Source: Methanoregula sp. PtaU1.Bin051
GTDB lineage: Archaea; Halobacteriota; Methanomicrobia; Methanomicrobiales; Methanospirillaceae
DNA: 64,000 bases
Direction of reading: 5' to 3'
Assembly: GCA_002067895.1 (NCBI GenBank)
Contig: MVRE01000009.1
Span: 1-64,000 of the forward strand
Below the pieces are notes generated by a model that made no database searches, was not told where the DNA came from, and saw only the letters and a list, made by a program, of their open reading frames with translations. Positions 1-64,000 of this stretch are shown piece by piece; position 1 is the stretch's first letter, and every line of letters begins with the position of its first letter. The translations under genes and the position numbers were made by a program.

Positions 1-372
1 ATCCGGGATACGCTGAACTCTTGTTCGCTCATCCCGATCCGGGAGAGAGAAAGGAAACGGATCTCCGGTTATTACCGCCGAAGAATGAGGGTGTTGTTCG
101 ATCCGGAACTATACTATCAACGGATTAAGGTCGAAACCGTGTTCTCCGTCTTGAAAAGAAAGTTCGGGGAATCCCTGAAAGCAAGAAAATACCGACTCCA
201 GGTTAAGGAGGTAAAAATCAAGGTGATCCTCTATAACCTCTCAAGAGCGATGATAATATTCTCTATTCGGATTGTCATTGAGGAATTCTACAGAGCCTAT
301 TTTTTGAAAACCCTTAATACAGGTCAGAAAATTGTTTGTTCATTCCCTTCGGACAGATTATGCCTGATCTGA
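1..372 (+). pseudogene. IS4-type DDE transposase, C-terminal part
   Basis: The frame is open from the first base, so the 5' part lies outside the window or is lost. It encodes the C-terminal end of a cut-and-paste transposase. The segment YYQRIKVETVFSVLK fits the Y-(2)-R-(3)-E-(6)-K signature of IS4-type transposases and contains the presumed catalytic Glu. It is followed by the basic KRKFGESLKARKYR stretch and a short hydrophobic tail. The nearest in-frame ATG is at 85, but the upstream codons (SLIPIRERERKR) also look like transposase. I could not identify a terminal inverted repeat between the stop and the next gene at 464. Whether the element is complete depends on sequence left of the window. 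Confidence 0.8.
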
Positions 373-463
373 GATCGCCGGATCGGTTTGACAGATACAG
401 GTCACCTGACGGATCCTCCTGTTCGAATGGATCTGAAATACACCAAAAAAAAGTGAATTGTTT

Positions 464-1717
464 TTACCGGTTCGGGCTCGATTGGAAGACGTTCTCGTAG
501 ATCATGTCGCTGCCGGTGTTGGAAAGCCGGGCGCGCTCGGCCTTCTCGTCCACGAGGGCGAGGAGCGGGAGTTCCATGTTCACGCCAGGCGTGTACCCGA
601 ACATCTTCTCCAGCTCGACCTGCTGGGCGTGCATGAAGAGGGCGTTGGGGATCTCTGCCGGGCAGAGTTCCTGGCACTGGCCGCAGTTCACGCAGGAGTC
701 CGCGATGTGGGCGAACCTGATTAAGTGGAACATGAAGTTCGGTGGGAGTTGTCCCGGGGTGACATACGCCGGGTTCTTGGTCGTGCATTCAACGCAGTAG
801 CAGATGGGGCACGCGCTGATGCACGAGTAGCACTTGATGCACCGGGAGGTCTCGGTCATGATCTTCTTAAGCCTCTCCTTGCCATCGCCAAGGGACTCGA
901 AGTCGTGCTTCCGCCACTTATCGCCGAGCTTGAACATCGCACCCTCGACCTTTGCACGGATCTCGAGCCCCTTGGGGTTCGCGGCCTCGGTTGCAAGGAT
1001 GCCTGCCTTGACCGCACCGTTGACGAGGTTCGCGCCCTTCTCGGAGCAGACCTCGACAAAGGTAGCTTTTCCGGCCTTATCTCCGATAACGCCCCAGTTG
1101 CCGCACGCGAGGTCGGCCTGCCGCGGGACCTTCATCTTGCACCGGCGGCAGTTGCTGCGCCGCCCGTAGCCGGCCTCTTCCAGTTCATCGACGGAGATGC
1201 CCTTGTGCCCTCCCTCGTACTCAATGATGAACTGGCCCTTGTCAATCTCTTCCTTCGTTACCTTGTCCGGGTCGACGCCGAACTTGTCGGCGATCATCTT
1301 CCGGGCGAGGACCGGGCTGACCGACCCGCCGCAGTTGACGCCGATCATGACGACGTTGTCAAGGTTGATCTGCTTGCGTTTGGCGAGCTCGTAGAACGCC
1401 ATCGCGTCGCATCCCTTGACGGTGACGCCCAGCTTCATGTTCTCGGCACCGTCGAGGTACTTCTTGACGATCTTCGGGATCAGCAACGTACCGCAGTGGA
1501 GCGAGCCAGCCGTCTTTGCTAGCTCCTTGGGGTCCGTTATCAGGACGGGTTTTGCATCGTACAGGTCGGAACCCTTGGTGATGACAAGCACCGCATCGAC
1601 CATCTTGGACTCGAGCGCGTGCTTCCAGAGCCCGGTGACAGCGCCGCCGAGCTCCGCCTTCTTCTTGATCTCCGCATCATTGGTCCATGCGTAGAGCATG
1701 TCGCCTTTCTTTGCCAT
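464..1717 (-). CDS. fdhB: Formate dehydrogenase beta subunit, copy 1 (F420-reducing)
   Basis: This is the electron-transfer subunit that passes electrons from FdhA to coenzyme F420 in the cytoplasm. It belongs to the FrhB/FdhB flavoprotein family. The 417-aa product (starting MAKKGDM) has an N-terminal FrhB-type domain with a conserved Cys-rich middle ([15 protein letters not shown]), then two ferredoxin-type 4Fe-4S motifs at C293/C296/C299/C303 and C342/C345/C348/C352. The start is 1 nt after the fdhA stop, so the pair is translationally coupled. Relative to copy 2 it has a longer, divergent tail of about 50 residues after the second cluster (ELEKMFGY...). The ATG at 1735 would add six residues inside fdhA and is less likely. 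Confidence 0.95.
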   Translation of the reverse strand: MAKKGDMLYAWTNDAEIKKKAELGGAVTGLWKHALESKMVDAVLVITKGSDLYDAKPVLITDPKELAKTAGSLHCGTLLIPKIVKKYLDGAENMKLGVTVKGCDAMAFYELAKRKQINLDNVVMIGVNCGGSVSPVLARKMIADKFGVDPDKVTKEEIDKGQFIIEYEGGHKGISVDELEEAGYGRRSNCRRCKMKVPRQADLACGNWGVIGDKAGKATFVEVCSEKGANLVNGAVKAGILATEAANPKGLEIRAKVEGAMFKLGDKWRKHDFESLGDGKERLKKIMTETSRCIKCYSCISACPICYCVECTTKNPAYVTPGQLPPNFMFHLIRFAHIADSCVNCGQCQELCPAEIPNALFMHAQQVELEKMFGYTPGVNMELPLLALVDEKAERARLSNTGSDMIYENVFQSSPNR

Positions 1718-1718
1718 G

Positions 1719-3782
1719 TTACTTCGCCCCCGCAATCTTTTCCAGTCTTATGGCACAGGCCTTGAACTCAGGGATGGCTGCAGTCGGGTCGAGCGCGTTG
1801 TTGGTCAGTATGTTGGCAGCGCATTCGACGTAGTGGAAGGGCATGAATACCTCGCCTTTCCTGATGTTGGCCGTCACGCGGGCGCCGATCTCGATGGATC
1901 CGCGGCGCGTTATGGCTTTTACCCTCTCCTTGTCCTTGATACCGAGGGCCTTTGCGTCCTCCGGGTTGATCTCGACCCATCCGGTCGGCTCCTCGCGTTC
2001 GAGGTCCGGGGATCTGCGGGTCATCGTGCCGGTGTGCCACTGCCAGATGCAGCGGCCGGTGGTCAGGATGAGCGGGTACTCCTTGTCGGGAACTTCCGCC
2101 GGGGGTTTCCACTCGATGGGCGTGAAGATGCCAAGCCCGTCAGGGTGGGCGAACTTCTCCTTGTGCAGGATCGGTGTCCCCGGGTGGTCGGCGGTCGGGC
2201 AGGGCCAGTGGAGGGCCTCGGGCTTTTCGAGCCTTGCATAGCTCATGCCGCCGTAGGATGGCGTGACCTTTGCAATCTCGTTGAAGACATCCTCGGGGCT
2301 CTTGTACGGGAACTGCTTCTCGAATCCCATGTACTTGGCGAGCTCGCAGAAGATCTGCCAGTCCGGCTTCGCTTCGCCGGGCGGGTCCTGGGCCTTCCTC
2401 CAGCGCTGGACCCGGCGTTCCGTGCTTGTCTGGGTTCCGTCCTTCTCGGCGTAACAGGCAGCCGGGAGAACGACGTTTGCGAACTGGGCGGTCTCGGTTA
2501 AGAAGATGTCCTGAACTACGAGGAACTCGATGTTCTTCATGCCCTTCTCCACGTGGTGGAGATCCGGGTCGGATAGCATCGGGTTCTCGCCCATGATGTA
2601 CACGCACTTGACCTTGCCGGGTTCGTCGGCGAGGGCGTTGATGAGCTTCGTTACGGTAAGCCCGACCTTGCCCTCGGCGATCTGGCAGCCCCATGCGTCC
2701 TCCATCTTCTTCTTCATCTCGGGGACAATCACCGACTGGTAACCGGAGTAGACGTTTGCAAGCGCACCCATATCGCATGCGCCCTGAACGTTGTTCTGGC
2801 CGCGGAGTGCACAGATGCCGGTCCCGGGCCTCCCGAGGTTGCCGGTCAGCATCTGGAGGTTTGCGATTGACTTGACATTGTCGACACCGGTCGTGTGCTG
2901 GGTGATACCCATCGAGTAGAGGATTGCCGACTGGCCGGACTTGCCGAACCATTCTGCGGCCGTGATGATGTCCTTTTCAGGGACGCCGGTGATCTTCGCG
3001 ACATTGGCCGGGGAATAGGTGTCCTTCATCACGATCTCTTTTACCTTCTCGAAGTCCTTGGTCCGCTTCGCGATGAACTCCTTGTTCTCCCAGCCGTTCT
3101 TGAGGATCAGCTGCATGAAGCAGTTCAGGAGTGCGACGTCGGTACCGGAGTAGAAGGGCAGGTACAGGTCGGCCTGCTTCCCGGTCGCCGTGAGCCGCGG
3201 GTCGGCGTAGATGATCTTTGCGCCCTTTGCCTTGGCCTGCATCACGCGGCGCCCGATCAGCGGGTGCTGCTCGAAGGTGTTGCTGCCGATGATCAGGATG
3301 CACTTGGACTCGGCGATGTCCGCGATCGACTGAGTCATCGCACCGGAGCCGAATGCGCCGGCAAGGCCGACGACCGTTGACGCGTGGCAGAGCCGGGCGC
3401 AGTGGTCGATGTTGGGGGTCTTCATGACCGCACGGGCGAACTTCTGCATTAAGTAGTTCTCCTCGTTGGAGACGCGGGCGGACGCAAGGCATGCGCTCTG
3501 TTCGCCCTGGTATTTCTTGAAGTTCTCAGCGATCAGCTTGTAAGCCTCGTCCCAGCTCGCTTCCACAAATTTGCCATCTTTCTTGATGAGTGGCTTTGTG
3601 AGCCGGTCCGGGGCATTGACGAACTCGTGCGCGTAGTTCCCCTTGGGGCAGAGTTTGCCCTCGTTGACGGGGTTGCGGTGCCAGGGCTGGACGCCGACAA
3701 CCTTCTTGTCCTTGACAACAAGGTTGAAGCCGCAGCCGGTACCGCAGTACGGGCACGTTGTAGGAACGTACTTGAATTCCAT
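1719..3782 (-). CDS. fdhA: Formate dehydrogenase alpha subunit, copy 1 (Mo/W-bisMGD)
   Basis: Catalytic subunit that oxidises formate to CO2 at a molybdenum or tungsten bis-MGD cofactor. The 687-aa product starts MEFKYVPTTCPYCG. The N-terminal 4Fe-4S site is C10/C13/C17/C45 and the domain order is that of the molybdopterin oxidoreductase family with a C-terminal dinucleotide-binding domain (TGRCIWQWHTGTMTRRS). The metal-ligand position, selenocysteine in E. coli FdhF (CARVUH), is Cys132 here (CARLCH), so this is a Cys enzyme. A GAGGT motif 6 nt upstream favours the ATG at 3782 over the one at 3788. It forms an operon with fdhB copy 1. The 687-aa protein is nearly identical to copy 2. Confidence 0.96.
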   Translation of the reverse strand: MEFKYVPTTCPYCGTGCGFNLVVKDKKVVGVQPWHRNPVNEGKLCPKGNYAHEFVNAPDRLTKPLIKKDGKFVEASWDEAYKLIAENFKKYQGEQSACLASARVSNEENYLMQKFARAVMKTPNIDHCARLCHASTVVGLAGAFGSGAMTQSIADIAESKCILIIGSNTFEQHPLIGRRVMQAKAKGAKIIYADPRLTATGKQADLYLPFYSGTDVALLNCFMQLILKNGWENKEFIAKRTKDFEKVKEIVMKDTYSPANVAKITGVPEKDIITAAEWFGKSGQSAILYSMGITQHTTGVDNVKSIANLQMLTGNLGRPGTGICALRGQNNVQGACDMGALANVYSGYQSVIVPEMKKKMEDAWGCQIAEGKVGLTVTKLINALADEPGKVKCVYIMGENPMLSDPDLHHVEKGMKNIEFLVVQDIFLTETAQFANVVLPAACYAEKDGTQTSTERRVQRWRKAQDPPGEAKPDWQIFCELAKYMGFEKQFPYKSPEDVFNEIAKVTPSYGGMSYARLEKPEALHWPCPTADHPGTPILHKEKFAHPDGLGIFTPIEWKPPAEVPDKEYPLILTTGRCIWQWHTGTMTRRSPDLEREEPTGWVEINPEDAKALGIKDKERVKAITRRGSIEIGARVTANIRKGEVFMPFHYVECAANILTNNALDPTAAIPEFKACAIRLEKIAGAK

Positions 3783-3912
3783 AGTCATACCTCGAACAAC
3801 AATGGGTCTGTGGTATGGCTATTTAAAAATGACCAAATTTTCAGGAAAAGCGATGATCAAATGTGGGCACCGTCCTGAAGAATTGTAATCAGATCATTTT
3901 AATTGAAAATCT

Positions 3913-3934
3913 TGTTAACATTTTTGTGTTAACA
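3913..3934. promoter_or_regulatory. Doubled TGTTAACA palindrome upstream of fdhA copy 1
   Basis: TGTTAACA occurs twice with a 6-nt spacer, about 130-150 bp upstream of the fdhA start, in an AT-rich stretch. Twin palindromes on about the same helix face are typical of a dimeric regulator site. No identical pair is seen upstream of fdhA copy 2, where a GAACAATGTTC motif lies near 7625-7635. Function is inferred only. Confidence 0.35.
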
Positions 3935-4084
3935 GGCGGGTGCCTGCGATTGCGGGTTTCCGGGCATCGCGCACGAACAATCCTATAGCCCATGGCAGGA
4001 TTCTGCTCATTATTATGGCATTCTGATTACGGAATTGAACCGAGACCTGCTGAGCCGGAGAAGGGATTGGGCAGGGTCTATATG

Positions 4085-4114
4085 GTCAGGACATGAGGCG
4101 AGCAATGTCCTGAC
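4085..4114. terminator. 10-bp perfect hairpin downstream of fdhB copy 2
   Basis: GTCAGGACAT and its exact complement ATGTCCTGAC flank a 10-nt loop, about 150 nt beyond the fdhB copy 2 stop and 300 nt before fdhA copy 1. There is no T-run directly after it on the minus strand, so it could be an RNA-stabilising 3' structure, an attenuator or a protein site rather than a terminator. Confidence 0.4.
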
Positions 4115-4264
4115 ACCCGTCCTGATTCGGTCCATTTTTCTCCAGAGATGATTGCCCCCGCCCCGTTCTGTCTCCCTTCATCAGCCGAACTGGTGGAGAA
4201 TCCGCTTCCTACCAGGCTTCGGGGAACACCTGGCACTTCATCCGGCTGTTCCATTGGATAAAAA

Positions 4265-5440
4265 TTAATTTTTGTAGGCTGAAGCTCCCAGTTTTGGAGC
4301 AAAAGCCGTATCGCTTTCAGCTCGGATCGCATGCGAGAAGAGGGCAAGCGGGATCTCTGCCGGGCAGAGCTCCTCGCACTGTCCGCAGTTGATGCAGGAA
4401 TCCGAGATATGGGCAAACCTCCTCATGTGGAACATCGGGTTCGGCGGGAGTTCCCCCGGCCTGACCATGAGGGAGTTCTTGGTCAGCTCCTTAGCCGCCG
4501 TGAAACAGACCGGGCAGTTCTCGATGCAGGAATAGCACTTGATACACCGGGACGTCTCCTTTGCGATCTTGTCCCACATGTTTGCGCCAAGCGCCGAGAA
4601 GTCCTTCTTCCGCCACTTGTCGCCGAGCTTGAACATCGCGCCCTCGACCTTTGCACGGATCTCGAGGCCCTTGGGGTTCGCGGCCTCGGTTGCAAGCACG
4701 CCGGCCTTGACAGCACCGTCGACCAGCTTTGCGCCCTTGTCCGAGCAGACCTCAACGAAAGTGGCCTTTCCGGCCTTGTCTCCGATAACGCCCCAGTTGC
4801 CGCACGCTAGGTCGGCCTGGCGCGGGATCTTGTACTTGCACCTGCGGCAGTTGGACCTGCGACCGTAGCCGGCATCTTCCAGCTCGTCAATCGAGATGCC
4901 CTTGTGGCCTCCCTCGTACTCAATGATGAACTGGCCCTTGTCAATCTCTTCCTTCGTTACCTTGTCCGGGTCGACGCCGAACTTGTCGGCAATCATCTTC
5001 CGGGCAGAGACCGGGCTTACCGAACCTCCGCAGTTGACGCCGATCATGAAGACGTTGTCAAGGTTGATCTCCTTGCGCTTGGCAAGCTCGTAGAACCCCA
5101 TGACGTCGCAGCCCTTGACCGTGACGCCGATCTTCTTGCCCTTTGCCCCGTCAAGGAATTTCTTGACCATCTTGGGCAGCAGCAGCGTGCCGCAGTGGAG
5201 GGAGCCTGCCGTCTTTGCCAGGTCGCCGGGATTCGTTATCAGGACAGGCCTTGCATCGTACAGGTCTGCCCCCTTGGTGACGACGAGGACCGCATCGACA
5301 GCCTTTGACGCAAGCGCGTGCTTCCAGAGCCCGGTGACAGCGCCGCCGAGCTCCGCCTTCTTCTTGATCTCCGCATCATTGGTCCATGCGTAGAGCATGT
5401 CGCCCTTCTTGCATGCGGATGAACCTCCGAATAGTGCCAT
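4265..5440 (-). CDS. fdhB: Formate dehydrogenase beta subunit, copy 2
   Basis: Paralogue of the fdhB at 464-1717, with the same role of moving electrons from FdhA to F420. The 391-aa product starts [15 protein letters not shown], a short N-terminal extension not present in copy 1. It keeps the VNCGGSVSP and NCRRCK segments and both 4Fe-4S motifs ([11 protein letters not shown] and [11 protein letters not shown]). After the second cluster the tail is shorter and unrelated to that of copy 1 ([17 protein letters not shown]). The start lies 1 nt after the fdhA copy 2 stop. The divergence is concentrated between the two ferredoxin motifs and in the C-terminus, while the N-terminal three quarters are close to identical. 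Confidence 0.95.
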
Positions 5441-5441
5441 G

Positions 5442-7505
5442 TTACTTCGCCCCCGCTATCTTCTCAATTCTCACAGCACAGGCCTTGAACTCCGGGATCG
5501 CTGCGACAGGATCGAGTGCGTTGTTGGTCAGCACGTTTGCAGCGCATTCCTTGTAGTGGAAGGGCATGAAGACGACACCCTTCTTGATGTCCTTTGTCAC
5601 GCGGGCGCCGATCTCGATGGATCCGCGCCGGGTGACCGCCTTGACCTTCTCCTTGTCCGCAACGCCGAGGGCCTTTGCGTCCTCCGGGTTGATCTCGACC
5701 CAGCCGGTCGGCTCCTCGCGCTCGAGGTCCTCGGAGCGGCGGGTCATCGTGCCGGTGTGCCACTGCCAGATGCAGCGGCCGGTTGTTAAGATGAACGGGT
5801 AGTCCTTGTCAGGGACCTCCGCCGGCGGCTTGTACTCGATCGGCGTGAAGATGCCAAGACCGTCCGGGTGGGTGAACTTCTCCTTGTGCAGGATCGGTGT
5901 CCCGGGGTGGTCGGCTGCCGGGCAGGGCCAGTGGAGCGCCTCGGGCCTCTCCAGCCGTGCATAGCTCATACCGCCGTAGGATGGCGTGACCTTGGCGATC
6001 TCGTTGAAGACATCTTCCGCGCTCTTGTACGGGAACTGCTTCTCGTATCCCATGACTTTTGCAAGCTCGCAGAAGATCTGCCAGTCGGCCTTTGCCTGGC
6101 CTGGCGGGTCCGCTGCCTTCCTCCAGCGCTGGACCCGGCGCTCGGTCGAGGTCTGCGTGCCGTCCTTCTCGGCAAAGCAGGCTGCCGGGAGAACGACGTT
6201 TGCGAACTGGGCGGTCTCGGTTAAGAAGATATCCTGGACGACGAGGAACTCGATGTTCTTCATGCCCTTCTCCACGTGGTGGAGGTCGGGATCCGAGAGC
6301 ATCGGGTTCTCGCCCATGATGTACACGCACTTGACCTTGCCGGGCTCGTCGGCGAGCGCATTGATGAGCTTCGTTACGGTTAAGCCCACTTTGCCCTCGG
6401 CAATCTGGCAGCCCCACGCGTCCTCCATCTTCTTCTTCATCTCGGGGACGATGACGGACTGGTAGCCGGAGTAGACGTTTGCGAGCGCTCCCATGTCGCA
6501 GGCGCCCTGCACGTTGTTCTGGCCGCGCAGTGCGCAGATGCCGGTGCCGGGCCTGCCGAGGTTGCCGGTCATCATCTGGAGGTTTGCAACCGATTTCACG
6601 TTGTCGACGCCGGTCGTGTGCTGGGTGATGCCCATCGAGTAGAGGATCGCGGACTGGCCGGATTTGCCGAACCATTCTGCGGCCGTGATGAGGTCTTTTT
6701 CAGGAATCCCGGAGATCTTGGAGACATTCGCCGGGCTGTACGCGGGCTTCATCACGATCTCTTTGACCTTCTCGAAGTCCTTGGTCCTCTTTGCGATGAA
6801 CTCCTTGTTCTCCCAGCCGTTCTTTAAGATCTGATGCATGAAGCAGTTGAGGATGGCGACGTCGGAGCCCGAGTAGAACGGGAGATAGAGATCAGCCTGC
6901 TTCCCCGTCGGCGTGAGCCGCGGGTCTGCGTAGATGATCTTCGCGCCGTTCTTCTTGGCCTGCATGACACGGCGGCCGATCAGCGGGTGCTGCTCGAACG
7001 TGTTGCTGCCGATGATTAAGAGGCACTTGGACTCGGCGATGTCCGCGATCGACTGGGTCATCGCACCGGAGCCGAATGCGCCGGCAAGGCCGACGACCGT
7101 TGACGCGTGGCAGAGCCGGGCGCAGTGGTCGATGTTCGGAGTCTTTAAGACAGCCCTCGCAAACTTCTGCATTAAGTAGTTCTCCTCGTTGGAGACCCGT
7201 GCAGAGGCCAGGCAGGCGATCTCGTCGCCCTTGTACGACTTGAACTTCGACGCGATCAGCTTGTAGGCTTCGTCCCAGCTCGCCTCGACGAACTTGCCGT
7301 CCTTCTTGATGAGCGGTTTTGTAAGCCGGTCCGGTGCATTGATGAACTCGTGTGCGTAATTCCCCTTGGGGCAGAGCTTGCCCTCGTTGACGGGATTGCG
7401 GTGCCAGGGGGCTACGCCGACAACCTTGTTGTCTTTTACGACAAGGTTGAAGCCGCAGCCGGTACCGCAGTACGGACACGTTGTTGGCACGTACTTCATA
7501 TCCAT
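5442..7505 (-). CDS. fdhA: Formate dehydrogenase alpha subunit, copy 2
   Basis: Second catalytic formate dehydrogenase subunit, 687 aa, nearly identical in sequence and length to the copy at 1719-3782. It has the same CPYCGTGC iron-sulfur motif and the same Cys (not selenocysteine) in CARLCH. The ATG at 7505 (MDMKYVPTT) has GAGGT 8 nt upstream and matches the start of copy 1; the GTG at 7511 is an alternative. It is the first gene of an fdhAB operon. Its upstream region differs from that of copy 1, so the two operons could be expressed under different conditions. Confidence 0.96.
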   Translation of the reverse strand: MDMKYVPTTCPYCGTGCGFNLVVKDNKVVGVAPWHRNPVNEGKLCPKGNYAHEFINAPDRLTKPLIKKDGKFVEASWDEAYKLIASKFKSYKGDEIACLASARVSNEENYLMQKFARAVLKTPNIDHCARLCHASTVVGLAGAFGSGAMTQSIADIAESKCLLIIGSNTFEQHPLIGRRVMQAKKNGAKIIYADPRLTPTGKQADLYLPFYSGSDVAILNCFMHQILKNGWENKEFIAKRTKDFEKVKEIVMKPAYSPANVSKISGIPEKDLITAAEWFGKSGQSAILYSMGITQHTTGVDNVKSVANLQMMTGNLGRPGTGICALRGQNNVQGACDMGALANVYSGYQSVIVPEMKKKMEDAWGCQIAEGKVGLTVTKLINALADEPGKVKCVYIMGENPMLSDPDLHHVEKGMKNIEFLVVQDIFLTETAQFANVVLPAACFAEKDGTQTSTERRVQRWRKAADPPGQAKADWQIFCELAKVMGYEKQFPYKSAEDVFNEIAKVTPSYGGMSYARLERPEALHWPCPAADHPGTPILHKEKFTHPDGLGIFTPIEYKPPAEVPDKDYPFILTTGRCIWQWHTGTMTRRSEDLEREEPTGWVEINPEDAKALGVADKEKVKAVTRRGSIEIGARVTKDIKKGVVFMPFHYKECAANVLTNNALDPVAAIPEFKACAVRIEKIAGAK

Positions 7506-7661
7506 GTTCACATACCTCGAACAGTTGACACTCTCTAATGAGGTTAATTAAACTTGTTCAATTCTTCCGAGAACGAACGGGCAGAAAACGGATCGGGCAA
7601 TCCTGTGTTGTAACAATAAATTTTGAACAATGTTCCAAATTAATGATCGAACCATAACTCA

Positions 7662-7685
7662 GATCATCGCTTTTTTGCGATGATC
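7662..7685 (-). terminator. Hairpin downstream of the MOT1 gene
   Basis: GATCATCGC and GCGATGATC form a perfect 9-bp stem around six T's (A's on the minus strand), 36 nt past the stop of the MOT1-family gene. It is a plausible 3' end or processing signal for the minus-strand storage/transporter operon. It could also sit in the leader region of the downstream fdhA copy 2. Confidence 0.5.
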
Positions 7686-7720
7686 GGGTGGCGCGCGAAG
7701 GGCGGAAAAACAGGGTTTTT

Positions 7721-8878
7721 TTATGGATTTTCTATGGAGAGATCCGGTGCCCCCCGGCCCTTTACAATCCCCCGTTTTTTCTCCCATGCGAGCAGGGCAT
7801 ACGCGACGATGAGCCCGGCGATGAACGCAACAGTCATGGAGACGACGAGGGCGAGGATGCTGATGAGGAGGGTTACCGGAAGAGAGTCGGTCCGGATGCT
7901 GTGCTTTCCCATCTCGATTGCAACGAAGACGAGGAGGGCACCGAGCGCTCCGGCGGCAACGATGGAGAGTACTTCCGGTGAGGAGAAGAAGAGGGCGAGG
8001 GTGATGAAGATAATTCCTGCGAAGATGTTTGCGCCGCCGGTCCTCGCACCGTACCGGTACTGGCCGGCGAGGCCGCCCGCGCCGTGGCACATGGGGAATC
8101 CCCCGAACGGGACGGAGGTCAGGTTCATCAGGCCGATGGTCAGGGAGAGACGTTTTGGCGGGACGTCGTTTTTGAAGAGATCCTTTGTCAGAAGGGAGGT
8201 TGCGAGGATGGCATTTGCTATCGTGAGGACCGACTGCGGGAGGACGAGCGTATAGAACCCGGCGGCCCAGTCTGACGGGAGGGGGACTATGAGCTGCGGG
8301 GCCGGTATGAGACTGACCGGTGGTATGCCGGAGACGAGGATCCCGCCGATCACCCCGACACCGATGACCACAAGGGACGAGAGGTCGGGGAACGTCCGGC
8401 AGCGGCAGAGGAGGAGGAATGTAAGGATGATCGCGATGCCGAGCGCGAAGAAGACCGGGTCCCTGAACACGAAGTCCACGGATGCCTTCAGGAGAAGGAG
8501 CGCAAGGCCGAGCTGGATGCCCCGCACCACGCTCTGCGGCACGTACCGCTTGATTGCGGCAAAGAGGGGGCCGTACCCGAGAACGAGGAAGAGAACGCCG
8601 AGGATGATCCCTGCCGCCGCGATCTCGCCGCTGCCGATGCTCCCCGAGATGACGATCACCGCGATCGCCTTCATCGGCTCGAGCGGGATGGGGAGCCGGT
8701 AGTACAGGCCGGTTGCGATGAACCAGATGCCGAAGAAGAGGAGGATATAGTGGGGGCTGACGTCGGAGACGAGAGCGACGGCAAGGATTAAGGGGATGAT
8801 GGTGCCGAAATCACCCAGCGAGCCGGCGAGCTCGGAGAGCGTGAACCGGATTTCCGGAAGCCCCGCATCCCCAGCCAT
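7721..8878 (-). CDS. MOT1-family molybdate transporter
   Basis: A 385-aa polytopic membrane protein, probably 10-12 membrane segments. It has both hallmark motifs of the MOT1 branch of SulP-like carriers: ELAGSLGDFGTIIPL near the N-terminus with PLEPMKAIAV soon after, and the second-half motif PMCHGAGGLAGQYRYGART. MOT1 proteins take up molybdate with high affinity; tungstate or sulfate cannot be excluded. It follows the molybdenum-storage-like gene by 13 nt on the same strand, so the two are probably one operon. It sits directly upstream of the Mo/W-dependent formate dehydrogenases, which fits a role in supplying their metal. Confidence 0.87.
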   Translation of the reverse strand: MAGDAGLPEIRFTLSELAGSLGDFGTIIPLILAVALVSDVSPHYILLFFGIWFIATGLYYRLPIPLEPMKAIAVIVISGSIGSGEIAAAGIILGVLFLVLGYGPLFAAIKRYVPQSVVRGIQLGLALLLLKASVDFVFRDPVFFALGIAIILTFLLLCRCRTFPDLSSLVVIGVGVIGGILVSGIPPVSLIPAPQLIVPLPSDWAAGFYTLVLPQSVLTIANAILATSLLTKDLFKNDVPPKRLSLTIGLMNLTSVPFGGFPMCHGAGGLAGQYRYGARTGGANIFAGIIFITLALFFSSPEVLSIVAAGALGALLVFVAIEMGKHSIRTDSLPVTLLISILALVVSMTVAFIAGLIVAYALLAWEKKRGIVKGRGAPDLSIENP

Positions 8879-8891
8879 CGCGGACCCGGCC

Positions 8892-9701
8892 CTATCCTGC
8901 CGTGATTATGGTGCCGACCGGCTTACCGAGAATCGCTTTCCCGATATTGCCCCTTACATGGCAGTTGATGATCTTGACTTCCCGGATATGGGCTGCGTCC
9001 CGGATCAGCTCAACCACCATCGGCTCGATAACCATGTCCTTCAGGTTGAGGGACAGGAGCTCTGATGCTGAGATCTTTTTGATGAATTCGGCGTCGGGAT
9101 TTTTTACCGGGTCTTCCATGTACAGCCCGTTGACGTTCTTGCCGATGATGCAGTTCTTCGCCCCCATCACCTCGGCGATTAAAAACGCGCCGGTGTCGGT
9201 GCGGTGCGGGGGGATGGAGCCTCTCTTTGCCGGGTGCTCGTACAGGCCGTAGGGAGGCGTGCCGTGCATGACCGGGAGCATCTTCAGCTTGAGCAGGCTC
9301 GGGAGTTCCAGCAGGTCTCCCGTGTGGATCCGGATGCCGTTGTACTTCGAAAGCAGGATGGAGACCATGATCGCGTTCTGCTCGGAGATCTTGGCCGAGA
9401 GCTCGGCGAGCACCCCGGTCGGCATCCCGAGGTCGATGCCCACGTCCATGATGTGCCGGACCCTCCCGCCGCCCCCGGTGACGAGCAGGATCTGGTGTTT
9501 TTTCGCAAGCTCCCCGATCTCGGTGAGCAGCGGGTGCATGACCTTCTTCCCGTAGTCGATGGCCGCATGGCCGCCGATCTTGATCACGTTCAGATCCGGC
9601 GTGATCCGGATCTGTTCTCCCCGCGCAACCCTGTGGCGGCCGTGTTTCTTTACGAGTGTCTCGCCCATCAGCCCGCTTCTCAGTTCAAACCGTCCTTTCA
9701 T
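8892..9701 (-). CDS. Molybdenum storage protein-like (amino acid kinase fold)
   Basis: Soluble 269-aa protein of the amino acid/uridylate kinase superfamily that resembles the MosA/MosB subunits of molybdenum storage protein. It has the nucleotide-binding VIKIGGHA and VTGGGGRVRH segments and a C-terminal half with IPPHRTDTGAFLIAEVMG, KNVNGLY and HIREVKIINCHVRG, which parallel MoSto. MoSto binds ATP and packs polyoxomolybdate clusters. The gene precedes a MOT1 molybdate carrier, which supports a molybdate or tungstate role. I chose ATG 9701 (MKGRFEL); GTG 9725 and ATG 9668 are alternatives. A TATA-like ATTATACC lies upstream at about 9737-9744. Function as real storage versus regulation is inferred. 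Confidence 0.8.
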   Translation of the reverse strand: MKGRFELRSGLMGETLVKKHGRHRVARGEQIRITPDLNVIKIGGHAAIDYGKKVMHPLLTEIGELAKKHQILLVTGGGGRVRHIMDVGIDLGMPTGVLAELSAKISEQNAIMVSILLSKYNGIRIHTGDLLELPSLLKLKMLPVMHGTPPYGLYEHPAKRGSIPPHRTDTGAFLIAEVMGAKNCIIGKNVNGLYMEDPVKNPDAEFIKKISASELLSLNLKDMVIEPMVVELIRDAAHIREVKIINCHVRGNIGKAILGKPVGTIITAG

Positions 9702-9782
9702 GGCTTTTCCCAAGACTTGTATCACGAGGCAAAGGTATAATATGATGTAAACCAGTTGGTATATCAGACGAAAACGCGGGCC

Positions 9783-9806
9783 GGCGCGAACCTAGGCGCG
9801 AACCTA
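9783..9806. repeat. Tandem 12-bp repeat in a promoter region
   Basis: GGCGCGAACCTA occurs twice head to tail and creates a central CCTAGG. It lies about 42 bp upstream of the small gene at 9848 and in the divergent space before the storage-protein gene. It could be a regulator site or a simple slippage duplication. Confidence 0.5.
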
Positions 9807-9847
9807 GATATGCACGGCCGCGTACTTGTCTGTGGAGGTAATCACCC

Positions 9848-10051
9848 ATGAAGATCTTTGTCCGTGAACGCAAGAAGGTCGGGGAGAACGTAGAAGAGCC
9901 CCGGTTCCGCATCGTCGCGGTGACAGGAGGCCAGCTCCAGATCGAGGCCCCGCACTTCCGGAAGCTCGAGATCGAGCAGATCGCCAAGGAAGTCAGTGCG
10001 CAGGTCGTGTACTTAAAGCCGGTGCCGGAAGACCAGAAGAAGAAACACTGA
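9848..10051 (+). CDS. Small conserved hypothetical protein (67 aa)
   Basis: A 67-aa charged soluble protein (MKIFVRERKKVGENVEEPR...). The start is supported by GGAGGT 9 nt upstream. The strand-like pattern (FRIVAVTGGQLQI, AQVVYLKPV) with a central amphipathic segment suggests a small folded domain rather than a disordered peptide. The Lys-rich tail ends KKKH and is followed by a T7 run at 10055-10061 that may end the transcript. I do not recognise the family. It is transcribed divergently from the molybdenum-storage-like gene across the 12-bp repeat, so shared control is possible. Confidence 0.7.
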   Translation: MKIFVRERKKVGENVEEPRFRIVAVTGGQLQIEAPHFRKLEIEQIAKEVSAQVVYLKPVPEDQKKKH

Positions 10052-10082
10052 TCCTTTTTTTAGACCTGGGTTTTAATCGGGA

Positions 10083-10262
10083 TTATCGATGAGGGAATAT
10101 CCGGATCACCTCGTCATCGCCAAGATCCTTCATGATCTCGCTCAGACTCCGGACACGCCCGGCCCGGATATCCTCCTCGCTCTCCTTGATCGCCGCGATT
10201 TCTTCTTTACTTAACTCCTCGTCATCATCCGCTGCATCGGGAAAGCGAGCGGCCGGGATCAT
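10083..10262 (-). CDS. Small acidic antitoxin-like protein overlapping fic
   Basis: A 59-aa acidic protein (MIPAARFPDAADDDEEL...) whose ATG overlaps the fic stop codon as ATGA, so translation is coupled. The segment LSKEEIAAIKESEEDIRAGR followed by SLSEIMKDLG resembles the helical C-terminal part of RelB/ParD-type antitoxins. Being downstream of fic rather than upstream is unlike canonical FicT/FicA pairs, and no FicA-type inhibitory motif is visible in it. The Fic protein carries its own inhibitory motif, so this protein might be an accessory partner or a stray antitoxin. An upstream ATG at 10322 exists but lies well inside fic. Confidence 0.65.
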   Translation of the reverse strand: MIPAARFPDAADDDEELSKEEIAAIKESEEDIRAGRVRSLSEIMKDLGDDEVIRIFPHR

Positions 10263-11632
10263 GATCCCTCCGTACTGGAATGAAGATTGCCGGCGGTATT
10301 TTTCTTTGCATGTTGTTTCCACAGCCCGCTGTCCTCATTGAAGATGAAGATAAACTCCCGGCCCCGTTTTTCCTTGATGAGATACCCCAGATCGGCAAGA
10401 TGGAGGAGATCCGTGCGTGCGGTCTCGTAGACCGTGTTGTACTTCTGCATGATCTCGCGGATGGTGAAGTATTCGTCGGAATGCTCCATCATGGAGCGGA
10501 GGATATCTCCCTCTCTCGGATTGATGTCCTTGATCTTTTTGATGATGGCTTTCGTTGCGTTCTGTTCGGTCTGCTTCTCCTCAAGGTACCTGAGTAGGTC
10601 TTTTCGTGCCTCGTCGATACAGGAAAGGTTGTAGAGGATGAAATAGGTGAGATCCATCTCATCGAACTCTGTATGGAGGTACGCAAGGGAGTACTTCTTC
10701 TTGGACCGGAGGATGATCCGGGAGATGGGCATGTACTCAAAGAGCCAGTAGCCCCGCGAGATGACATACCAGTAGAAGAGGCTGCGTGCCGTCCTGCCGT
10801 TCCCGTCCTCGAACGGGTGGATGTAGCCAATAAGGAAGTGCAGGATGATCCCTGCAATGACCGGATGGATGTACTCTTCAGTCCCTCTGCCGGCTTCCGG
10901 TTCGGCCCGGTTGGCAAACGTGCAGAGTTCCGTTATGTACTGCTCTATCTCCCGGTAATCGGGGGGCGTATGGTACACAACACCGGTGACCGGGCTGGCG
11001 ACCACGGTATCGTTGTTGGTCCGGAACTGCCCGATGGCGCCTGTATCGATCGTCCCCTTTGTCACCAGCCGGTGGATCTCGAGGATGAGGGCCGTATTGA
11101 GCGGCTCGTCCTTGAGGTCGAGGATGAACTTCATCGCCTCGTAATTGTTGAGCACCATCTGCTCGGAGCTGTTCCTCGGCTTCCTGCCTTTCCGGAGCAT
11201 CTCCTTTGCAACACGCCGGGTCGTCGCGGCGCCTTCGAGGATGCTTGAGGCGATCGCCTCCTCCATGAACGAGTTGATGATGTAGGACTGTTCGAGCCGG
11301 ATGGTCTTGTTGTGGATGCGGATATGGCCGGTCAGGTAGCTGTCAATGGTATGGAGGCTTTTTACGATCTCCGGGACGATCGTGTAGACAAGTTTTAACG
11401 GGGGATACGGGACCTGCTCCCGCCGCATCTCCCGGTACAGCTTCATGACGGCCCATGCCTTCTTTCGCTTCCCGGGATCAGGAATACGGTACTTCAATTC
11501 GTCCCATGAGAGGTAACGGCGGTTATATTCCGTCACGTTTTCCTTGAACTGATCATCTGTAAAATAATCCGTCTGCCCATCCGTTAGATCGAGGGTCAAG
11601 TCGGAGGGCGGTTTCTCTGGAAGTTTCGTCAT
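10259..11632 (-). CDS. Fic-domain AMP-transferase-type protein
   Basis: A 457-aa Fic protein. The catalytic motif HPFEDGNGR at residues 272-280 matches HPFx[D/E]GNGR, including the catalytic His and the anion-binding loop. An N-terminal auto-inhibitory motif of class II Fic enzymes, SSILEG (S/T-x-x-x-E-G), is at about 129-134. A C-terminal winged-helix-like segment (residues ~390-440) is typical of bacterial and archaeal Fic-HTH proteins. Such enzymes transfer AMP to a target hydroxyl and are often stress or toxin-like. The target here is unknown. The start MTKLPEKPP is preceded by two copies of a TACTAATTT palindrome, suggesting autoregulation by the HTH domain. Confidence 0.9.
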   Translation of the reverse strand: MTKLPEKPPSDLTLDLTDGQTDYFTDDQFKENVTEYNRRYLSWDELKYRIPDPGKRKKAWAVMKLYREMRREQVPYPPLKLVYTIVPEIVKSLHTIDSYLTGHIRIHNKTIRLEQSYIINSFMEEAIASSILEGAATTRRVAKEMLRKGRKPRNSSEQMVLNNYEAMKFILDLKDEPLNTALILEIHRLVTKGTIDTGAIGQFRTNNDTVVASPVTGVVYHTPPDYREIEQYITELCTFANRAEPEAGRGTEEYIHPVIAGIILHFLIGYIHPFEDGNGRTARSLFYWYVISRGYWLFEYMPISRIILRSKKKYSLAYLHTEFDEMDLTYFILYNLSCIDEARKDLLRYLEEKQTEQNATKAIIKKIKDINPREGDILRSMMEHSDEYFTIREIMQKYNTVYETARTDLLHLADLGYLIKEKRGREFIFIFNEDSGLWKQHAKKNTAGNLHSSTEGS

Positions 11633-11649
11633 AAAGCCGGCCTGCTAAC

Positions 11650-11672
11650 TACTAATTTAGGACAAATTAGTA
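11650..11672. promoter_or_regulatory. fic operator-like palindrome 1
   Basis: TACTAATTT-AGGAC-AAATTAGTA is a perfect 9-bp inverted repeat with a 5-nt spacer, 18 bp upstream of the fic start. It is conserved in position and sequence in the fic remnant at 17608-17630 while surrounding bases have drifted, which suggests selected function, for instance binding of the Fic HTH domain. Confidence 0.65.
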
Positions 11673-11728
11673 TTTATTGGTATTTGGGCTTTCTCTCTAA
11701 AGGACGAACAGGCCTCTCCCGGAGAAAT

Positions 11729-11751
11729 TACTAATTTAGCACAGATTAGCA
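11729..11751. promoter_or_regulatory. fic operator-like palindrome 2
   Basis: TACTAATTT-AGCAC-AGATTAGCA is a second, slightly degenerate copy of the palindrome (7 of 9 pairs), 79 bp upstream of the first. The same second copy with the same two imperfections appears at 17686-17708, 78 bp from its partner. Two spaced sites suggest cooperative or looping repression. Confidence 0.6.
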
Positions 11752-11880
11752 GATTGTAGTAGTTGAGAGAGGATTTGAAAAAAAAACCTGAAAATTCCTG
11801 AAAAATTTTCCGGTTGCTCCGGCAATCCCGATCATCTGCGGTAGCAGGATTTTAACCAATGGCGGAAAGAATGTGACAGT

Positions 11881-12105
11881 GTGACAGACTGGCCGGCTGT
11901 CAGGAAAGAGCTCACGCCAGAGAGAATTGTCCTTGCTGCTCTCTATGGCATCATTGTTGGGATTTCCCTCTCTGTAGTGACGGAGGTCTTTTCCCGATCG
12001 CGCTACATGCCCGTGTTGTTCGTCCTTCTTTTCCTGATCCTTATCCTGGCAGAATTCCTATGGTTCCACAGGTCGATGATGGCAGGGCAGAGCGGGCCTG
12101 ACTGA
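11881..12105 (+). CDS. Small membrane protein (74 aa)
   Basis: Starts at GTG 11881 and encodes a short charged N-terminus (MTDWPAVRKELTPERI), then two hydrophobic helices (VLAALYGIIVGISLSVVTEV and MPVLFVLLFLILILAEFLWF) separated by a short basic loop, and a hydrophilic tail. It is a predicted two-helix hairpin in the cytoplasmic membrane. No family is recognised. It is transcribed away from fic, sharing the region with the palindromes. The start overlaps a TGACAG/CTGTCA inverted repeat. Evidence is the membrane pattern and a clean frame only. Confidence 0.55.
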   Translation: MTDWPAVRKELTPERIVLAALYGIIVGISLSVVTEVFSRSRYMPVLFVLLFLILILAEFLWFHRSMMAGQSGPD

Positions 12106-12401
12106 TTGCATTGGATTGCCGGGGGAACTGAAGATAACGAGGGGGAGAGCCAGAGCGATTACTTGATGGGGTAAATTCTTTTCAATCCTTTTTTCCCAAA
12201 ATTTTCTTCACTATAATCAATTCCCTTTTTTAGAATTCTCTTGGGTGTTCCATTTCCGTTTTTATAATGTCGATGCCATGCAAGAGGAACTCGAGACTTA
12301 TTCAAAAAGTACATACTGACGATATCATAATCAGCTAATAAGCAAATCGTATTTTAATCGAACAGGATTGGGAAGAAACAGCAATTCGTTTTTCTCGAAT
12401 C
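12106..12401. other. AT-rich spacer upstream of the HsdR fragment
   Basis: No gene is seen. The stretch is AT-rich, unlike the flanking genes, and holds several TATA-like tracts. It looks like old intergenic DNA bordering the HsdR fragment. Confidence 0.5.
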
Positions 12402-12716
12402 ATGCCTAAAAAGACACCCGAAGAAAAAGCCCGTGAGATAATAGATAACCTGCTTGAACAAGCCGGCTGGCGAGTGCAGGATCTCAAAGATTACGATCCC
12501 ACACAGGCACTTGGCATCGCTGTCCGGGAGTTCCCTTTCGGATCGGGTGAGGGGGATTATGCCCTCTTTGTCGACCGGAAAGCCGTCGTGGATGCCGGTG
12601 CAGCCGGCGGGCTGCCAATCCGGAGACCGGCAGGGAGTTCTAAGAGAATCTGCTCGGGATTCCTGATTAATCATGTGCAGGAAAAAAAAAGGATGACGGG
12701 GACCACCCCCCAATAA
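12402..12716 (+). pseudogene. hsdR: Type I restriction enzyme R subunit, N-terminal fragment
   Basis: The first ~65 codons (MPKKTPEEKAREIIDNLL..., then GWRVQDLKDYDPT, GIAVREFPFGSGEGDYALFVDRKAV) match the start of HsdR/DEAD-box restriction proteins, where the PD-(D/E)XK-type nuclease domain begins. In intact proteins this continues with the VGVIEAK nuclease strand. Here the match stops after KAV and the rest of the frame is unrelated Arg/Ser-rich sequence ending after 104 codons. The helicase, the rest of the nuclease and the M and S subunits are absent. It is a truncated relic of a restriction-modification locus and unlikely to be active. Confidence 0.78.
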
Positions 12717-13016
12717 AAAGAGCGGTCATAGCACCTTTTGTGCCGCCGGAGGGGTGAGCCGGAACGACCCGGTGCCCGCATCACCCACGCCATACGGTAC
12801 TCTCCCCTGCAGGTTTTCACCAGAGCACAAAAAAACGTATAATCCCTCCGCCATGCCCCGTGAGGGACTGCCGCTGTGGCGGGGAGCCTTCAGGATGCAC
12901 CCGCAGTTTCGTGCTTTTCACCCCCGGCGCGGGATCTCCCGCTGATGCCCGTTTCCCTATCCGGGTACACATCCGATCGGTTTTAGCACGTTTCCAAAAT
13001 AAAAAGAACGGCCCTC
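12717..13016. other. Spacer between the HsdR relic and a membrane protein gene
   Basis: No gene is supported. The stretch is G/C-rich with short inverted repeats such as CCCCGTG/GGGG near 12855-12885. Small frames here have no recognisable content. Confidence 0.5.
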
Positions 13017-14240
13017 TCACGCCTGTGCAGGCAGTGTGCCGAGGATGGAGGCGAGGAGGAAGAGGAGCAGGCCGTTGAAGAAGAGGATCACGGCAACGAC
13101 AAGACCGGGGATGAGACCCGGCAGCAGCATGGACGTGCCAAAGAGGATTCCGATGATGTTGAGCACGGTCTGGGTGATGAGCAGGTTCCGGACCGGCGCG
13201 GGCAGCACGACCGGCTCGGTTGTCCCTGCCCGCATCGAAATCAGCATGGGCACGACCCGGCCGGCAAGGAGGACAAGGCTGCCGATCAGGTTTAAAAGAC
13301 CGAGCATGACCCGGAGCAGGTCGGTGAGGATTCCCGGCACGATGCAGGAGTAAACGCCCATGGCAACGAAGACGAGGCCGATAGTGACCAGGAACCACGA
13401 GCGCCGGAACGAGCCGAGCGGGGTCTCGCCCATGGCAAGGATCTGGATCGCCATGATGACGAGCAGGAGGCCGAGCTGGCCATCGGGAGAGAAGGGGAGC
13501 AGGCCGAGGCTCACCGGCACGAGCAGGACGGCGAGCAGTGCAAGCAGCACGCCAAGGAAGATGAGGAGCGCGATCGTGAGGGGCAGGGGGGCATCGCGGA
13601 AGAGCAGGCTTGTGCTTCCGGCGGGAGGTTGTTCCGGTCCTCTTGGGTACTGCCGGGTCACCGCCTCGATGCACCACGCGAGCCAGATGAGGGCGGCGGC
13701 GTCGACGATGAGGAGGGCTGCCGTGAGCGTGTCGTTCGTGAGCGCAGGCACGAGCGTGACAACGCCGAGCAGGAACGCCATCAGGTACACGAGGATACAG
13801 GATGCGGCGAGCTGCCGGAGCACGCCCGGGACCTTCAGCCAGAGGGTCGCCCTGTCCTTGTGCAGGAAGAGCCGGGCAAGGAGGACGGCGCCGCCCAGCG
13901 TGAGGATGGCGCCGACGAGAATACGGACGATTCCGGACAGGAACCCGGGGATGAAACATGCGACCATCCCAACGATGCCGGCCGCAATCCCGGTAAGGAT
14001 GACAAGCCATGTCCTGCGGACCTCGCCAAGCGGCGTCTTTCCCAGCGTGATGACCTGCAGCGCAACAATGACGAGGAAGAGGCCGTACGTGCTGTCCGGG
14101 GCATACGGGAGTGCCCCGGTGGTGATGGAGAAGAGGAGCAGCCCGAAGAGACCCATGAAGATGCCAAGGACGAGAAGGATCACGGACTCGAGCGTGTAAT
14201 CAAATTCCCCGGCCGGGGGTGGTGAGGTTTCGGTTGTCAT
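13017..14240 (-). CDS. Multipass membrane protein with internal duplication
   Basis: A 407-aa protein made almost entirely of membrane helices (about ten). It consists of two homologous halves: the pattern GALPYAPDSTYGLFLVIVALQ, then LGKTPLGEVRRTWLV and ending in a CFIPG segment, recurs as GLLPFSPDGQLGLLLVIMAI, then MGETPLGSFRRSWFL and CIVPG in the second half. The layout is reminiscent of HdeD/DUF308-like repeated membrane proteins, but assignment is uncertain. I chose ATG 14240 (MTTETSPPP) because GGAG lies 11 nt upstream; ATG 14267 is less likely. It stands alone and its function is unknown. Confidence 0.75.
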   Translation of the reverse strand: MTTETSPPPAGEFDYTLESVILLVLGIFMGLFGLLLFSITTGALPYAPDSTYGLFLVIVALQVITLGKTPLGEVRRTWLVILTGIAAGIVGMVACFIPGFLSGIVRILVGAILTLGGAVLLARLFLHKDRATLWLKVPGVLRQLAASCILVYLMAFLLGVVTLVPALTNDTLTAALLIVDAAALIWLAWCIEAVTRQYPRGPEQPPAGSTSLLFRDAPLPLTIALLIFLGVLLALLAVLLVPVSLGLLPFSPDGQLGLLLVIMAIQILAMGETPLGSFRRSWFLVTIGLVFVAMGVYSCIVPGILTDLLRVMLGLLNLIGSLVLLAGRVVPMLISMRAGTTEPVVLPAPVRNLLITQTVLNIIGILFGTSMLLPGLIPGLVVAVILFFNGLLLFLLASILGTLPAQA

Positions 14241-14590
14241 GGATGAGCAGTCTCCGTTAACTGGCACACCGGAACACCGGCCGGCGGGTGGCGGGTGCCC
14301 GGGTTCTGGAAGAGAATTCTCCCAACAATCCTATTTCTTGGTTTTGGATCGATCCTGGTACCCCCATGGAATGATGGTCGCTGCGGTGAAAATTACGAGG
14401 GGCCGCGGAAACGGGGGCATGCACCCCCTCCTTCCGGCGGGGTTACCCGGCGGTTGTGCATTGCGGCACGGGCAGTCGCCTGCGCCACTCTTCTCCGTGA
14501 TTATATTCCTGAAAAAAGATTAAAAGAAAACCATCATATAGGGTAATTTCCAAACCACGAAAATATCATGGTTTACAGGTGATACCAGGA
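14241..14590. other. Divergent intergenic region upstream of the decarboxylase-like gene
   Basis: No gene is seen. Close to the plus-strand gene there is a TATA-like CATATAGG near 14535 and an AAACCA/TGGTTT inverted repeat (14552-14557 and 14569-14574) just before the SD. Further upstream the sequence is G/C-rich. Confidence 0.5.
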
Positions 14591-15397
14591 ATGCGAATCA
14601 GTGACAGGGACGACGGGCTGACACGGCGCATGCCGGCTCATTTCCGGCAGTGGCCTCCATCCGGCCTGGGCGTCAGCACCTACGATGACTGCACAACCCT
14701 TGAGATCAGTTACCGTACGGATGAACAGGAACTCCGGAAGTATATTCCCGAAGAGTTTGCCATCGCAAAGCCGCTCGTCATGATCATGTACGAGAAGTGC
14801 TCAGGTGTCCGGTGGATGGGCGGCTCGCAGTATTCGCTCATCACCGTATCGGTGCTCGTCCGCTACGTGGCGGGAACGGAGCCCCTTGAGGGGTTCTACC
14901 ATCTCGTCATCTGGGAGGACAGGTGCGAGCCAATCCTCGGGGGGCGCGAGGAGGCGGGCATGCCCAAGGTATTCTGTGACCTGCCCGAATACCGCCGGAA
15001 CGAAAACCGCCTCTCGGTGAACGCCAGCCACGAGGGGCGCACGTTCTTTGCAATGGAGCTTGCAATCGGGCGGGAGTACACTGCCGCTGAACTCGCGGCA
15101 CTCAACGCAGACAACGGCAGGATGGTACAGTTCGGCTGGCGCTACATTCCAAAGATCGGGCCGCAGCCCGGCCCCGCTCTCTCCGAGGCGACCTACTACC
15201 CGGTGGACAACACGTACACCTCCGCATCGGTATGCAGCGGGAGCATCCAGTGGACCGTGCCGGAGCCGCACCAGCACCCGACGCAGCACAGCATCATCGC
15301 GGCGCTCGCGTCCCTCCCCGTTCACGAGTACCTGCCCGGCTCGTTCCGGAAGGGTTCGAGCATAATGAGAATGGACCTTGCACGGTCCCTCCCGTGA
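14591..15397 (+). CDS. Acetoacetate decarboxylase family protein
   Basis: A 268-aa soluble protein of the acetoacetate decarboxylase (ADC) family. The core GGREEAGMPKVF corresponds to the active-site strand where a Lys forms a Schiff base in true ADC; that Lys is Lys126 here. The Lys-Lys pair of classical ADC is reduced to Lys-Val, so the pKa-tuning neighbour is missing and the substrate may differ. Family members act as decarboxylases, aldolases or dehydratases on beta-keto acids. A GGTGA motif 8 nt upstream supports ATG 14591; GTG 14579 would add four residues. It lies directly upstream of the SDR genes on the same strand, suggesting a shared pathway. Confidence 0.83.
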   Translation: MRISDRDDGLTRRMPAHFRQWPPSGLGVSTYDDCTTLEISYRTDEQELRKYIPEEFAIAKPLVMIMYEKCSGVRWMGGSQYSLITVSVLVRYVAGTEPLEGFYHLVIWEDRCEPILGGREEAGMPKVFCDLPEYRRNENRLSVNASHEGRTFFAMELAIGREYTAAELAALNADNGRMVQFGWRYIPKIGPQPGPALSEATYYPVDNTYTSASVCSGSIQWTVPEPHQHPTQHSIIAALASLPVHEYLPGSFRKGSSIMRMDLARSLP

Positions 15398-15403
15398 TGT
15401 GAA

Positions 15404-15619
15404 ATGATTGCCGGCGATTTTGCACAAAAGATCGCAATCGTGACCGGGGGAACCTCCGGCATCGGGTATGCAGTTGCAGAAGAGTTGCTGAAACGCGGCG
15501 CAACGGTCCGGGTTATCGGGAGCCGTGCAATCTTTGCGTTGCCGGAGTACCGGGAGTCCCTCGCGCATCCGGGAAGAATTGTGAGTGTGACGAAAAAAGA
15601 AGCACATGCGGGGTGCTAA
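15404..15619 (+). pseudogene. Partial duplicate of the SDR N-terminus
   Basis: The 71-codon frame carries only the NAD(P)-binding start of a short-chain dehydrogenase (IAIVTGGTSGIGYAVAEELL). Bases 15428-15525 match 15673-15770 in the next gene with 5 differences in 98 bp by eye. After the match it runs into unrelated codons and stops. It is a tandem partial duplication or a recombination footprint. The catalytic Tyr-Lys region is absent, so it cannot be an active enzyme. Confidence 0.8.
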
Positions 15620-15651
15620 GGTGAATGCCCGCAGAACCTGAAGGTGACATT

Positions 15652-16482
15652 ATGAGTGATGCATTTACAGACAAGATCGCGATCGTGACCGGGGGCACCT
15701 CCGGCATCGGGTATGCAGTTGCAGAAGAGTTGTTAAAACGCGGCGCAACGGTCTGGGTTATCGGGAGCCGGAAGGAGAGCGTTGAGAAAGCAAAGGCGGC
15801 CTTTGCGGCGTACCGGAACGCGCGGTTCGCGGCCGTGGACGTGACCGTTGCCGATGAGGTGAAGGGAATGATCGACGCCTGCGTGAAGAAGGACGGCCGG
15901 CTCGACTACCTCTTCAACAACGCCGGCATCGGCATGACGTACCCGACCAGGCACCTGACGCTTGATATGTGGAAGAAGGCCATTGATCTCAACCTCTGGG
16001 GGGTTGTGTATGGCGTCCATTTTGCCCTGCCGGTCATGCTGGCGCAGAAGAGCGGGCATATTGTAAACACGTCCTCGATTGCAGGCATCATCGCGCCCCC
16101 GTCCCAGGCCGTGTACTGCGCCACCAAATATGCGGTAACGGGCATGACCGAAGCGCTGCGGTACGAGTTCTTCGACGAGGGCATCAGGTTTTCGACCGTC
16201 TGCCCTGCAAATGTCGCAACCGCGATCTTTACCGGTACCGAGATCCCCAAGGACGCGATCCCTGCCAGCGAAGCGGCACAGATCATCCTTTCCGGCGTGG
16301 AGAAGAAGGAGAGTCTCATCATCTTTCCGGAGTTTGTAAAAAAGACGTACGAGCGTTTCCTTGCGGACCCGGCGCTGAAGGAGAGGTTCATGCTCGAGTA
16401 TGCACGGCGCCGCAATGCCGGGTGGGCGAGGGGGGTGCCCTATCTGAGTTTCCCGGAGGATCTGCTGGAGATGAAACCGTAA
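15652..16482 (+). CDS. Short-chain dehydrogenase/reductase (SDR)
   Basis: A 276-aa classical SDR oxidoreductase. Motifs in order: the Rossmann TGGTSGIG near residue 12, LDYLFNNAG at ~85, a Ser in NTSSIAG at ~140, and the catalytic YCATK (YxxxK) at ~155. The conserved PANVATAIF region follows. It uses NAD(H) or NADP(H); the Arg/Ser after the second strand (IGSRKE) leans towards NADP. The substrate is not predictable. ATG 15652 (MSDAFTD) has GGTGA 6-7 nt upstream and is preferred to the in-frame ATG at 15625. It sits downstream of an ADC-family gene, consistent with ketone or beta-keto-acid metabolism. Confidence 0.88.
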   Translation: MSDAFTDKIAIVTGGTSGIGYAVAEELLKRGATVWVIGSRKESVEKAKAAFAAYRNARFAAVDVTVADEVKGMIDACVKKDGRLDYLFNNAGIGMTYPTRHLTLDMWKKAIDLNLWGVVYGVHFALPVMLAQKSGHIVNTSSIAGIIAPPSQAVYCATKYAVTGMTEALRYEFFDEGIRFSTVCPANVATAIFTGTEIPKDAIPASEAAQIILSGVEKKESLIIFPEFVKKTYERFLADPALKERFMLEYARRRNAGWARGVPYLSFPEDLLEMKP

Positions 16483-16822
16483 GGGCAGGGGCCCTGAAAC
16501 CGGCTGATCCCCATTCCCGGACAAAACGGCGGTTTGCCCGGACCCTCCGGCGCTCCGCTAAAAAGTACTCCGGCAGGGATAACCCTTTAACCCGCTTTTC
16601 CTATAGTCGCATTCAGAGAGAAATGCACATTAAAGAGATCTCCGGCGAAATTTTCTGGGAAGAACGAAACGCCGGAAAGATATCAGGAAAAACTCGCAAA
16701 ACTCACCGGCCCCGGCCGGACCGCTATCAGCCTCACCGGGAACGGGAAGCGCAACCCAAGATTTACGACTCTTCTGAAAATCTGTTCTGCTTTTGGGACT
16801 TGAGCCTCCAGAACAGTAAAAC
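16483..16822. other. Intergenic region between the SDR and a nuclease relic
   Basis: The genes on either side end here convergently. No intact gene is visible. The sequence is mixed, without an obvious terminator beyond GGGCAGGGGCCC right after the SDR stop. Frames through this region lack family resemblance. Confidence 0.5.
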
Positions 16823-17434
16823 CTATTCCCCCTCCGCTTCCCGCTCCCCGCACAGATCCCCGTACGGGCACCACTCGCACTGCCTGTACCCTGGCTGGGC
16901 CGGGAACTCCCCGGCAAGGATCCGGCCGATCATCTGCTCCATCGATTCGGTGAACGCCCTCACGCTCGCTTCGGTCGGTTCGTACACGACAGGATTGTTG
17001 TCTTTCAGGTACAGGAGCGTTGCCTTCTCCGGCAGATTCCCGTACATCTCCCGGATTGCAAGGGCGTACAGGTTGAGCTGGATGTTCTCCGGCAGGTTCT
17101 TCTTCGTAATGCCGGAGGATTTCGATGAACCGGTCTTGAAATCGATCACCTCGTATCCGCCGCGGGGCGTCCGCTCGATGCGGTCGATGTACCCGTGCAT
17201 CTCGCGGCCGGCGAGCGTGAAGCTGAACTCCTTCTCGGCATCTACAATGGTATTCTGGTTCTTTGCCTGCCATGCCAGATAGGTCCGGATGAGATCGTAT
17301 GCCGAGACCTTATCCTGCTCGGACTGGGTCGTTGACTCGAACTGCTCCGGCGTCCAGAACCGATCCAGGAGCGCAGGGATCTGGTCCTCTGCCGGCTTCG
17401 CGGGATCCAGGTGCTCGATTACGGAATGGACGCG
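16823..17434 (-). pseudogene. RecB-type PD-(D/E)XK nuclease domain, 5'-truncated helicase relic
   Basis: An open frame of 203 codons encodes the C-terminal nuclease domain typical of UvrD/Rep-family helicase-nucleases. It opens with RVHSVIEHLDPA, has EKEFSFTLAGREMHGYIDRI, the catalytic strand YEVIDFKTGSS (D and K of the motif), QLNLYALAI (motif Q-Y), and ends CEWCPYGDLC, cysteines like those of the AddB/Cas4 iron-sulfur site. The upstream helicase domains are missing: before RVHSV the sequence changes abruptly to a scar resembling other loci in the window. It could still be translated from ATG 17200 as a stand-alone nuclease, but a decayed helicase gene is more likely. Confidence 0.75.
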
Positions 17435-17530
17435 AGGAGGGCGAGGATGCCGATAAACAGGGTTACCTGAAGAGGAGAAGCCGAAGAAGAAGAAAAAGTG
17501 ATACTTTTTTTACGCCGGGTTTTTACCGGG

Positions 17531-17590
17531 TTATCTGTTGGGGGATGGCCGGATCTCCGCATCCAGCGGTTTATCTGAAAGTTTCGTCAT
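17531..17590 (-). pseudogene. Fusion remnant of fic start and small-gene end
   Basis: The frame starts MTKLSDKPL, matching MTKLPEKPP of the intact Fic, and passes directly into DAEIRPSPNR-stop, matching DEVIRIFPHR-stop of the antitoxin-like gene. About 1.5 kb that separates these in the intact locus is absent. Only 19 codons remain. Confidence 0.7.
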
Positions 17591-17607
17591 GAATCCGGCC
17601 CACTAAA

Positions 17608-17630
17608 TACTAATTTTACACAAATTAGTA
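17608..17630. promoter_or_regulatory. Retained operator-like palindrome 1
   Basis: TACTAATTT-TACAC-AAATTAGTA keeps both 9-bp arms of the intact fic site although the spacer differs. It may still titrate or respond to the regulator of the intact fic locus. Confidence 0.55.
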
Positions 17631-17685
17631 GTTGCCAGTATCTGGAAAATATACCGGTTTTCAATAAAATCGCTCTCGGAGCAAT

Positions 17686-17708
17686 TACTAATTTAGCACA
17701 GATTAGCA
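17686..17708. promoter_or_regulatory. Retained operator-like palindrome 2
   Basis: TACTAATTT-AGCAC-AGATTAGCA is identical to the second site of the intact fic locus, in a flank that has otherwise drifted. Confidence 0.55.
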
Positions 17709-17809
17709 GAGTTTGGTAGTTGGGAGAGAATTCAAAAAAACCTGAAAATTTCAGAAAAATTTACAGGTTTTATCCGAAATAGCAATACCATCCTCAAATT
17801 GAGTGTGGG

Positions 17810-18300
17810 GCTGTTTCCCCCAGATGGGGGTCTGATCTGTAACCCCTACCCCCCTTCCGAAAAAATCCGTTGGGAGGGGGTGTCATGGGTAGGGGGAGGT
17901 CTCATTCCGGCACTGGCAGGGGGAGGTCTGACCTGAGACCCCCCCTCCTGTTTTTCGGCCATACCGGAAGCCAGCCCCACCGCCTGAAACCCAAGCAACG
18001 GCACAGGCCGCCCGGACACCATGGGGGGGTCTCATCCGGCCGGATCGGGCGGGGGGTCACGTACGAGACCCCCCCCCTTCAGAAAATCCGGAGGGGGGCA
18101 GGGGGGTGGCCTAGGTGGGGGGTGGTCTCCCACCAAAGGGGGAGACCTTGAGAAGATATTCATCAGAATATCTTCGAGTTCTCATGCGAGACCCCTGTCT
18201 GACAAGAGATCCCGGAGGGGGCTGCCGTCGTGAATCCCCTGAATGTGGGCTGGCCGGCACCGGGCCGAGAGGGAGGGGGGGTCTGAGGGGAGACGCCCCA
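17810..18300. repeat. G-tract region with repeated GGTCTC/GAGACC units
   Basis: About 490 bp dense in runs of five to nine G's or C's, repeatedly joined to GGTCT(C/G) or GAGACC. Clear units are at 17898, 17935, 18028, 18065, 18124, 18142 and 18188. Some pair as hairpins, such as GGTCTCCC/GGGAGACC at 18124-18131 and 18140-18147. Frames across it are artefacts of the G-runs. It resembles neither flanking gene and has the potential for G-quadruplexes or nested stems. Its origin is unknown. Confidence 0.6.
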
Positions 18301-18428
18301 TCAATGAGTTTGATAGTCCATCACGGGATCGCTGATTGTTGGCCCTTTCTTTTCAGTTTCACTCCCCGCTCGGCATAACTTTCTTAGATAACATTCTTAG
18401 ATATCTATACCAAATACTGTGTGAAGGC

Positions 18429-18965
18429 ATGCAGAAATCCACGTTAAGTTACGATGAGGAGGATACTTTCCGGAAGAAACTGATTGCGCTTTTATTGAGC
18501 GGAGCGGAAAAACCGATTCGTTCAAAAGTCAACTTTCAGAAAGAGCTATTTCTGCTAATCCGATCAATGCCCCAGTTTGATTCACTCTTTGATTTTATGC
18601 CTCACCGGCTCGGCCCCTTTTCAAACAGCGCTGAGCAAGTTATTGAAAGCAACCCGGAATTATTCGTTGCTGACAATAGAGGTATCTACTTATCTGATGA
18701 GGGAGAGCGCTTTAAGTCATCGGTCCAAAAGGAGATGCGCCCAGAAAACCTTGAACAATTGATCAGATCTATTGAATTCATACGGTCGATTTATGATAAG
18801 CTGTCCGATGACGAATTTATGTTCCTCGTTTACATGACTTATGGGTATACGGAAAAATCCGATCGGTTCGATGCCCTTTTAAAAAGAAGAAAACAACTTG
18901 CGGACAGCCTACTTAGAAAGAAGATTATCACGCACCAGCGATATCAAGAACTTCTGAAGGGATAA
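18429..18965 (+). CDS. Winged-helix/Panacea-like protein, first gene of a cassette
   Basis: A 178-aa soluble protein. The pattern LIALLLSGAEKPIRSKVNFQ-KELFLL, then FMPHRLGPFS, then a YLSDEGERF segment, is that of helical/winged-helix proteins in which a KxxFQK-type helix, a GPxS loop and a LTxxG turn recur, as in SocA/Panacea antitoxins and related unnamed families. The assignment is by pattern only. ATG 18429 is preferred (GAAGG just upstream) over the frame start at 18336. It is followed after 1 nt by a PIN-domain gene, which suggests it is an antitoxin or regulator of that nuclease. Base composition is more AT-rich than in housekeeping neighbours. Confidence 0.65.
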   Translation: MQKSTLSYDEEDTFRKKLIALLLSGAEKPIRSKVNFQKELFLLIRSMPQFDSLFDFMPHRLGPFSNSAEQVIESNPELFVADNRGIYLSDEGERFKSSVQKEMRPENLEQLIRSIEFIRSIYDKLSDDEFMFLVYMTYGYTEKSDRFDALLKRRKQLADSLLRKKIITHQRYQELLKG

Positions 18966-18966
18966 C

Positions 18967-19518
18967 GTGAGGATCATCCCTGATTCATCCTTTTTCATCT
19001 GCTTCATAAACGACCTTGAAGGGTACGTACCGTTTGATGAACGGATCAGGACTTTGTTAATTATAGCGGGAACTTTTTCTGTTATCCTTGTCCCGGAAGT
19101 TGAAGGGGAATCCCCACTCCAAAGGTTACCCCAAACAATTACGGGGCGATTTACAAAAAAGGACCCTGCAACATCGTACCGTAAGCCAAATCCACCAATA
19201 GAATTGCTAAGGCCTCTGCTTGGGAAAGGAGAGCATGCAGTAATCACCTGCTCATTTCTACAATACCAGAGCGGTGACATAGATTTCCTCTTTATTCTGG
19301 ATGACGGTCTCGCTAGGGATCTTGTTGGGCGGATACTTCCTGCTCTCACCGGCAACATGAAAGGGACGGTTGGTTTTCTCGGCGATTGTGCCTGCCGGAA
19401 AGTACTTGAAAAGGACGAGGTAATACATCTCCTAACGGTTCTGCGTAAAACAAAATTCCGGGTAGATCCATCAATCATCACCGCAGTAATCGGCGGGATC
19501 AAGAGCAGGTGTTCCTGA
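18967..19518 (+). CDS. PIN-domain ribonuclease-like protein
   Basis: A 183-aa protein starting at GTG 18967, 1 nt after the previous stop. PIN-domain acidic residues are in place: IIPDSSFFICF (first Asp), LGKGEHAVITC (Glu) and FILDDGLARDLV (Asp pair), followed by the family's KGTVGFLGD strand. PIN domains are Mg-dependent RNases and form the toxin in VapBC. The central 60 residues are longer than in a minimal VapC. The next gene starts 1 nt after the stop, so all three cassette genes are probably co-translated. The target is unknown; a structural rather than toxic role cannot be excluded. Confidence 0.8.
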   Translation: MRIIPDSSFFICFINDLEGYVPFDERIRTLLIIAGTFSVILVPEVEGESPLQRLPQTITGRFTKKDPATSYRKPNPPIELLRPLLGKGEHAVITCSFLQYQSGDIDFLFILDDGLARDLVGRILPALTGNMKGTVGFLGDCACRKVLEKDEVIHLLTVLRKTKFRVDPSIITAVIGGIKSRCS

Positions 19519-19519
19519 A

Positions 19520-20749
19520 ATGACCGATATCCGCGTACGTATCACGGAACAGGATGAGGAGACGCTTTTCACCGGAAAGGAACTCTCGGTTGGGAACCTC
19601 TCGCTTACCACCCCCTGCAAACTGCTCGATCTCAATAATTCTCCATCAGTCTCCGCATTCCAGACACTTGATCAGGTACGTCTCGGAACGGTTATGATCG
19701 CAGAGCGGAGCCGGTTCGTCCATCAGGAAACGTTCATGCGGGAAGCGGATCATACTGATGCCCGGTTCCTCGCCGATTCTTACGATGTCCTGAAGCGACC
19801 GGGCATTCTCGGCAACAAACTGGTAGTCAATTCACTCACCCTCACATTCAATCCATTCAATGTCCCAACGCCCGATGAATATCTCCGGAGCATCCTGCAT
19901 ATATATCACGGGCGAAGCGATTTTCTCCTCATCCCGAACCTGAAGGTGAAACGGTACGATGAACGGATGCACCCCGAGTTTCAGGTGCAGGAAGACGAAT
20001 TCAGACAGTACGTTGACATGGCGTACGAGATCCTGAACTTCAGGAACTCGAAGCCGATCTTTGTCCCGGTTCCGCTCAAGTACGGTGTCCGCAGGTTCCA
20101 GTCCATTCTCTCCGGATATCTTGCGAAAGGATACCGATACTTTTGGCTGGACTTTGAAGGCTCGAACACAACCTCCAAGGCACCCCATATCCGCTCGTTC
20201 CATGATTGTGTCGAGACTGAAGGCCTCGGGGAAGAAGTCGTTCTTTATGGCTCGAACATTCGGCGCGAGAACAATCCGCACCTTCCGGATCCGCGGTGCC
20301 CGGCATCCGATTTTCTGACCGCACCGCTCGGTGTCGATATCATCGGTGTCAACCGCGAGCCCCAGCGTGGGGGCGGGGACCCGGGCACTCGCCGGCCCTA
20401 CATCCCGCCCCCAGCTGAAGAAGTCATCCGGCACAGAGCACGATTGCTTGACCGGGACGATTATACCTATGTGAAATATTCGGAGTACCCCCGAAGTCGA
20501 GAACTATTCAATAAATACAGGGTCAACGAGGCATTGATTCGGCTCAACCCGAAATTCTATGCAAACTATGTCAATACATTCGAAATCAATGAGGAACTAG
20601 CACGTCACCAGACCCTTATTGCAGAAAATGAGTCTCTTCTCGGATATCTCGGCACGAAATCATCTATTAATCCCAAATTGATGAAAGCCTTTGAAAAATC
20701 ATTTAGCAGGGATACGCAATCGCAAAAGAGTCTGGATAGGTTCTTTTAA
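19520..20749 (+). CDS. Uncharacterised 409-aa protein, possibly TGT-like barrel
   Basis: Third gene of the cassette, 409 aa, soluble. I do not recognise it firmly. Alternating strands and helices (FLLIPNLKV, KPIFVPVPLKYG, YRYFWLDFEGS, EVVLYGSNI, LGVDIIGVN) suggest a TIM-barrel. An ALGVD-type segment before the last third recalls the region of tRNA-guanine transglycosylases where the catalytic Asp lies, as in TGT-like DpdA proteins of DNA-modification systems; this is a weak, by-eye similarity. The zinc-binding cysteines of true TGT are not evident. A helical C-terminal tail of ~70 residues follows. Its fixed spacing with the PIN gene argues for a common function. Confidence 0.5.
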   Translation: MTDIRVRITEQDEETLFTGKELSVGNLSLTTPCKLLDLNNSPSVSAFQTLDQVRLGTVMIAERSRFVHQETFMREADHTDARFLADSYDVLKRPGILGNKLVVNSLTLTFNPFNVPTPDEYLRSILHIYHGRSDFLLIPNLKVKRYDERMHPEFQVQEDEFRQYVDMAYEILNFRNSKPIFVPVPLKYGVRRFQSILSGYLAKGYRYFWLDFEGSNTTSKAPHIRSFHDCVETEGLGEEVVLYGSNIRRENNPHLPDPRCPASDFLTAPLGVDIIGVNREPQRGGGDPGTRRPYIPPPAEEVIRHRARLLDRDDYTYVKYSEYPRSRELFNKYRVNEALIRLNPKFYANYVNTFEINEELARHQTLIAENESLLGYLGTKSSINPKLMKAFEKSFSRDTQSQKSLDRFF

Positions 20750-20901
20750 ATTTTCCGCGCCCTCTATCCCGTCAGCTTCCTGTCTGACAAATCCGGGCCC
20801 GTAACACGCCCAGATTCCCCCATACAAGGCGGATAACTCCCAAATTTTTCGCACTCACCACAGAGTATATATCCAATCCGGGATAACCGAAGGGCAATAC
20901 A

Positions 20902-21150
20902 ATGATCAGCGAGCTCATAGAACGGTTCAAGGCGTGGGTGAGGCATGCGAAGGAGGCAGCGGCCGCCATCAACGAGAGGCTTGCCGCCGCAGCCCGCCGC
21001 ATCGTCAGGCCCGCCACGCCTGCCATCGCCTGTGCGAGAGCAATCGTTGTAGCATCCGATGGGAATGTGATGAACGCGGGGAAGCGGCACAGGCTGACGA
21101 GCGGTCACGCCCCGATCTTTACGCTCTTTACGTTTTTTGGTGATCGTTAG
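20902..21150 (+). CDS. Small hypothetical protein (82 aa)
   Basis: A short gene with its own promoter signals: a TATATAT box at 20866-20874, ~30 nt before the ATG, and GAAGGG 8 nt upstream. The product has an amphipathic, Ala/Arg-rich helical first half (MISELIERFKAWVRHAKEAA...) and a less convincing second half. No family is recognised. An antisense frame of similar length exists, so coding status rests on the promoter and SD. Confidence 0.4.
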   Translation: MISELIERFKAWVRHAKEAAAAINERLAAAARRIVRPATPAIACARAIVVASDGNVMNAGKRHRLTSGHAPIFTLFTFFGDR

Positions 21151-21380
21151 GTAACGCCGGGTTCCGGTGCCGGGTTCTCATTGATGGTTGTTGTCCTGTA
21201 GGTTACCTGCCGACTGGCGGTTTGTGACTGAGTACGGGACGATAGCCCGGGCTCAACTCACCGCACCATCAGGCGTTTTTGCATCGTCGAAAGGGAGCGG
21301 ATGCTCCCGTTCCGGGATTGATTTCAGGACACCTGCGAGGCAGGGTAAACCTCAGACATCAGACAAAGGAGGAAAAAGCC

Positions 21381-22085
21381 ATGACAGTTGACAAAACCAC
21401 ACAGAACGGAGAACCAGATGAAACAGATGTAATCCCGGCCGGTGACGCAATCGCCGGCCGGGCAGAGACTGGACCAGGTGCCGGCATACAGAAGAACTAC
21501 TCGCGCCGGCGCACGGTCAAGGGAAGGAAGACACGCAGGAAGAAGAAGAAGAACCCCGGCGGGAGGGCGGCAAACGGTCCTAACGCCGGCCAGCACATCC
21601 GGCCGGGGATTGTTGAGGCGGCGGAGATCCTGATCGCGGAAGGGTACCTTGCAGGCAAGGTCATCGATCCGAATTCGCCGTTCGACCTGATCGGGTACAG
21701 CAGGGAGGATACGATCCGGCTCATCGTTGTGCGGCCGAAGCAGGACGTCACGAACGCCGCCGAGGTCGTACGGGCGTACGATGCGGAGATCCGCACGATC
21801 CTGCCGTACTGGAGATGCGACAGCGACAACATCCAGTTCTGGGTCTTCTCGCGGGAGAAGGGCCTGCTCCGGTATAAAGTATATGCCGGCGGGATCCGGA
21901 ACGTCGGGATGATGCAGAATGGCACAGGAAAGCCGCAGGCAGCAAAGCCTGTTTCGCAAACGGCTGTGATAAACAATGAAATCCGACGAATGCGCGATGC
22001 TCCCTGCCCGGTAGCCCCAACCGGCAATGCAAAGGCCCCGGTTCAGACCCCAGCCCATGAGGGTATACCCTTTCAAAACCAATGA
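21381..22085 (+). CDS. Basic-tailed PD-(D/E)XK-like protein
   Basis: A 234-aa protein starting at ATG 21381 behind GGAGG. Residues 1-70 are disordered and strongly basic (RRRTVKGRKTRRKKKKN), suggesting nucleic-acid binding. Residues ~75-170 look like a restriction-endonuclease-fold domain: EAAEILIAEGYLAGKVI, then SPFDLIGYS, TIRLIVVRPKQD (an acidic residue followed by a strand and a Lys, where a nuclease would have D...ExK) and a further strand IQFWVFSR. The Glu of ExK is replaced by Arg-Pro, so it may be inactive or use another residue. The C-terminus is a Pro-rich linker. Function is unknown. Confidence 0.6.
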   Translation: MTVDKTTQNGEPDETDVIPAGDAIAGRAETGPGAGIQKNYSRRRTVKGRKTRRKKKKNPGGRAANGPNAGQHIRPGIVEAAEILIAEGYLAGKVIDPNSPFDLIGYSREDTIRLIVVRPKQDVTNAAEVVRAYDAEIRTILPYWRCDSDNIQFWVFSREKGLLRYKVYAGGIRNVGMMQNGTGKPQAAKPVSQTAVINNEIRRMRDAPCPVAPTGNAKAPVQTPAHEGIPFQNQ

Positions 22086-22098
22086 TAGTATGTCCAAA

Positions 22099-22114
22099 GG
22101 GTTCTGCAGAACCC
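22099..22114. other. Perfect 16-bp palindrome in a leader
   Basis: GGGTTCTGCAGAACCC lies between the basic-tailed gene and the strongly translated gene at 22211. It could be an RNA hairpin in the leader or a dimeric protein site. Confidence 0.5.
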
Positions 22115-22210
22115 CGTGGACGAGAAGGGAGGCGTAAGCCGACCTTCGAGTTCAAAGGGGCCCCCGAGAAGAATGAAAAACGAAGAAAAAGTCAAAGGAG
22201 GTGATAACAA

Positions 22211-22714
22211 ATGGCAGACTTCGTACAAAACACAAACGTAAAGTCGGCGGTTCGCAAGCTCGCAAACCCGATCGCGGACATCGACGCGTTCAACGGGATC
22301 GTCCAGAACGTCATCCTGAACAACCCGTTCGGGTGCATCTCGTACATGAGCGGAGGCATCAACCACCCGCCCGTCGAGAAGACCAGGGAGTCCTACACGG
22401 CCAAGTTCGTGTACCAGGACGCCGAGGCAAAGCGGATCGGCAGTTCCTCGGAGAACTACAACACGATCGCCGGCTACAACGCGGGGATCGCCGCAGTGCT
22501 CGCCAATGCCGCAAACGCGACAGCGCACGGCGGCACGGCAGTCCGGAACCCGGAGGCCGACAACTTCACGGCAACGCTGAAGTGCCATGCCCCCAACGGT
22601 GAGCTCTACATGGTCAACATCTCGCGCCAGCAGGTGACCTTGTCATCCTACGAGGACGACGCGATCCGGACCATCATCGAGACCTGGGCTGACGGCGTAG
22701 CGGCGCTGGCCTGA
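22211..22714 (+). CDS. Unrecognised 167-aa protein with extreme SD
   Basis: The product (MADFVQNTNVKSAVRKLANP...) is soluble, rich in Asn, Ala and Ile, with strands such as ESYTAKFVYQD and NFTATLKCHAPNGELYMVN that suggest a compact alpha/beta domain. I recognise no family. AAAGGAGGTGAT, about the full anti-SD complement, lies 5 nt before the ATG, an unusually strong ribosome site implying high expression. It follows the PD-(D/E)XK-like gene by 125 nt and is followed by a clear terminator, so the two are probably one transcript. Confidence 0.75.
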   Translation: MADFVQNTNVKSAVRKLANPIADIDAFNGIVQNVILNNPFGCISYMSGGINHPPVEKTRESYTAKFVYQDAEAKRIGSSSENYNTIAGYNAGIAAVLANAANATAHGGTAVRNPEADNFTATLKCHAPNGELYMVNISRQQVTLSSYEDDAIRTIIETWADGVAALA

Positions 22715-22752
22715 AAAAACATAAAAGAAATCGAGGTGCAGAACAAACCCGG

Positions 22753-22782
22753 GCAGGGGCCAAACACCCCTGCTCCCTTTTT
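22753..22782 (+). terminator. Hairpin plus T-run
   Basis: GCAGGGG (22753-22759) and CCCCTGC (22767-22773) form a stem around a 7-nt loop, followed by TTTTT. It lies about 40 nt after the stop of the 167-aa gene. Confidence 0.65.
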
Positions 22783-22914
22783 ACCTTTCCGGATTCTTTC
22801 GCAAAAGCTTCGATTGTGGATCTTCACGTTGCCGGATGCGCCTTAATTTTATAGAATCGTATTACGATCCTGGAAATTTCCATGCAGTTTTAATCATTTT
22901 TAAAAAAAAAATGG

Positions 22915-22933
22915 TGATCCAAAATACGGATCA
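22915..22933. promoter_or_regulatory. TGATCC-N7-GGATCA operator-like site
   Basis: A perfect 6-bp inverted repeat with a 7-nt spacer lies next to a TATA-like TTATACTTTAA and ~45 bp before the transporter operon start. Its position fits a metal-responsive repressor site, but no regulator gene is adjacent. Confidence 0.4.
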
Positions 22934-22976
22934 TTATACTTTAATAGCACCTGATTTTAATTATCAGTGAAATCGT

Positions 22977-24146
22977 ATGAACAAATTCATTACTTCCAGT
23001 ATTCTTCTGGCACTCATGATTGTTTCCTGCGTGATGTTTACCGGCTGTATGGGATCCTCATCGTCATCTTCCGGTATGAAAAACGCGGATGGGATGAATC
23101 CCGGTTCCACAACGACAATCACGGACGGCTACGGCCGCACGGTTGTCATCCCTGCAAACCCGGAGAGGATCGTCTGCTCCGGCTCCGGCTGCCTCCGGTA
23201 TGTCTCCTACCTGGGGGCGCAGGGAAAGATTGTCGGTGTCGACAGCATCGAGAAGACGAAACAGGCTGTCGAGGGCCGGGCCTATGCCATAGCAAACCCG
23301 CAGTTTGCAGGCCTCCCGCTGATTGGTGAATACCGGGGCAAGGACGACCCCGAGAAGATCATCGGCATTGGCCCGCAGGTCATCTTCAAGACCGCATCGC
23401 TGTCGGAACAGGCTGCTGCAGCCATCGCCGCCGCCGACACCCTCCAGAACAAGACCGCGATCCCGGTCGTGGAGATGCCGTACGGCGACCTTGCAACGGA
23501 GAAGGGCACCGCCGACGCGTTTGCCACCCTGCGCCTCATGGGGAGCATCACCGGCACGGGCGCCAGGGCAGAAGAGCTCATCGGGTATATCGAAGCGACA
23601 AAGGCGGACTTAAAGAAGCGGACCGCAGACATCCCGGCATCTGAACAGAAGACCGCGTACATCGGCGGGGTATCGTATGCCGGCCCCCACGGGATCGTCT
23701 CCACCGAACCGGCCTACCCCCCGTTCGCGCTCGTGAACATAAAGAACATAGCCGGAAGCGCAGGCACCCAGCATGCCGATGTCTCGAAAGAGATGATCGT
23801 GGGCGCCGACCCGGAGTTCATCTTCATCGATGTCGGGACCCTGCAGATCCCGGACGGGGGTGCGATCACCGAGCTCCGGACCAACGACGCATTCTCCGAT
23901 CTCAGGGCAGTAAAGAACGGGAACGTGTACGGCGTCCTGCCCTACAACTTTTATTCCACCAACTACGAGTCGGTCCTCGCGGACGCTTACTTCATCGGCA
24001 AGACCGTCTACCCCGACCGGTTCAGGGACATCGATCCGACAGTAAAGGCAGACGAGATCTACACGAAGTTTGTTAACAAGCCGGTCTTTGCCGGGCTGAA
24101 CAGCAATTACAACAACACCGGCTTTGCGAAGATCGCCATCCGATAA
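22977..24146 (+). CDS. ABC transporter substrate-binding lipoprotein (TroA/BtuF-type)
   Basis: A 389-aa extracytoplasmic binding protein of the PF01497 type that captures iron-chelate, corrinoid or related ligands. It has a signal peptide ending in a lipobox with Cys24 (FTGC), a Ser-rich linker, then the family start ITDGYGRTVVIPANPERIV and a C-terminal lobe ending NVYGVLPYNFY... The conserved VYGVLPYN and YIGGVSYAGPHG segments also occur in the paralogue at 28886-30046. It opens an operon with permease, ATPase and FmdE-like genes. The substrate is not determined by sequence. Confidence 0.9.
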   Translation: MNKFITSSILLALMIVSCVMFTGCMGSSSSSSGMKNADGMNPGSTTTITDGYGRTVVIPANPERIVCSGSGCLRYVSYLGAQGKIVGVDSIEKTKQAVEGRAYAIANPQFAGLPLIGEYRGKDDPEKIIGIGPQVIFKTASLSEQAAAAIAAADTLQNKTAIPVVEMPYGDLATEKGTADAFATLRLMGSITGTGARAEELIGYIEATKADLKKRTADIPASEQKTAYIGGVSYAGPHGIVSTEPAYPPFALVNIKNIAGSAGTQHADVSKEMIVGADPEFIFIDVGTLQIPDGGAITELRTNDAFSDLRAVKNGNVYGVLPYNFYSTNYESVLADAYFIGKTVYPDRFRDIDPTVKADEIYTKFVNKPVFAGLNSNYNNTGFAKIAIR

Positions 24147-24158
24147 GGACACGAATGT

Positions 24159-25229
24159 ATGCATACCGAGCACGGCACAGTTCCGGCCGATTACCTGGAG
24201 TATACAAGGAGAAAGGGGCTCTGGATAGCAGGGGCCCTGTTCCTTGTAGTCCTCCTGTTCATCCTTGCGATCTCGGTCGGGGCCGTATCGATACCGCCCG
24301 CAGACGTCGTCCAGACCCTTTTTGGGGCCGGCACCTCCGCGAAATGGGACCGGATCATCTGGAACATCCGGCTGCCGCAGGCCCTCGCGGCCATCGTTGC
24401 GGGGACAGGCCTTGCCGTTGCCGGGGTTGCGATGCAGTCCATCCTCCGCAACCCGCTGGCCTCGCCCTACACGCTCGGGATCTCGAGTGCCGGGGCATTC
24501 GGGGCGGCGGTCTCGATCATCGTGCTCGGCGCCGGCAAGATCCAGTCGACGATGGCAAACCCGGTGACCATAACAAACCCGTATCTCACGACGATCATCG
24601 CGTTCTTCTTCTGCATGCTGGCAACCGCGGTGATTCTCCTCATCTCCCACCTCAGGGGAGCGTCCCCCGAAGTCATGATCCTGACCGGCGTGGCGCTGTC
24701 GGCGCTCTTCTCGGCGGGAGTCATGTTCCTCCAGTACTTCTCCAGCGACACGCAGCTTGCCGCAGTCGTCTTCTGGACGTTCGGGGACGTAGGAAGGTCG
24801 ACATGGGAGACGCTGCCGTTCATGGCGGTCGTGGTCGCGGGGGCCACGCTCTACTTCCTCCTCAACCGCTGGAACTACAACGCGATCGATGCCGGGGACG
24901 AGACGGCGCAGGGGCTCGGCGTCAGTGTCGCCCGGGTCCGGCTTGCCGGGATGACCGTTGCGGCACTGGTCTCCGCGGTGATCGTCGCCCTCCTCGGGGT
25001 GATCGGCTTTGTGGGGCTTGTCTGCCCGCACATGATGCGGAGGATCGTGGGGGACGACCAGCGCTACCTCATCCCCGGCACGGCCGTCGCCGGGGCCGTG
25101 CTGCTGCTTGCCTCGGACACCGTGGCCCGTGTTATTGTCGCACCGTATATCCTCCCGGTCGCCGTCCTGACGGCGTTCATGGGAGCGCCCGTATTCATCT
25201 ACCTGTTATTCAGGGGGTATAAACGATGA
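24159..25229 (+). CDS. FecCD/BtuC-type ABC permease
   Basis: A 356-aa integral membrane protein with the ~10-helix pattern of the BtuC/FecCD family. Typical segments are the first helix FLVVLLFILAISVGAVSI, RLPQALAAIVAGTGLAVAG, RNPLASPYTLGISSAGAFGA and GLVCPHMMRRIVGDDQRYLI. It forms the channel for the ligand delivered by the upstream lipoprotein and binds the ATPase through the cytoplasmic loop in the family's GFVGLVCPH region. It starts 12 nt after the binding-protein stop and overlaps the ATPase gene by 4 nt. Confidence 0.93.
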   Translation: MHTEHGTVPADYLEYTRRKGLWIAGALFLVVLLFILAISVGAVSIPPADVVQTLFGAGTSAKWDRIIWNIRLPQALAAIVAGTGLAVAGVAMQSILRNPLASPYTLGISSAGAFGAAVSIIVLGAGKIQSTMANPVTITNPYLTTIIAFFFCMLATAVILLISHLRGASPEVMILTGVALSALFSAGVMFLQYFSSDTQLAAVVFWTFGDVGRSTWETLPFMAVVVAGATLYFLLNRWNYNAIDAGDETAQGLGVSVARVRLAGMTVAALVSAVIVALLGVIGFVGLVCPHMMRRIVGDDQRYLIPGTAVAGAVLLLASDTVARVIVAPYILPVAVLTAFMGAPVFIYLLFRGYKR

Positions 25230-25999
25230 CAACGATGCTTTCTGTCAATGAACTGAAATTCATGTACCGCAACAAGGACGTGCTGCGCGAGATCGGCTTC
25301 TCGATCGAGCAGGGAACGGTGGTCGCCGTGCTCGGCCCGAACGGGGTCGGGAAGACCACGCTGCTCAAGTGCTTAAACCGGATCCTCAAACCCCGGAAAG
25401 GGTCCGTGCTTCTCGATGAGGAGAACCTGCTCGAGCTCGGCACCATGGACATTGCCCGCCGGGTCGGTTACGTGCCGCAGCGCGTTGAGACCGGGCGGCT
25501 TACTGCGTTCGATGCGGTCCTCCTGGGCCGGCGCCCCCATATCGGCTGGGACGTCACTTCCCGCGACCTTGCCATCGTTGACGCCATCTTCACCAAGCTT
25601 GGTATGGAGCCCCTCCGGCTCTCGTACATCGATGAGATGAGCGGCGGGGAACTCCAGAAAGTCGCGATCGCACGGGCGCTGGTGCAGGAGCCGAAAGTCC
25701 TCCTGCTCGATGAGCCGACAAGCAACCTTGACCTCAAAAACCAGGTCGAGATCCTGAACACCATCCGCGAGATTGTCCGTGACCACAACATCGCGGCCAT
25801 CATGACCATGCACGACCTCAACCAGGCCCTGCGGTTTGCCGACAGGTTCATCTTCATCAAGGACGGGACGGTACATATCCACGGGGCCTGCGATATCGTC
25901 ACGCCACCGGTCATCGAGGAGGTCTACGGCCTCCCGGTCATGATCGGGGAACTCGGCGGCGTCCGTTGCGTCGTCCCGGCGTCCTGTAACGGAACCTGA
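25226..25999 (+). CDS. ABC transporter ATPase (BtuD/FepC-type)
   Basis: A 257-aa nucleotide-binding subunit. Walker A is GPNGVGKTT (~35-43), the signature MSGGELQKVAIARAL (~138), Walker B KVLLLDEPTSNLD (~158) and the switch His in TMHDL. It energises uptake through the BtuC-type permease it overlaps. It is the only BtuD-type ATPase near the second, ATPase-less operon at 26.7-30.1 kb, so it may serve both permeases. Confidence 0.93.
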   Translation: MTTMLSVNELKFMYRNKDVLREIGFSIEQGTVVAVLGPNGVGKTTLLKCLNRILKPRKGSVLLDEENLLELGTMDIARRVGYVPQRVETGRLTAFDAVLLGRRPHIGWDVTSRDLAIVDAIFTKLGMEPLRLSYIDEMSGGELQKVAIARALVQEPKVLLLDEPTSNLDLKNQVEILNTIREIVRDHNIAAIMTMHDLNQALRFADRFIFIKDGTVHIHGACDIVTPPVIEEVYGLPVMIGELGGVRCVVPASCNGT

Positions 26000-26011
26000 G
26001 GAGGATTAACC

Positions 26012-26668
26012 ATGCACGAGCACGAGCACGACCATGGACATCACCATCACCAAAATACCCCCCATGCCGTAACGTTCGACGACTGCATCCGCTTCCACGG
26101 CCACTCCTGCCCGGGCCTCGCCTCTGGCTACCGTGCGGCAACCGCTGCGATGGAGGCCCTCGGTGTCGTACGGCCTGAGGACGAGGATCTCGTCGCCATC
26201 TGCGAGACCGACGCCTGCGGCGTCGACGCGATCCAGGTGATTGCCGGGACAACTGCCGGCAAAGGCAACCTCATCATCCACGACTACGGCAAGCACGCGT
26301 TCACGTTCTACAACCGCAAGGACGGTAAGGCCGTCCGGATCACGTTCCACCGCAACGAGCAGACCGAGACCGGTGACTTTTCCGCCCTGCGGGCAAAGGT
26401 CTTCTCCGGCAAAGCGACCGCAGAGGAGACAGAGGAATTCCATAAACTGATGCACAAGGCAACCGTAAAGGTGCTCCACGCACCTGCGGACTCGATCATG
26501 AAGATCGAGAAGGTGACGATGGATGCACCGAAGAAGGCCCGCATCTTTGCCTCGGTCACCTGCGAATGCTGCGGGGAGTCCGTTGCCGACGCAAAGACAC
26601 GGCAGGTGAACGGGAAGCGCGTCTGCATCCCGTGCGCCGAGGGAACGCATCCTGAGAAGAAGGAATAG
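26012..26668 (+). CDS. FmdE-family protein with His-rich N-terminus
   Basis: A 218-aa soluble protein. It opens with a His-rich segment (HEHEHDHGHHHH) expected to bind transition metal. The FmdE domain follows with its DCIRFHGHSCPGLASGYRAA core, where His/Cys bind metal, and ETDACGVDAIQ. The C-terminus (~175-212) is a zinc-ribbon CECCGES...CIPC. FmdE was named from formylmethanofuran dehydrogenase clusters, but these stand-alone proteins have no established enzyme role. Placement as the last gene of a chelate ABC operon, 12 nt after the ATPase, suggests a cytoplasmic metal acceptor or chaperone for the imported metal (inference). Confidence 0.88.
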   Translation: MHEHEHDHGHHHHQNTPHAVTFDDCIRFHGHSCPGLASGYRAATAAMEALGVVRPEDEDLVAICETDACGVDAIQVIAGTTAGKGNLIIHDYGKHAFTFYNRKDGKAVRITFHRNEQTETGDFSALRAKVFSGKATAEETEEFHKLMHKATVKVLHAPADSIMKIEKVTMDAPKKARIFASVTCECCGESVADAKTRQVNGKRVCIPCAEGTHPEKKE

Positions 26669-26671
26669 GAT

Positions 26672-26724
26672 CTTTTTTTCCGGGATATCCCGGGCTGCCA
26701 GACCTGGAGCCCGTTTTTTTTTTC
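26672..26724. terminator. Bidirectional terminator between convergent operons
   Basis: A T7 run, the palindrome CCGGGATATCCCGG at 26680-26693, and a T10 run at 26715-26724 occupy the short space between the converging transporter operons. Confidence 0.6.
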
Positions 26725-27796
26725 AAGACCTCGTTCTTCCGAGGATCAGCCAGATGAAGAGCGGGGCCCCGAGAAACGCGGTGAGCACGCCGACCGGAAG
26801 CACCGCGGGGGCGATGATGAGCCGCGCAACCTGGTCGGCGGCAAGGAGAAGAACGCTGCCCATGAGGCAGGATGCGGGAAGAAGGTACCGGTGGTCGTTT
26901 CCCACGATGCAGCGCACCATGTGGGGGCCGAGGAGGCCGATGAAACCGATGATGCCCATGAAAGAGACGATCACGGCGGTAATCAGCGATCCGAGGAACA
27001 TCCCGACAGTCCGGGAGCGTTCGACATTCACGCCGAGGCTTTTTGCCGTATCGTCCCCGGCGTCGACCGCATTGTAGTCCCACCGGCAGCAGATGAAATA
27101 ACCGATTGCCGGGATCACAACGATTGCAATCAGGAAAAGATCGCTCCAGGTCGCCCTGCCGACATCCCCGAACGTCCAGAAAACGATGGCAGCGATCTGA
27201 TCGGACGAGGAGAAGAACTGCAAAAATGTCGTCCCGGCAGTGAACAGTGCGGCGAGTGCAACGCCCAGAAGGATGATGATCTCGGGCCGCGAACTCCTGT
27301 ACCGCGCGACGAGGAGCAGGACGGTTGTTGCTGTCATGGCACCGGCAAATGCGCAGATGGTGATGATGTACGGGTCACGGATCGTCACGGCGTCGGACAC
27401 CATGTGGGAGAGCGTCCCGGCACCCAGCACGGTGATCGCGAATGCTGCGCCGAAGCCGGCCGCGTGGGAGATCCCGAGGGTGTACGGGGAACTTAAGGGG
27501 TTCCGGAGCACGGACTGCATCACAACGCCCGCAGCTGCAAATCCCGCGCCGGCAATGAGCGCCGCGAGCACGCGGGGGAGCCGGACGCTCCAGATGATGA
27601 GGGCTGCCTGGTCGTTCCGGGGATGGAGCAGGGATGAGAACACTTCCCCTACCGTTAGGGTCATCCCGCCGATGATCATGCCGAGGATAAAAAGGATGAT
27701 TGTAATGCCGCAGAGCAGTATGATGAACAGGACTTTCCTGCGGGTATAACGGGTGTATTCGTCCACGCCGGTTCCGGAAATTCCTTCGAGATGCAT
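26723..27796 (-). CDS. FecCD/BtuC-type ABC permease, second operon
   Basis: A 357-aa membrane permease of the same family as the one at 24159, with RLPRVLAALIAGAGFAAAG, RNPLSSPYTLGISHAAGFGA and GLLGPHMVRCIVGNDHRYLL. It is the last gene of a minus-strand operon after a binding protein and a methyltransferase. No ATPase follows; the gene ends at the terminator shared with the convergent operon. It probably shares the ATPase encoded at 25226-25999. Confidence 0.92.
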   Translation of the reverse strand: MHLEGISGTGVDEYTRYTRRKVLFIILLCGITIILFILGMIIGGMTLTVGEVFSSLLHPRNDQAALIIWSVRLPRVLAALIAGAGFAAAGVVMQSVLRNPLSSPYTLGISHAAGFGAAFAITVLGAGTLSHMVSDAVTIRDPYIITICAFAGAMTATTVLLLVARYRSSRPEIIILLGVALAALFTAGTTFLQFFSSSDQIAAIVFWTFGDVGRATWSDLFLIAIVVIPAIGYFICCRWDYNAVDAGDDTAKSLGVNVERSRTVGMFLGSLITAVIVSFMGIIGFIGLLGPHMVRCIVGNDHRYLLPASCLMGSVLLLAADQVARLIIAPAVLPVGVLTAFLGAPLFIWLILGRTRS

Positions 27797-27824
27797 GGTT
27801 GGATTAACCTGCGATTGCCCGGCA

Positions 27825-28886
27825 CTACTGCTCTTTCCGGGCTATCGTCATGATGGACTGTTCATCAAGCGCGATGACATCCTGTACAACAAATCCCTGC
27901 TCGCCGAGAAGCCGGTTATATTCTTCGAACGGGACGCTGTGGCTGAAGGAATATTGCCGGGGCTCCTTCTGCACCCCGGAGATCGCCCAGAGGTTCCACT
28001 CAAGATTCATGAGAGGGACATCAAGGACATTTTCATTGCCCTGCTTGTTGATGAAGAGCCCGCCGGGCCTGAGTGCATCCCGGATCTTCGGGATGAGCGC
28101 CGGCGCCTTGCCGCCCGGGTTTGAGGAGGAGAAGATGATGTCAAATCCCGAACCGAGCGGGTCAGTAAAGAAATTGCCGGGAATGCAGCTGACCCTGTCA
28201 GCACGGTAGTATTCGATATACCGGCGGGTTGCAGGCAATACGCCGGGAAGGTCAAAGACAACGCCGTTGAGGGCAGGGTTTTCCTGGCAGAACGCAATCG
28301 TGTACAGGCCGTGGCCCCCGCCCATATCCAGCAGCGTCCGGGCAGCCCGGAACTCCGGCAGGCCGGACACGGCTTTCACGGTCTTCTGGAGAATTCCGCA
28401 CCGTGCATTTGCGGCCATCGCAGGGATGATCAGTTCGGAGAACCATGCCTCCGGCTCATAGATCCGCGGGCCCTCGCGGAGGATCTTTAAAAGGTCGTCC
28501 CAGAGCCCGGCGAGATGCAGCTGCAGGGTTACCTGGTCCTGCAGGCAATACGGGGATGACGGGTCCAGGTACCTTGCCGAAAACGGGCTGTTCTGATATG
28601 TCCCGTCATGTTCCACGAGGAGCTGCCGGGCGGCAAGCGCCCTTAAAAACAACCCGGCAAGCTGCGGGTGCAGACCAAGACGGGTGCTGAGTTTTTCAGC
28701 AGTCACCGGCTCGCTGCACGCCGCAAAGAGGTTGAGGCTGCACGCTGCCGCAAGCAGCCGGAAATGGCGGAGGCCGTTTAGGGTCTCCTCAAGGATCGCT
28801 GCCGGGCTGCCGGTGCCGGCATCCGGCACGGCAAACCCATCCGGTAATACGCGGGGAGGATTCTGCATTCCCGTTTCTCCTGCCAT
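27825..28886 (-). CDS. SAM-dependent methyltransferase (class I, O-MT-like)
   Basis: A 353-aa protein with two domains. Residues ~30-150 form a helical, winged-helix-like dimerisation domain (AEKLSTRLGLHPQLAGLFLR). The SAM-binding Rossmann domain has the motif LLDMGGGHGLYTIAF at ~190 and VVFDLPGV. This layout is that of plant-type O-methyltransferases and bacteriochlorophyll/carotenoid-type methyltransferases. Its ATG overlaps the stop of the binding-protein gene (TAATG), and it lies between binding protein and permease. A link to a methylated chelator or tetrapyrrole is inferred from that placement only. Confidence 0.85.
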   Translation of the reverse strand: MAGETGMQNPPRVLPDGFAVPDAGTGSPAAILEETLNGLRHFRLLAAACSLNLFAACSEPVTAEKLSTRLGLHPQLAGLFLRALAARQLLVEHDGTYQNSPFSARYLDPSSPYCLQDQVTLQLHLAGLWDDLLKILREGPRIYEPEAWFSELIIPAMAANARCGILQKTVKAVSGLPEFRAARTLLDMGGGHGLYTIAFCQENPALNGVVFDLPGVLPATRRYIEYYRADRVSCIPGNFFTDPLGSGFDIIFSSSNPGGKAPALIPKIRDALRPGGLFINKQGNENVLDVPLMNLEWNLWAISGVQKEPRQYSFSHSVPFEEYNRLLGEQGFVVQDVIALDEQSIMTIARKEQ

Positions 28887-30046
28887 TATGGGGAGGCGGA
28901 GAACTGCAGGGGTTTGTATCCCCCGAAGAGCTGTTTCATGTCGGAATACACGGCTTTCCCGTCAAGGTTCGTATAGATCTCGTCTGCCTTCTGTTCGACG
29001 GAGACATCGGCGAACTTGTCCGGGTACAGGATCTTGCCCATGTAGTAGGCGTTCGCAAGGACCGTGTCGTAGTTGTTGGCGTACCAGTTGTACGGCATCA
29101 GGCCGTAGATCTGGTTGTTCTTCACTGCCCTGAGGGACTGGTACACCGGGTCTTTTAAGTCTGCTGCAACGAGGGCATAGCTCGATTCGTCAATGAAGAT
29201 GACGTCCGGGTCCCACGCGAGCAGCTGCTCCTTGTCGATCATGACCTGCCCGCCGGTCCCGGCACCGGAGGCGACATTGTTCCCGTTCACCATCTTCAGC
29301 GAGGGGTAGGTCGGCTCAGTCGAGAGGAGGCCGTGGGCACCATTGAAGGAGACCCCGCCGATATACACTTTTTTGGACTGGTCCTTTGCAACGTCCTTCG
29401 TCCTGCTGTTCAGGTCGGCGATGCTGCTCTCGATGGAGCTGATGACGGCTTCTGCACGCTCGTCCTTTCCGAGGATCTTCCCCATCAGGCGCAGGGACTG
29501 GTAGAACTGGGGCTTGTTCTTCCCGAGATCGCCGGAGACCAGCGTAACGACCGGGACACCGGTCTTCTCCTGCAGCGCATCGGCATCCTTTGCAGTCCGC
29601 CACGTGGCAAAGATGATATCCGGTCTCTGGGCAATGATCAGCTCCGGATTATCGATCCGGTTGGTACCGATGTAGGGTTTCTCTCCCAGCTCAGGATGGG
29701 CGATGCTGTAGGGGTTGTCCCTGCCTGACGGCAGTCCCATCCCGAGCGCTGTTGCATTGAAGGGCCCTTTTTCCATCTGGTCGACGCCGACGATCCTGTC
29801 GGCTGACTGGAGGTAGACGAGCATCCTGACATCGCCGGCCCCGACGCCGATTATCCTCTGCGGCGAGGCAGGGACGGTGACGGTCCTGTTCATGAGATCC
29901 GTCACGGTCAGGGTTGTTGCGGGTACCTCCGGAGATTTTGCTGTCGGCGAAGCTGTACCGGCACTCTGGTTCGTACAGCCGGCGATCACGACGCAGGCTG
30001 CAAGAATCAGTATACAAAGAGCGGGGAAACAGGAGATTTTTTTCAT
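28886..30046 (-). CDS. ABC transporter substrate-binding lipoprotein, second operon
   Basis: A 386-aa binding protein starting MKKISCF with a lipobox Cys at residue 24 (VIAGC). The PF01497-type domain has VTDLMNRTVTVPASPQRII and KVYIGGVSFNGAHG. It is a paralogue of the lipoprotein at 22977. A TTTAAATA box lies ~27 nt before ATG 30046, consistent with a leaderless or very short-leader transcript; the upstream ATG 30052 is less likely. First gene of a three-gene operon. Confidence 0.9.
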   Translation of the reverse strand: MKKISCFPALCILILAACVVIAGCTNQSAGTASPTAKSPEVPATTLTVTDLMNRTVTVPASPQRIIGVGAGDVRMLVYLQSADRIVGVDQMEKGPFNATALGMGLPSGRDNPYSIAHPELGEKPYIGTNRIDNPELIIAQRPDIIFATWRTAKDADALQEKTGVPVVTLVSGDLGKNKPQFYQSLRLMGKILGKDERAEAVISSIESSIADLNSRTKDVAKDQSKKVYIGGVSFNGAHGLLSTEPTYPSLKMVNGNNVASGAGTGGQVMIDKEQLLAWDPDVIFIDESSYALVAADLKDPVYQSLRAVKNNQIYGLMPYNWYANNYDTVLANAYYMGKILYPDKFADVSVEQKADEIYTNLDGKAVYSDMKQLFGGYKPLQFSASP

Positions 30047-30211
30047 ACGCATAGAAAGAAGTTACATACTATTTAAACTGTTTTTTCTGATTCCTGTGAT
30101 ATATTTTCAATGGTATTCATTCTATTCCCGGCCGAAGTGCGTCAACGCCGTGGCACAACCGGATGCAGCACCGGTTCACGAAAAAAGGAGAATATCGAAA
30201 AAGGCCTCGGA

Positions 30212-30784
30212 TTATTTTATGAATTTCTTTCCGGAATCCCATGCCCTGCCGATGGTATTCCCCAGCGAATAGTATTCCATCCTCATGACATCGAATGCAA
30301 AGGTGCCGATCTTCTGCAGGTCCGGTTTTCCATCCGTGCCAAAAACCGCTTCATCGATCTTTGTATCGAGGATCTCGCCGATTACCTGCCGGGCGCTTCC
30401 GATCTCATGCCATGCAAAAACCCGGCACTCAAGGACAACCGGAAATTCCCCGATGTACGGGGCATTCACGTGTTCCGCCCTGACTGCCGAAAGGCCGGTG
30501 ACCGGAAATTTTGCATGGTCTTTACCTGAGACCATGCCGCAGTAATCCGTTTCTGCAAGGTATGCGCTGGATGGGATGCTGACAGTAAACGCATTGGTAT
30601 TCCGGATATTCCGGAATGTCTGGTGGTTCGGGTTGATCGTAACCGCAATACAGGGAGGTTCCGATGCGCAGATGCCGCACCAGGCAGCAACCATGGCGTC
30701 CGGAACACCGTCCGGGTTATAGGTACCGATAACAAAGACCGGGAGGGGATACGCTACCGGTTTTGCGCCTATGGATCTCTTCAT
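30212..30784 (-). CDS. FMN-binding split-barrel (flavoredoxin-like) protein
   Basis: A 190-aa flavin reductase-like/flavoredoxin protein starting MKRSIGAKPVAYPLPVFVIG, which is the family's typical opening, followed by GVPDAMVAAWCGICASEPP and TNAFTVSIP. Such proteins bind FMN and pass electrons in anaerobes. A TTTATA box is centred ~26 nt before ATG 30784, consistent with leaderless transcription; upstream in-frame ATGs would leave no room for a promoter. It stands alone between two operons. Confidence 0.88.
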   Translation of the reverse strand: MKRSIGAKPVAYPLPVFVIGTYNPDGVPDAMVAAWCGICASEPPCIAVTINPNHQTFRNIRNTNAFTVSIPSSAYLAETDYCGMVSGKDHAKFPVTGLSAVRAEHVNAPYIGEFPVVLECRVFAWHEIGSARQVIGEILDTKIDEAVFGTDGKPDLQKIGTFAFDVMRMEYYSLGNTIGRAWDSGKKFIK

Positions 30785-30906
30785 AGCCAGAATATCCATG
30801 GTTATCGTATAAATATCAGGAGGATTTCGATAGACCGGGTTTGATCTGCTTATGGTGTCCGGGTCATGGTTAATGGATAAGAACATCCGGGTCCCTTGTG
30901 AACTGC

Positions 30907-30989
30907 GTTCTTCTCCCGGCTCGTCCTTTCAGGACCCAACCACTCGAAGAACCCTGACGGGTTCTTCTCCCGGCTCGTCCTTTCAGGAC
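30907..30989. repeat. Two 29-bp direct repeats
   Basis: Bases 30907-30935 and 30961-30989 are identical over 29 bp and separated by 25 bp. Each repeat ends in the hairpin GTCCT-TTC-AGGAC. The spacer end and second repeat start form another stem (GAAGAACCC/GGGTTCTTC). With just two units and a self-complementary spacer this looks like a REP-type palindromic unit rather than CRISPR. Confidence 0.7.
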
Positions 30990-31229
30990 TCGCCAAGAAA
31001 AAACCGATCCTTAAAACAGGGATTTAAACCGCGTTTCTCCTGATGGATCGGGTGAAACTAAATAGCCGGATCTGCCGCGATCCTCTGGCCGTTAACAATC
31101 CTCCGGCGATGGGCGATTCTGCTTTATTTCAGGATACCGGGTGTGATTCCTTTCCTGTTTCTGCACGAAAGGAAACGGGCGATTTTACGGGATTTTCCGA
31201 TAGGTGCCCGGGCACTGAAGGGGGAAACG

Positions 31230-31251
31230 AAGCCCTTAGAGGGCTTATTTT
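31230..31251 (+). terminator. Hairpin with short T-run
   Basis: AAGCCCT-TAG-AGGGCTT followed by ATTTTC forms a compact 7-bp stem-loop. No gene ends upstream of it on the plus strand, which hints at a non-coding transcript. Confidence 0.4.
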
Positions 31252-31579
31252 CATGCAGGGGATTCAGGGATGTTCCGGGAATAGTCGAAGACAGACCTCC
31301 GGCACGATGCATTTCGGGGAATGTGCCACCCCATTCCGCTTCATCAATCATATGGATTACAGCGAACCATACTGGCGACTAGATTAAAACCGCCGTCCGG
31401 GATCCGGGTTCCCGGTATCACGAACAATGCCGGAAAGGCGGATGAGTACTGGAAATGTCAGATTTTTGCGTAGCGGGGTTTTGTATGTCATGTAAACCGG
31501 AACGACAGGATTCAGCACAAAGCAATTGACCTGACCGGAATACCCGATGGGGAAACCTTATCATTACTACCTGTTGCCG

Positions 31580-32413
31580 TCACAGCCATTCATCCTCTGG
31601 AACCGGTGTCGGAGCCGCTGCCCCGCGTCCGCCGGATTCGCGTACGTCCAGTATGTTGGGCGACTCTCCGGTGACGATTGAGATCTTTACATCAAGGTAA
31701 TTCCCGGTAATGGTCACATGGAACTGCCCTTCCCTGTATATGGGGATAAATCGTGGGCCGGGTGTGGAGGTGGAGGTCCCCTCATCATCGGTAATAACGA
31801 ACTCGTAATTGCCGGTGTCAGAACTGAACTCGCGCCCGTACCCGTCCTCTGCCACGATCTCATGGGTCCGGTTGTCCCTGACGGTAATTGTCAGGTAAGG
31901 GCGGTTGACCGGTTTTTTCAGGGTGCCCCGGCAGGATGCGGGATTTGCAAGGCAGTCGTATTGTGGCGTGATTTCAAAGAGGATATACAACGGCCCTTCA
32001 ACAACATTTACGACGAATGCAGTTGCATTGCCCCGCAGCGTATAGGTTTTCTCAAACTCAGGTTCACGGTAAAGCCTGTTGTATTCCGGTGTCTGGTTGA
32101 TCCGCGTCCCATGTATGATCGGATAGGGATCTGGGGTGACAATCGGGAGCGCTTCGGTGACGAGCTCTGATTTGAGAGGGGTGATGACGGCTGCGGGGAC
32201 TGCCTGTGGCACCGGAACTGTCGGATCAAGATCGGGTGTACCGGACACTGTTTGGGGAGCATCCGTCATTGGCTCCCCGGAAAGAGCCGAGTTATCGCTG
32301 CCGCCTGCGGCCATCTGCATTGCTTTATTGACGCACCCGGCTGCTCCCGCTGCGAGACAGAGAAGGAATATCATGAAACATGCCATTATGGCAATGTTGC
32401 TATTTTTTTGCAT
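31580..32413 (-). CDS. Exported lipoprotein of unknown function
   Basis: A 277-aa protein with a signal peptide (MQKNSNIAIMACFMIF...) and a lipobox at AAGAAGC, Cys26-27. After a Pro/Thr-rich linker of ~80 residues typical of cell-surface proteins, there is a beta-rich domain (FEKTYTLRGNATAFVVNV, GPLYILFEI, PYLTITVRDNRTHEIV, FHVTITGNYLDVKISI) that probably forms a sandwich. Two Cys near residue 160 (CLANPASCRG) may form a disulfide. No family is recognised. ATG 32413 is preferred over 32443 because it gives a proper signal peptide. Confidence 0.75.
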   Translation of the reverse strand: MQKNSNIAIMACFMIFLLCLAAGAAGCVNKAMQMAAGGSDNSALSGEPMTDAPQTVSGTPDLDPTVPVPQAVPAAVITPLKSELVTEALPIVTPDPYPIIHGTRINQTPEYNRLYREPEFEKTYTLRGNATAFVVNVVEGPLYILFEITPQYDCLANPASCRGTLKKPVNRPYLTITVRDNRTHEIVAEDGYGREFSSDTGNYEFVITDDEGTSTSTPGPRFIPIYREGQFHVTITGNYLDVKISIVTGESPNILDVRESGGRGAAAPTPVPEDEWL

Positions 32414-32522
32414 TTTTGTACTAAATGATTCACAACTTCGCACAGAAAAGTATTTCGCAGGATGCTGTATGGCATGAAGATCCGATGAACGAAAAATCCA
32501 GGTACCGGCAGGGAAGGGAAGA

Positions 32523-35012
32523 TTACGATCCAGCCGGTTTGTGTTTCAGTTCATAGAGTTCCAGCACCCGCGCCTTCCATCCCATGATATCAGAGCCGTC
32601 GAGATGCCGGTTCTCCGGTGTATATTCCGTAACGAAGATCTCGAAGATCTTTTCCGCCCCTCCTTTCCGGGAATCGACGACAGGGCCATACGCCGCAATC
32701 TTCAGCTCCGTTTGTCCCGTCTTGAGGGCATGCACGTACCGTTTTACCTGCTGCAACTCCTGTTCAAAGGCAGTATCCTGCCTGACCAACACTTTCCAGC
32801 CATCCGCGGTACTGTTTGCGAGGCTCGCAACCGCGACAGGATCGTAATTGTTGTAGACGGACAGGACAAGCTCCCGCTGCTGGGGATCTGACTGGCAGTC
32901 GATGATCCCCATCTGCGCAAAAGCCTTGGCGAGGACATACGTTCCGGCAATCTCCTGAGGGAGTCCGGAAAGGCATTCCTCTGACGCTATCGTGGAGTCA
33001 CTGGTCACATTGCCGTTCTGACCGATGTAATATTTCATTACGGTCTCGCCGTCATAGACCAGGTCGGAACCGCCGATTACGGAAAGGTTGGTTACCTTAT
33101 GAATCTCAACCACCGTATCCTGTGTCGCACTGCCATAAGGCATCTGCCAGTCGCCCGGCAGGATATTCGTGTTCCCGTACTGGGAGAATTGCCAGTCAGC
33201 CATCCCGCCCGTATTTTTCTGCAGGTATTCGGCAGTGATTACATGGCCGCCTTCCGGGGCGATAATCGTTGCAATATACATATTCCTGCCCGCTTCGCCC
33301 GTCATGGACAGTACGCTTGTGTTACCCCTGCTTGTTCCGGAAGAAACACCGGTTGTGATTTCAGGAGTGCCTGGATCATCCGGGCCATTTTCGACAGGTT
33401 CCGGTGAAGGGAGGGGATAGACCGCTGCCGCTTCTTTGGTATACTTATCGGTCTGCCCGGCGCGGAAGCCGGCACCGGTCGTTTCGAGAAAATAATACTT
33501 CTTCCCTTCATAGGGGTAATAGTACCCGTTGCAGGTATCGCAGGCGATGCCGGCTGCCATGTGACCCGTCGGCATTATCAGGGCTGCATCATAACCCATT
33601 TCCCGGAGAAGTGCGGCTGTGAGGATCGCCGTATCCTCGCAGTCACCGGTCTGATCCATCAGGGTCTCCACCGGGTAACGGAAATACTCCTCCTGCCCCA
33701 TCGTGTCCTTGTCCAGCGCGTATGGAATGGACTGAACGAATGCGACTACCGTGCGGTAATCGTTCCGCGCGTCGTAGCTTACGCTCCCGCCCGCATCCTT
33801 GATCCATCCGATCACGCTTTTCAGGAACTGACGGTCCCGCCCTTCCGTCGCATACGTGGGAATCTCGCTGACCGATGCGGGGTTGTGTCCCAGCGACCGG
33901 TAGTACTGGTACAGGTCATCCGGGACGCAGATCGTCATGCGTGCATCGCGTCCCCGGGTGTACCACTGGAAAGTCCGTATCTGGCAGTGCCCGGTTCCCT
34001 CTGCCGGTCCGCCGCTGAGCAGGGTTATATCCGGCAGGTATGAATGTTCGGTGACCCCGGGACCTGAACCGGGGAGGGAACTGTTGGCCAGCGATATGAA
34101 TAATTCCCGTGTTTCACCACCGGAAAGGTTGACCTGTCGCAGGTATGGCAGGTATCCCCCCTCCCTCCGGAATGTAAGATTATAAATTCCCGCAGGCAGA
34201 TCCCGGATGGTCAACGGTGTCCTTCCTTTTACGGCTCCATCCAGAATGATCTCTGCGGCTTCCGGAATGCTGTCAAGCACAAGGATGGCTTTATCCGGGA
34301 GCGGGTCCAGCGTTACCCGCAGGGTCGACGACTCCCCCCCTTTCAGGTGCACGGTCTGGTGGTATACGGCATACCCTTCCTTTGCGACGCGAACGGACAG
34401 GTTTCCTGCTGCCACCTGCCGTGGAAAACCGGGACGGCCCTCCACCTTCTCATCGTTGATGAAAACCTCCGAATCGATCGGATCGGGCAGGATTCCCAGC
34501 CATCCGGTCACAGGGAGGGAAGAGAGGTATTCCTGGTATTCAAGAACCTGTCCCTCGGCAACACTCACGACATCGCGGAACTCCTCGAATCCGTCCTTTT
34601 TAATCAGCAGCTGGTGCCGCCCTTTGTACAAGCCGTCTACCTGTATCGGGGTCTGACCACGGAAAAGATTGTCCACAAAGAGATCCCCTCCTGCAGGCTG
34701 CGTAATGATCCGTAAAGATCCTGTCTTCTGAATTGCTGCCAGATTTGCACTCACCGATGCTGTTCCATTGGCAGGAACAACTACCGTCGCGAAATAGTCC
34801 GAATATCCGGAAAAGCGGATCAGTACTTCGTGGCTCCCGGGAGGTACCGTATCCAATGTGCAGGGGGTCTGGCACCGGTAGCTGCCGTCAAGGTAGACAG
34901 AAGCTCCCGGAGGGATGGACGTTATCGTGACCTGCCCAACGGGTCCTGCTGAGCAAATCCCTATCATAAGTCCGGCTAAAAGAATCGCGGGAATAATAGC
35001 AGGAATTCTCAT
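32523..35012 (-). CDS. Exported PEGA-repeat protein with transglutaminase-like domain
   Basis: An 829-aa surface protein. A signal peptide (MRIPAIIPAILLAGLMIG) is followed by about four PEGA repeats between ~25 and ~315 (for example ITSIPPGASVYLDG, IITQPAGGDLFVDN, LDSIPEAAEIILDG). A transglutaminase-like cysteine-protease fold follows at ~420-500, with the catalytic Cys in QTGDCEDTAIL and His in PTGHMAAGIAC. The last ~300 residues are unassigned and contain no membrane anchor. PEGA domains often attach to S-layer or cell-wall components; the transglutaminase domain may cleave or cross-link peptides outside the cell. It is a single gene. Confidence 0.87.
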   Translation of the reverse strand: MRIPAIIPAILLAGLMIGICSAGPVGQVTITSIPPGASVYLDGSYRCQTPCTLDTVPPGSHEVLIRFSGYSDYFATVVVPANGTASVSANLAAIQKTGSLRIITQPAGGDLFVDNLFRGQTPIQVDGLYKGRHQLLIKKDGFEEFRDVVSVAEGQVLEYQEYLSSLPVTGWLGILPDPIDSEVFINDEKVEGRPGFPRQVAAGNLSVRVAKEGYAVYHQTVHLKGGESSTLRVTLDPLPDKAILVLDSIPEAAEIILDGAVKGRTPLTIRDLPAGIYNLTFRREGGYLPYLRQVNLSGGETRELFISLANSSLPGSGPGVTEHSYLPDITLLSGGPAEGTGHCQIRTFQWYTRGRDARMTICVPDDLYQYYRSLGHNPASVSEIPTYATEGRDRQFLKSVIGWIKDAGGSVSYDARNDYRTVVAFVQSIPYALDKDTMGQEEYFRYPVETLMDQTGDCEDTAILTAALLREMGYDAALIMPTGHMAAGIACDTCNGYYYPYEGKKYYFLETTGAGFRAGQTDKYTKEAAAVYPLPSPEPVENGPDDPGTPEITTGVSSGTSRGNTSVLSMTGEAGRNMYIATIIAPEGGHVITAEYLQKNTGGMADWQFSQYGNTNILPGDWQMPYGSATQDTVVEIHKVTNLSVIGGSDLVYDGETVMKYYIGQNGNVTSDSTIASEECLSGLPQEIAGTYVLAKAFAQMGIIDCQSDPQQRELVLSVYNNYDPVAVASLANSTADGWKVLVRQDTAFEQELQQVKRYVHALKTGQTELKIAAYGPVVDSRKGGAEKIFEIFVTEYTPENRHLDGSDIMGWKARVLELYELKHKPAGS

Positions 35013-35063
35013 GAGAGTATTACTAAATAAAATCTGGAATCAGAAAAAGGTTACCGATCCTCA

Positions 35064-35411
35064 TCACCGGACAATTTCGATCGCGGTCAGGAGCGAAAGG
35101 TTGTGGAAGACAACGACAGCATACCATCCGATCACCGTGGCCATGATCAGGGTTCCCGAGCCGCTGGCTTTCAGATCTGTCCACTGTGCGGCAATGACGA
35201 TGAAGACCATGACAGACCATTTGACGAGGAGGTGAATAAAGGGAGAGGCAACGAACGGCACCATACATGCGTTCAGCTCATACCCGCCTGCCCTGAGGGC
35301 GGCATCCGTCGTAATGACATCGGCAAGGAAGAGGCTCCCGATGAGAACCATCCCAGAAAAAATCGCGGAACGCATCCTCCCGGTCAGCAGGCTTCCGATA
35401 GGAAGAGACAC
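35064..35411 (-). CDS. DUF5658-like small membrane protein
   Basis: A 115-aa protein with three to four membrane helices. The pattern of a first helix ending ADVITTDAALRAGGYELNACMVPF, then a second helix with HLLVKW, resembles DUF5658 proteins, in which a polar L-x-D-x-x-T-T motif and an ELNP-type loop recur (ELNA here). No function is known for the family. It lies upstream of the PEGA gene on the same strand with a 51-nt gap and may be co-transcribed. Confidence 0.65.
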   Translation of the reverse strand: MSLPIGSLLTGRMRSAIFSGMVLIGSLFLADVITTDAALRAGGYELNACMVPFVASPFIHLLVKWSVMVFIVIAAQWTDLKASGSGTLIMATVIGWYAVVVFHNLSLLTAIEIVR

Positions 35412-35546
35412 ATTTCCTGACAGGTCTGTATTCCTTAATGTTTTAATTACGTGTTTAACCTGCCAAAAAAACTCATAGCGGCCATGTAAAAATGTCCGGT
35501 AAACAGAATACCACTGAATGAAGGCTCACAACAGGTCTGATTGTTG

Positions 35547-35571
35547 GGGGCACGGTTTTTCGCCGTGCCCC
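35547..35571 (-). terminator. 9-bp hairpin after the 44-aa gene
   Basis: GGGGCACGG and CCGTGCCCC pair perfectly around a 7-nt loop, ~36 nt beyond the stop of the small basic gene on the minus strand. Confidence 0.5.
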
Positions 35572-35606
35572 GCAATGGATGGACATGATGTGTTTGATGA
35601 GAGTAG

Positions 35607-35741
35607 TTATTTCTTTAGTCCGGCTGCCGGTTTTGCAGCGGGCTTTTTTTGTTCCTGCCCCTTTGGCTTTACCGGTGCTTTTACTGGTGCACTCGTGCTC
35701 TTGTGGGTCGGTACTTTTGTATCCTTTTTCGGCGTCACCAT
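35607..35741 (-). CDS. Lys/Pro/Ala-rich 44-aa basic peptide
   Basis: A very short gene read MVTPKKDTKVPTHKSTSAPV... and ending KKPAAKPAAGLKK. AAGGAAGG lies 6 nt upstream of the ATG, and a hairpin follows the stop. The low-complexity Lys/Pro/Ala/Thr composition is that of histone-tail or H1-like and PAAK-linker peptides, suggesting nucleic-acid or envelope polymer binding. It overlaps a 98-codon plus-strand frame and a longer minus-strand frame, neither with an SD or meaningful composition. Coding status is supported by SD, composition and terminator, not by homology. Confidence 0.6.
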   Translation of the reverse strand: MVTPKKDTKVPTHKSTSAPVKAPVKPKGQEQKKPAAKPAAGLKK

Positions 35742-36168
35742 GCTGTTCCTTCCTTTTATTCCGGGTTCCGTGTGGGTAGGTGGAAAACCCGGAAAACGAC
35801 TGGGAGAGACCTGAGAGGTTTTCCTGACTCATCACCCCCCAATCACTGGTACGCTGCTCTGGTAATAAAGTCTTTCTATTTTGTATGAAAAGATATGTAA
35901 AGCTAATAATGAGTGATCGGGTCGGTTGTTAAAAAAAATGATCGGTATACTATATGGGACGTGCATCGATTACTGTTAATTTATATGGCGATAATTGTGT
36001 GTGGTGTCTGGCGGGGCTTTTCCCCCTGCCCCATGTAATGTGAAGCATTCATGTAATAATAATTTTCTATTTTGTGTGAATATATAAGATCATGCTACTT
36101 TCATACCAACCTGTTAATCTGAAAACACGGATAAACTTGTAACAGAATAACCAGACCGAGTAAGACAG
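35742..36168. other. AT-rich intergenic region with repeated promoter-like block
   Basis: No gene is seen. The block TTTCTATTTTGT(A/G)TGAA occurs near 35871 and again near 36064, each beside TAATAA. A TATA-like TATACTATATGG lies near 35947, and a GGGGC/GCCCC stem near 36018-36034. It could hold the promoters of the divergent genes and perhaps a small RNA of ~150 nt between the repeated blocks. Confidence 0.5.
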
Positions 36169-36888
36169 ATGAAGATCCATGGGGTTATGGAAACAGGGAA
36201 TTACGAGCGGACAATCGGTATGATCGTACCGCACCAGCAGGAAATGATCAGGGTTGCCCTGGGTTTTCTTCCCCGCAATGCAAAGAACATTCTCGAACTT
36301 GGCTGCGGCACAGGAATTCTTACGGAGAGAATACTAATCGCATGCCCGGGTGCCGGAATCACCGGTCTTGACATTTCGGAGGACATGCTTGATGTGGCCG
36401 GTAAAAAACCGGGTCTTGCGGGGGTCAGGTTCATTACCCGCGATATCCGGAAATCCTGGCCGGATACAGGATACGATGTAATCATCACCTCCCTCTGTCT
36501 TCACCACCTCTCTGGAAAGGAGCGGATCCGGGTTGCGCACCGGGCAGCACGGGCGCTGAATCCGGGCGGCCTCTTTATCTGCGGGGACATCTTCAGGGCA
36601 GAACACGATTGGGAAGAGGACCTTCTCATGGAGTCATGGAAGCGCGCCATGAGGGAAGCCGGTGCCGGCGATGATGTCATCGCTGGTATGGTGGCCCAAC
36701 GCACACGGCGTTTGTCAAAGCTGTCGACAATCTCATGGTTCAGGGAACGCCTCGCAGAGGCCGGTTTTTCCAGTGTGTTCGTACCTTTCGTTGTCGGATT
36801 TTTGGGGCTTGTTATCGGTTATGCACCGGTAAGCAGGCGTCAGGATCGGGTGGAGAGACGCAAAGGAACGGGGGCCCGGTGTCGTTGA
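36169..36888 (+). CDS. Class I SAM-dependent methyltransferase
   Basis: A 239-aa protein with the class I methyltransferase core: motif I ILELGCGTGILTERI (~43-57), acidic GITGLDISEDML (~65-76), VIITSLCLHHLSG (~108) and ALNPGGLFICGDIF (~128). The C-terminal part is helical with a short hydrophobic end (VVGFLGLVIGYAPV). The substrate is unknown. No clear SD is visible near ATG 36169. It is transcribed towards the corrinoid/ECF cluster and is not part of that operon. Confidence 0.85.
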   Translation: MKIHGVMETGNYERTIGMIVPHQQEMIRVALGFLPRNAKNILELGCGTGILTERILIACPGAGITGLDISEDMLDVAGKKPGLAGVRFITRDIRKSWPDTGYDVIITSLCLHHLSGKERIRVAHRAARALNPGGLFICGDIFRAEHDWEEDLLMESWKRAMREAGAGDDVIAGMVAQRTRRLSKLSTISWFRERLAEAGFSSVFVPFVVGFLGLVIGYAPVSRRQDRVERRKGTGARCR

Positions 36889-36943
36889 GCCGCCTCCCGG
36901 ACGAAACCTGGATTCCGGCATGTGCCTTGCGCGTAGTCTCCTT

Positions 36944-37165
36944 TCACGCATGGCCCGGCGCTATTTTCGGGATCCTGTCCGCTCCGGCATAGAACCTGAC
37001 AGCATACTCGCCCAGCACGGCATCGGGATCGACGTCAGAGAACCGGTCAGGATAGAGGCTTTTTGCAACATACAGGACACCGGCAACACCCCGGGGGCTG
37101 TTTACCAGTTCCCCGTTGACAACATATACCCTGCCCTGCCGGATGGTACGCGAACCACACTCGTT
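36944..37165 (-). pseudogene. C-terminal fragment of an ABC substrate-binding protein
   Basis: A 73-codon frame, too short to stand out, encodes GRVYVVNGELVNSPRGVAGV, LYVAKSLYPDRFSDVDPDAV and ends with its own stop. This is the distinctive C-terminal segment of PF01497-type binding proteins (compare YMGKILYPDKFADV and WFYPDQFADIDPSAI of genes in this window). The upstream part is absent and the frame is closed by a TGA. It lies just downstream of the ECF ATPase gene on the same strand, and is a relic of a fourth binding-protein gene in this cluster. Confidence 0.75.
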
Positions 37166-37191
37166 TCAGAGGTCTGATGGCTCGTATGTGA

Positions 37192-38607
37192 TTATGAGCA
37201 CTGCATGCACACTTCTTCCTTAATATACATTCCCATGTGCAGGGTAATGACCCGGTCTGCATAATGGTAGGCCAGCTCATGGTCATGAGTAATAATCATA
37301 ATGGTCTTTCCTTGACAGCGGATCGTCTCTAAATATTCCATGAGGGCAAGCAGGTGATCGTAGTCCTGGCCGGTGGTCGGTTCATCACAGATGATAACAT
37401 CCGGTTCCGTTACTAAGACAGAAGCAACCGCAAGGCGCTGGCGCTCGCCCCGGCTAAGCGAACAGGGATCGCGATCCTTATATTTCAGGAGGTCGACGTG
37501 TGTCAGTGCGGCACAGGTTTTTCGTTTAATATCTTCGGGGAGGAATCCCTCAAGGCCAATGGCAATTTCCCGGTCGACCCGGTCGCTCACGATCTGATGA
37601 TCAGGGTTCTGGAAAAGATAGCCAATCCTGCCGGAACGTTTCGGGATAATGAATCCCGTTACAGGATCATACAGGGTTACGCTGCCCTTTGTTGGTTCAA
37701 GCAGACCTTTGATAATCCGCGACAGGGTGGTCTTACCGGATCCATTCTCCCCAATAATGGCGATACATTCCCCGCGACGAACCGCGAGGGAGATGCCAGC
37801 AAGGGCAAATGTCCCGTCAGGATACCGATAATGGATATCGTGCAGATCGAGTATAACCCCCGGCAAAGGACATCTGCTGGAACTCCGGGGGGGGTATCCC
37901 GGCCAGAGTGCCGTAGGATCGGTCGTCTCCCGCGGAAGGTCGCTGGCAAGTCTCCCGTTATCAAGGGTAATGACGCGGTCGACAAACGGCAGGATCTCAC
38001 GGATCTTGTGCTCGACGATCACGATGGTCTTTCCCTCTTCGCGATGGAGCCGGTCGAGCAGGTGGATCACATCCCGTGTCCCACCGGGATCCAGATCGGC
38101 GGTCGGTTCATCCAGGACGAGGATCCCGGGTTTCATGGCACAGAGACCGGCAATCGCGGTCCTCTGTTTCTGACCTCCGGATAAATGGTGGATCTGACGG
38201 GAGCTGACGGATTTAAGTCCTGTGGAACATAATGCCTCATCCACACGGCGGTGTATTTCGGACCGGCTGAGGCCCAGGTTTTCCGGTCCGAATGCAACAT
38301 CCTCTTCAACCGTGATGGCAAAAAGCTGGTTGTCGGGGTTCTGGAAGACCATCCCCACCTCAGTTGCCAGTTGCCGCGTCTCTTTTCCGCGGATCGGTCT
38401 TCCGCCAATCCGGATCTCCCCGGTTAATTCCCCGTGGATGAGATTGGGAATGATACCGTTAAGCAGCATGCAGAGCGTTGATTTGCCGCAGCCGGAAGGG
38501 CCGTGCACAAGAACCATCTCGCCCGCTTTTATTGAAAGGGTAAGTCCGGAGAGGACCGGCGTAGTACTATTGTTATACAAGAAAGTGACGTTATCCAGTT
38601 CAATCAT
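37192..38607 (-). CDS. ECF transporter ATPase, two fused nucleotide-binding domains
   Basis: A 471-aa protein with two complete ABC ATPase domains. The first has GPSGCGKST, LSGGQKQRTAIAG and ILVLDEPTADLD. The second has GENGSGKTT, LSRGERQRLAVAS and VIICDEPTTGQD. Fused A and A' subunits are known from ECF (energy-coupling factor) vitamin/metal importers such as CbiO-type systems. ATG 38607 (MIELDNV) overlaps the T-component stop as ATGA. It energises the adjacent T and S components. Final gene of the long minus-strand cluster, followed by a binding-protein relic. Confidence 0.92.
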   Translation of the reverse strand: MIELDNVTFLYNNSTTPVLSGLTLSIKAGEMVLVHGPSGCGKSTLCMLLNGIIPNLIHGELTGEIRIGGRPIRGKETRQLATEVGMVFQNPDNQLFAITVEEDVAFGPENLGLSRSEIHRRVDEALCSTGLKSVSSRQIHHLSGGQKQRTAIAGLCAMKPGILVLDEPTADLDPGGTRDVIHLLDRLHREEGKTIVIVEHKIREILPFVDRVITLDNGRLASDLPRETTDPTALWPGYPPRSSSRCPLPGVILDLHDIHYRYPDGTFALAGISLAVRRGECIAIIGENGSGKTTLSRIIKGLLEPTKGSVTLYDPVTGFIIPKRSGRIGYLFQNPDHQIVSDRVDREIAIGLEGFLPEDIKRKTCAALTHVDLLKYKDRDPCSLSRGERQRLAVASVLVTEPDVIICDEPTTGQDYDHLLALMEYLETIRCQGKTIMIITHDHELAYHYADRVITLHMGMYIKEEVCMQCS

Positions 38608-39419
38608 GCCAGGAACCCCGCCGATCGTGCCGATCCGATCGCAAAGAAGAGGACAATAACTCCCATCAGGAGGAAACACCCGGTATCTGCCCGATTAAAG
38701 GCGAGCGTTGTAACTGCTGTCCTTGGCTTATCCAGATCAAATGCACGCGATTCTGCTGCGAGCGCGAGCTGGTTGCAGCGTCGGATGACATTGATAATCA
38801 GCGGCGAGAGGGACTGCTCGGCCATACGAACCGGGTGCCAGAGGCTGACGATGTTGCGGGCACGCAACGCCGAGAGGATCGTCTGGTACTCCTCCATCAG
38901 TACCGGCACGAACCGTACCGCTGTTGTCAGCATGAACGCCATCGTGCCGGGCATCCCCATCTCCCGCAATCCGACAATAAGGCGGTTGAGCGGGGTGGAC
39001 AGGACGAGCATGGCCGATGTATTGATAACGGCCAGAATACGGAATACCTGGATGAATCCATACAGGGCCCCTTCGACCGAGATAAGAATTCCCCCGGTCA
39101 GAGCCCCCATCACAGGAACATCCGGTGGGACAAGCCAGACAAATGTCAGGAGCGATCCGTTTGAGGGTCGATAGAATAATGCCTGGGATAGTATTGCTCC
39201 GGCAGCTACCATCAGATACAGGATTCCCAGAACAATCAGGGTGTGGCGCGGGATGCGGATGAGAAGGAGCGGCATGAGGGAAATACAGAATAATGTAACA
39301 AGAAGGACGGGATCCCGGAGCAGGATGGAGATGACAAGCACGACAGCGAGCCAGATTGTTTTTGTCCGGGGATCCAGGCGATGAATAATCGTCCCCTGCT
39401 CCTGATATTCAAACAGCAT
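38604..39419 (-). CDS. ECF transporter transmembrane (T) component
   Basis: A 271-aa membrane protein of the CbiQ/EcfT family, with the opening HRLDPRTKTIWLAVVLVISIL typical of the family, about five helices and the cytoplasmic coupling segments that contain the Ala-Arg-Gly-type motifs: SALRARNIVSLW and LALAAESRAFD. These helices bind the two ATPase domains. It lies between S and A genes with a 15-nt gap and an ATGA overlap. Confidence 0.9.
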   Translation of the reverse strand: MLFEYQEQGTIIHRLDPRTKTIWLAVVLVISILLRDPVLLVTLFCISLMPLLLIRIPRHTLIVLGILYLMVAAGAILSQALFYRPSNGSLLTFVWLVPPDVPVMGALTGGILISVEGALYGFIQVFRILAVINTSAMLVLSTPLNRLIVGLREMGMPGTMAFMLTTAVRFVPVLMEEYQTILSALRARNIVSLWHPVRMAEQSLSPLIINVIRRCNQLALAAESRAFDLDKPRTAVTTLAFNRADTGCFLLMGVIVLFFAIGSARSAGFLA

Positions 39420-39434
39420 GAAAGATCTGCGGAA

Positions 39435-40001
39435 TTACTTGATCAGGGCACCCGCTGCCCGGGTCCCGATCCTCCTCCCGATAAGGGAGGCAGGTATTGC
39501 ACAGGCAATATTGACGGGAAGGCTCACGCAGAATACCCAGAACGGGAACTGGATGCCCTGGGCAGCCATCACGAAATAATACAGCATGAAAATCCCGGCA
39601 ACCCCGTATACGATGCCGGCCAGGGTAGTTCCCCACCATGTCCAGAACCGGTTTTTCAGCATAATCATCATTCCGTCGATCAGGAGCCCCTGGACAAGGT
39701 AAAACGGGATGAAGATCGGGACTCCCATGAGCGGCATCGCAATACCAGAGGCTATCAGCGAATAAAGGATTGCCGATCCCGGCTTCTTCACCGTAGTGAC
39801 GCAGGCAAAGACCACAATGCCGGGGATCAGGGTATGCAGGATAAACGGGCCGATAACCGACAATCCGGAGAGGCTATGGAAGATATTGCCGACAATGCCG
39901 ACAATGATTCCTACGGCCCCGAAGAGTGAGACCACGATGATATCGGAAGTGCTGAATTTTTCAAGCCCGGTGATAAGGGGCTTTTCCTCTTTGGTTTCCA
40001 T
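39435..40001 (-). CDS. ECF transporter substrate-specific (S) component, ligand unknown
   Basis: A 188-aa protein with about six membrane helices, the expected size for an S component. The short N-terminal amphipathic METKEEKPLITG start is supported by position 10 nt after the chlD stop; an in-frame ATG at 40076 lies inside chlD. Its sequence does not match the well-known S components for cobalt (CbiM), biotin, riboflavin or thiamine in any way I can see. Its location between a CobN-type chelatase ATPase and T/A subunits points to a tetrapyrrole-related substrate or cobalt (inference). Confidence 0.75.
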   Translation of the reverse strand: METKEEKPLITGLEKFSTSDIIVVSLFGAVGIIVGIVGNIFHSLSGLSVIGPFILHTLIPGIVVFACVTTVKKPGSAILYSLIASGIAMPLMGVPIFIPFYLVQGLLIDGMMIMLKNRFWTWWGTTLAGIVYGVAGIFMLYYFVMAAQGIQFPFWVFCVSLPVNIACAIPASLIGRRIGTRAAGALIK

Positions 40002-40011
40002 GCATCCTCTG

Positions 40012-41034
40012 TTATGTAAACGCCGACAACAGGAAATCCTTTTCCCGGTGGGCGATTGAACTGACCGCGCCGGCACTGAGATCGCTTAGCGAATAATAAG
40101 CTCCGCCGCTCGTTTCGGCAATTTCCCGGCAGTATCCCAGCTTGAAGCTGATCGCTGACCGGCGCACTTCTTCGGTATCGATAATCACCGTGTATATGCC
40201 GTCGTCCTTACACCGCTGCGCAATCGACATCAGTTCTTCTTTGATATTCCTGCCGTACCCGATGTTTGCCCGGCCATCGGATATTAGGATGAGGAGCGGG
40301 ATGATCTCCTTTCGCTTCTTCTTTTCATTCATCAGCACTTCATACCCCTTCATCAGCCCGTGGGAGAGCGGGGTCTTTCCACCGGTCGGCATCTCGCGGA
40401 GCTGTTTGTAGGCAAGGTCGACGCTGTTCGAGGGGGGGAGAACAACTTCGGCATCCTTGCCGCGGAACGCGACCAGACTGACCCGGTCGCGGTTCTTGTA
40501 TGCATCCTCAAGCAGGGACAGGACCGCCCCCTTGGCACTCTCCATGCGTTTTTCGGCACCCATGGATCCGCTGATATCGACAACGAACACACAGGTTACC
40601 GACACTTTGCCGACACGGATCTTTTCCCGCAGGTCCTGGTCGCGGATATCAATACACCGATCAACCGGATTGCGGTTTTTCTGGTGGGGTGCGGCTGCCC
40701 GCATGGTGGCATCGAACGCGATGTCCTTGAGTTCGTGCGGCATCCTGACGCGGGCATACCTGCCACGGTTCTCCGCTGATAGCGTATCGACCCTCCTTCC
40801 GGAGACGTAGAGCCGCTTCATCCGGTCCTTGCAGGAATCGTAGGTAATGCGGGACGTTTCGATCGGTCTGCCGATATCAAAGATACGTTCAGGAGGGGGC
40901 AGTGCAGATGGCGCTCCGGCCTGTTCCGGTTCTTGGTTTTCCTGTTCCGGTTCTTCCGGGGGCGGCGGCTGTGGCGGAAGTTGTTGGGGAGGCTGCGGTT
41001 CCTGTTGTTCGTTTACGTCCGGCTCGTTATCGTT
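40012..41034 (-). CDS. chlD: ChlD/CobT-type chelatase subunit, VWA part (reached by frameshift)
   Basis: The C-terminal half of a medium chelatase subunit: a Pro/Glu/Gln-rich linker ([11 protein letters not shown]) and a von Willebrand A domain with the MIDAS motif DISGSMG. The linker frame has no ATG, GTG or TTG between its upstream stop and the internal ATG at 40821. It joins the ATPase frame upstream exactly at an A8 run (41033-41040), where skipping one A gives [13 protein letters not shown]. The full I-D product would be ~687 aa. Programmed frameshifting in chlD genes with cobN present has been described. An indel error in the homopolymer is the alternative. Confidence 0.82.
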
Positions 41035-42076
41035 TTTTTTGATCGTCCTGCATCATGTCGTTGATCCTCTGCTGGTCAACGCGCGGATCTTCGAACGGTT
41101 TCTTCCGCATCCGGTGCGGGAGGGCCAGGGCCATTGCTTCGCGGACATCTTCGACTGTAACTTCCTCGCGCCCGTTGAATGCCGCAATGGTTTTTGCGGT
41201 CCGGACGATTGTGATCTCGGCCCGGTGGGTCATGACGCCCATCTCGACACAGGTCTGGGCAATGCGGCGGACTATATCGTCTGAAATCTTTACCTTCGGA
41301 AGGATTGCCTTGGCGTTGACGATCTTCTCCGTGAGGCGTTTCTGTTCAGCTTCGTATTTCTGCATGAATCCCTGGGGGTCTGTCTCAAACGCATCGGCAA
41401 CATTGACGATCTCGATGCGGTCGTCAACATCGGCAATCCCCTCCACCGTCACCTGGAGACCGAAACGGTCGAGCATCTGGGGCCGCAGTTCCCCTTCTTC
41501 GGGGTTCATGGTACCGATCAGGATAAATTTTGCCGGATGGGACAAAGATATTCCTTCGCGTTCGACAACATTGACCCCCATTGCCGCAGAATCCAGCAGG
41601 ACGTCCACGACATGATCGTCCAGCAGGTTCACCTCGTCAATGTATAATATCCCCCGGTTAACTGCTGCAAGGATGCCCGGCTCCAGCGCCTTGATACCCT
41701 CCTTGATAGCGCGCTCGATGTCGATAGTGCCGATGACCCGGTCTTCCGTGGATCCGAGGGGAAGGGTAATGACCTGCACCTTCTTTTTCAGCGTTTCGAT
41801 CGGCTCACCCTTTTCGATCTTCTCGTTACAGATATCGCAGAGCTCCTGATCATTGGCAGGATTACAGTTGAACGGGCAGCCCTTGATAATCTCGATGACC
41901 GGAAGGATCTCGGCCAGTGCCCGGACCGCCGTTGACTTGGCCGTTCCTTTCTCGCCGCGGATCAGGACGCCACCGATCCGCTGGTTTATTGCGTTGAGAA
42001 TAAGTGCCTGTTTCATCTGGTCCTGCCCTACGATTGCCGTGAAAGGCAGGATGTTCTTTCTGATATGGTGAGCCAT
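41027..42076 (-). CDS. chlI: ChlI/BchI-type AAA+ chelatase ATPase
   Basis: A 349-aa AAA+ ATPase of the magnesium/cobalt chelatase family (small subunit, or the N-terminal half of a fused ChlID). Walker A is GEKGTAKST (~40), Walker [18 protein letters not shown] (~150) and the sensor/arginine-finger region [20 protein letters not shown] follows. A four-Cys segment (CPFNC...CDIC, ~68-88) may bind metal. It forms the hexameric motor that drives metal insertion by a CobN/ChlH-type subunit; a cobN homologue is in the same cluster. It stops 6 nt after an A8 run, past which the VWA half lies in another frame. Confidence 0.92.
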
Positions 42077-42194
42077 GCAACAGGATAATGGATCTTCAGG
42101 TATTATTAATCTTTATTTTCGTAGTATTTAATCGGAACTTTCTTTTTATTTAGCAGAAATATTGCTTTGATTTGTAATATTTGTAAAAAATCGA

Positions 42195-42959
42195 TCAGAG
42201 CACCTCTCCCCCGCTGAAGCACCACGCGCTGATCCCGATAAGGGCGGTGGATACGATAAAAAGGATCGCTACATCGGGAGCTACCCCGATGGCAGCGTGG
42301 CCGATCAGCACTCCGCGCAACGCGTCGACCCCGTACGTGAGGGGATCGAGATATGCAAAGACACGGACAGCGGCCGGGAGGTTCTGCACCGGGAAGAGCG
42401 CTCCGGAGAGGAGGAAGAGCGGGAAGATGATGAAATTGGTCATGGTGTTGAACCCGTGGATGTCCTTCATGAACGAGGAGAGAATGAGACCGATGCAGAT
42501 GAAGATGATGGAGATGAAGAGCATGATGACAACCGAAGCAGCAATCAGATAGATGGCCGGGAGGGCAAATCCCAGAAAGACCGACAAAAAGAGCATCATC
42601 AGCGCCTGAATGATCGAGGTTGTTGCGCCCCCGGCGATCCTCCCGAGCACGATGGAGATGCGGCTTGCGGGCGTTACCATGACCTCCTTTAGAAAACCAA
42701 ACTGCCGGTCCATCAGCACCGACATCCCTGTAAAGGCACCGGTAAAGAGAAGGGTCATGCCAACAATACCCGGCACGAGATACTGAAGATAGCTGATCTC
42801 CGGCGGAAGGCCCGGGAACTCCACGCGGCGAAAGCCCATCCCGAGGAAGATCAGCATGAATACCGGCATCGCTATCGCCCCGATCATGCGTGATTTTGCC
42901 CGTACGAACTTGAGCATCTCGCGGAGCCAGAGGACGTAGATCGCAGCCGGCTGAATCAT
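42195..42959 (-). CDS. ABC-2 type export permease
   Basis: A 254-aa membrane protein with six predicted helices and the ABC-2/DrrB layout: an N-terminal amphipathic segment ELMLKFVR-like (REMLKFVRAKSRMIG), GMTLLFTGAFTGMSVLMDRQFG and the IFPLFLLSGALFPV loop. It overlaps the ATPase by 4 nt. The pair is an exporter (drug, lipid or chelate). Its substrate is unknown, but its place between a chelate importer and a chelatase hints at efflux of a product or toxic tetrapyrrole. Confidence 0.9.
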   Translation of the reverse strand: MIQPAAIYVLWLREMLKFVRAKSRMIGAIAMPVFMLIFLGMGFRRVEFPGLPPEISYLQYLVPGIVGMTLLFTGAFTGMSVLMDRQFGFLKEVMVTPASRISIVLGRIAGGATTSIIQALMMLFLSVFLGFALPAIYLIAASVVIMLFISIIFICIGLILSSFMKDIHGFNTMTNFIIFPLFLLSGALFPVQNLPAAVRVFAYLDPLTYGVDALRGVLIGHAAIGVAPDVAILFIVSTALIGISAWCFSGGEVL

Positions 42960-43957
42960 CGCATCATCCTCCGCCGCATCCCGGAATGGACATGGCCTAA
43001 CCGTGATCCTGCCTCTTCACGGATCGAAGAGCCGGTCAGGTGGATAAAAACATCTTCAAGGCTTGGCTGTCTGATGCTCACCGACACGATACTGATTCCT
43101 AAACCCTGTGCAACGGTAAAGAAGTCGGGGATCCGGCTCTCCCCTTCGGTGGCAGTGATGGTCATAATTGAGTTATCGCAGTTTATCTCCCGGATCCAAG
43201 GCCTGTCCTGAAGGGCAGGAACGAGCGATTCTGCCGGGCCCCCGGTTCCCAGCGTGATGATATCCCCCTGTAGCAGTCTTTTCAAGCCGGCAGGGGTATC
43301 CAGGGCGATAATCCTTCCGTGATCGATGATGGCGATCCGGTTGCAGAGGTAGTCGGCCTCTTCCATGTAGTGCGTGGTGAGGATGATCGTCATGGCGTAC
43401 TTCGTATTCAGGTCCCGGATATGGTTCCAGATCTTCCTTCGGGTCTGGGCATCAAGCCCCAGCGTCGGTTCATCGAGAAAGAGTACTTTCGGGCGGTGGA
43501 TGGGCCCCCTGGCGATCTCGAGCCGCCGTTTCATCCCGCCGGAATAGTTCTCGACAAGCACGTCTGCCTTGCCGGTGAGCCCCACTACATCCAGCACTTC
43601 GGCAATCCGCTTCTTCCGCTCTGCCGCTCCGATGCCATACATCATGGCATGGAAGTCGAGGTTTTCCCTTCCGGTCAGCCCGATGTCGAGTGAGGGGTCC
43701 TGGAAGATGATACCGATGCTCCTCCGAACCCCTTCGGGATCGCCTTCAATGTCGTGTCCGTCGATGGTTGCATCACCGGAGGTAGGTGCCAGCAGTGTTG
43801 TGAGCATGTTGATGATCGTGGTCTTACCTGCGCCATTGGGGCCGAGCAGGCCGAAGATCTCACCGGTCCGTACGGTGAAGGTGACGGTGTCGACAGCGAT
43901 AAGGTCGCCGAACTTACGGGTCAGCCCGTTGAGAGTAATCGTATGCATGGTATCCAT
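42956..43957 (-). CDS. ABC-2 type export ATPase (DrrA-like)
   Basis: A 333-aa ATPase: Walker A GPNGAGKTT (~38), signature YSGGMKRRLEIARG (~140), Walker B VLFLDEPTLGLD (~160), switch TTHYMEEAD, and the C-terminal ~100-residue regulatory tail found in DrrA/CcmA-type exporters. It pairs with the ABC-2 permease that follows. It begins ~165 nt after the BtuD-type ATPase in the same direction. ATG 43957 and 43948 (MHTITL) are both possible starts. Confidence 0.92.
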   Translation of the reverse strand: MDTMHTITLNGLTRKFGDLIAVDTVTFTVRTGEIFGLLGPNGAGKTTIINMLTTLLAPTSGDATIDGHDIEGDPEGVRRSIGIIFQDPSLDIGLTGRENLDFHAMMYGIGAAERKKRIAEVLDVVGLTGKADVLVENYSGGMKRRLEIARGPIHRPKVLFLDEPTLGLDAQTRRKIWNHIRDLNTKYAMTIILTTHYMEEADYLCNRIAIIDHGRIIALDTPAGLKRLLQGDIITLGTGGPAESLVPALQDRPWIREINCDNSIMTITATEGESRIPDFFTVAQGLGISIVSVSIRQPSLEDVFIHLTGSSIREEAGSRLGHVHSGMRRRMMR

Positions 43958-44122
43958 ATCCTAAGGGGTTGTGCGCTCATGTGAGCTCCTCATCGTATCA
44001 ATGGCCGCTTCCGGAACCTCCGATTCTGGCATACCCGCAGGTGCCGCCGGCCATAAACCGTTACATAGCGGAAGCGTGGCATCAGGCACCGCCCGACTGT
44101 AGGGGGACTATAGCCCTCTGGT

Positions 44123-44905
44123 TCATGCACCCTCCTCCACTCCGCGGACCGGCACGATGACCGGGTTGCCCGTAGTATCGTAGAGGAAGGTCGCCTCCAC
44201 GCCATAAACGTCCCGGACGGTCTGCGGCGTGAAGAGAACCCGCGGGCTCCCGATCCCGTAAATCGATCCCTTCCGGATCATGGCGACGGTATCGGCGTAG
44301 CGGGCTGCAAGGTTGATATCATGGATGGCCATGACCACCGAGATACCGGACCGGCTGACAAGCGAGCGGACAGTCTCCATGGTGTCCAGCTGGTGTTTTA
44401 AATCAAGGCTGCTCGTTGGCTCATCGAGGAGGAGAACCTCCGGTTCCTGAGCGAGCGCACGTGCGATGAAGACTTTCTGGCGCTGGCCTCCCGAGAGCTC
44501 CCAGAGGTCCTCCATTGCGAGATTTTCGATCTTCATGTCATGCAGGACACGGTCAACGATCCCGAGATCGCGCTTTGCCGGTCTCCAGCCCATGTGGACG
44601 CGTCGACCCATCAGGACCGCGTCATAGACGGTCATGGACATTCCCATCGTTTCAGACTGAGGTACATACCCGATCCGCCGTGCCACATCGCTGATGTGCA
44701 TCCTGTGGATCTCGTTTCCGTCCATTACGACCCTGCCTTGTGGCCGGAGGATCTGGTTGATACACTTGATGAGGGTGCTCTTGCCCGACCCGTTGGGCCC
44801 GAGAAGACCGAATACCTTGCCTTTCCCTACATTAAAACTGAGCCCCTGCAGTACCGGGGCGCTCCGGTAGCGAAAGCTTAAGTCCTGAATGATGATCTTT
44901 ACCAA
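44123..44905 (-). CDS. ABC transporter ATPase (BtuD/FepC-type), corrinoid/chelate cluster
   Basis: A 260-aa nucleotide-binding subunit with Walker A GPNGSGKST, signature LSGGQRQKVFIARAL, Walker B EVLLLDEPTSSLD and the switch His in AIHDINL. I chose TTG 44905, which overlaps the permease stop (TTGGTAA) and has AGGGGA just upstream; there is no ATG in a sensible position. It energises the permease at 44899-45942 and uptake of ligands bound by the neighbouring binding proteins. Confidence 0.92.
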   Translation of the reverse strand: MVKIIIQDLSFRYRSAPVLQGLSFNVGKGKVFGLLGPNGSGKSTLIKCINQILRPQGRVVMDGNEIHRMHISDVARRIGYVPQSETMGMSMTVYDAVLMGRRVHMGWRPAKRDLGIVDRVLHDMKIENLAMEDLWELSGGQRQKVFIARALAQEPEVLLLDEPTSSLDLKHQLDTMETVRSLVSRSGISVVMAIHDINLAARYADTVAMIRKGSIYGIGSPRVLFTPQTVRDVYGVEATFLYDTTGNPVIVPVRGVEEGA

Positions 44906-45942
44906 TACATTCCCCTCCGCTTGATGAACAGGTAGATGAAGAACGGTACGCCGATGAACGAGGTCATGATGCCAATCGGGATGACCTGCGGCGCAAAGAG
45001 TGTCCGGGACGCCATGTCTGCGCATATCAGGATGAGGGCGCCCATCAGTGCGGATGCCGGCAACAGGAAGCGGTGGTCAGGCCCCACGAGCATCCGGCAG
45101 ATGTGCGGCCCCACGAGGCCGATGAACCCGATGGTACCTGTAAAACAGATGATCCCGGCCGTGATCAGGGAGGTCAGGACGAGTGTTACGACCCGGACCC
45201 GGCCCACATCGACTCCCATGCTTTTTGCCGCTTCGTCACCGGATCCCATGACGTTGAGGTCCATCGAGTACCACAGGAGAATGGGGATGGTCACGGTAAG
45301 AATCGCCGCGACAATATGGATGGCGAACCAGTTCGCCCTCCCGAGACTCCCCATGGTCCAGAAGACAACCTGCTGGAGTGCGTCAGCCGTGCCGACATAC
45401 TGGAGGAACGAGGTCAGCGCCCCGAAGAGATAACTGATGGCGATCCCGGCCATGATAATGGCACCGGGAGTGAACTTCTTCGTGAACGCAAGGGCATAGA
45501 TGGCAAATGATGCGATCAGGGTGAAGATGAACGCGTTGATGACGACAATGTACGAGCCTCCGAAAACCCCAATCCCGAGGATGATGGCAAGCGAAGCGCC
45601 GAAAGTTGCTGCCGCGGTGATGCCGAGCGTGAACGGGCTCGCAAGCGGGTTTCGCAGGATCGCCTGCAGTACCGCACCGCAGATCCCGAGGCCTGCCCCG
45701 GCAGCGATGCCCATGCACACCCTTGGCAGCCGGACGTTCCAGATAACAAGATCGGCCGTAGTTTCGCCCGGGTTAAGGATGCCCTGCGCAATGATGCGGT
45801 ACACGTCCGTGATTGTCATGTCATAGGAGCCGATCGTGACCGCAATCCCTACCACGAGGATGAGTGCAATGGTGGTGATGGCGAGGAAAAATACCTTCTT
45901 CTGGACGAATGAGAGGTATTTTCCCGTGGTTGTTTCCGGCAT
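44899..45942 (-). CDS. FecCD/BtuC-type ABC permease, corrinoid/chelate cluster
   Basis: A 347-aa permease with ~10 helices and conserved RLPRVCMGIAAGAGLGICG, RNPLASPFTLGITAAATFGA and GLVGPHICRMLVGPDHRFLL. It is closely related to the permeases at 24.2 and 26.7 kb. It lies between the binding-protein genes and its ATPase, 16 nt after the first binding protein. Confidence 0.93.
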   Translation of the reverse strand: MPETTTGKYLSFVQKKVFFLAITTIALILVVGIAVTIGSYDMTITDVYRIIAQGILNPGETTADLVIWNVRLPRVCMGIAAGAGLGICGAVLQAILRNPLASPFTLGITAAATFGASLAIILGIGVFGGSYIVVINAFIFTLIASFAIYALAFTKKFTPGAIIMAGIAISYLFGALTSFLQYVGTADALQQVVFWTMGSLGRANWFAIHIVAAILTVTIPILLWYSMDLNVMGSGDEAAKSMGVDVGRVRVVTLVLTSLITAGIICFTGTIGFIGLVGPHICRMLVGPDHRFLLPASALMGALILICADMASRTLFAPQVIPIGIMTSFIGVPFFIYLFIKRRGMYW

Positions 45943-45958
45943 GATTATATTTCTCTCC

Positions 45959-47188
45959 TTAATCCGGGTAGCTGAATGTGCCGTTCTTTGTTACATCATA
46001 CGATGAACCGAGGAACTCTGTCACGAATTCCTGGTGAATCGCAGACGGGTCGATATCCGCGAACTGATCCGGGTAGAACCATTTGGCTACCCGGGCCCGG
46101 GCTGCCGGGTACGTAAGCCCGTTGGTGTACCGGTAGCTGAGCACGTAAACGCGCCTGTTCTTGATCGCGGGGACTTCCTGCAGTGCCGGGTGGGATATAA
46201 GTTCGTTATATTGAGTGCTAAGTTCGGTGACGTTGTCGGCAGAATAACTGCCGGCATAGGCAACGCCAAGGATCACATCGGGTTTCTGCTGGGCCAGCCA
46301 TTCGATATCGATGGTTCCCTGCGGGTTTTTCAGATTTGAGGCAACATTGATGCCACCGGCATCCGTGCAGTAGAAGCTGTAATGCTCGGCATCCGATACC
46401 GTTCTCCGCTCGTTGCTGCGTTCGGTGAAGCTGGTGGACCAGACATCCACAAAGACACGGACCTTCCTGTCTTCCGGCACCTGTGCGAGGCGTTTGTCGA
46501 TCTCCGCCATCCAGCGATCATGCCATTTTTCGTACGCACCCGACCGGTCTGTCCGGTTGAGAAGGTACCCCAGTTTCCTCATCTCGGGAACAAGTGTCCA
46601 TGGCCGGATGAAATCCAGGCGGATGACCGGCACTCCCTGCGGCATGCGCTTTTCGAAGAATTCCGATCCCGGGCCAAGCATGGTGTACGTGAGGAGGGCA
46701 TCGGGTTTGCATGCAAGGATCTTCTCGAAGTCCGGTTCGTACGGTCCCCCTCCACCGATATTTACTTTTGTGCGAATTTCCGGAACAACCACAGCATCCT
46801 GCAGGGCACTGTTGGCGACTCCGACCACGAGGTCTTCGGCATCAAGCGGCTTTATGGCATGGAAGTTATAAGCCACGATCCGGTTAAGAGGCTTTACAAT
46901 GGTTACTGTTTTACCTGCGGTATCGGTGATCTGTCTTGGGTATTCCGGATAATGACTAACCGCATCAGCAAGATGTCCTGCCAAGAGCTGGCTGCTCTCT
47001 TCGTTCAGGTGTTTTTCCGAGCAGTACAGCAGGATCTCTTCTCTCATTATCTTTTGTGCGGCAGCATGGATCTCATCCGTTGTCTGTGGCACATATCCTT
47101 CATGTGTTACCGGAACCGCCCAGGCGTGCATGCAGAATGCACAGGAGAGTGCCAATGCAAGTACAAACACCCTCCCGCCCGGAATCAT
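45959..47188 (-). CDS. Substrate-binding protein 1 with N-terminal extension
   Basis: A 409-aa secreted binding protein. The signal peptide MIPGGRVFVLALALSCAF ends near MHAWA, without a lipobox. Residues ~30-90 form a conserved helical extension (TTDEIHAAAQKIMREEILLY... HYPEYPRQITD) shared by three paralogues here and absent from the lipoproteins at 23 and 29 kb. The PF01497 domain follows (GKTVTIVKPLNRIVAYN, GGGGPYEPDFEKILACKPDA) and ends WFYPDQFADIDPSAI. Its ATG overlaps the stop of the PGF-CTERM gene (ATGA), which decides the start. It delivers ligand to the permease 16 nt downstream. Confidence 0.88.
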   Translation of the reverse strand: MIPGGRVFVLALALSCAFCMHAWAVPVTHEGYVPQTTDEIHAAAQKIMREEILLYCSEKHLNEESSQLLAGHLADAVSHYPEYPRQITDTAGKTVTIVKPLNRIVAYNFHAIKPLDAEDLVVGVANSALQDAVVVPEIRTKVNIGGGGPYEPDFEKILACKPDALLTYTMLGPGSEFFEKRMPQGVPVIRLDFIRPWTLVPEMRKLGYLLNRTDRSGAYEKWHDRWMAEIDKRLAQVPEDRKVRVFVDVWSTSFTERSNERRTVSDAEHYSFYCTDAGGINVASNLKNPQGTIDIEWLAQQKPDVILGVAYAGSYSADNVTELSTQYNELISHPALQEVPAIKNRRVYVLSYRYTNGLTYPAARARVAKWFYPDQFADIDPSAIHQEFVTEFLGSSYDVTKNGTFSYPD

Positions 47189-47706
47189 ACATGTTTCCCC
47201 GTATTGCAGAAGCAATATGTTATTGTGCAGACCGCGAGCAGGATAATCGGTATACCAAAACCAGGCGATTTCTGTGCGCCTGTACATGAGGATGTATCAG
47301 CACCAGGAGTTACAAGAAGCGTTGCCGGTATCGTCCCGCTTGTTTTTGCTCCTACATCCTCCCATCTGCCATTGATGTACCCGCAGCCGGCTGATGGCAT
47401 TAATATGGTGTACTTAATCTCCCTTTCACCTGTCATTGCGAATATAACGGTCTGGCCATCCCGTTTTACGGCATCGGCTGCATGCGACGTGCCTGAAAAA
47501 GTGAAGCCCTCCGGGAGTGTCTCGATAACGCCCCCGAAAAACGATGGGGGTATTGTGAGAGTCACGGTGACAGATTCTTCCGGTCCCGTTGAGACAGGCA
47601 AAATAGTCCGCATGATCTGCTGGTCAGCTGCATTCACCGGAGAACCGAGCATGGCAACAAGGACGACGCAGGTGATCAGTACGGGCATCCGGCGGAAGAG
47701 ATTCAT
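47185..47706 (-). CDS. Surface protein with PGF-CTERM-like anchor
   Basis: A 173-aa exported protein. It has a signal peptide (MPVLITCVVLVAMLGSPVNAA), a beta-rich domain of ~110 residues (ESVTVTLTIPPSFFGG, LPEGFTFSGTSHAADAVKRD, EREIKYTILMPSAG), and a C-terminal PGFGIPIILLAVCTITYCF helix with a short tail. That tail matches the PGF-CTERM signal processed by archaeosortase A. The stop overlaps the start of binding protein 1, so production is coupled. It may be a surface receptor or shuttle for the ligand, comparable to NEAT or cohesin-like proteins, but no family is recognised. Confidence 0.78.
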   Translation of the reverse strand: MNLFRRMPVLITCVVLVAMLGSPVNAADQQIMRTILPVSTGPEESVTVTLTIPPSFFGGVIETLPEGFTFSGTSHAADAVKRDGQTVIFAMTGEREIKYTILMPSAGCGYINGRWEDVGAKTSGTIPATLLVTPGADTSSCTGAQKSPGFGIPIILLAVCTITYCFCNTGKHV

Positions 47707-47846
47707 GCAGAACTCTTTGATCCCGGTTCTTAAAAATATGTTTATTTGTAATACATAATCTGATGAAATAAAAAAAATGACATAGAACTTACTCGATTGC
47801 CTGCCAAGGGCATCCTGTTCTAGGCTGACCTTTACACCTTTTTTAA

Positions 47847-49082
47847 TCAGGCTGGATATGTATACACACCATAGCGCCTGACATCAAACGAAGCGTTGAG
47901 GAAACGGTTCATGTAATCCTGATGGATCTCTTTTGGATCCATATCTCTGAACAGCTCCGGATGGAATCATTTCGCAATCTGCGCCCGTGCCGCCGGATAT
48001 GCCAGACTGTTCGTGTAAAGCCAGCAGATAATGTATACCCTCTTGTTTTTAATCGCTGAAATTTCCTGCAGGGCGGGATGGTTCATCAGTTCATCATACT
48101 GGTCCCTGAGTTCACGGATATCCTCAGTACCATATCCACCTTTTCTCGCCACTCCGAGAATGATGTCAGGGTTCTGCTGGGCCAGCCACTCAATATCGAC
48201 GGCTCCCTGAGGATTCGTGAGATTTTCTGCGATGTTTACTGCCCCGTTCTCTGTCAGGTACAGGTTGTAATGCGATGATGCCATACCTGAAGAGACCGTT
48301 GTACGAACGTTCGGATCCGAACCCTTCCCTACCCATGAATCGATAAATACCCGGACCTTCTCGTTGTCAGGGAGCATGTCAATCCGCTGCTGTATTTTCG
48401 TCATCCGGGAGTTATACCAGTCCGCGTATGCCTGTGACCGGTCGGTCCGGTTGATCAGATAACCCAGTTTGTTCAATTCTGAAACCATGGCATGCGGACG
48501 GCTGTAGTCCTGCCGTATGACCGGAACATTATCCGGCAAACGGTTCTCAAAGAAATCCCTGCCGGGACCAACCTGCGTGTAGGTGAGGAGCAGGTCAGGT
48601 TTGCATGCAAGAATTGTCTCCATGTCGGGCTCGACACCTCCCCCGCCCCCGACATTAACCTTTGTCGTCAGCCAGGGGATGATCCGGGCTTCCCGCATCG
48701 CGGCATCGGCAATTCCGATCGTCTGGTTTTCAGCCGCAAGCACCCCCAGCGGGAAATAATTAAACGCGATTATCCGCGACAGTGGGCGATAAATGGTTAT
48801 CGTGGTTCCGGCAGTATCGGTGATCCTTCTTGGATATTCCGGATAATATTTAATGGCACTGGCAATCTGGTCTGCGGACAGGCACGATTTTTTTTCATTT
48901 AAGTATTCACCTGCCAAATACGAGAGAATCTCTTCTTTCAGGATCTGGCCTGCATACGTATGTATCTCATTGTTATTCCGGGGAATCTCTTCCTGAACTG
49001 CGGCCGATGCTGTGCAAATAATGAAGAAGCATGCAACCCATATAATCCCAAAAAATACGACAAAAAAATTGATTGCCTTCAT
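47847..49082 (-). pseudogene. Substrate-binding protein 2, interrupted by in-frame TGA
   Basis: A paralogue of the binding proteins on both sides, with signal peptide, the helical N-terminal extension (NNEIHTYAGQILKEEILSYL) and the PF01497 domain. Translation meets TGA at 47967-47969, where both relatives have Trp (AKWFYP and VQWIYP). The frame then stays intact and homologous for 39 codons (FHPELFRDMDPKEIHQDYM... ) to its natural stop at 47847. A single G-to-A change from TGG explains this. The 371-aa truncated product may still fold. A sequencing error or readthrough cannot be ruled out. Confidence 0.85.
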
Positions 49083-49156
49083 CAGTTACACTTCCCTAAC
49101 TTTAACAAGGATTTTTGCCGGCCATCGAATCTGCCCATATATTCCCGCTCCCATTG

Positions 49157-50437
49157 TTATGGATAGTGGAACGCTCCATTTCTCGTAACATCGTAGGAAA
49201 CGTTATAGAACATGTCGACATACTCCTGGTGAATTGCATCGGGGTTCATGTCAGCAAAAAGATCGGGGTAAATCCATTGCACGGCCTGTGCGCGTGCAGC
49301 AGGGTATGAAAGGCCCATGACATAACGGAAACTCAGGATATAGATCCTTTTGTTTTTCACTGCCTGTACTTCCTTTAGAGCTGGCAGGCCGGAAAGTTCG
49401 TCGTATTGTGATTTGAGGTCGCCAGAATTTTCTGCTGCATATCCTCCATGGTATGCCGATCCGAGGATTATTTCCGGGTCCTGCTGTGCAATCCATTCAA
49501 TATCAACAGTGCCTTGGGGATTCTGAAGATCGGCGGCAATGTTGATCCCACCGTTGTCGCTGCAGTAGGACCGGCTGTAGTACATGCTGTCTGAGACTGT
49601 CCGCCGCTCATTACCGGTTCCGGTGAATGTATTGGACCAGACGTCGATGAAGACCCGGGCCTTTTCACCCTGCGGGATGGTGTCAAGACGGCGGTTGATC
49701 TCGTTGATAATTCCGTCATGCCATGACACATATGCAGATGAACGGTCGGTCCGGTTGAGGAGGTACCCCAGTTTCTTCATTTCGGTTGCGAGCGTGGACG
49801 GGCGGATGAAATCGAGACGGATGACCGGTACTCCGTCAGGCAACCGGTCTTCATAAAATTCTCGTCCCTGCCCAAACTGGGTGTATGTGAGGATGGCGTC
49901 CGGGTGGAGCGAGAGGATCTTCTCAAAGTCGGGCCCGTTCTGTCCGCCGCCGACATCTGTTTTTTCCGCCAGCCATGGGGCAAGGGTCGCCCCTTCGGGA
50001 ACTACGCTCGAAACACTAGTTATGCAATCGCCGGCATCAAGTACTCCAAGGGGCATCGAGTTGACTGCAACGATATTTTTAAGCGGCCGGATGATCGTGA
50101 TGGTAGTATTGGCAGAATCAGTTATCCGCCTTGGATACGCGGGATAGTGCTTCACAGCATCTGCCAGATCTTCTGAAGAGAGGTGGGGTATAGATGTGCC
50201 GGTGTATTCTGCGGAACAATAGCGGAGTATCTCGTCCCTCATGACGACCTGCGCGTATTCATGTATCTCTTCCGTTGTCTGCGGAATACCGTCCGCAGCG
50301 AGGGCAGCTGATGCCGGCGGAGGGAAAATGCAGCAACAGATTATAAAGAGCTGAATGAAGATATGTGACCGGGGCACGGGCAGAAAATGACCATTGGCTT
50401 GTGCGGAAAATTGAAGTATGCTGCATGAACGCTTCAT
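49157..50437 (-). CDS. Substrate-binding protein 3 with N-terminal extension
   Basis: A 426-aa paralogue with a long signal sequence (hydrophobic FIQLFIICCCIFPPPASAA), the helical extension (TTEEIHEYAQVVMRDEILRYC), and the PF01497 domain with NRTDRSSAYVSWHD and VFIDVWSNTFTGTGNERRTV. The last segment is near-identical to binding protein 1 and may line the ligand site. It starts ~100 nt after the cobN stop, with GGTGA upstream of the ATG. Three similar binding proteins for one permease suggest several related ligands. Confidence 0.88.
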   Translation of the reverse strand: MKRSCSILQFSAQANGHFLPVPRSHIFIQLFIICCCIFPPPASAALAADGIPQTTEEIHEYAQVVMRDEILRYCSAEYTGTSIPHLSSEDLADAVKHYPAYPRRITDSANTTITIIRPLKNIVAVNSMPLGVLDAGDCITSVSSVVPEGATLAPWLAEKTDVGGGQNGPDFEKILSLHPDAILTYTQFGQGREFYEDRLPDGVPVIRLDFIRPSTLATEMKKLGYLLNRTDRSSAYVSWHDGIINEINRRLDTIPQGEKARVFIDVWSNTFTGTGNERRTVSDSMYYSRSYCSDNGGINIAADLQNPQGTVDIEWIAQQDPEIILGSAYHGGYAAENSGDLKSQYDELSGLPALKEVQAVKNKRIYILSFRYVMGLSYPAARAQAVQWIYPDLFADMNPDAIHQEYVDMFYNVSYDVTRNGAFHYP

Positions 50438-50540
50438 TCTCTCACCACGCGCTTTAGGGCTTTTTGCCTTATCAAAACCACAACCCTTGTTCTCTACCGT
50501 GTTTGTTTCATATCGGCTTTCTTAGAGGCAATGCCTACTC

Positions 50541-53500
50541 TTACAGCGCCTCCTCGATGTCGCCTTCCATCTGCCGGTATGCCTCGCGGAGTTTCTCCAG
50601 TTCCTCTTCTGTCGCCTCCCAGTATCCCCTCTGCTCGGCCTCCATGAGCCTCTCGGTCAGTCCCAGTGCGGCGAACTTGTTGTTCTCCATCAGCCGTTTT
50701 CTCATCTCCTCGTCAAACACGAACCGCTCGGCAATCGAGGACCAGATCCAGTTATCGACCGCATGGGTTGTTGCAGCAAGACCGAGCGTATTGTATACCC
50801 GCTCCTCGATCTGCTGCGCCCCGTGGTAGTCGTGCTTGAGCATCTCGTCGATCCATTTGGGGTTCAGGAGCCGCGTGCGGGTGCCACGCTTGATGACATC
50901 GCGAACGTCCTCCGTATATACAACCTCCTTGGTCGTATCGGAGATCATCATCATCGGTGTCCTGCCGGAGACTGTCTCGACAGCCTTGTTCAGGCCGCCG
51001 AAATATTCGAAGTAGTGGTCGAGGTCGACGATTTCGCGGTCGTGCCGGTCACGAATCTGGGAGACAACCTGTACTGTCCTTACGTTGTTCTCGTACAGCG
51101 CCCGCTGGCTCTGGCCGTGGATGGTATCGACATAGACATGGGACATCGAGGCCATGTAGACATCGGCAAGATCTTTCTCATCCTTCCAGACACTGTCCTC
51201 GGTGAGCGCGAGGATGCGGGTGCCGTACTCACCGGCATGGGGGCCGTAGATGCGTGCTGTCGAGAGTTTTTTTGCGGTCTTCTCATCGATCAACCCCTCC
51301 GCGAGCTGGTCGTTTAACTTCTCAAGATTCTCCTTCGAATGTTTCCTGACAAAGTTCATCTCATCCGGTTCATCGAGCGCGGATACCTTTGCAACGGCAT
51401 TGTTGATCATCTGCATGATATTGGGGAACATGTCGCGGAAGAAGCCGCAGATCGAGACATGGCAGTCGATCCGGGGCCGCCCGAGATCCTCAAGCGGGAT
51501 GACCGTCAGCTGCGGTGCCCACGCCCCGGCCTTCCGGCTCACCTTCACGCCCATGTAGGTGAGAATCTGTCCCACGGTCTCGCCGCCGCTGTTGCTGGTC
51601 TCGAACCCCCAGAGCACTGTGCCGACGCGCTCGGGATAGGTCCCTTCACGCTCAAGGTATTTTGTTATCGTATTCTGCGCGATCTCCGCCCCGCGTTCAA
51701 ATGCGGTCTGAGTCGGGATCTTTGTCGGATCGAACTGGAGGAGGTTCCCGCCGGTCGGAAGCACCTCGGGCTTTCTTATAACATCGCCCCCGACCCGTGG
51801 CGCGATATACTCCGCGTTCAGCCCGCGGATGCAGTTTCTCAGCTCAAGGCTGTTGTCCGCATAGTCCTTTGCCAGGGCAAGGCCGAGATCGAGGGTCGCC
51901 CGCAAATCAGGCTCCCGGTCCGGTCCTACCGCAGCAAGGGCAACGGCCGATTCCATCCCCTCGTCAATCAGGGTGTTGACGACCTGCGCGCTTGTCTTGT
52001 CAACGCCATCCAGCGCGCTGGCATAATGCCCCTTGTCGCGGATGGCCGTGTCGTACGGGATCCCCCGGGACTCGGCGATGATCCGGTTCAGCGACCTGAC
52101 CCCTTCCCGGTCATACCGGATGACGAACTCGACATACCTCTTGTAGGCCTCGGGTTTGTACTGCTCCCCGAGCACGTGCAGCCCCTGCGGGATAATCGAG
52201 CGCTTCATGTCGTATACCTGCTCGTGGATGGCGTGAATGCTCTTCGTGTCGAAGTGGAGCTCTGTCGCAAGGGCAAGGATCTTCTCCCGCGTACGTGACT
52301 CGCGTACCTCCTGCCCGAGCCGTTCCGCCTCCTCGTGCTCGGCAATCAGGTCCTCGAGCTCGATATACTTCTCGTAGAGGTCTGAAGTCGAGAACGGGGG
52401 TGAGTTATAGCTGAGCATGGTACCGTAGAGCCGGCGCTTGGCGATGGTTGCTTCGGAGGTGTTGACGACCGTGTAGATATACAGGTGCGGCATGTTGCCG
52501 ATGAGGATGTCGGGGAAACACTTGTCGCTCATGCCGATCTCCTTTCCCTTCATGAACTCGGCAAGGCCGTGCGTGCCGACGTGGAAGACGAGGTCTGCTT
52601 TCCAGACTTCCTCGAGCCAGCGATAGAAAGCGATATACTGGTGGTGGGGAGGCTTGGTCTTGTCATGGGCCGCCTTTGCCACATCGTCCTCGGTCAGCGG
52701 GGGGCGGGCCGGCTGGAGTCCGATAAGGACGTTGCCGAACTGCAGGCCGGGCAGGACGAACTTCCCGTCATGCGTCATGACGGTCCCTGGTGCCGGGCCC
52801 CAGACGCTCTCCACATCCTCCCGAACCTGCGGGTGGAGCGAGTTGAAGATCTTCAGGTATGACGGGACATCCCACGAAAAACTGGCCGCTGCGGTCTTCT
52901 CGATACCGTGCCAGTCTCCGGAGTTGACGATCGCTTTTTCTTCGAAGAGCTCGTGGAGCTTCTGATCCGGGATCTCGACTGTGTATCCCTCGTCGCGGAG
53001 GGTCTCAAGCATCCGCTTTACGCTCACGAACGTGTCGAGATAGGATGCTCCGCCGGTGTTGCCGTCACCGGGCGGGTAGCTGTAGATGATGATTGCCACC
53101 CGCCGCTCGCAATTCGGGATCTTCCGGAGCCGGATCCAGTTCCTGATGCGGGATGTGATCCGATCCACGCGATCGGGGATGACACCGATCTCCTTGCAGT
53201 CTTCTCCTTCGATTGAAGCCGGGAGCATGCCACAGATGGGTATGGGCTCGATGCACCCGTCGAGTTCGGGCCAGATGACGGACATGATCGATGCAAAGGG
53301 CGAGATGCCTGCAACGGATTCATCCCACTCCTTTACGTCCTGCCCGAAGAGCGAGACCGGGGCAAAGACCGGCACGTTCAGTTTTTTTAACAGCACCTGC
53401 GTCAGTTCCGGGTTTCCGCCGAGCGGGCCGCCGTTGATCCGGAACCACTTGAGGTTGATAAGGGCATCCACGATGGGACGGTCGCCTTCCATGAAATATT

Positions 53501-54359
53501 TCCCGATGGAGTGGAGGTTGTTCTCCGGGTTGGCGTAGACCGGTATGATGTTCCAGTCGGAAAGGCTCCGGATCAGGGCCCTGACAGAGGGGATGTTCTG
53601 GTCGAGGTGCATGCCGCCATGGAACATGATCCCCACTGTCGGCTTTCCCACCGAGTACCCGATGGCTTTGAAGTAATCCGCGCGTTCCGTGAAGTAGCCG
53701 AGGTCCGGGTGATAGATGGCATAATCTGGATGATGCAACGGGGGCTGTGGATCGGGAAGATCCGGGTGCCCGAGATACGTGCGGAGGAGGAGGATGAAAA
53801 GCTGGTAATAATTCTCCAGTCCTCCCTGCCGCCAGTACTCGATGCAGCGTGTGTAGTTGGCGATATCCTCCCTGCTCATTGGTGTTGACGCCGTGGCGAG
53901 CACGGATTCCATATTCCAGTCCCGCGCAGGCTGGTCGCTGGTTCCTGCATCTTCCCGCCGCACCGGGCGTGGGAATGCCTCTTCCACACCGGTTACACCG
54001 GCCGTTTTCTTCTTTGCTGCAGCCTTCTCGATGATCCTTCTGCCGGAAAGGGCGCCAAGCCGCGTTATCTCGAAAAGGTTGGAGAACGGCCCCATCATGT
54101 TGAGGCAGATGCAACTGCTCTCCCGCATCGCCCGCATGGCAAGTTCGTTGGCCTTGCCGATGCCACGGATGTCGAGGAGCACGCAGTCGGATGCCTGCAG
54201 GTGTTTTAAGATCAGCATCTCGTCAGCGTTCTCGTTCTCGATCTGGTGAGGGTAGTAGAGCCGGAAGTCAAGGTCGATTCCATGATCCTTCCTCACCTTG
54301 TGGGCGGCCTCAAGAATGGTTGGAGAGGAAACTGTGGAAATGCAGGTAATCTTGATCAT
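50541..54359 (-). CDS. cobN: CobN/ChlH-type chelatase large subunit
   Basis: A 1272-aa porphyrin/corrin-binding subunit of the CobN/BchH family. The N-terminus (MIKITCISTVSS) has a Rossmann-like segment. Family segments include GIMFHGGMHLDQNIPSVRAL, HVGTHGLAEFMKGKEIGMSD, the conserved RIDCHVSICGFFRDMFPNIM and HAGEYGTRIL. The enzyme inserts Co or Mg into a ring with the ChlI/ChlD motor; those genes are ~9 kb downstream on the same strand. ATG 54359 fits the family start, without an SD. It could be an aerobic-type cobaltochelatase used outside de novo B12 synthesis, because anaerobes normally use CbiX/CbiK. Exact metal is unknown. Confidence 0.9.
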   Translation of the reverse strand: MIKITCISTVSSPTILEAAHKVRKDHGIDLDFRLYYPHQIENENADEMLILKHLQASDCVLLDIRGIGKANELAMRAMRESSCICLNMMGPFSNLFEITRLGALSGRRIIEKAAAKKKTAGVTGVEEAFPRPVRREDAGTSDQPARDWNMESVLATASTPMSREDIANYTRCIEYWRQGGLENYYQLFILLLRTYLGHPDLPDPQPPLHHPDYAIYHPDLGYFTERADYFKAIGYSVGKPTVGIMFHGGMHLDQNIPSVRALIRSLSDWNIIPVYANPENNLHSIGKYFMEGDRPIVDALINLKWFRINGGPLGGNPELTQVLLKKLNVPVFAPVSLFGQDVKEWDESVAGISPFASIMSVIWPELDGCIEPIPICGMLPASIEGEDCKEIGVIPDRVDRITSRIRNWIRLRKIPNCERRVAIIIYSYPPGDGNTGGASYLDTFVSVKRMLETLRDEGYTVEIPDQKLHELFEEKAIVNSGDWHGIEKTAAASFSWDVPSYLKIFNSLHPQVREDVESVWGPAPGTVMTHDGKFVLPGLQFGNVLIGLQPARPPLTEDDVAKAAHDKTKPPHHQYIAFYRWLEEVWKADLVFHVGTHGLAEFMKGKEIGMSDKCFPDILIGNMPHLYIYTVVNTSEATIAKRRLYGTMLSYNSPPFSTSDLYEKYIELEDLIAEHEEAERLGQEVRESRTREKILALATELHFDTKSIHAIHEQVYDMKRSIIPQGLHVLGEQYKPEAYKRYVEFVIRYDREGVRSLNRIIAESRGIPYDTAIRDKGHYASALDGVDKTSAQVVNTLIDEGMESAVALAAVGPDREPDLRATLDLGLALAKDYADNSLELRNCIRGLNAEYIAPRVGGDVIRKPEVLPTGGNLLQFDPTKIPTQTAFERGAEIAQNTITKYLEREGTYPERVGTVLWGFETSNSGGETVGQILTYMGVKVSRKAGAWAPQLTVIPLEDLGRPRIDCHVSICGFFRDMFPNIMQMINNAVAKVSALDEPDEMNFVRKHSKENLEKLNDQLAEGLIDEKTAKKLSTARIYGPHAGEYGTRILALTEDSVWKDEKDLADVYMASMSHVYVDTIHGQSQRALYENNVRTVQVVSQIRDRHDREIVDLDHYFEYFGGLNKAVETVSGRTPMMMISDTTKEVVYTEDVRDVIKRGTRTRLLNPKWIDEMLKHDYHGAQQIEERVYNTLGLAATTHAVDNWIWSSIAERFVFDEEMRKRLMENNKFAALGLTERLMEAEQRGYWEATEEELEKLREAYRQMEGDIEEAL

Positions 54360-54365
54360 AGTATA

Positions 54366-54456
54366 ATTAAGTCTCACTAAGGTGTTATTTAATCTGACCA
54401 TATCCAATCTTATGCTGACATGATTAGTATGCTCCATGTTAAGCGTAAGACTTAAT
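54366..54456. promoter_or_regulatory. Inverted ATTAAGTCTYAC sites between divergent genes
   Basis: ATTAAGTCTCAC at 54366-54377 and its inverse complement copy GTAAGACTTAAT at 54445-54456 match in 11 of 12 positions and lie beside the cobN start and the methyltransferase start. A TTAATCTGA direct repeat also occurs at 54389-54397 and 54452-54460. This symmetric arrangement suggests shared control of cobN and the divergent methyltransferase. Confidence 0.5.
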
Positions 54457-54511
54457 CTGAAAGAGTTCAAAGATACTCTTACTTATTTAAGTACAGGAAA
54501 GAGAAAATTCC

Positions 54512-55243
54512 ATGAACAAACGACGGATGCCGCATGGAAAATCCCTGCCGGAAGAACTCGCAAACGCCATGCGGAGACTTGAAAGTCTAGGTATCATCTA
54601 TCCGGAGGGCTATTATGATACCATCATACAAAAGTACACCCATAAAACCGTTCCCTACCCGTATATCGTAATGCACATCGGGGATGCACGGATCAAAAGG
54701 CACTTCTTTTATCCTGATATTTTCAAAAAACCCGGGGATTTCCTCGATTACGGATGCGGGACCGGTGATGCTATCCGGCAGCTGATCCGTGACGGTTATC
54801 CTGCTGAACGAATCACCGGTTACGATGTCAATGATGCCAGCATAAGGCTGGGGTACGATCTCTTCCTTGACCGTGACGATATGGAACGACGCGTTGTCGT
54901 CTCTCCTGCATTCCCCTGCCTTTCGGAACAATACGATATCGTCTATTCGGGAAGTGTCATTCATGTCATCGGCGACGAGCGGGAAGTTGCCGGATATCTT
55001 GGCAATGCACACAGGACATTAAAACCAAACGGGATTTTTTTCGGCTCCACGCTGGGCTTACCCAATGAAGCTCCGGATCGAAGCAATGATGGCCCACCAC
55101 GCCTGATGCGGCAGCAGGAACTTGCCGGATCGTTTGCAGGGACCGGTTTTAAAAAAATCCGGATCGTCCGGGAAGAAAGGCCTGAATTACAACATTCCGG
55201 CCGGAACTTCTGTCTCTTCCAGTTCTCTGCAAAGAAACTGTGA
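54512..55243 (+). CDS. Class I SAM-dependent methyltransferase, divergent from cobN
   Basis: A 243-aa protein with a helical N-terminal extension of ~55 residues and a class I SAM fold: FLDYGCGTGDAIRQLI (~77), ITGYDVNDASIRLG (~105), DIVYSGSVIHVIGD (~145) and NAHRTLKPNGIFFGST. AGAGA/GGAAAG precedes the ATG. It is divergent from cobN and shares the region with the inverted sites, so a role in tetrapyrrole methylation is conceivable, but the family alone gives no substrate. Confidence 0.85.
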   Translation: MNKRRMPHGKSLPEELANAMRRLESLGIIYPEGYYDTIIQKYTHKTVPYPYIVMHIGDARIKRHFFYPDIFKKPGDFLDYGCGTGDAIRQLIRDGYPAERITGYDVNDASIRLGYDLFLDRDDMERRVVVSPAFPCLSEQYDIVYSGSVIHVIGDEREVAGYLGNAHRTLKPNGIFFGSTLGLPNEAPDRSNDGPPRLMRQQELAGSFAGTGFKKIRIVREERPELQHSGRNFCLFQFSAKKL

Positions 55244-55292
55244 AAACAAAAAATCCTTAGCGATTTCTGTAGCCCGTGAAAAAAAGAGATTT

Positions 55293-55853
55293 TCAGGATG
55301 TAATGGGGACTTCTATCCTGCTGATCCTCTTGCCATCCTTTGTTACGAAGTCGAGGAAGAAGGTCGACCCGACAAAGTCGGTCCTGTTGATACCGAAATT
55401 TCCTGAAGTAGTACTATATAGACCCGGTGTGAGTATTTTGGTTGAGCAGTTCTCAATAGTGATATATGCTATGTCCCCCGCCTTGAAGGCGCTCACATCC
55501 CGCGTTCCTTTTGTGGCTCTGAACCAAGTAATGCCATCCTTGTTGTCTTTCTGGATGAGGGTCTGGTTGATCTCGGTCGTGTAAGTATCCGACTCGATGC
55601 TGTACATGTTCGAGGACGGCGTAAGCAGGATCTTGAACTCGCCGATAGTGAGCGTGTCCCCGCCGTTATGATAGATGGTCATCCCCCCCGACTGGCTGTA
55701 CTCGGCATTGAACGTGACCTGCGGCGCGGTCTTCTGCGACGACCCCATCCCGCCTGCAAATGCCGAGACGACGGCGGCGATGATGATAGTGACCACCAGC
55801 ATCAGCATGACGCCGACGACCGGCGATACAGCGCTCTCTTGATCATGGTACAT
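55293..55853 (-). CDS. Archaeal type IV pilin, type B, pair 2
   Basis: A 186-aa pilin. After a short leader (MYHDQES) comes the archaeal pilin N-terminal core AVSPVVGVMLMLVVTIII, a class III signal in which the peptidase cuts before the hydrophobic helix. The beta-rich head begins QVTFNAEYSQSGGMTIYHNG and ends FLDFVTKDGKRISRIEVPI. Its head resembles the other ~180-aa pilins (type B). ATG 55853 lies 1 nt after the stop of the type A pilin. It is the last gene of a four-pilin operon and is convergent with the methyltransferase. Confidence 0.88.
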   Translation of the reverse strand: MYHDQESAVSPVVGVMLMLVVTIIIAAVVSAFAGGMGSSQKTAPQVTFNAEYSQSGGMTIYHNGGDTLTIGEFKILLTPSSNMYSIESDTYTTEINQTLIQKDNKDGITWFRATKGTRDVSAFKAGDIAYITIENCSTKILTPGLYSTTSGNFGINRTDFVGSTFFLDFVTKDGKRISRIEVPITS

Positions 55854-55854
55854 C

Positions 55855-56556
55855 TTACGCACCCCGCACTGCGACATTGTCATCATAGATCACCTTTCCG
55901 GAAGGCGCGTGGATGATTTTAACATTGACGACATCCCCTTCGCGGAGATTGAACCAGTCCTTGCCAAGCATTGCCTGCATGGAATCGATGTCCGTGGCAT
56001 ATGTGTAGCCGGTGCCATCGACGTACTGGTAGGTCGCCGTATTCGGGCCATATCCACCATATGACGGATCAGATGTCGGCCCCCACAACCCCATCGGATA
56101 CACGCGGAGGGTGGTACCTGCAAAGAGGGTGTAGTTGCCGAAGTCCTGCGAGACATCCTTCTGGTTGAACATCTTGAACGTCACGCCCGGCCCTGTGCCC
56201 AGCGGCGAGATTTGGGATGTGACACCAGCAATACGCTTGTTCGGGACATTCGGCAGGATAGTCGTGGAATTTTTCACTCCGTTCTTTGCCGTCCATGATG
56301 TAGTGATCTTCAGGTCCCTTGTCGGGATCGGTTCGCTGACACCGGTGATCTTCATATCGAAGTGGCTGCCGTAGTAAAGGCCGGTGTTCACAATCGTTGT
56401 CTCTGCGGTCATTGTCGGCGCCTTCTTTTCGCTGCCGGTGATGCTGCCGGCAAACCCGCTGACCACGGCCGCGATGATAATCGTGACCACCAGCATCAGC
56501 ATGATGCCGACCACGGGCGAGACTGCGTCTTCTTTTAGGATCTGTTTTGTTTTCAT
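55855..56556 (-). CDS. Archaeal type IV pilin, type A, pair 2
   Basis: A 233-aa pilin with leader MKTKQILKED and the core AVSPVVGIMLMLVVTIII. The large head has SHFDMKITGVSEPIPTRDLK, a Gly/Tyr-rich PSYGGYGPNTATYQY segment, YATDIDSMQAMLG and ends NVKIIHAPSGKVIYDDNVAV, features shared with the type A pilins at 57106 and 62710. GAGGTGA 5 nt upstream supports ATG 56556. Confidence 0.88.
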   Translation of the reverse strand: MKTKQILKEDAVSPVVGIMLMLVVTIIIAAVVSGFAGSITGSEKKAPTMTAETTIVNTGLYYGSHFDMKITGVSEPIPTRDLKITTSWTAKNGVKNSTTILPNVPNKRIAGVTSQISPLGTGPGVTFKMFNQKDVSQDFGNYTLFAGTTLRVYPMGLWGPTSDPSYGGYGPNTATYQYVDGTGYTYATDIDSMQAMLGKDWFNLREGDVVNVKIIHAPSGKVIYDDNVAVRGA

Positions 56557-56566
56557 CTCTCTCACC

Positions 56567-57109
56567 TCACGGGACAATCGTCACCTCGGTGCGCGCGAAG
56601 ACGCGCCCGGCAGTGTCCGAGAACTCGAGCCAGAAGGTCTTGCCGACATTTGCGCTGGAATCAAAGTAGTATGTGGAGGTGGATCCCACCTGGAGCATAT
56701 TATTATGATGCTTGGGCGGCAGGATATACGCCTTGTCACCGGGCGAGAATGATTTCGTTCCTGAGTATCCTTCGGCACGGGTCCAGGCCTTGGTATTATC
56801 ACCGGTTGCATCGGTGATCATGGACTTGTTGACCACCCAGACCATGTGCTCGGCATTCCCAAAGGTCTTGGTAGGTCGCACAGTAACGATCGTGTCCATC
56901 GTGGCAATCGAACTGCCACCGAGATGTTCGACAGTCATGCCGTTTGCCTGGCTGTAGGTGCCCCTGATCGTAACCGTTGGCGACTTGTCCTTTGCTGCTG
57001 TGAGCCCGCCGGCAAATGCGGAGACGACGGCCGCGATGATGATGACAACAACGAGCATCAGCATCACGCCAACGACCGGCGAGACGGCAGCCGTGTTTGT
57101 ATGCTTCAT
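56567..57109 (-). CDS. Archaeal type IV pilin, type B, pair 1
   Basis: A 180-aa pilin (MKHTNTA, core AVSPVVGVMLMLVVVIII). The head has IRGTYSQANGMTVEHLGGSS and ends NVGKTFWLEFSDTAGRVFAR, strongly similar to the type B pilin at 63414. ATG 57109 overlaps the stop of the preceding type A pilin as ATGA, which sets the start and couples the pair. Confidence 0.88.
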   Translation of the reverse strand: MKHTNTAAVSPVVGVMLMLVVVIIIAAVVSAFAGGLTAAKDKSPTVTIRGTYSQANGMTVEHLGGSSIATMDTIVTVRPTKTFGNAEHMVWVVNKSMITDATGDNTKAWTRAEGYSGTKSFSPGDKAYILPPKHHNNMLQVGSTSTYYFDSSANVGKTFWLEFSDTAGRVFARTEVTIVP

Positions 57110-57828
57110 ACTGAACTCCCTTCCACCGGCACTTTGCCGTCGTAGATGATCCGGCCCGTCGGGATGTGGACGAACTTGACGTTCACGATATCGCCGGGCC
57201 TTAATATGTTCCAGTTGTAACCGAGGATCGCCTGCATTGCATCCCAATCGGTGCCGTAGACATACGCGGTCCCGTCTGTATACGTAAACCGTGTCTGGGG
57301 GGTTACGCCATAACCTCCATAGCTGCTGGAATATCCGTAAGCCGAATTATGCAGCCTCGTATTGGCCATCAGGCTGTAATTCCCCCACATCTGCTCCAAT
57401 GCATATTTCCCTGAAGAGTTCCATGCCGAAGGAACACCGGGACCGAATCCGAGCGGTGAGTGGTATGGCCATGATGCAGTACTCGACGTATGCGTGTTGG
57501 GAGACCCGGTCGTGTTCGGCCCTGTCACAACCGAACCGCCGGATATGCCGCTTGCGTTCCTCCAGCTCGTCACAATCTTGATGTCCTTTGTCGGGATCGG
57601 CTCGCTGACTCCGAGCACGTCCACGTGGAAGTGGCTCCCGCCCCACGTGCCGTCGTTCACGATGTTCACCTTGAGGGTGGCAGACGGCGCCTTTTCAGTG
57701 GTCTTGCCCATGCCACCGGCAAACGCGCTGACAACCGCCGCAATAATAATGGTAACGACAAGCATCAGCATCACGCCGACAACCGGCGAGACGGCATCGT
57801 CGCCCACGGATTTTCGTGTATGTCTCAA
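57106..57828 (-). CDS. Archaeal type IV pilin, type A, pair 1
   Basis: A 240-aa pilin. I chose TTG 57828 (MRHTRKSVGDD) because GAGGTGAT lies 4 nt upstream and it gives a leader of 11 residues; the in-frame ATG 57852 has no SD. The core is AVSPVVGVMLMLVVTIII. The head has SHFHVDVLGVSEPIPTKDIK, a Tyr/Ser/Gly-rich loop, GTDWDAMQAILGYNWNIL and the end NVKFVHIPTGRIIYDGK. First gene of the minus-strand pilin operon. Confidence 0.88.
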   Translation of the reverse strand: MRHTRKSVGDDAVSPVVGVMLMLVVTIIIAAVVSAFAGGMGKTTEKAPSATLKVNIVNDGTWGGSHFHVDVLGVSEPIPTKDIKIVTSWRNASGISGGSVVTGPNTTGSPNTHTSSTASWPYHSPLGFGPGVPSAWNSSGKYALEQMWGNYSLMANTRLHNSAYGYSSSYGGYGVTPQTRFTYTDGTAYVYGTDWDAMQAILGYNWNILRPGDIVNVKFVHIPTGRIIYDGKVPVEGSSV

Positions 57829-58215
57829 TACTATCACCTCGAAATGTTTCATCAAAAATTACCGGTGTGTTTGTATTTCGTAGCACACCTCTGAGATTCA
57901 GTAGCACCTATTCTTATTTAAATCTTTATTGGGCTGCTCAAGTAAGACAGTCTATTTAATTCCTCTGATCTTTTATTGCACTGATATCTCCCTTTTCTGG
58001 AATTCTGAACATCCAGTACACAGAGTCGTTTCCGTCGCGATTTATTAATTCACGATTATTCTTTCTTCCATAAGAGGAGGATCCGGTACTACAAAAAGGA
58101 AGATATTTATTACCTTGTAGCCGATTGTAATTCGATTGTACATCAATAATGATCTGAAACAGGAAACCGCCCCGCTGCCGGCAGACAATCCGGTGCGGGG
58201 AACAAGGAAACCACC
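57829..58215. other. Divergent promoter region of the pilus genes
   Basis: No gene is seen. On the minus side there is a TTTAAATAAG box (near 57915) and a GGTGTG/CACACC inverted repeat at 57864-57869 and 57884-57889 in the pilin leader. On the plus side a GATATTTATTA box lies near 58103, ahead of the ATPase. The region is AT-rich. Confidence 0.6.
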
Positions 58216-60174
58216 ATGCCGGCCGGACTTCTAATCCCTGCCCTGTGCGCGCCTGCGCTCCTCTGCCTCAACGGCAGGTTCTCGGCCGTCACCGGCATCG
58301 CAAAGACCCTGCAGGAATCCATCGGCATGAAATTCAAATCCACCCTGCCGGTAAAGAAAGATAAGCCGGCAAGTACTGAGGCCGGAACACAAACTATTAC
58401 CGGCATGTACTCCGGCATTATCACGACCCTTTCGGAACCGTCATGGAAGGGAATCGGCGCGTTTGGCGCCGTCTCCGCAATGGCCATCATCACCGGCAGT
58501 GCCGTACTCTTCATCGATCTCCCCCTCCCGCTCATGACGGTTCTGGGCATCATCTCCCTTGCAGCGCTCACTCTCTCGGTCTCCGTAATCCAGCGCCGGC
58601 GTACAAAAGGCGCATGGCTCCCGGAGAATGCCGGTCCGCCAATCCCGGGGATCTCTTCACTGATACAAAAGACAGAAACTGCCGGGCCGTGCGCACCATC
58701 CGCCCCTGAATTGCCGGAAGGAACGGCCCGGCTCCTCCCGTACCTTCCCAACGATCCATCGCCATCAGTCATCTCCCAGTACTGGGTGCAGGAGCCATTC
58801 TCGTACGTAAAAGTCGCCCGTGCAGGGACGGAAGGGTTCAAGTACATTGTCGTGGAACCGCCGATCACGAAGAAGGAGAAGACAATCCTGCAGGAGACCT
58901 ATGCGAGACTTAGGGACTTCATCGTATACGATGCGACCGAAAGGGACCAGGACCCGAAATTCAAGCCCGAACTGATCAGAAAGATCATGCGGCAGTTCGA
59001 TCCGGACCTGACCGACGAGCAGCTCCTCATCATGGACTATTACCTGAAACGGGACCTCTCCGGTTACGGCCCCTTGGAGACGATCATGCTGGACCCGGAC
59101 ATCGAGGACATCAGCTGCAACGGGTACGAGCTTCCGGTCTTTGTCTTCGACCGGTCGTTCGGGAGCCTGCCTACAAGCATCGCATTCGGCAGGGACGAGA
59201 TCAACCAGTTCGTCCTCAAGCTTGCCCAGAAGGCAAACAAGCAGGTATCGCTCTCCAACCCGCTGGTCGATGCAACGCTTCCGGACGGCGCCCGGGTCCA
59301 GATTACGTACAGCGATGTTGTATCCACCAAGGGGAGCTCGTTCACGATACGGAAATTCCGGGCCGAGCCGATGACCCCGCTCGACCTGATCAGGTACGGG
59401 ACCTACAACGCGGAGACCCTCGCATTCCTCTGGCTGGCAATCGAGCACCGGAAAAGCCTGCTGGTTGTCGGCGGGACGGCGAGCGGCAAGACCTCGACCA
59501 TGAACGCCGTCTCGCTCTTTATTCCCCAGAACGCAAAGATCGTCTCGCTCGAGGATACCCGGGAGATCCAGCTCCCGCACAAAAACTGGCTCCCGACCCA
59601 GACCCGGGAGCTGAACGTCACCGGGATCAAGGGGGACATCGATCTCTTCTCGCTCTTAAAAGCCTGCATGCGCCAGCGCCCCGAGTACATCATTGTCGGG
59701 GAAGTGCGCGGCGCCGAGGCCCAGACGCTCTTCCAGGCCATGAACACCGGCCATGCCACGCTCTCAACCATCCACGCGGGGAGCGTGCACGAGGCGATCA
59801 ACCGGCTCACCCATGATCCCATCAACGTCCCGTCCGTCATGTTCACCGCGCTCGATGTCGTGGTCGTCCAGTCCATCTACACCGCAGGCAAGATCCGGAT
59901 CCGGCGCTGCCTCTCCATTCACGAGATCGAGGTGAACGCAAAGGGGGAGATTATCCCGGTCCTCCTGTACGAGTGGGACGTCCGTACCGACACGTTCCGG
60001 AAGGTTGCAGAGAAGTCCCGGGTGCTTGACGAGATCGCGTTCGTGCGCGGATGGTCCCCCGAAGAACTGGAGCAGCAGGTAAAGAAGCGGGAGGAGTTCT
60101 TTGCATGGGCGCTCGAAGTGCAGCCGCCGGACATCCGGGACCTTGCGAATGCGATCCACGATCTCGGTGAATAA
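58216..60174 (+). CDS. Type IV pilus/secretion ATPase with membrane anchor
   Basis: A 652-aa ATPase of the GspE/PilB/ArlI superfamily that powers pilin assembly. The catalytic half has Walker A GGTASGKTS (~417), the Asp box SLEDTREIQLPH, Walker B YIIVGEVRGAEAQ and the His box HATLSTIHAGS. The first ~120 residues are unusual: a hydrophobic start, then a predicted helical hairpin (AVSAMAIITGSAVLFI and TVLGIISLAALTLSVSVI) ending in QRRR. Such ATPases are normally cytoplasmic. AAGGA upstream supports ATG 58216. TadC-like gene follows after 1 nt. Confidence 0.92.
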   Translation: MPAGLLIPALCAPALLCLNGRFSAVTGIAKTLQESIGMKFKSTLPVKKDKPASTEAGTQTITGMYSGIITTLSEPSWKGIGAFGAVSAMAIITGSAVLFIDLPLPLMTVLGIISLAALTLSVSVIQRRRTKGAWLPENAGPPIPGISSLIQKTETAGPCAPSAPELPEGTARLLPYLPNDPSPSVISQYWVQEPFSYVKVARAGTEGFKYIVVEPPITKKEKTILQETYARLRDFIVYDATERDQDPKFKPELIRKIMRQFDPDLTDEQLLIMDYYLKRDLSGYGPLETIMLDPDIEDISCNGYELPVFVFDRSFGSLPTSIAFGRDEINQFVLKLAQKANKQVSLSNPLVDATLPDGARVQITYSDVVSTKGSSFTIRKFRAEPMTPLDLIRYGTYNAETLAFLWLAIEHRKSLLVVGGTASGKTSTMNAVSLFIPQNAKIVSLEDTREIQLPHKNWLPTQTRELNVTGIKGDIDLFSLLKACMRQRPEYIIVGEVRGAEAQTLFQAMNTGHATLSTIHAGSVHEAINRLTHDPINVPSVMFTALDVVVVQSIYTAGKIRIRRCLSIHEIEVNAKGEIIPVLLYEWDVRTDTFRKVAEKSRVLDEIAFVRGWSPEELEQQVKKREEFFAWALEVQPPDIRDLANAIHDLGE

Positions 60175-60175
60175 G

Positions 60176-62035
60176 ATGCAGCTGCCCCCTGCAATCCGGA
60201 ACCTTGAGAAGAAGATCAACGATACGGAGATGCTGATCCATGGGAGCCACCTCCCCGGAGCCCTGCGTTCCGCCCACATGGCTACGGTTGCGGAAGAGTA
60301 CCTCCGGTCGATCCGGTTCAACGTTGCAGTAACCGTTCTGGGTTTTTGCGCCATGTATGTATTCTTCCAGATAAGCGGTCTCAAACTGGATCTTCTCGGC
60401 CTGTCCACGTCGGACTCTGTATTCTGGATCCTGCTTTTCCTCGTCCTCGTACCTGGCCAGTACGCGCTCCAGATGCAATACCCGGCAATCCTGGCCCATG
60501 GGCGGAAGACGAAGATCGAGCTCGACCTGCCCTATGCCATCTCGTACATGCAGGCGCTTTCCACGACTATGCCCCCATACGAGATAATCCGGAAAGTGTA
60601 CGAGGAGGCGGACATGTTCAACGAGGTCTCCCGGGAGTTCGGGATGATCGTCCGTGACGTCGAGCTCTTCGGCGACGACCTGCTGACTGCCATGAAGAAC
60701 CTCCAGCACACCACGCCCTCGCCGGCGCTACGGGATTTCTTAAACGATCTCGGGATCGTCTTCGACAGCGGGGGCGACATCACCTCATACCTGGGGGCAA
60801 AGACCGAGTTCTTCCGGGAGCAGGCAAAGCGGGAGCTGGAGCTGGTCCTAAAGACCATCGAGATCATGGCCGAGGTCTATGTCTCGGCATTTGTCGCCGG
60901 GCCGATTGCGCTTATCATCATGATCGTGGCGCAGGGGATGACGAACGCCAAATCCATGGAATGGATACTGCCGTTCATGTATGTCTGTATTCCCGCGGGA
61001 GCAATCGTCATGATCTGGCTGCTCTCTATAATGCTGCCACCGGAGAACCTCGAGGTGACGAGGAAGGAGATCGCAGATTACGATTTCGGGACTTCAATTC
61101 CGGAAGTTCCCGAAGGGCAGAATGGCGTTCCTGGAACTGCGGATGAGAAATTTTTTAAAAAAATAGCCGCACAGAAGCAGCGCAACCGGATCCTGAACCG
61201 GCTCAGAAATCCCCTGCGGGCGTACATCACGACCTATGACTACAGCATCATTGCCGGCGGGATGGTCGCACTCGTCATTGTCCTTCTTTTCCAGACCGGC
61301 TGGTTCGATACCATCTTCCCCCACAATGTCTTTGAAGCTGTAATCTGTGTCCTCATTATCGGATTCATGGCACCGGTCGCGCTTGCCTACGAGGGGCGAC
61401 GCTGGTATGTCCGCGACGTGGAGTCGCACCTGCCCGAGTTCCTGCGCGAGCTCTCGGACATGAAGGACATCGGGCTCACCCTGCAGGAGTCCATCAAGAG
61501 GATCTCCGGTGCAAAACTCGGCCTGCTCTCTTCGGAACTCTCAGTCGCGTCCCGCGACATCAGCGCCGGCACCAATGTGAATGCGGCACTCGTCCGGATG
61601 GAGGAACGGATCGGGCTTGTCTCAGTCAAGCGCGCCATGTCCCTCCTCGTACGCGCCAGCGAGATCACCACGAACCTGCGCCAGATCTTCATGATCGCAA
61701 TCACTGACTTCGAATACTACCTCAAACTCAAGAGCGAGCGGGCGAACACGACAATCGTGTACGTGATGATCATCTACCTTTCTTTCGGGATCTACCTGTA
61801 CACCGCCTACCAGCTCAACGTGCCGTTCCTCGAGAGTTTCAAGGGTCAGAGCATGAGCATCACCATGGACATGGCCGGCAATGTCACCGACATGTTCCGT
61901 ATCGGGATCATCCTCGGCGCGTTCTCCGGCATCATGGCAGGGCAGTTCTCCTCAAATTCTGTCCTCTGCGGGTTCAAGCACTCCATCGTCCTCCTTTCTG
62001 CTGCGCTCGTGCTCTTCGTGTATTTCGTGTCGTAA
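60176..62035 (+). CDS. TadC/PilC-type pilus platform protein
   Basis: A 619-aa integral membrane protein with two T2SS-F domains. The first is around residues 120-260 (LPYAISYMQALSTTMPPYEI, EVSREFGMIVRDVELFGDDL). The second is around 400-560 (HLPEFLRELSDMKDIGLTLQ). Helix clusters follow each domain. This is the size of archaeal ArlJ/TadC fusions that anchor the pilus and interact with the ATPase. ATG 60176 is 1 nt after the ATPase stop. Confidence 0.92.
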   Translation: MQLPPAIRNLEKKINDTEMLIHGSHLPGALRSAHMATVAEEYLRSIRFNVAVTVLGFCAMYVFFQISGLKLDLLGLSTSDSVFWILLFLVLVPGQYALQMQYPAILAHGRKTKIELDLPYAISYMQALSTTMPPYEIIRKVYEEADMFNEVSREFGMIVRDVELFGDDLLTAMKNLQHTTPSPALRDFLNDLGIVFDSGGDITSYLGAKTEFFREQAKRELELVLKTIEIMAEVYVSAFVAGPIALIIMIVAQGMTNAKSMEWILPFMYVCIPAGAIVMIWLLSIMLPPENLEVTRKEIADYDFGTSIPEVPEGQNGVPGTADEKFFKKIAAQKQRNRILNRLRNPLRAYITTYDYSIIAGGMVALVIVLLFQTGWFDTIFPHNVFEAVICVLIIGFMAPVALAYEGRRWYVRDVESHLPEFLRELSDMKDIGLTLQESIKRISGAKLGLLSSELSVASRDISAGTNVNAALVRMEERIGLVSVKRAMSLLVRASEITTNLRQIFMIAITDFEYYLKLKSERANTTIVYVMIIYLSFGIYLYTAYQLNVPFLESFKGQSMSITMDMAGNVTDMFRIGIILGAFSGIMAGQFSSNSVLCGFKHSIVLLSAALVLFVYFVS

Positions 62036-62168
62036 AAGACAGATGACAGAGGAGACTCATCGGGGCGGCATAAGCGAATAGTGCGAATTGATCGGTACTG
62101 ATCGCTGGATCAGGTATACCGCTTCCGAATGTGCAGGAGATACCAGGCCCGGATCTGTACTGTAAAAC

Positions 62169-62273
62169 GAACGTTATCTGCTCCGGAAAGTTATAACGTT
62201 CTGTCATTGTTTTCTGAATAAACCCAAATATTTTAAATATTAATAGCACTCAACACTCACTCAAGCTAGCTTG
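62169..62273. promoter_or_regulatory. Palindromes and TATA box ahead of the NikR-like/pilin operon
   Basis: GAACGTTAT at 62169-62177 and ATAACGTTC at 62193-62201 form a perfect 9-bp inverted repeat. A TATA-like TTTTAAATATTAA lies at 62231-62243. The 12-bp palindrome CAAGCTAGCTTG is at 62262-62273, about where transcription would begin. The two palindromes flank the promoter, a typical operator layout. Confidence 0.55.
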
Positions 62274-62308
62274 CTTTAAGACAAATCCAATTGTTTGGAG
62301 AATCGGTC

Positions 62309-62674
62309 ATGACACAAGATGAGCGCTCTGCCAACGGATTCCTTTCCGTTGGACAACATTGCCGGTATTCACATCAGGAAGAGTGGGTGAGAGGGAGGAA
62401 GCTGACAATGCAGGAGACGGATGAGATTGAGCAGGGATTGATGACGGTAGTTTATGACAGTAACCGACCTAAGCTGCGCTCTGTACTTCTCGTTATTCAA
62501 CATGAGTTCAATGAGATTATCCGGGCATCGTTCGACTCACGGTTGAATGACAAGCACTCCGTTGAAGTAATTGTCCTTCGGGGAAATGGCAGCCGGTTTC
62601 AACCATTGACGGAGAGGCTGATTTCCCAGAAGGGCGTGATGTCAGTGGAGCTCAGACCATTGCAGGCCGGATGA
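62309..62674 (+). CDS. NikR C-domain homologue without DNA-binding domain or Ni ligands
   Basis: A 121-aa protein. Residues ~48-121 fit the ACT-like nickel-binding domain of NikR: LMTVVYDSNRPKLRSVLLVI-QHE, then SVEVIVLRGNG and RLISQKGVMSVELRPL. The ribbon-helix-helix DNA-binding part that precedes it in NikR is replaced by ~45 residues without an RHH pattern. The nickel ligands His-x-His and Cys of NikR align with Asp, Arg and Ser (SFDSRLNDKHSVE), so it should not bind Ni in that way. GGAG upstream supports ATG 62309. It is the first gene of a pilin operon and overlaps or abuts the next gene. Confidence 0.75.
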   Translation: MTQDERSANGFLSVGQHCRYSHQEEWVRGRKLTMQETDEIEQGLMTVVYDSNRPKLRSVLLVIQHEFNEIIRASFDSRLNDKHSVEVIVLRGNGSRFQPLTERLISQKGVMSVELRPLQAG

Positions 62675-62709
62675 ACAGATCGCGTAATGACAGGAAAAGG
62701 ATGCGAAAC

Positions 62710-63414
62710 ATGAAAAAACTGGAAATAATTGTCAGTGAAGACGCGGTATCACCGGTAATCGGCATCATGCTGATGCTGGTGGTGGTAATTATCATCGCTG
62801 CGGTCGTGAGCGGTTTTGCGGGGGGGCTTGTCACCGGGGGTGACAAAGCCCCGCAGATCAGTGCAGAATGCAGGATCGTGAACGGCGGCACCCACCAGAA
62901 CAGTGAATTCGATTGCGCTATCAACGGCGCGTCTGAACCGGTACTTACAAGGGATATCGAGATCGCCACTTCGTGGCGTGCTTCAGATGGCACCACCGGT
63001 GGCTCACGAATCACAGGGCCAAACGTAAGTACCGGATCGTTTGCAAACACCCACTTCTATGGCGGCACTACCACGTATCATTCGCCGCTGGGATTTGGTA
63101 CTGGTGTTAACCGGAGCAGCTCGGGCAGCCCGTTCTACCCGGACCAGATGTACGGCAATTATTCTCTCACCATCGGTACTCGGATGCACAATGTGCCGTA
63201 CGGGTATAGCGGAGGGTATGGCGTCACACCCTCGACACGTTACCAGTACACCTCGGGCTCCCGCTACAATTATGACACGGATATGGACGGGGTCCAGGCA
63301 ATTCTTGGCAGGGAATGGTGGCACCTTAGAGCCGGCGATATCGTGAAGGTAAAGATGATCCACCGCCCCAGCGGAAAAGTGATCTTCGACCAGAATATTC
63401 CGGTGGTGGGATAA
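62710..63414 (+). CDS. Archaeal type IV pilin, type A, pair 3
   Basis: A 234-aa pilin (MKKLEIIVSED, core AVSPVIGIMLMLVVVIII). The head resembles those of the other type A pilins: SEFDCAINGASEPVLTRDIE, YGYSGGYGVTPSTRYQYTSG, DTDMDGVQAILGREWWHL and VKMIHRPSGKVIFDQN. AAGG ~9 nt upstream favours ATG 62710; an ATG at 62671 overlapping the stop of the NikR-like gene (ATGA) would give a longer leader. It includes a Cys pair-like CRIVN...CAING not seen in the others. Confidence 0.88.
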   Translation: MKKLEIIVSEDAVSPVIGIMLMLVVVIIIAAVVSGFAGGLVTGGDKAPQISAECRIVNGGTHQNSEFDCAINGASEPVLTRDIEIATSWRASDGTTGGSRITGPNVSTGSFANTHFYGGTTTYHSPLGFGTGVNRSSSGSPFYPDQMYGNYSLTIGTRMHNVPYGYSGGYGVTPSTRYQYTSGSRYNYDTDMDGVQAILGREWWHLRAGDIVKVKMIHRPSGKVIFDQNIPVVG

Positions 63415-63950
63415 TGGGCCGTATGCAGAAGAACGATGCAGTTTCCCCTGTTGTCGGGGTTATGCTGATGCTGGTGGTCACGATCATCATAGCCGCTGTT
63501 GTCAGCGCATTCGCCGGCGGTTTCTCCAAGGAGACGACAAAGGCACCTCAGGCCACCATCCGCGGCACGTACAGCATCACCGGGGGAATGATAATAGAAC
63601 ACACCGGAGGGGATCCTATTGGAACGCCCTCGATCAAAGTCATCGTTCACCCTGCCGAATCGTTCGGGACTTCAACCCATGTGATCGACACGGTCAACAT
63701 GAGCACAATCACGGACAGTTCAGGTGCCCAATGGCTCAAGGATAACGGCCTCTTCGGGGTCAAGACCTTCCGTGCAGGAGATTCCGCCTATGTCCTGCCT
63801 CCATATCATGAGGCTCCGTACCTCCAGCCAAGTGCCAGCTATGTCTCCTGGTTTAATAATACCGCAAATGTCGGTAAGACCTTCTGGATCGAGATGCTGG
63901 ATCCGAGAGGGAAGATGATCGCAAAGACCGAAGTGACAATCGATCCATGA
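63414..63950 (+). CDS. Archaeal type IV pilin, type B, pair 3
   Basis: A 178-aa pilin (MGRMQKND, core AVSPVVGVMLMLVVTIII). The head IRGTYSITGGMIIEHTGGDP and the end NVGKTFWIEMLDPRGKMIAK are close to the type B pilin at 56567. The start overlaps the type A stop by one base (TAATG) as in a coupled pair. Confidence 0.9.
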   Translation: MGRMQKNDAVSPVVGVMLMLVVTIIIAAVVSAFAGGFSKETTKAPQATIRGTYSITGGMIIEHTGGDPIGTPSIKVIVHPAESFGTSTHVIDTVNMSTITDSSGAQWLKDNGLFGVKTFRAGDSAYVLPPYHEAPYLQPSASYVSWFNNTANVGKTFWIEMLDPRGKMIAKTEVTIDP

Positions 63951-64000
63951 CGGTACGCCGGCAGGTAAGAAAGCGCAGGGGGCTTATCGTCAGACCGGAG
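63947..64000 (+). CDS. Start of a further gene, coupled to the last pilin
   Basis: An ATG overlapping the pilin stop (ATGA) opens a frame that stays open to the window end (MTVRRQVRKRRGLIVRPE). The basic N-terminus could be the leader of another exported or pilus protein. Only 18 codons are visible, so nothing more can be said. Confidence 0.45.
   Translation, partial: MTVRRQVRKRRGLIVRPE

Follow-up and report, generated by a model that had tools for sequence, protein, structure and literature searches.

Nickel is central to methanogenesis, and its uptake in methanogens is, to our knowledge, poorly understood. In the nickel site of NikR, one ligand (H76) comes from the adjoining subunit. Archaeal NikR sites are said to have been predicted by Rodionov in 2006. 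Some regulators act, as a general principle, through DNA-binding-dead subunits; we know of no NikR example. A survey of 301 methanogen genomes (PMC10617489) reports NikR in 98% of them and cites Rodionov 2006 as having tied NikR sites to Nik/CbiMNQO. The open-licence literature, which largely leaves out the subscription journals, held nothing relevant on NikR with pilins or on NikR without its DNA-binding domain, in line with an earlier sequence-only reading of this DNA that took the coupling of a repurposed regulatory domain to pilins to be undescribed.

Here we analyze an orphan NikR_C gene and its surroundings in a window of 64,000 nucleotides (positions 1 to 64,000 of contig MVRE01000009.1, Methanoregula sp. 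PtaU1.Bin051; features in Table 1). The window genome (G000) contains McrA and is thus that of a methanogen, and it also encodes two full-length NikR proteins (C22 and C3).

Results

The window protein matches the Pfam NikR_C profile (PF08753) with 65 bits against a cut-off of 22 (E 7e-18), over residues 43–115 of the 62309–62674 ORF. AlphaFold2, run on a single chain of the 88-residue protein with an alignment of eight relatives, predicts a confident beta-alpha-beta-beta-alpha-beta domain (mean pLDDT 86.5, pTM 0.75). NikR structures account for 49 of the top 50 PDB matches to this predicted fold, including ranks 1–48, and the Foldseek comparison with 1q5y yields an E-value of 4e-8 and TM scores of 0.78/0.83. 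The ACT-like NikR C-domain discerned in the sequence-only reading is thus confirmed by profile and predicted fold. The NCBIfam NikR model gives 60 bits at best, below its cut-off of 111. Judged by sequence, the window protein belongs to the NikR_C domain family without being a NikR.

The RHH domain, already held to be missing, has no Pfam match in the ORF. A profile built from 55 NikR N-domains, with which a genuine NikR scores 117 bits as positive control, detects no RHH domain, hidden or frameshifted ones included, when the 500 nt preceding each of the eight family members are read in all three forward frames. Three nickel ligands of E. coli NikR, H87, H89 and C95, are replaced by D, R and S in the window protein, exactly as had been read from the letters, and the ligands are not conserved at shifted positions either; H76 is kept as H. 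This last histidine is gone in five of the seven relatives, and the four ligands of the square-planar site (H87, H89, C95, H76') occur together in none of the eight members. The H87 position reads D, Q, N, C, H, S, R and R across the family.

Table 1. Annotated features of the window (coordinates in window positions)
Feature	Position	Strand	Basis
Orphan NikR_C gene, 88 aa, best start	62408..62674	+	Pfam domain 62435-62653, AlphaFold2, RHH scan
In-frame upstream part of the 62309-62674 ORF, probably 5' leader	62309..62407	+	Without RHH similarity
Shine-Dalgarno-like AGAGGGAGGA, 8 nt before ATG 62408	62390..62399	+	Sequence; same arrangement in G139
Operator TTAAGACAAATCCAATTGT	62276..62294	+	Motif search, model scan
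Second, weaker, overlapping operator copy TTAAAGCAAGCTAGCTTGA (AAGCTAGCTT palindrome)	62261..62279	-	Model scan
TATA-like TTTTAAATA	62231..62239	+	Sequence inspection; also at matching place in G139
Type IV pilin (Pilin_N), first of pair; true start may be internal ATG	62671..63414	+	Pfam
Type IV pilin (Pilin_N), second of pair	63414..63950	+	Pfam
Peripla_BP_2 (BtuF/FecB-like) binding protein start, runs to about 65035 on contig	63947..64000	+	
Pilus assembly ATPase (T2SSE)	58216..60174	+	Pfam
Pilus membrane platform protein (T2SSF)	60101..62035	+	Pfam
Four more type IV pilins (two pairs)	55293..57855	-	
CobN/Mg-chelatase-like large subunit	50541..54470	-	
ABC ATPase, FecCD permease, three Peripla_BP_2 binding proteins	44123..50437	-	

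The ORF had originally been taken to span 62309–62674; its frame and stop hold, and its start likely lies about 100 nt further downstream. Translation from ATG 62408 yields an 88-aa protein that corresponds to the 85-aa relative in the sister genome G139, which has GGGAGG where the window has its Shine-Dalgarno-like element. A possible ribosome site also precedes ATG 62309, and ATG 62408 is probably the gene start, as the better, not the sole, candidate. In G139 the leader combines an operator copy with the first ∼10 codons (MHIMEGF) of that genome's cbiM; none of 300 shuffles equals this 64-nt alignment. The segment (L043:10494-10560) looks like either a duplicated piece of promoter or what is left of a cbiM. 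A cbiM fossil of the same kind in the window leader found no support, the similarity being not significant and the match inconsistent. Rfam detects no known structured RNA in the window leader.

Profile searches locate RHH-less NikR_C genes in 8 of 232 genomes of the order, all within one family: the window genome and G139 from one genus, and G158, G163, G172, G181, G186 and G190 from another. Their proteins are 85–103 aa long and score 127–147 bits with a profile of the eight sequences, and the other matches listed among the 232 genomes reach at most 112.5; short frames at contig ends (e.g. in G017) were left out of the family. A phylum-wide search of 393 genomes returned no further short members among the top matches listed, where distant ones could escape, and no relatives were found in scans of viral contigs or of GTDB contigs (the latter with one sequence and then a two-sequence alignment). 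The gene is missing from the other six genomes of the window's genus. Full-length NikR is also present in the genomes that carry the orphan gene, and methyl-CoM reductase alpha genes (G186:C99:756-1157 and G181:C7:104776-105156) lie ∼6–16 kb from orphan loci on the same contigs.

The eight sequences form one clade (bootstrap/SH-aLRT 90/75; recovered in 91% of bootstrap trees), for which a single origin is probable on this phylogeny. In this tree the short clade lies next to the C3-type NikR found in the window's genus, a placement that is unsure in detail with 88 columns and several long branches, including that of the window copy, which is 28–48% identical to its own relatives. dN is smaller than dS in every pair with estimable dS (e.g. 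0.15 versus 0.90 for G190/G163; two pairs are saturated), and window and G139 differ mainly at third codon positions (0.38/0.28/0.59). As these substitution patterns indicate, the clade is under purifying selection. Another clade, lacking the nickel ligands and bearing the RHH domain, was seen at L078:713-1174 (-), L107:421-990 (-), L075:11116-11628 (-), L132:8003-8515 (-) and L098:8747-9187 (+), with a canonical NikR nearby in four of the five genomes.

A same-strand pilin gene follows the orphan NikR_C gene within 1.2 kb at all eight loci and none of the 63 other NikR genes examined (three of which have a pilin upstream), the two sets being phylogenetically non-independent and the 63 genes a non-random sample. 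This is the synteny in other methanogens that had been named as a check on the pilin link. The distance is ≤250 nt in seven of the eight loci; in G186 cbiM and cbiN lie between. In six of the eight genomes at least 120 nt separate the gene from the next one, several with an operator copy in between. In the window the NikR_C stop codon overlaps the first ATG of the next ORF at 62671, which upholds the earlier description of the gene as heading a pilin operon, and the pilin may begin at a later ATG.

As expected of an archaeal type IV pilus operon, the Pilin_N pilins of the window lie near T2SSE and T2SSF genes. A predicted pilin structure, of low confidence (pLDDT 67), has archaeal filaments for a few of its best matches and antibodies for most others, none with E <0.001, and we read no function from it. 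The genes around the orphan loci are of metal or corrinoid type (binding proteins, FecCD, CobN, CbiMN). G139 has CobN, ChlID, two FecCD/ABC sets, a binding protein and a full NikR adjoining a second pilus operon, and other relatives have the same kinds of genes in differing order. CobN/Mg-chelatase-like subunits stand beside FecCD transporters in both the window (50541-54470) and L043 (2198-8255), possibly for nickel or metal-chelate handling. Full-length NikR adjoins pilin pairs and T2SSE/T2SSF at L043:15829-19979 and L079:4003-9786, a second NikR–pili link. Two 689-aa ORFs elsewhere in the window (1719-3788 and 5442-7511, both -) share similar short motifs near their starts and may be a tandem duplication.

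A candidate operator, TTAARACAA-N6-TTGT, precedes the orphan gene exactly in seven of the eight genomes and is changed in G181 (TTAAATCAAAATAAGTTGT). The exact pattern occurs at 13 places in these genomes, 12 in orphan NikR_C loci and one before cbiM, and the reversed control pattern at 3. Scored with a model built without it, the window site at 62276-62294 (+) reaches 23.3, compared with 14.3 for the top-scoring of 400 dinucleotide-shuffled versions of the intergenic stretch; the overlapping site at 62261-62279 (-) also matches the model. The upstream palindromes, through which the sequence-only reading had imagined control of the pilins, are thus meaningful. In a model scan of 1.08 Mb, part of it chosen as holding NikR_C, pilin or cbiM genes, most good sites precede such genes. 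Widened to TTAMRACAA-N6-TTGW to fit the cbiM site, the pattern matches the window genome without mismatch exactly twice, 16 nt before a cbiM match and before NikR_C. Since genome-wide counts fall near the control or background level once one mismatch is allowed, all operator counts rest on exact or model-scored promoter sites.

CbiM is the S component of a Ni/Co ECF transporter. In other families of the order, MHIMEG-type cbiM genes have sites upstream that look similar by eye, and the operator before cbiM is found order-wide, the orphan NikR_C gene in 8 genomes. At loci L160-L212, from several families of the order, the spacing between MHIMEG-type cbiM and an upstream operator-like TTAAAACAA-N6-TTGW hardly varies, and this element is a candidate box for an archaeal metal regulator. 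By their distribution, the palindromes are part of a candidate metal-transport operator and not pilin-specific. As the operator is also that of cbiM across the order, recruitment into an existing metal regulon is the simplest reading. NikR is the leading candidate for binding the operator because nearly every genome has NikR; cbiM could have another regulator.

Discussion

We envisage that a NikR-derived sensor domain has been kept alone at the head of a pilin operon under metal control. In the reading we favor, tentatively and at a little under an even chance, this DNA-binding-dead subunit co-assembles with full-length NikR and tunes a Ni/Co regulon that includes the pili. With its core and NikR fold conserved, the domain would still have the surface by which NikR C-domains form tetramers, from which we infer that the NikR_C protein may join full-length NikR. 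In mixed tetramers, DNA-binding domains would be fewer and nickel sites disrupted, and nickel-dependent repression would weaken. Because its own promoter carries the operator, we propose that metal scarcity would switch on NikR_C, which would then reinforce pili and cbiM expression in the role of anti-repressor or tuning subunit. Nickel, cobalt or metal-chelate uptake would be the purpose of the pili and of the neighboring binding-protein, FecCD and CobN genes. Against this, the domain is divergent in sequence and long-branched, and its tetramer surface may have changed; moreover, with the operator before cbiM order-wide, the regulon works without NikR_C in genomes elsewhere.

The main rival to co-assembly is the sensing of a new ligand, which the sequence-only reading had suggested. 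A stand-alone ACT-like sensor, forming its own dimer or tetramer, could use the former nickel cleft to bind another metal, a metal chelate or corrinoid, or a small molecule, and act on a partner such as a regulator, the pilus ATPase or a transporter. We regard this as possible, if on the unlikely side: replaced ligand positions in a retained fold and core would fit it, as would the transporter and chelatase genes alongside, yet the variability of the replaced positions, as at H87, argues against one common new site there, and the pilins are the only constant partner genes found.

The protein might instead have a non-regulatory structural or chaperone role, as a pilin assembly or coupling factor or as a metal chaperone. 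Pilins are its tightest and most constant association, and the overlap of stop and start in the window is what coupling would look like; the wide gaps at most other loci, several with an intervening operator, show that tight coupling is not the rule, and no complete nickel site is present. We consider this role quite unlikely. Pairing with a separate, non-NikR DNA-binding protein that controls only these pilins through the palindromes is more improbable still, for the highly specific sequence of the operator would suit such a partner, but the same operator stands before cbiM in genomes without NikR_C, so that its binder does not need NikR_C. Least credible of all is a decaying remnant of a NikR duplicate that lies before pilins by chance: loss of RHH and ligands, the long branch of the window copy, the cbiM 5' fragment in G139 and the absence from six genomes of the genus would suit decay, but eight intact frames in two genera, constraint by codon position, and conserved length, operator and neighbors speak against it.

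Returning to the regulatory readings, the pilin position and an operator common to a Ni/Co transporter gene suggest that the pili belong to metal scavenging. The joint proposition, that type IV pili are part of Ni/Co or metal-chelate acquisition within the cbiM regulon and that a NikR domain without DNA or nickel binding serves as a dedicated regulator of that regulon, either as NikR anti-repressor or as new-ligand sensor, seems to us conceivable but clearly short of an even chance. A metal-uptake operator, type IV pili and a pared-down NikR come together here in one conserved arrangement, which opens the question of whether methanogens use pili to acquire nickel or cobalt. It would also offer, as far as the sequences tell, a natural case of a metalloregulator domain persisting without DNA binding or its metal site.

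With NikR from E. coli, Helicobacter pylori and Pyrococcus horikoshii (PDB 1q5y, 2bj7, 2hza, 6mrj) the orphan family shares the C-terminal ACT-like nickel domain by profile and predicted fold, but it lacks RHH and the H87/H89/C95 site, is 85–103 rather than about 140 aa long and sits before pilins. Its closest sequence relatives are the full-length NikR paralogues encoded alongside it (e.g. C22 and C3), yet these have both RHH and the nickel ligands, and no pilins come after their genes. NikR-like paralogues of G158, G159, G180, G185 and G193 have also lost the nickel ligands, but retain RHH, form a separate clade (97/96) and have no downstream pilins. Methanogen Nik/CbiMNQO uptake with NikR (PMC2667541, PMC10617489) is alike as a metal-transport regulon whose cbiM operator appears to be that of this operon, whereas the passages of these surveys considered here mention no pilins or orphan NikR_C. 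In its proposed mode the orphan subunit would, by analogy, resemble regulators with DNA-binding-dead subunits that act by poisoning mixed oligomers.
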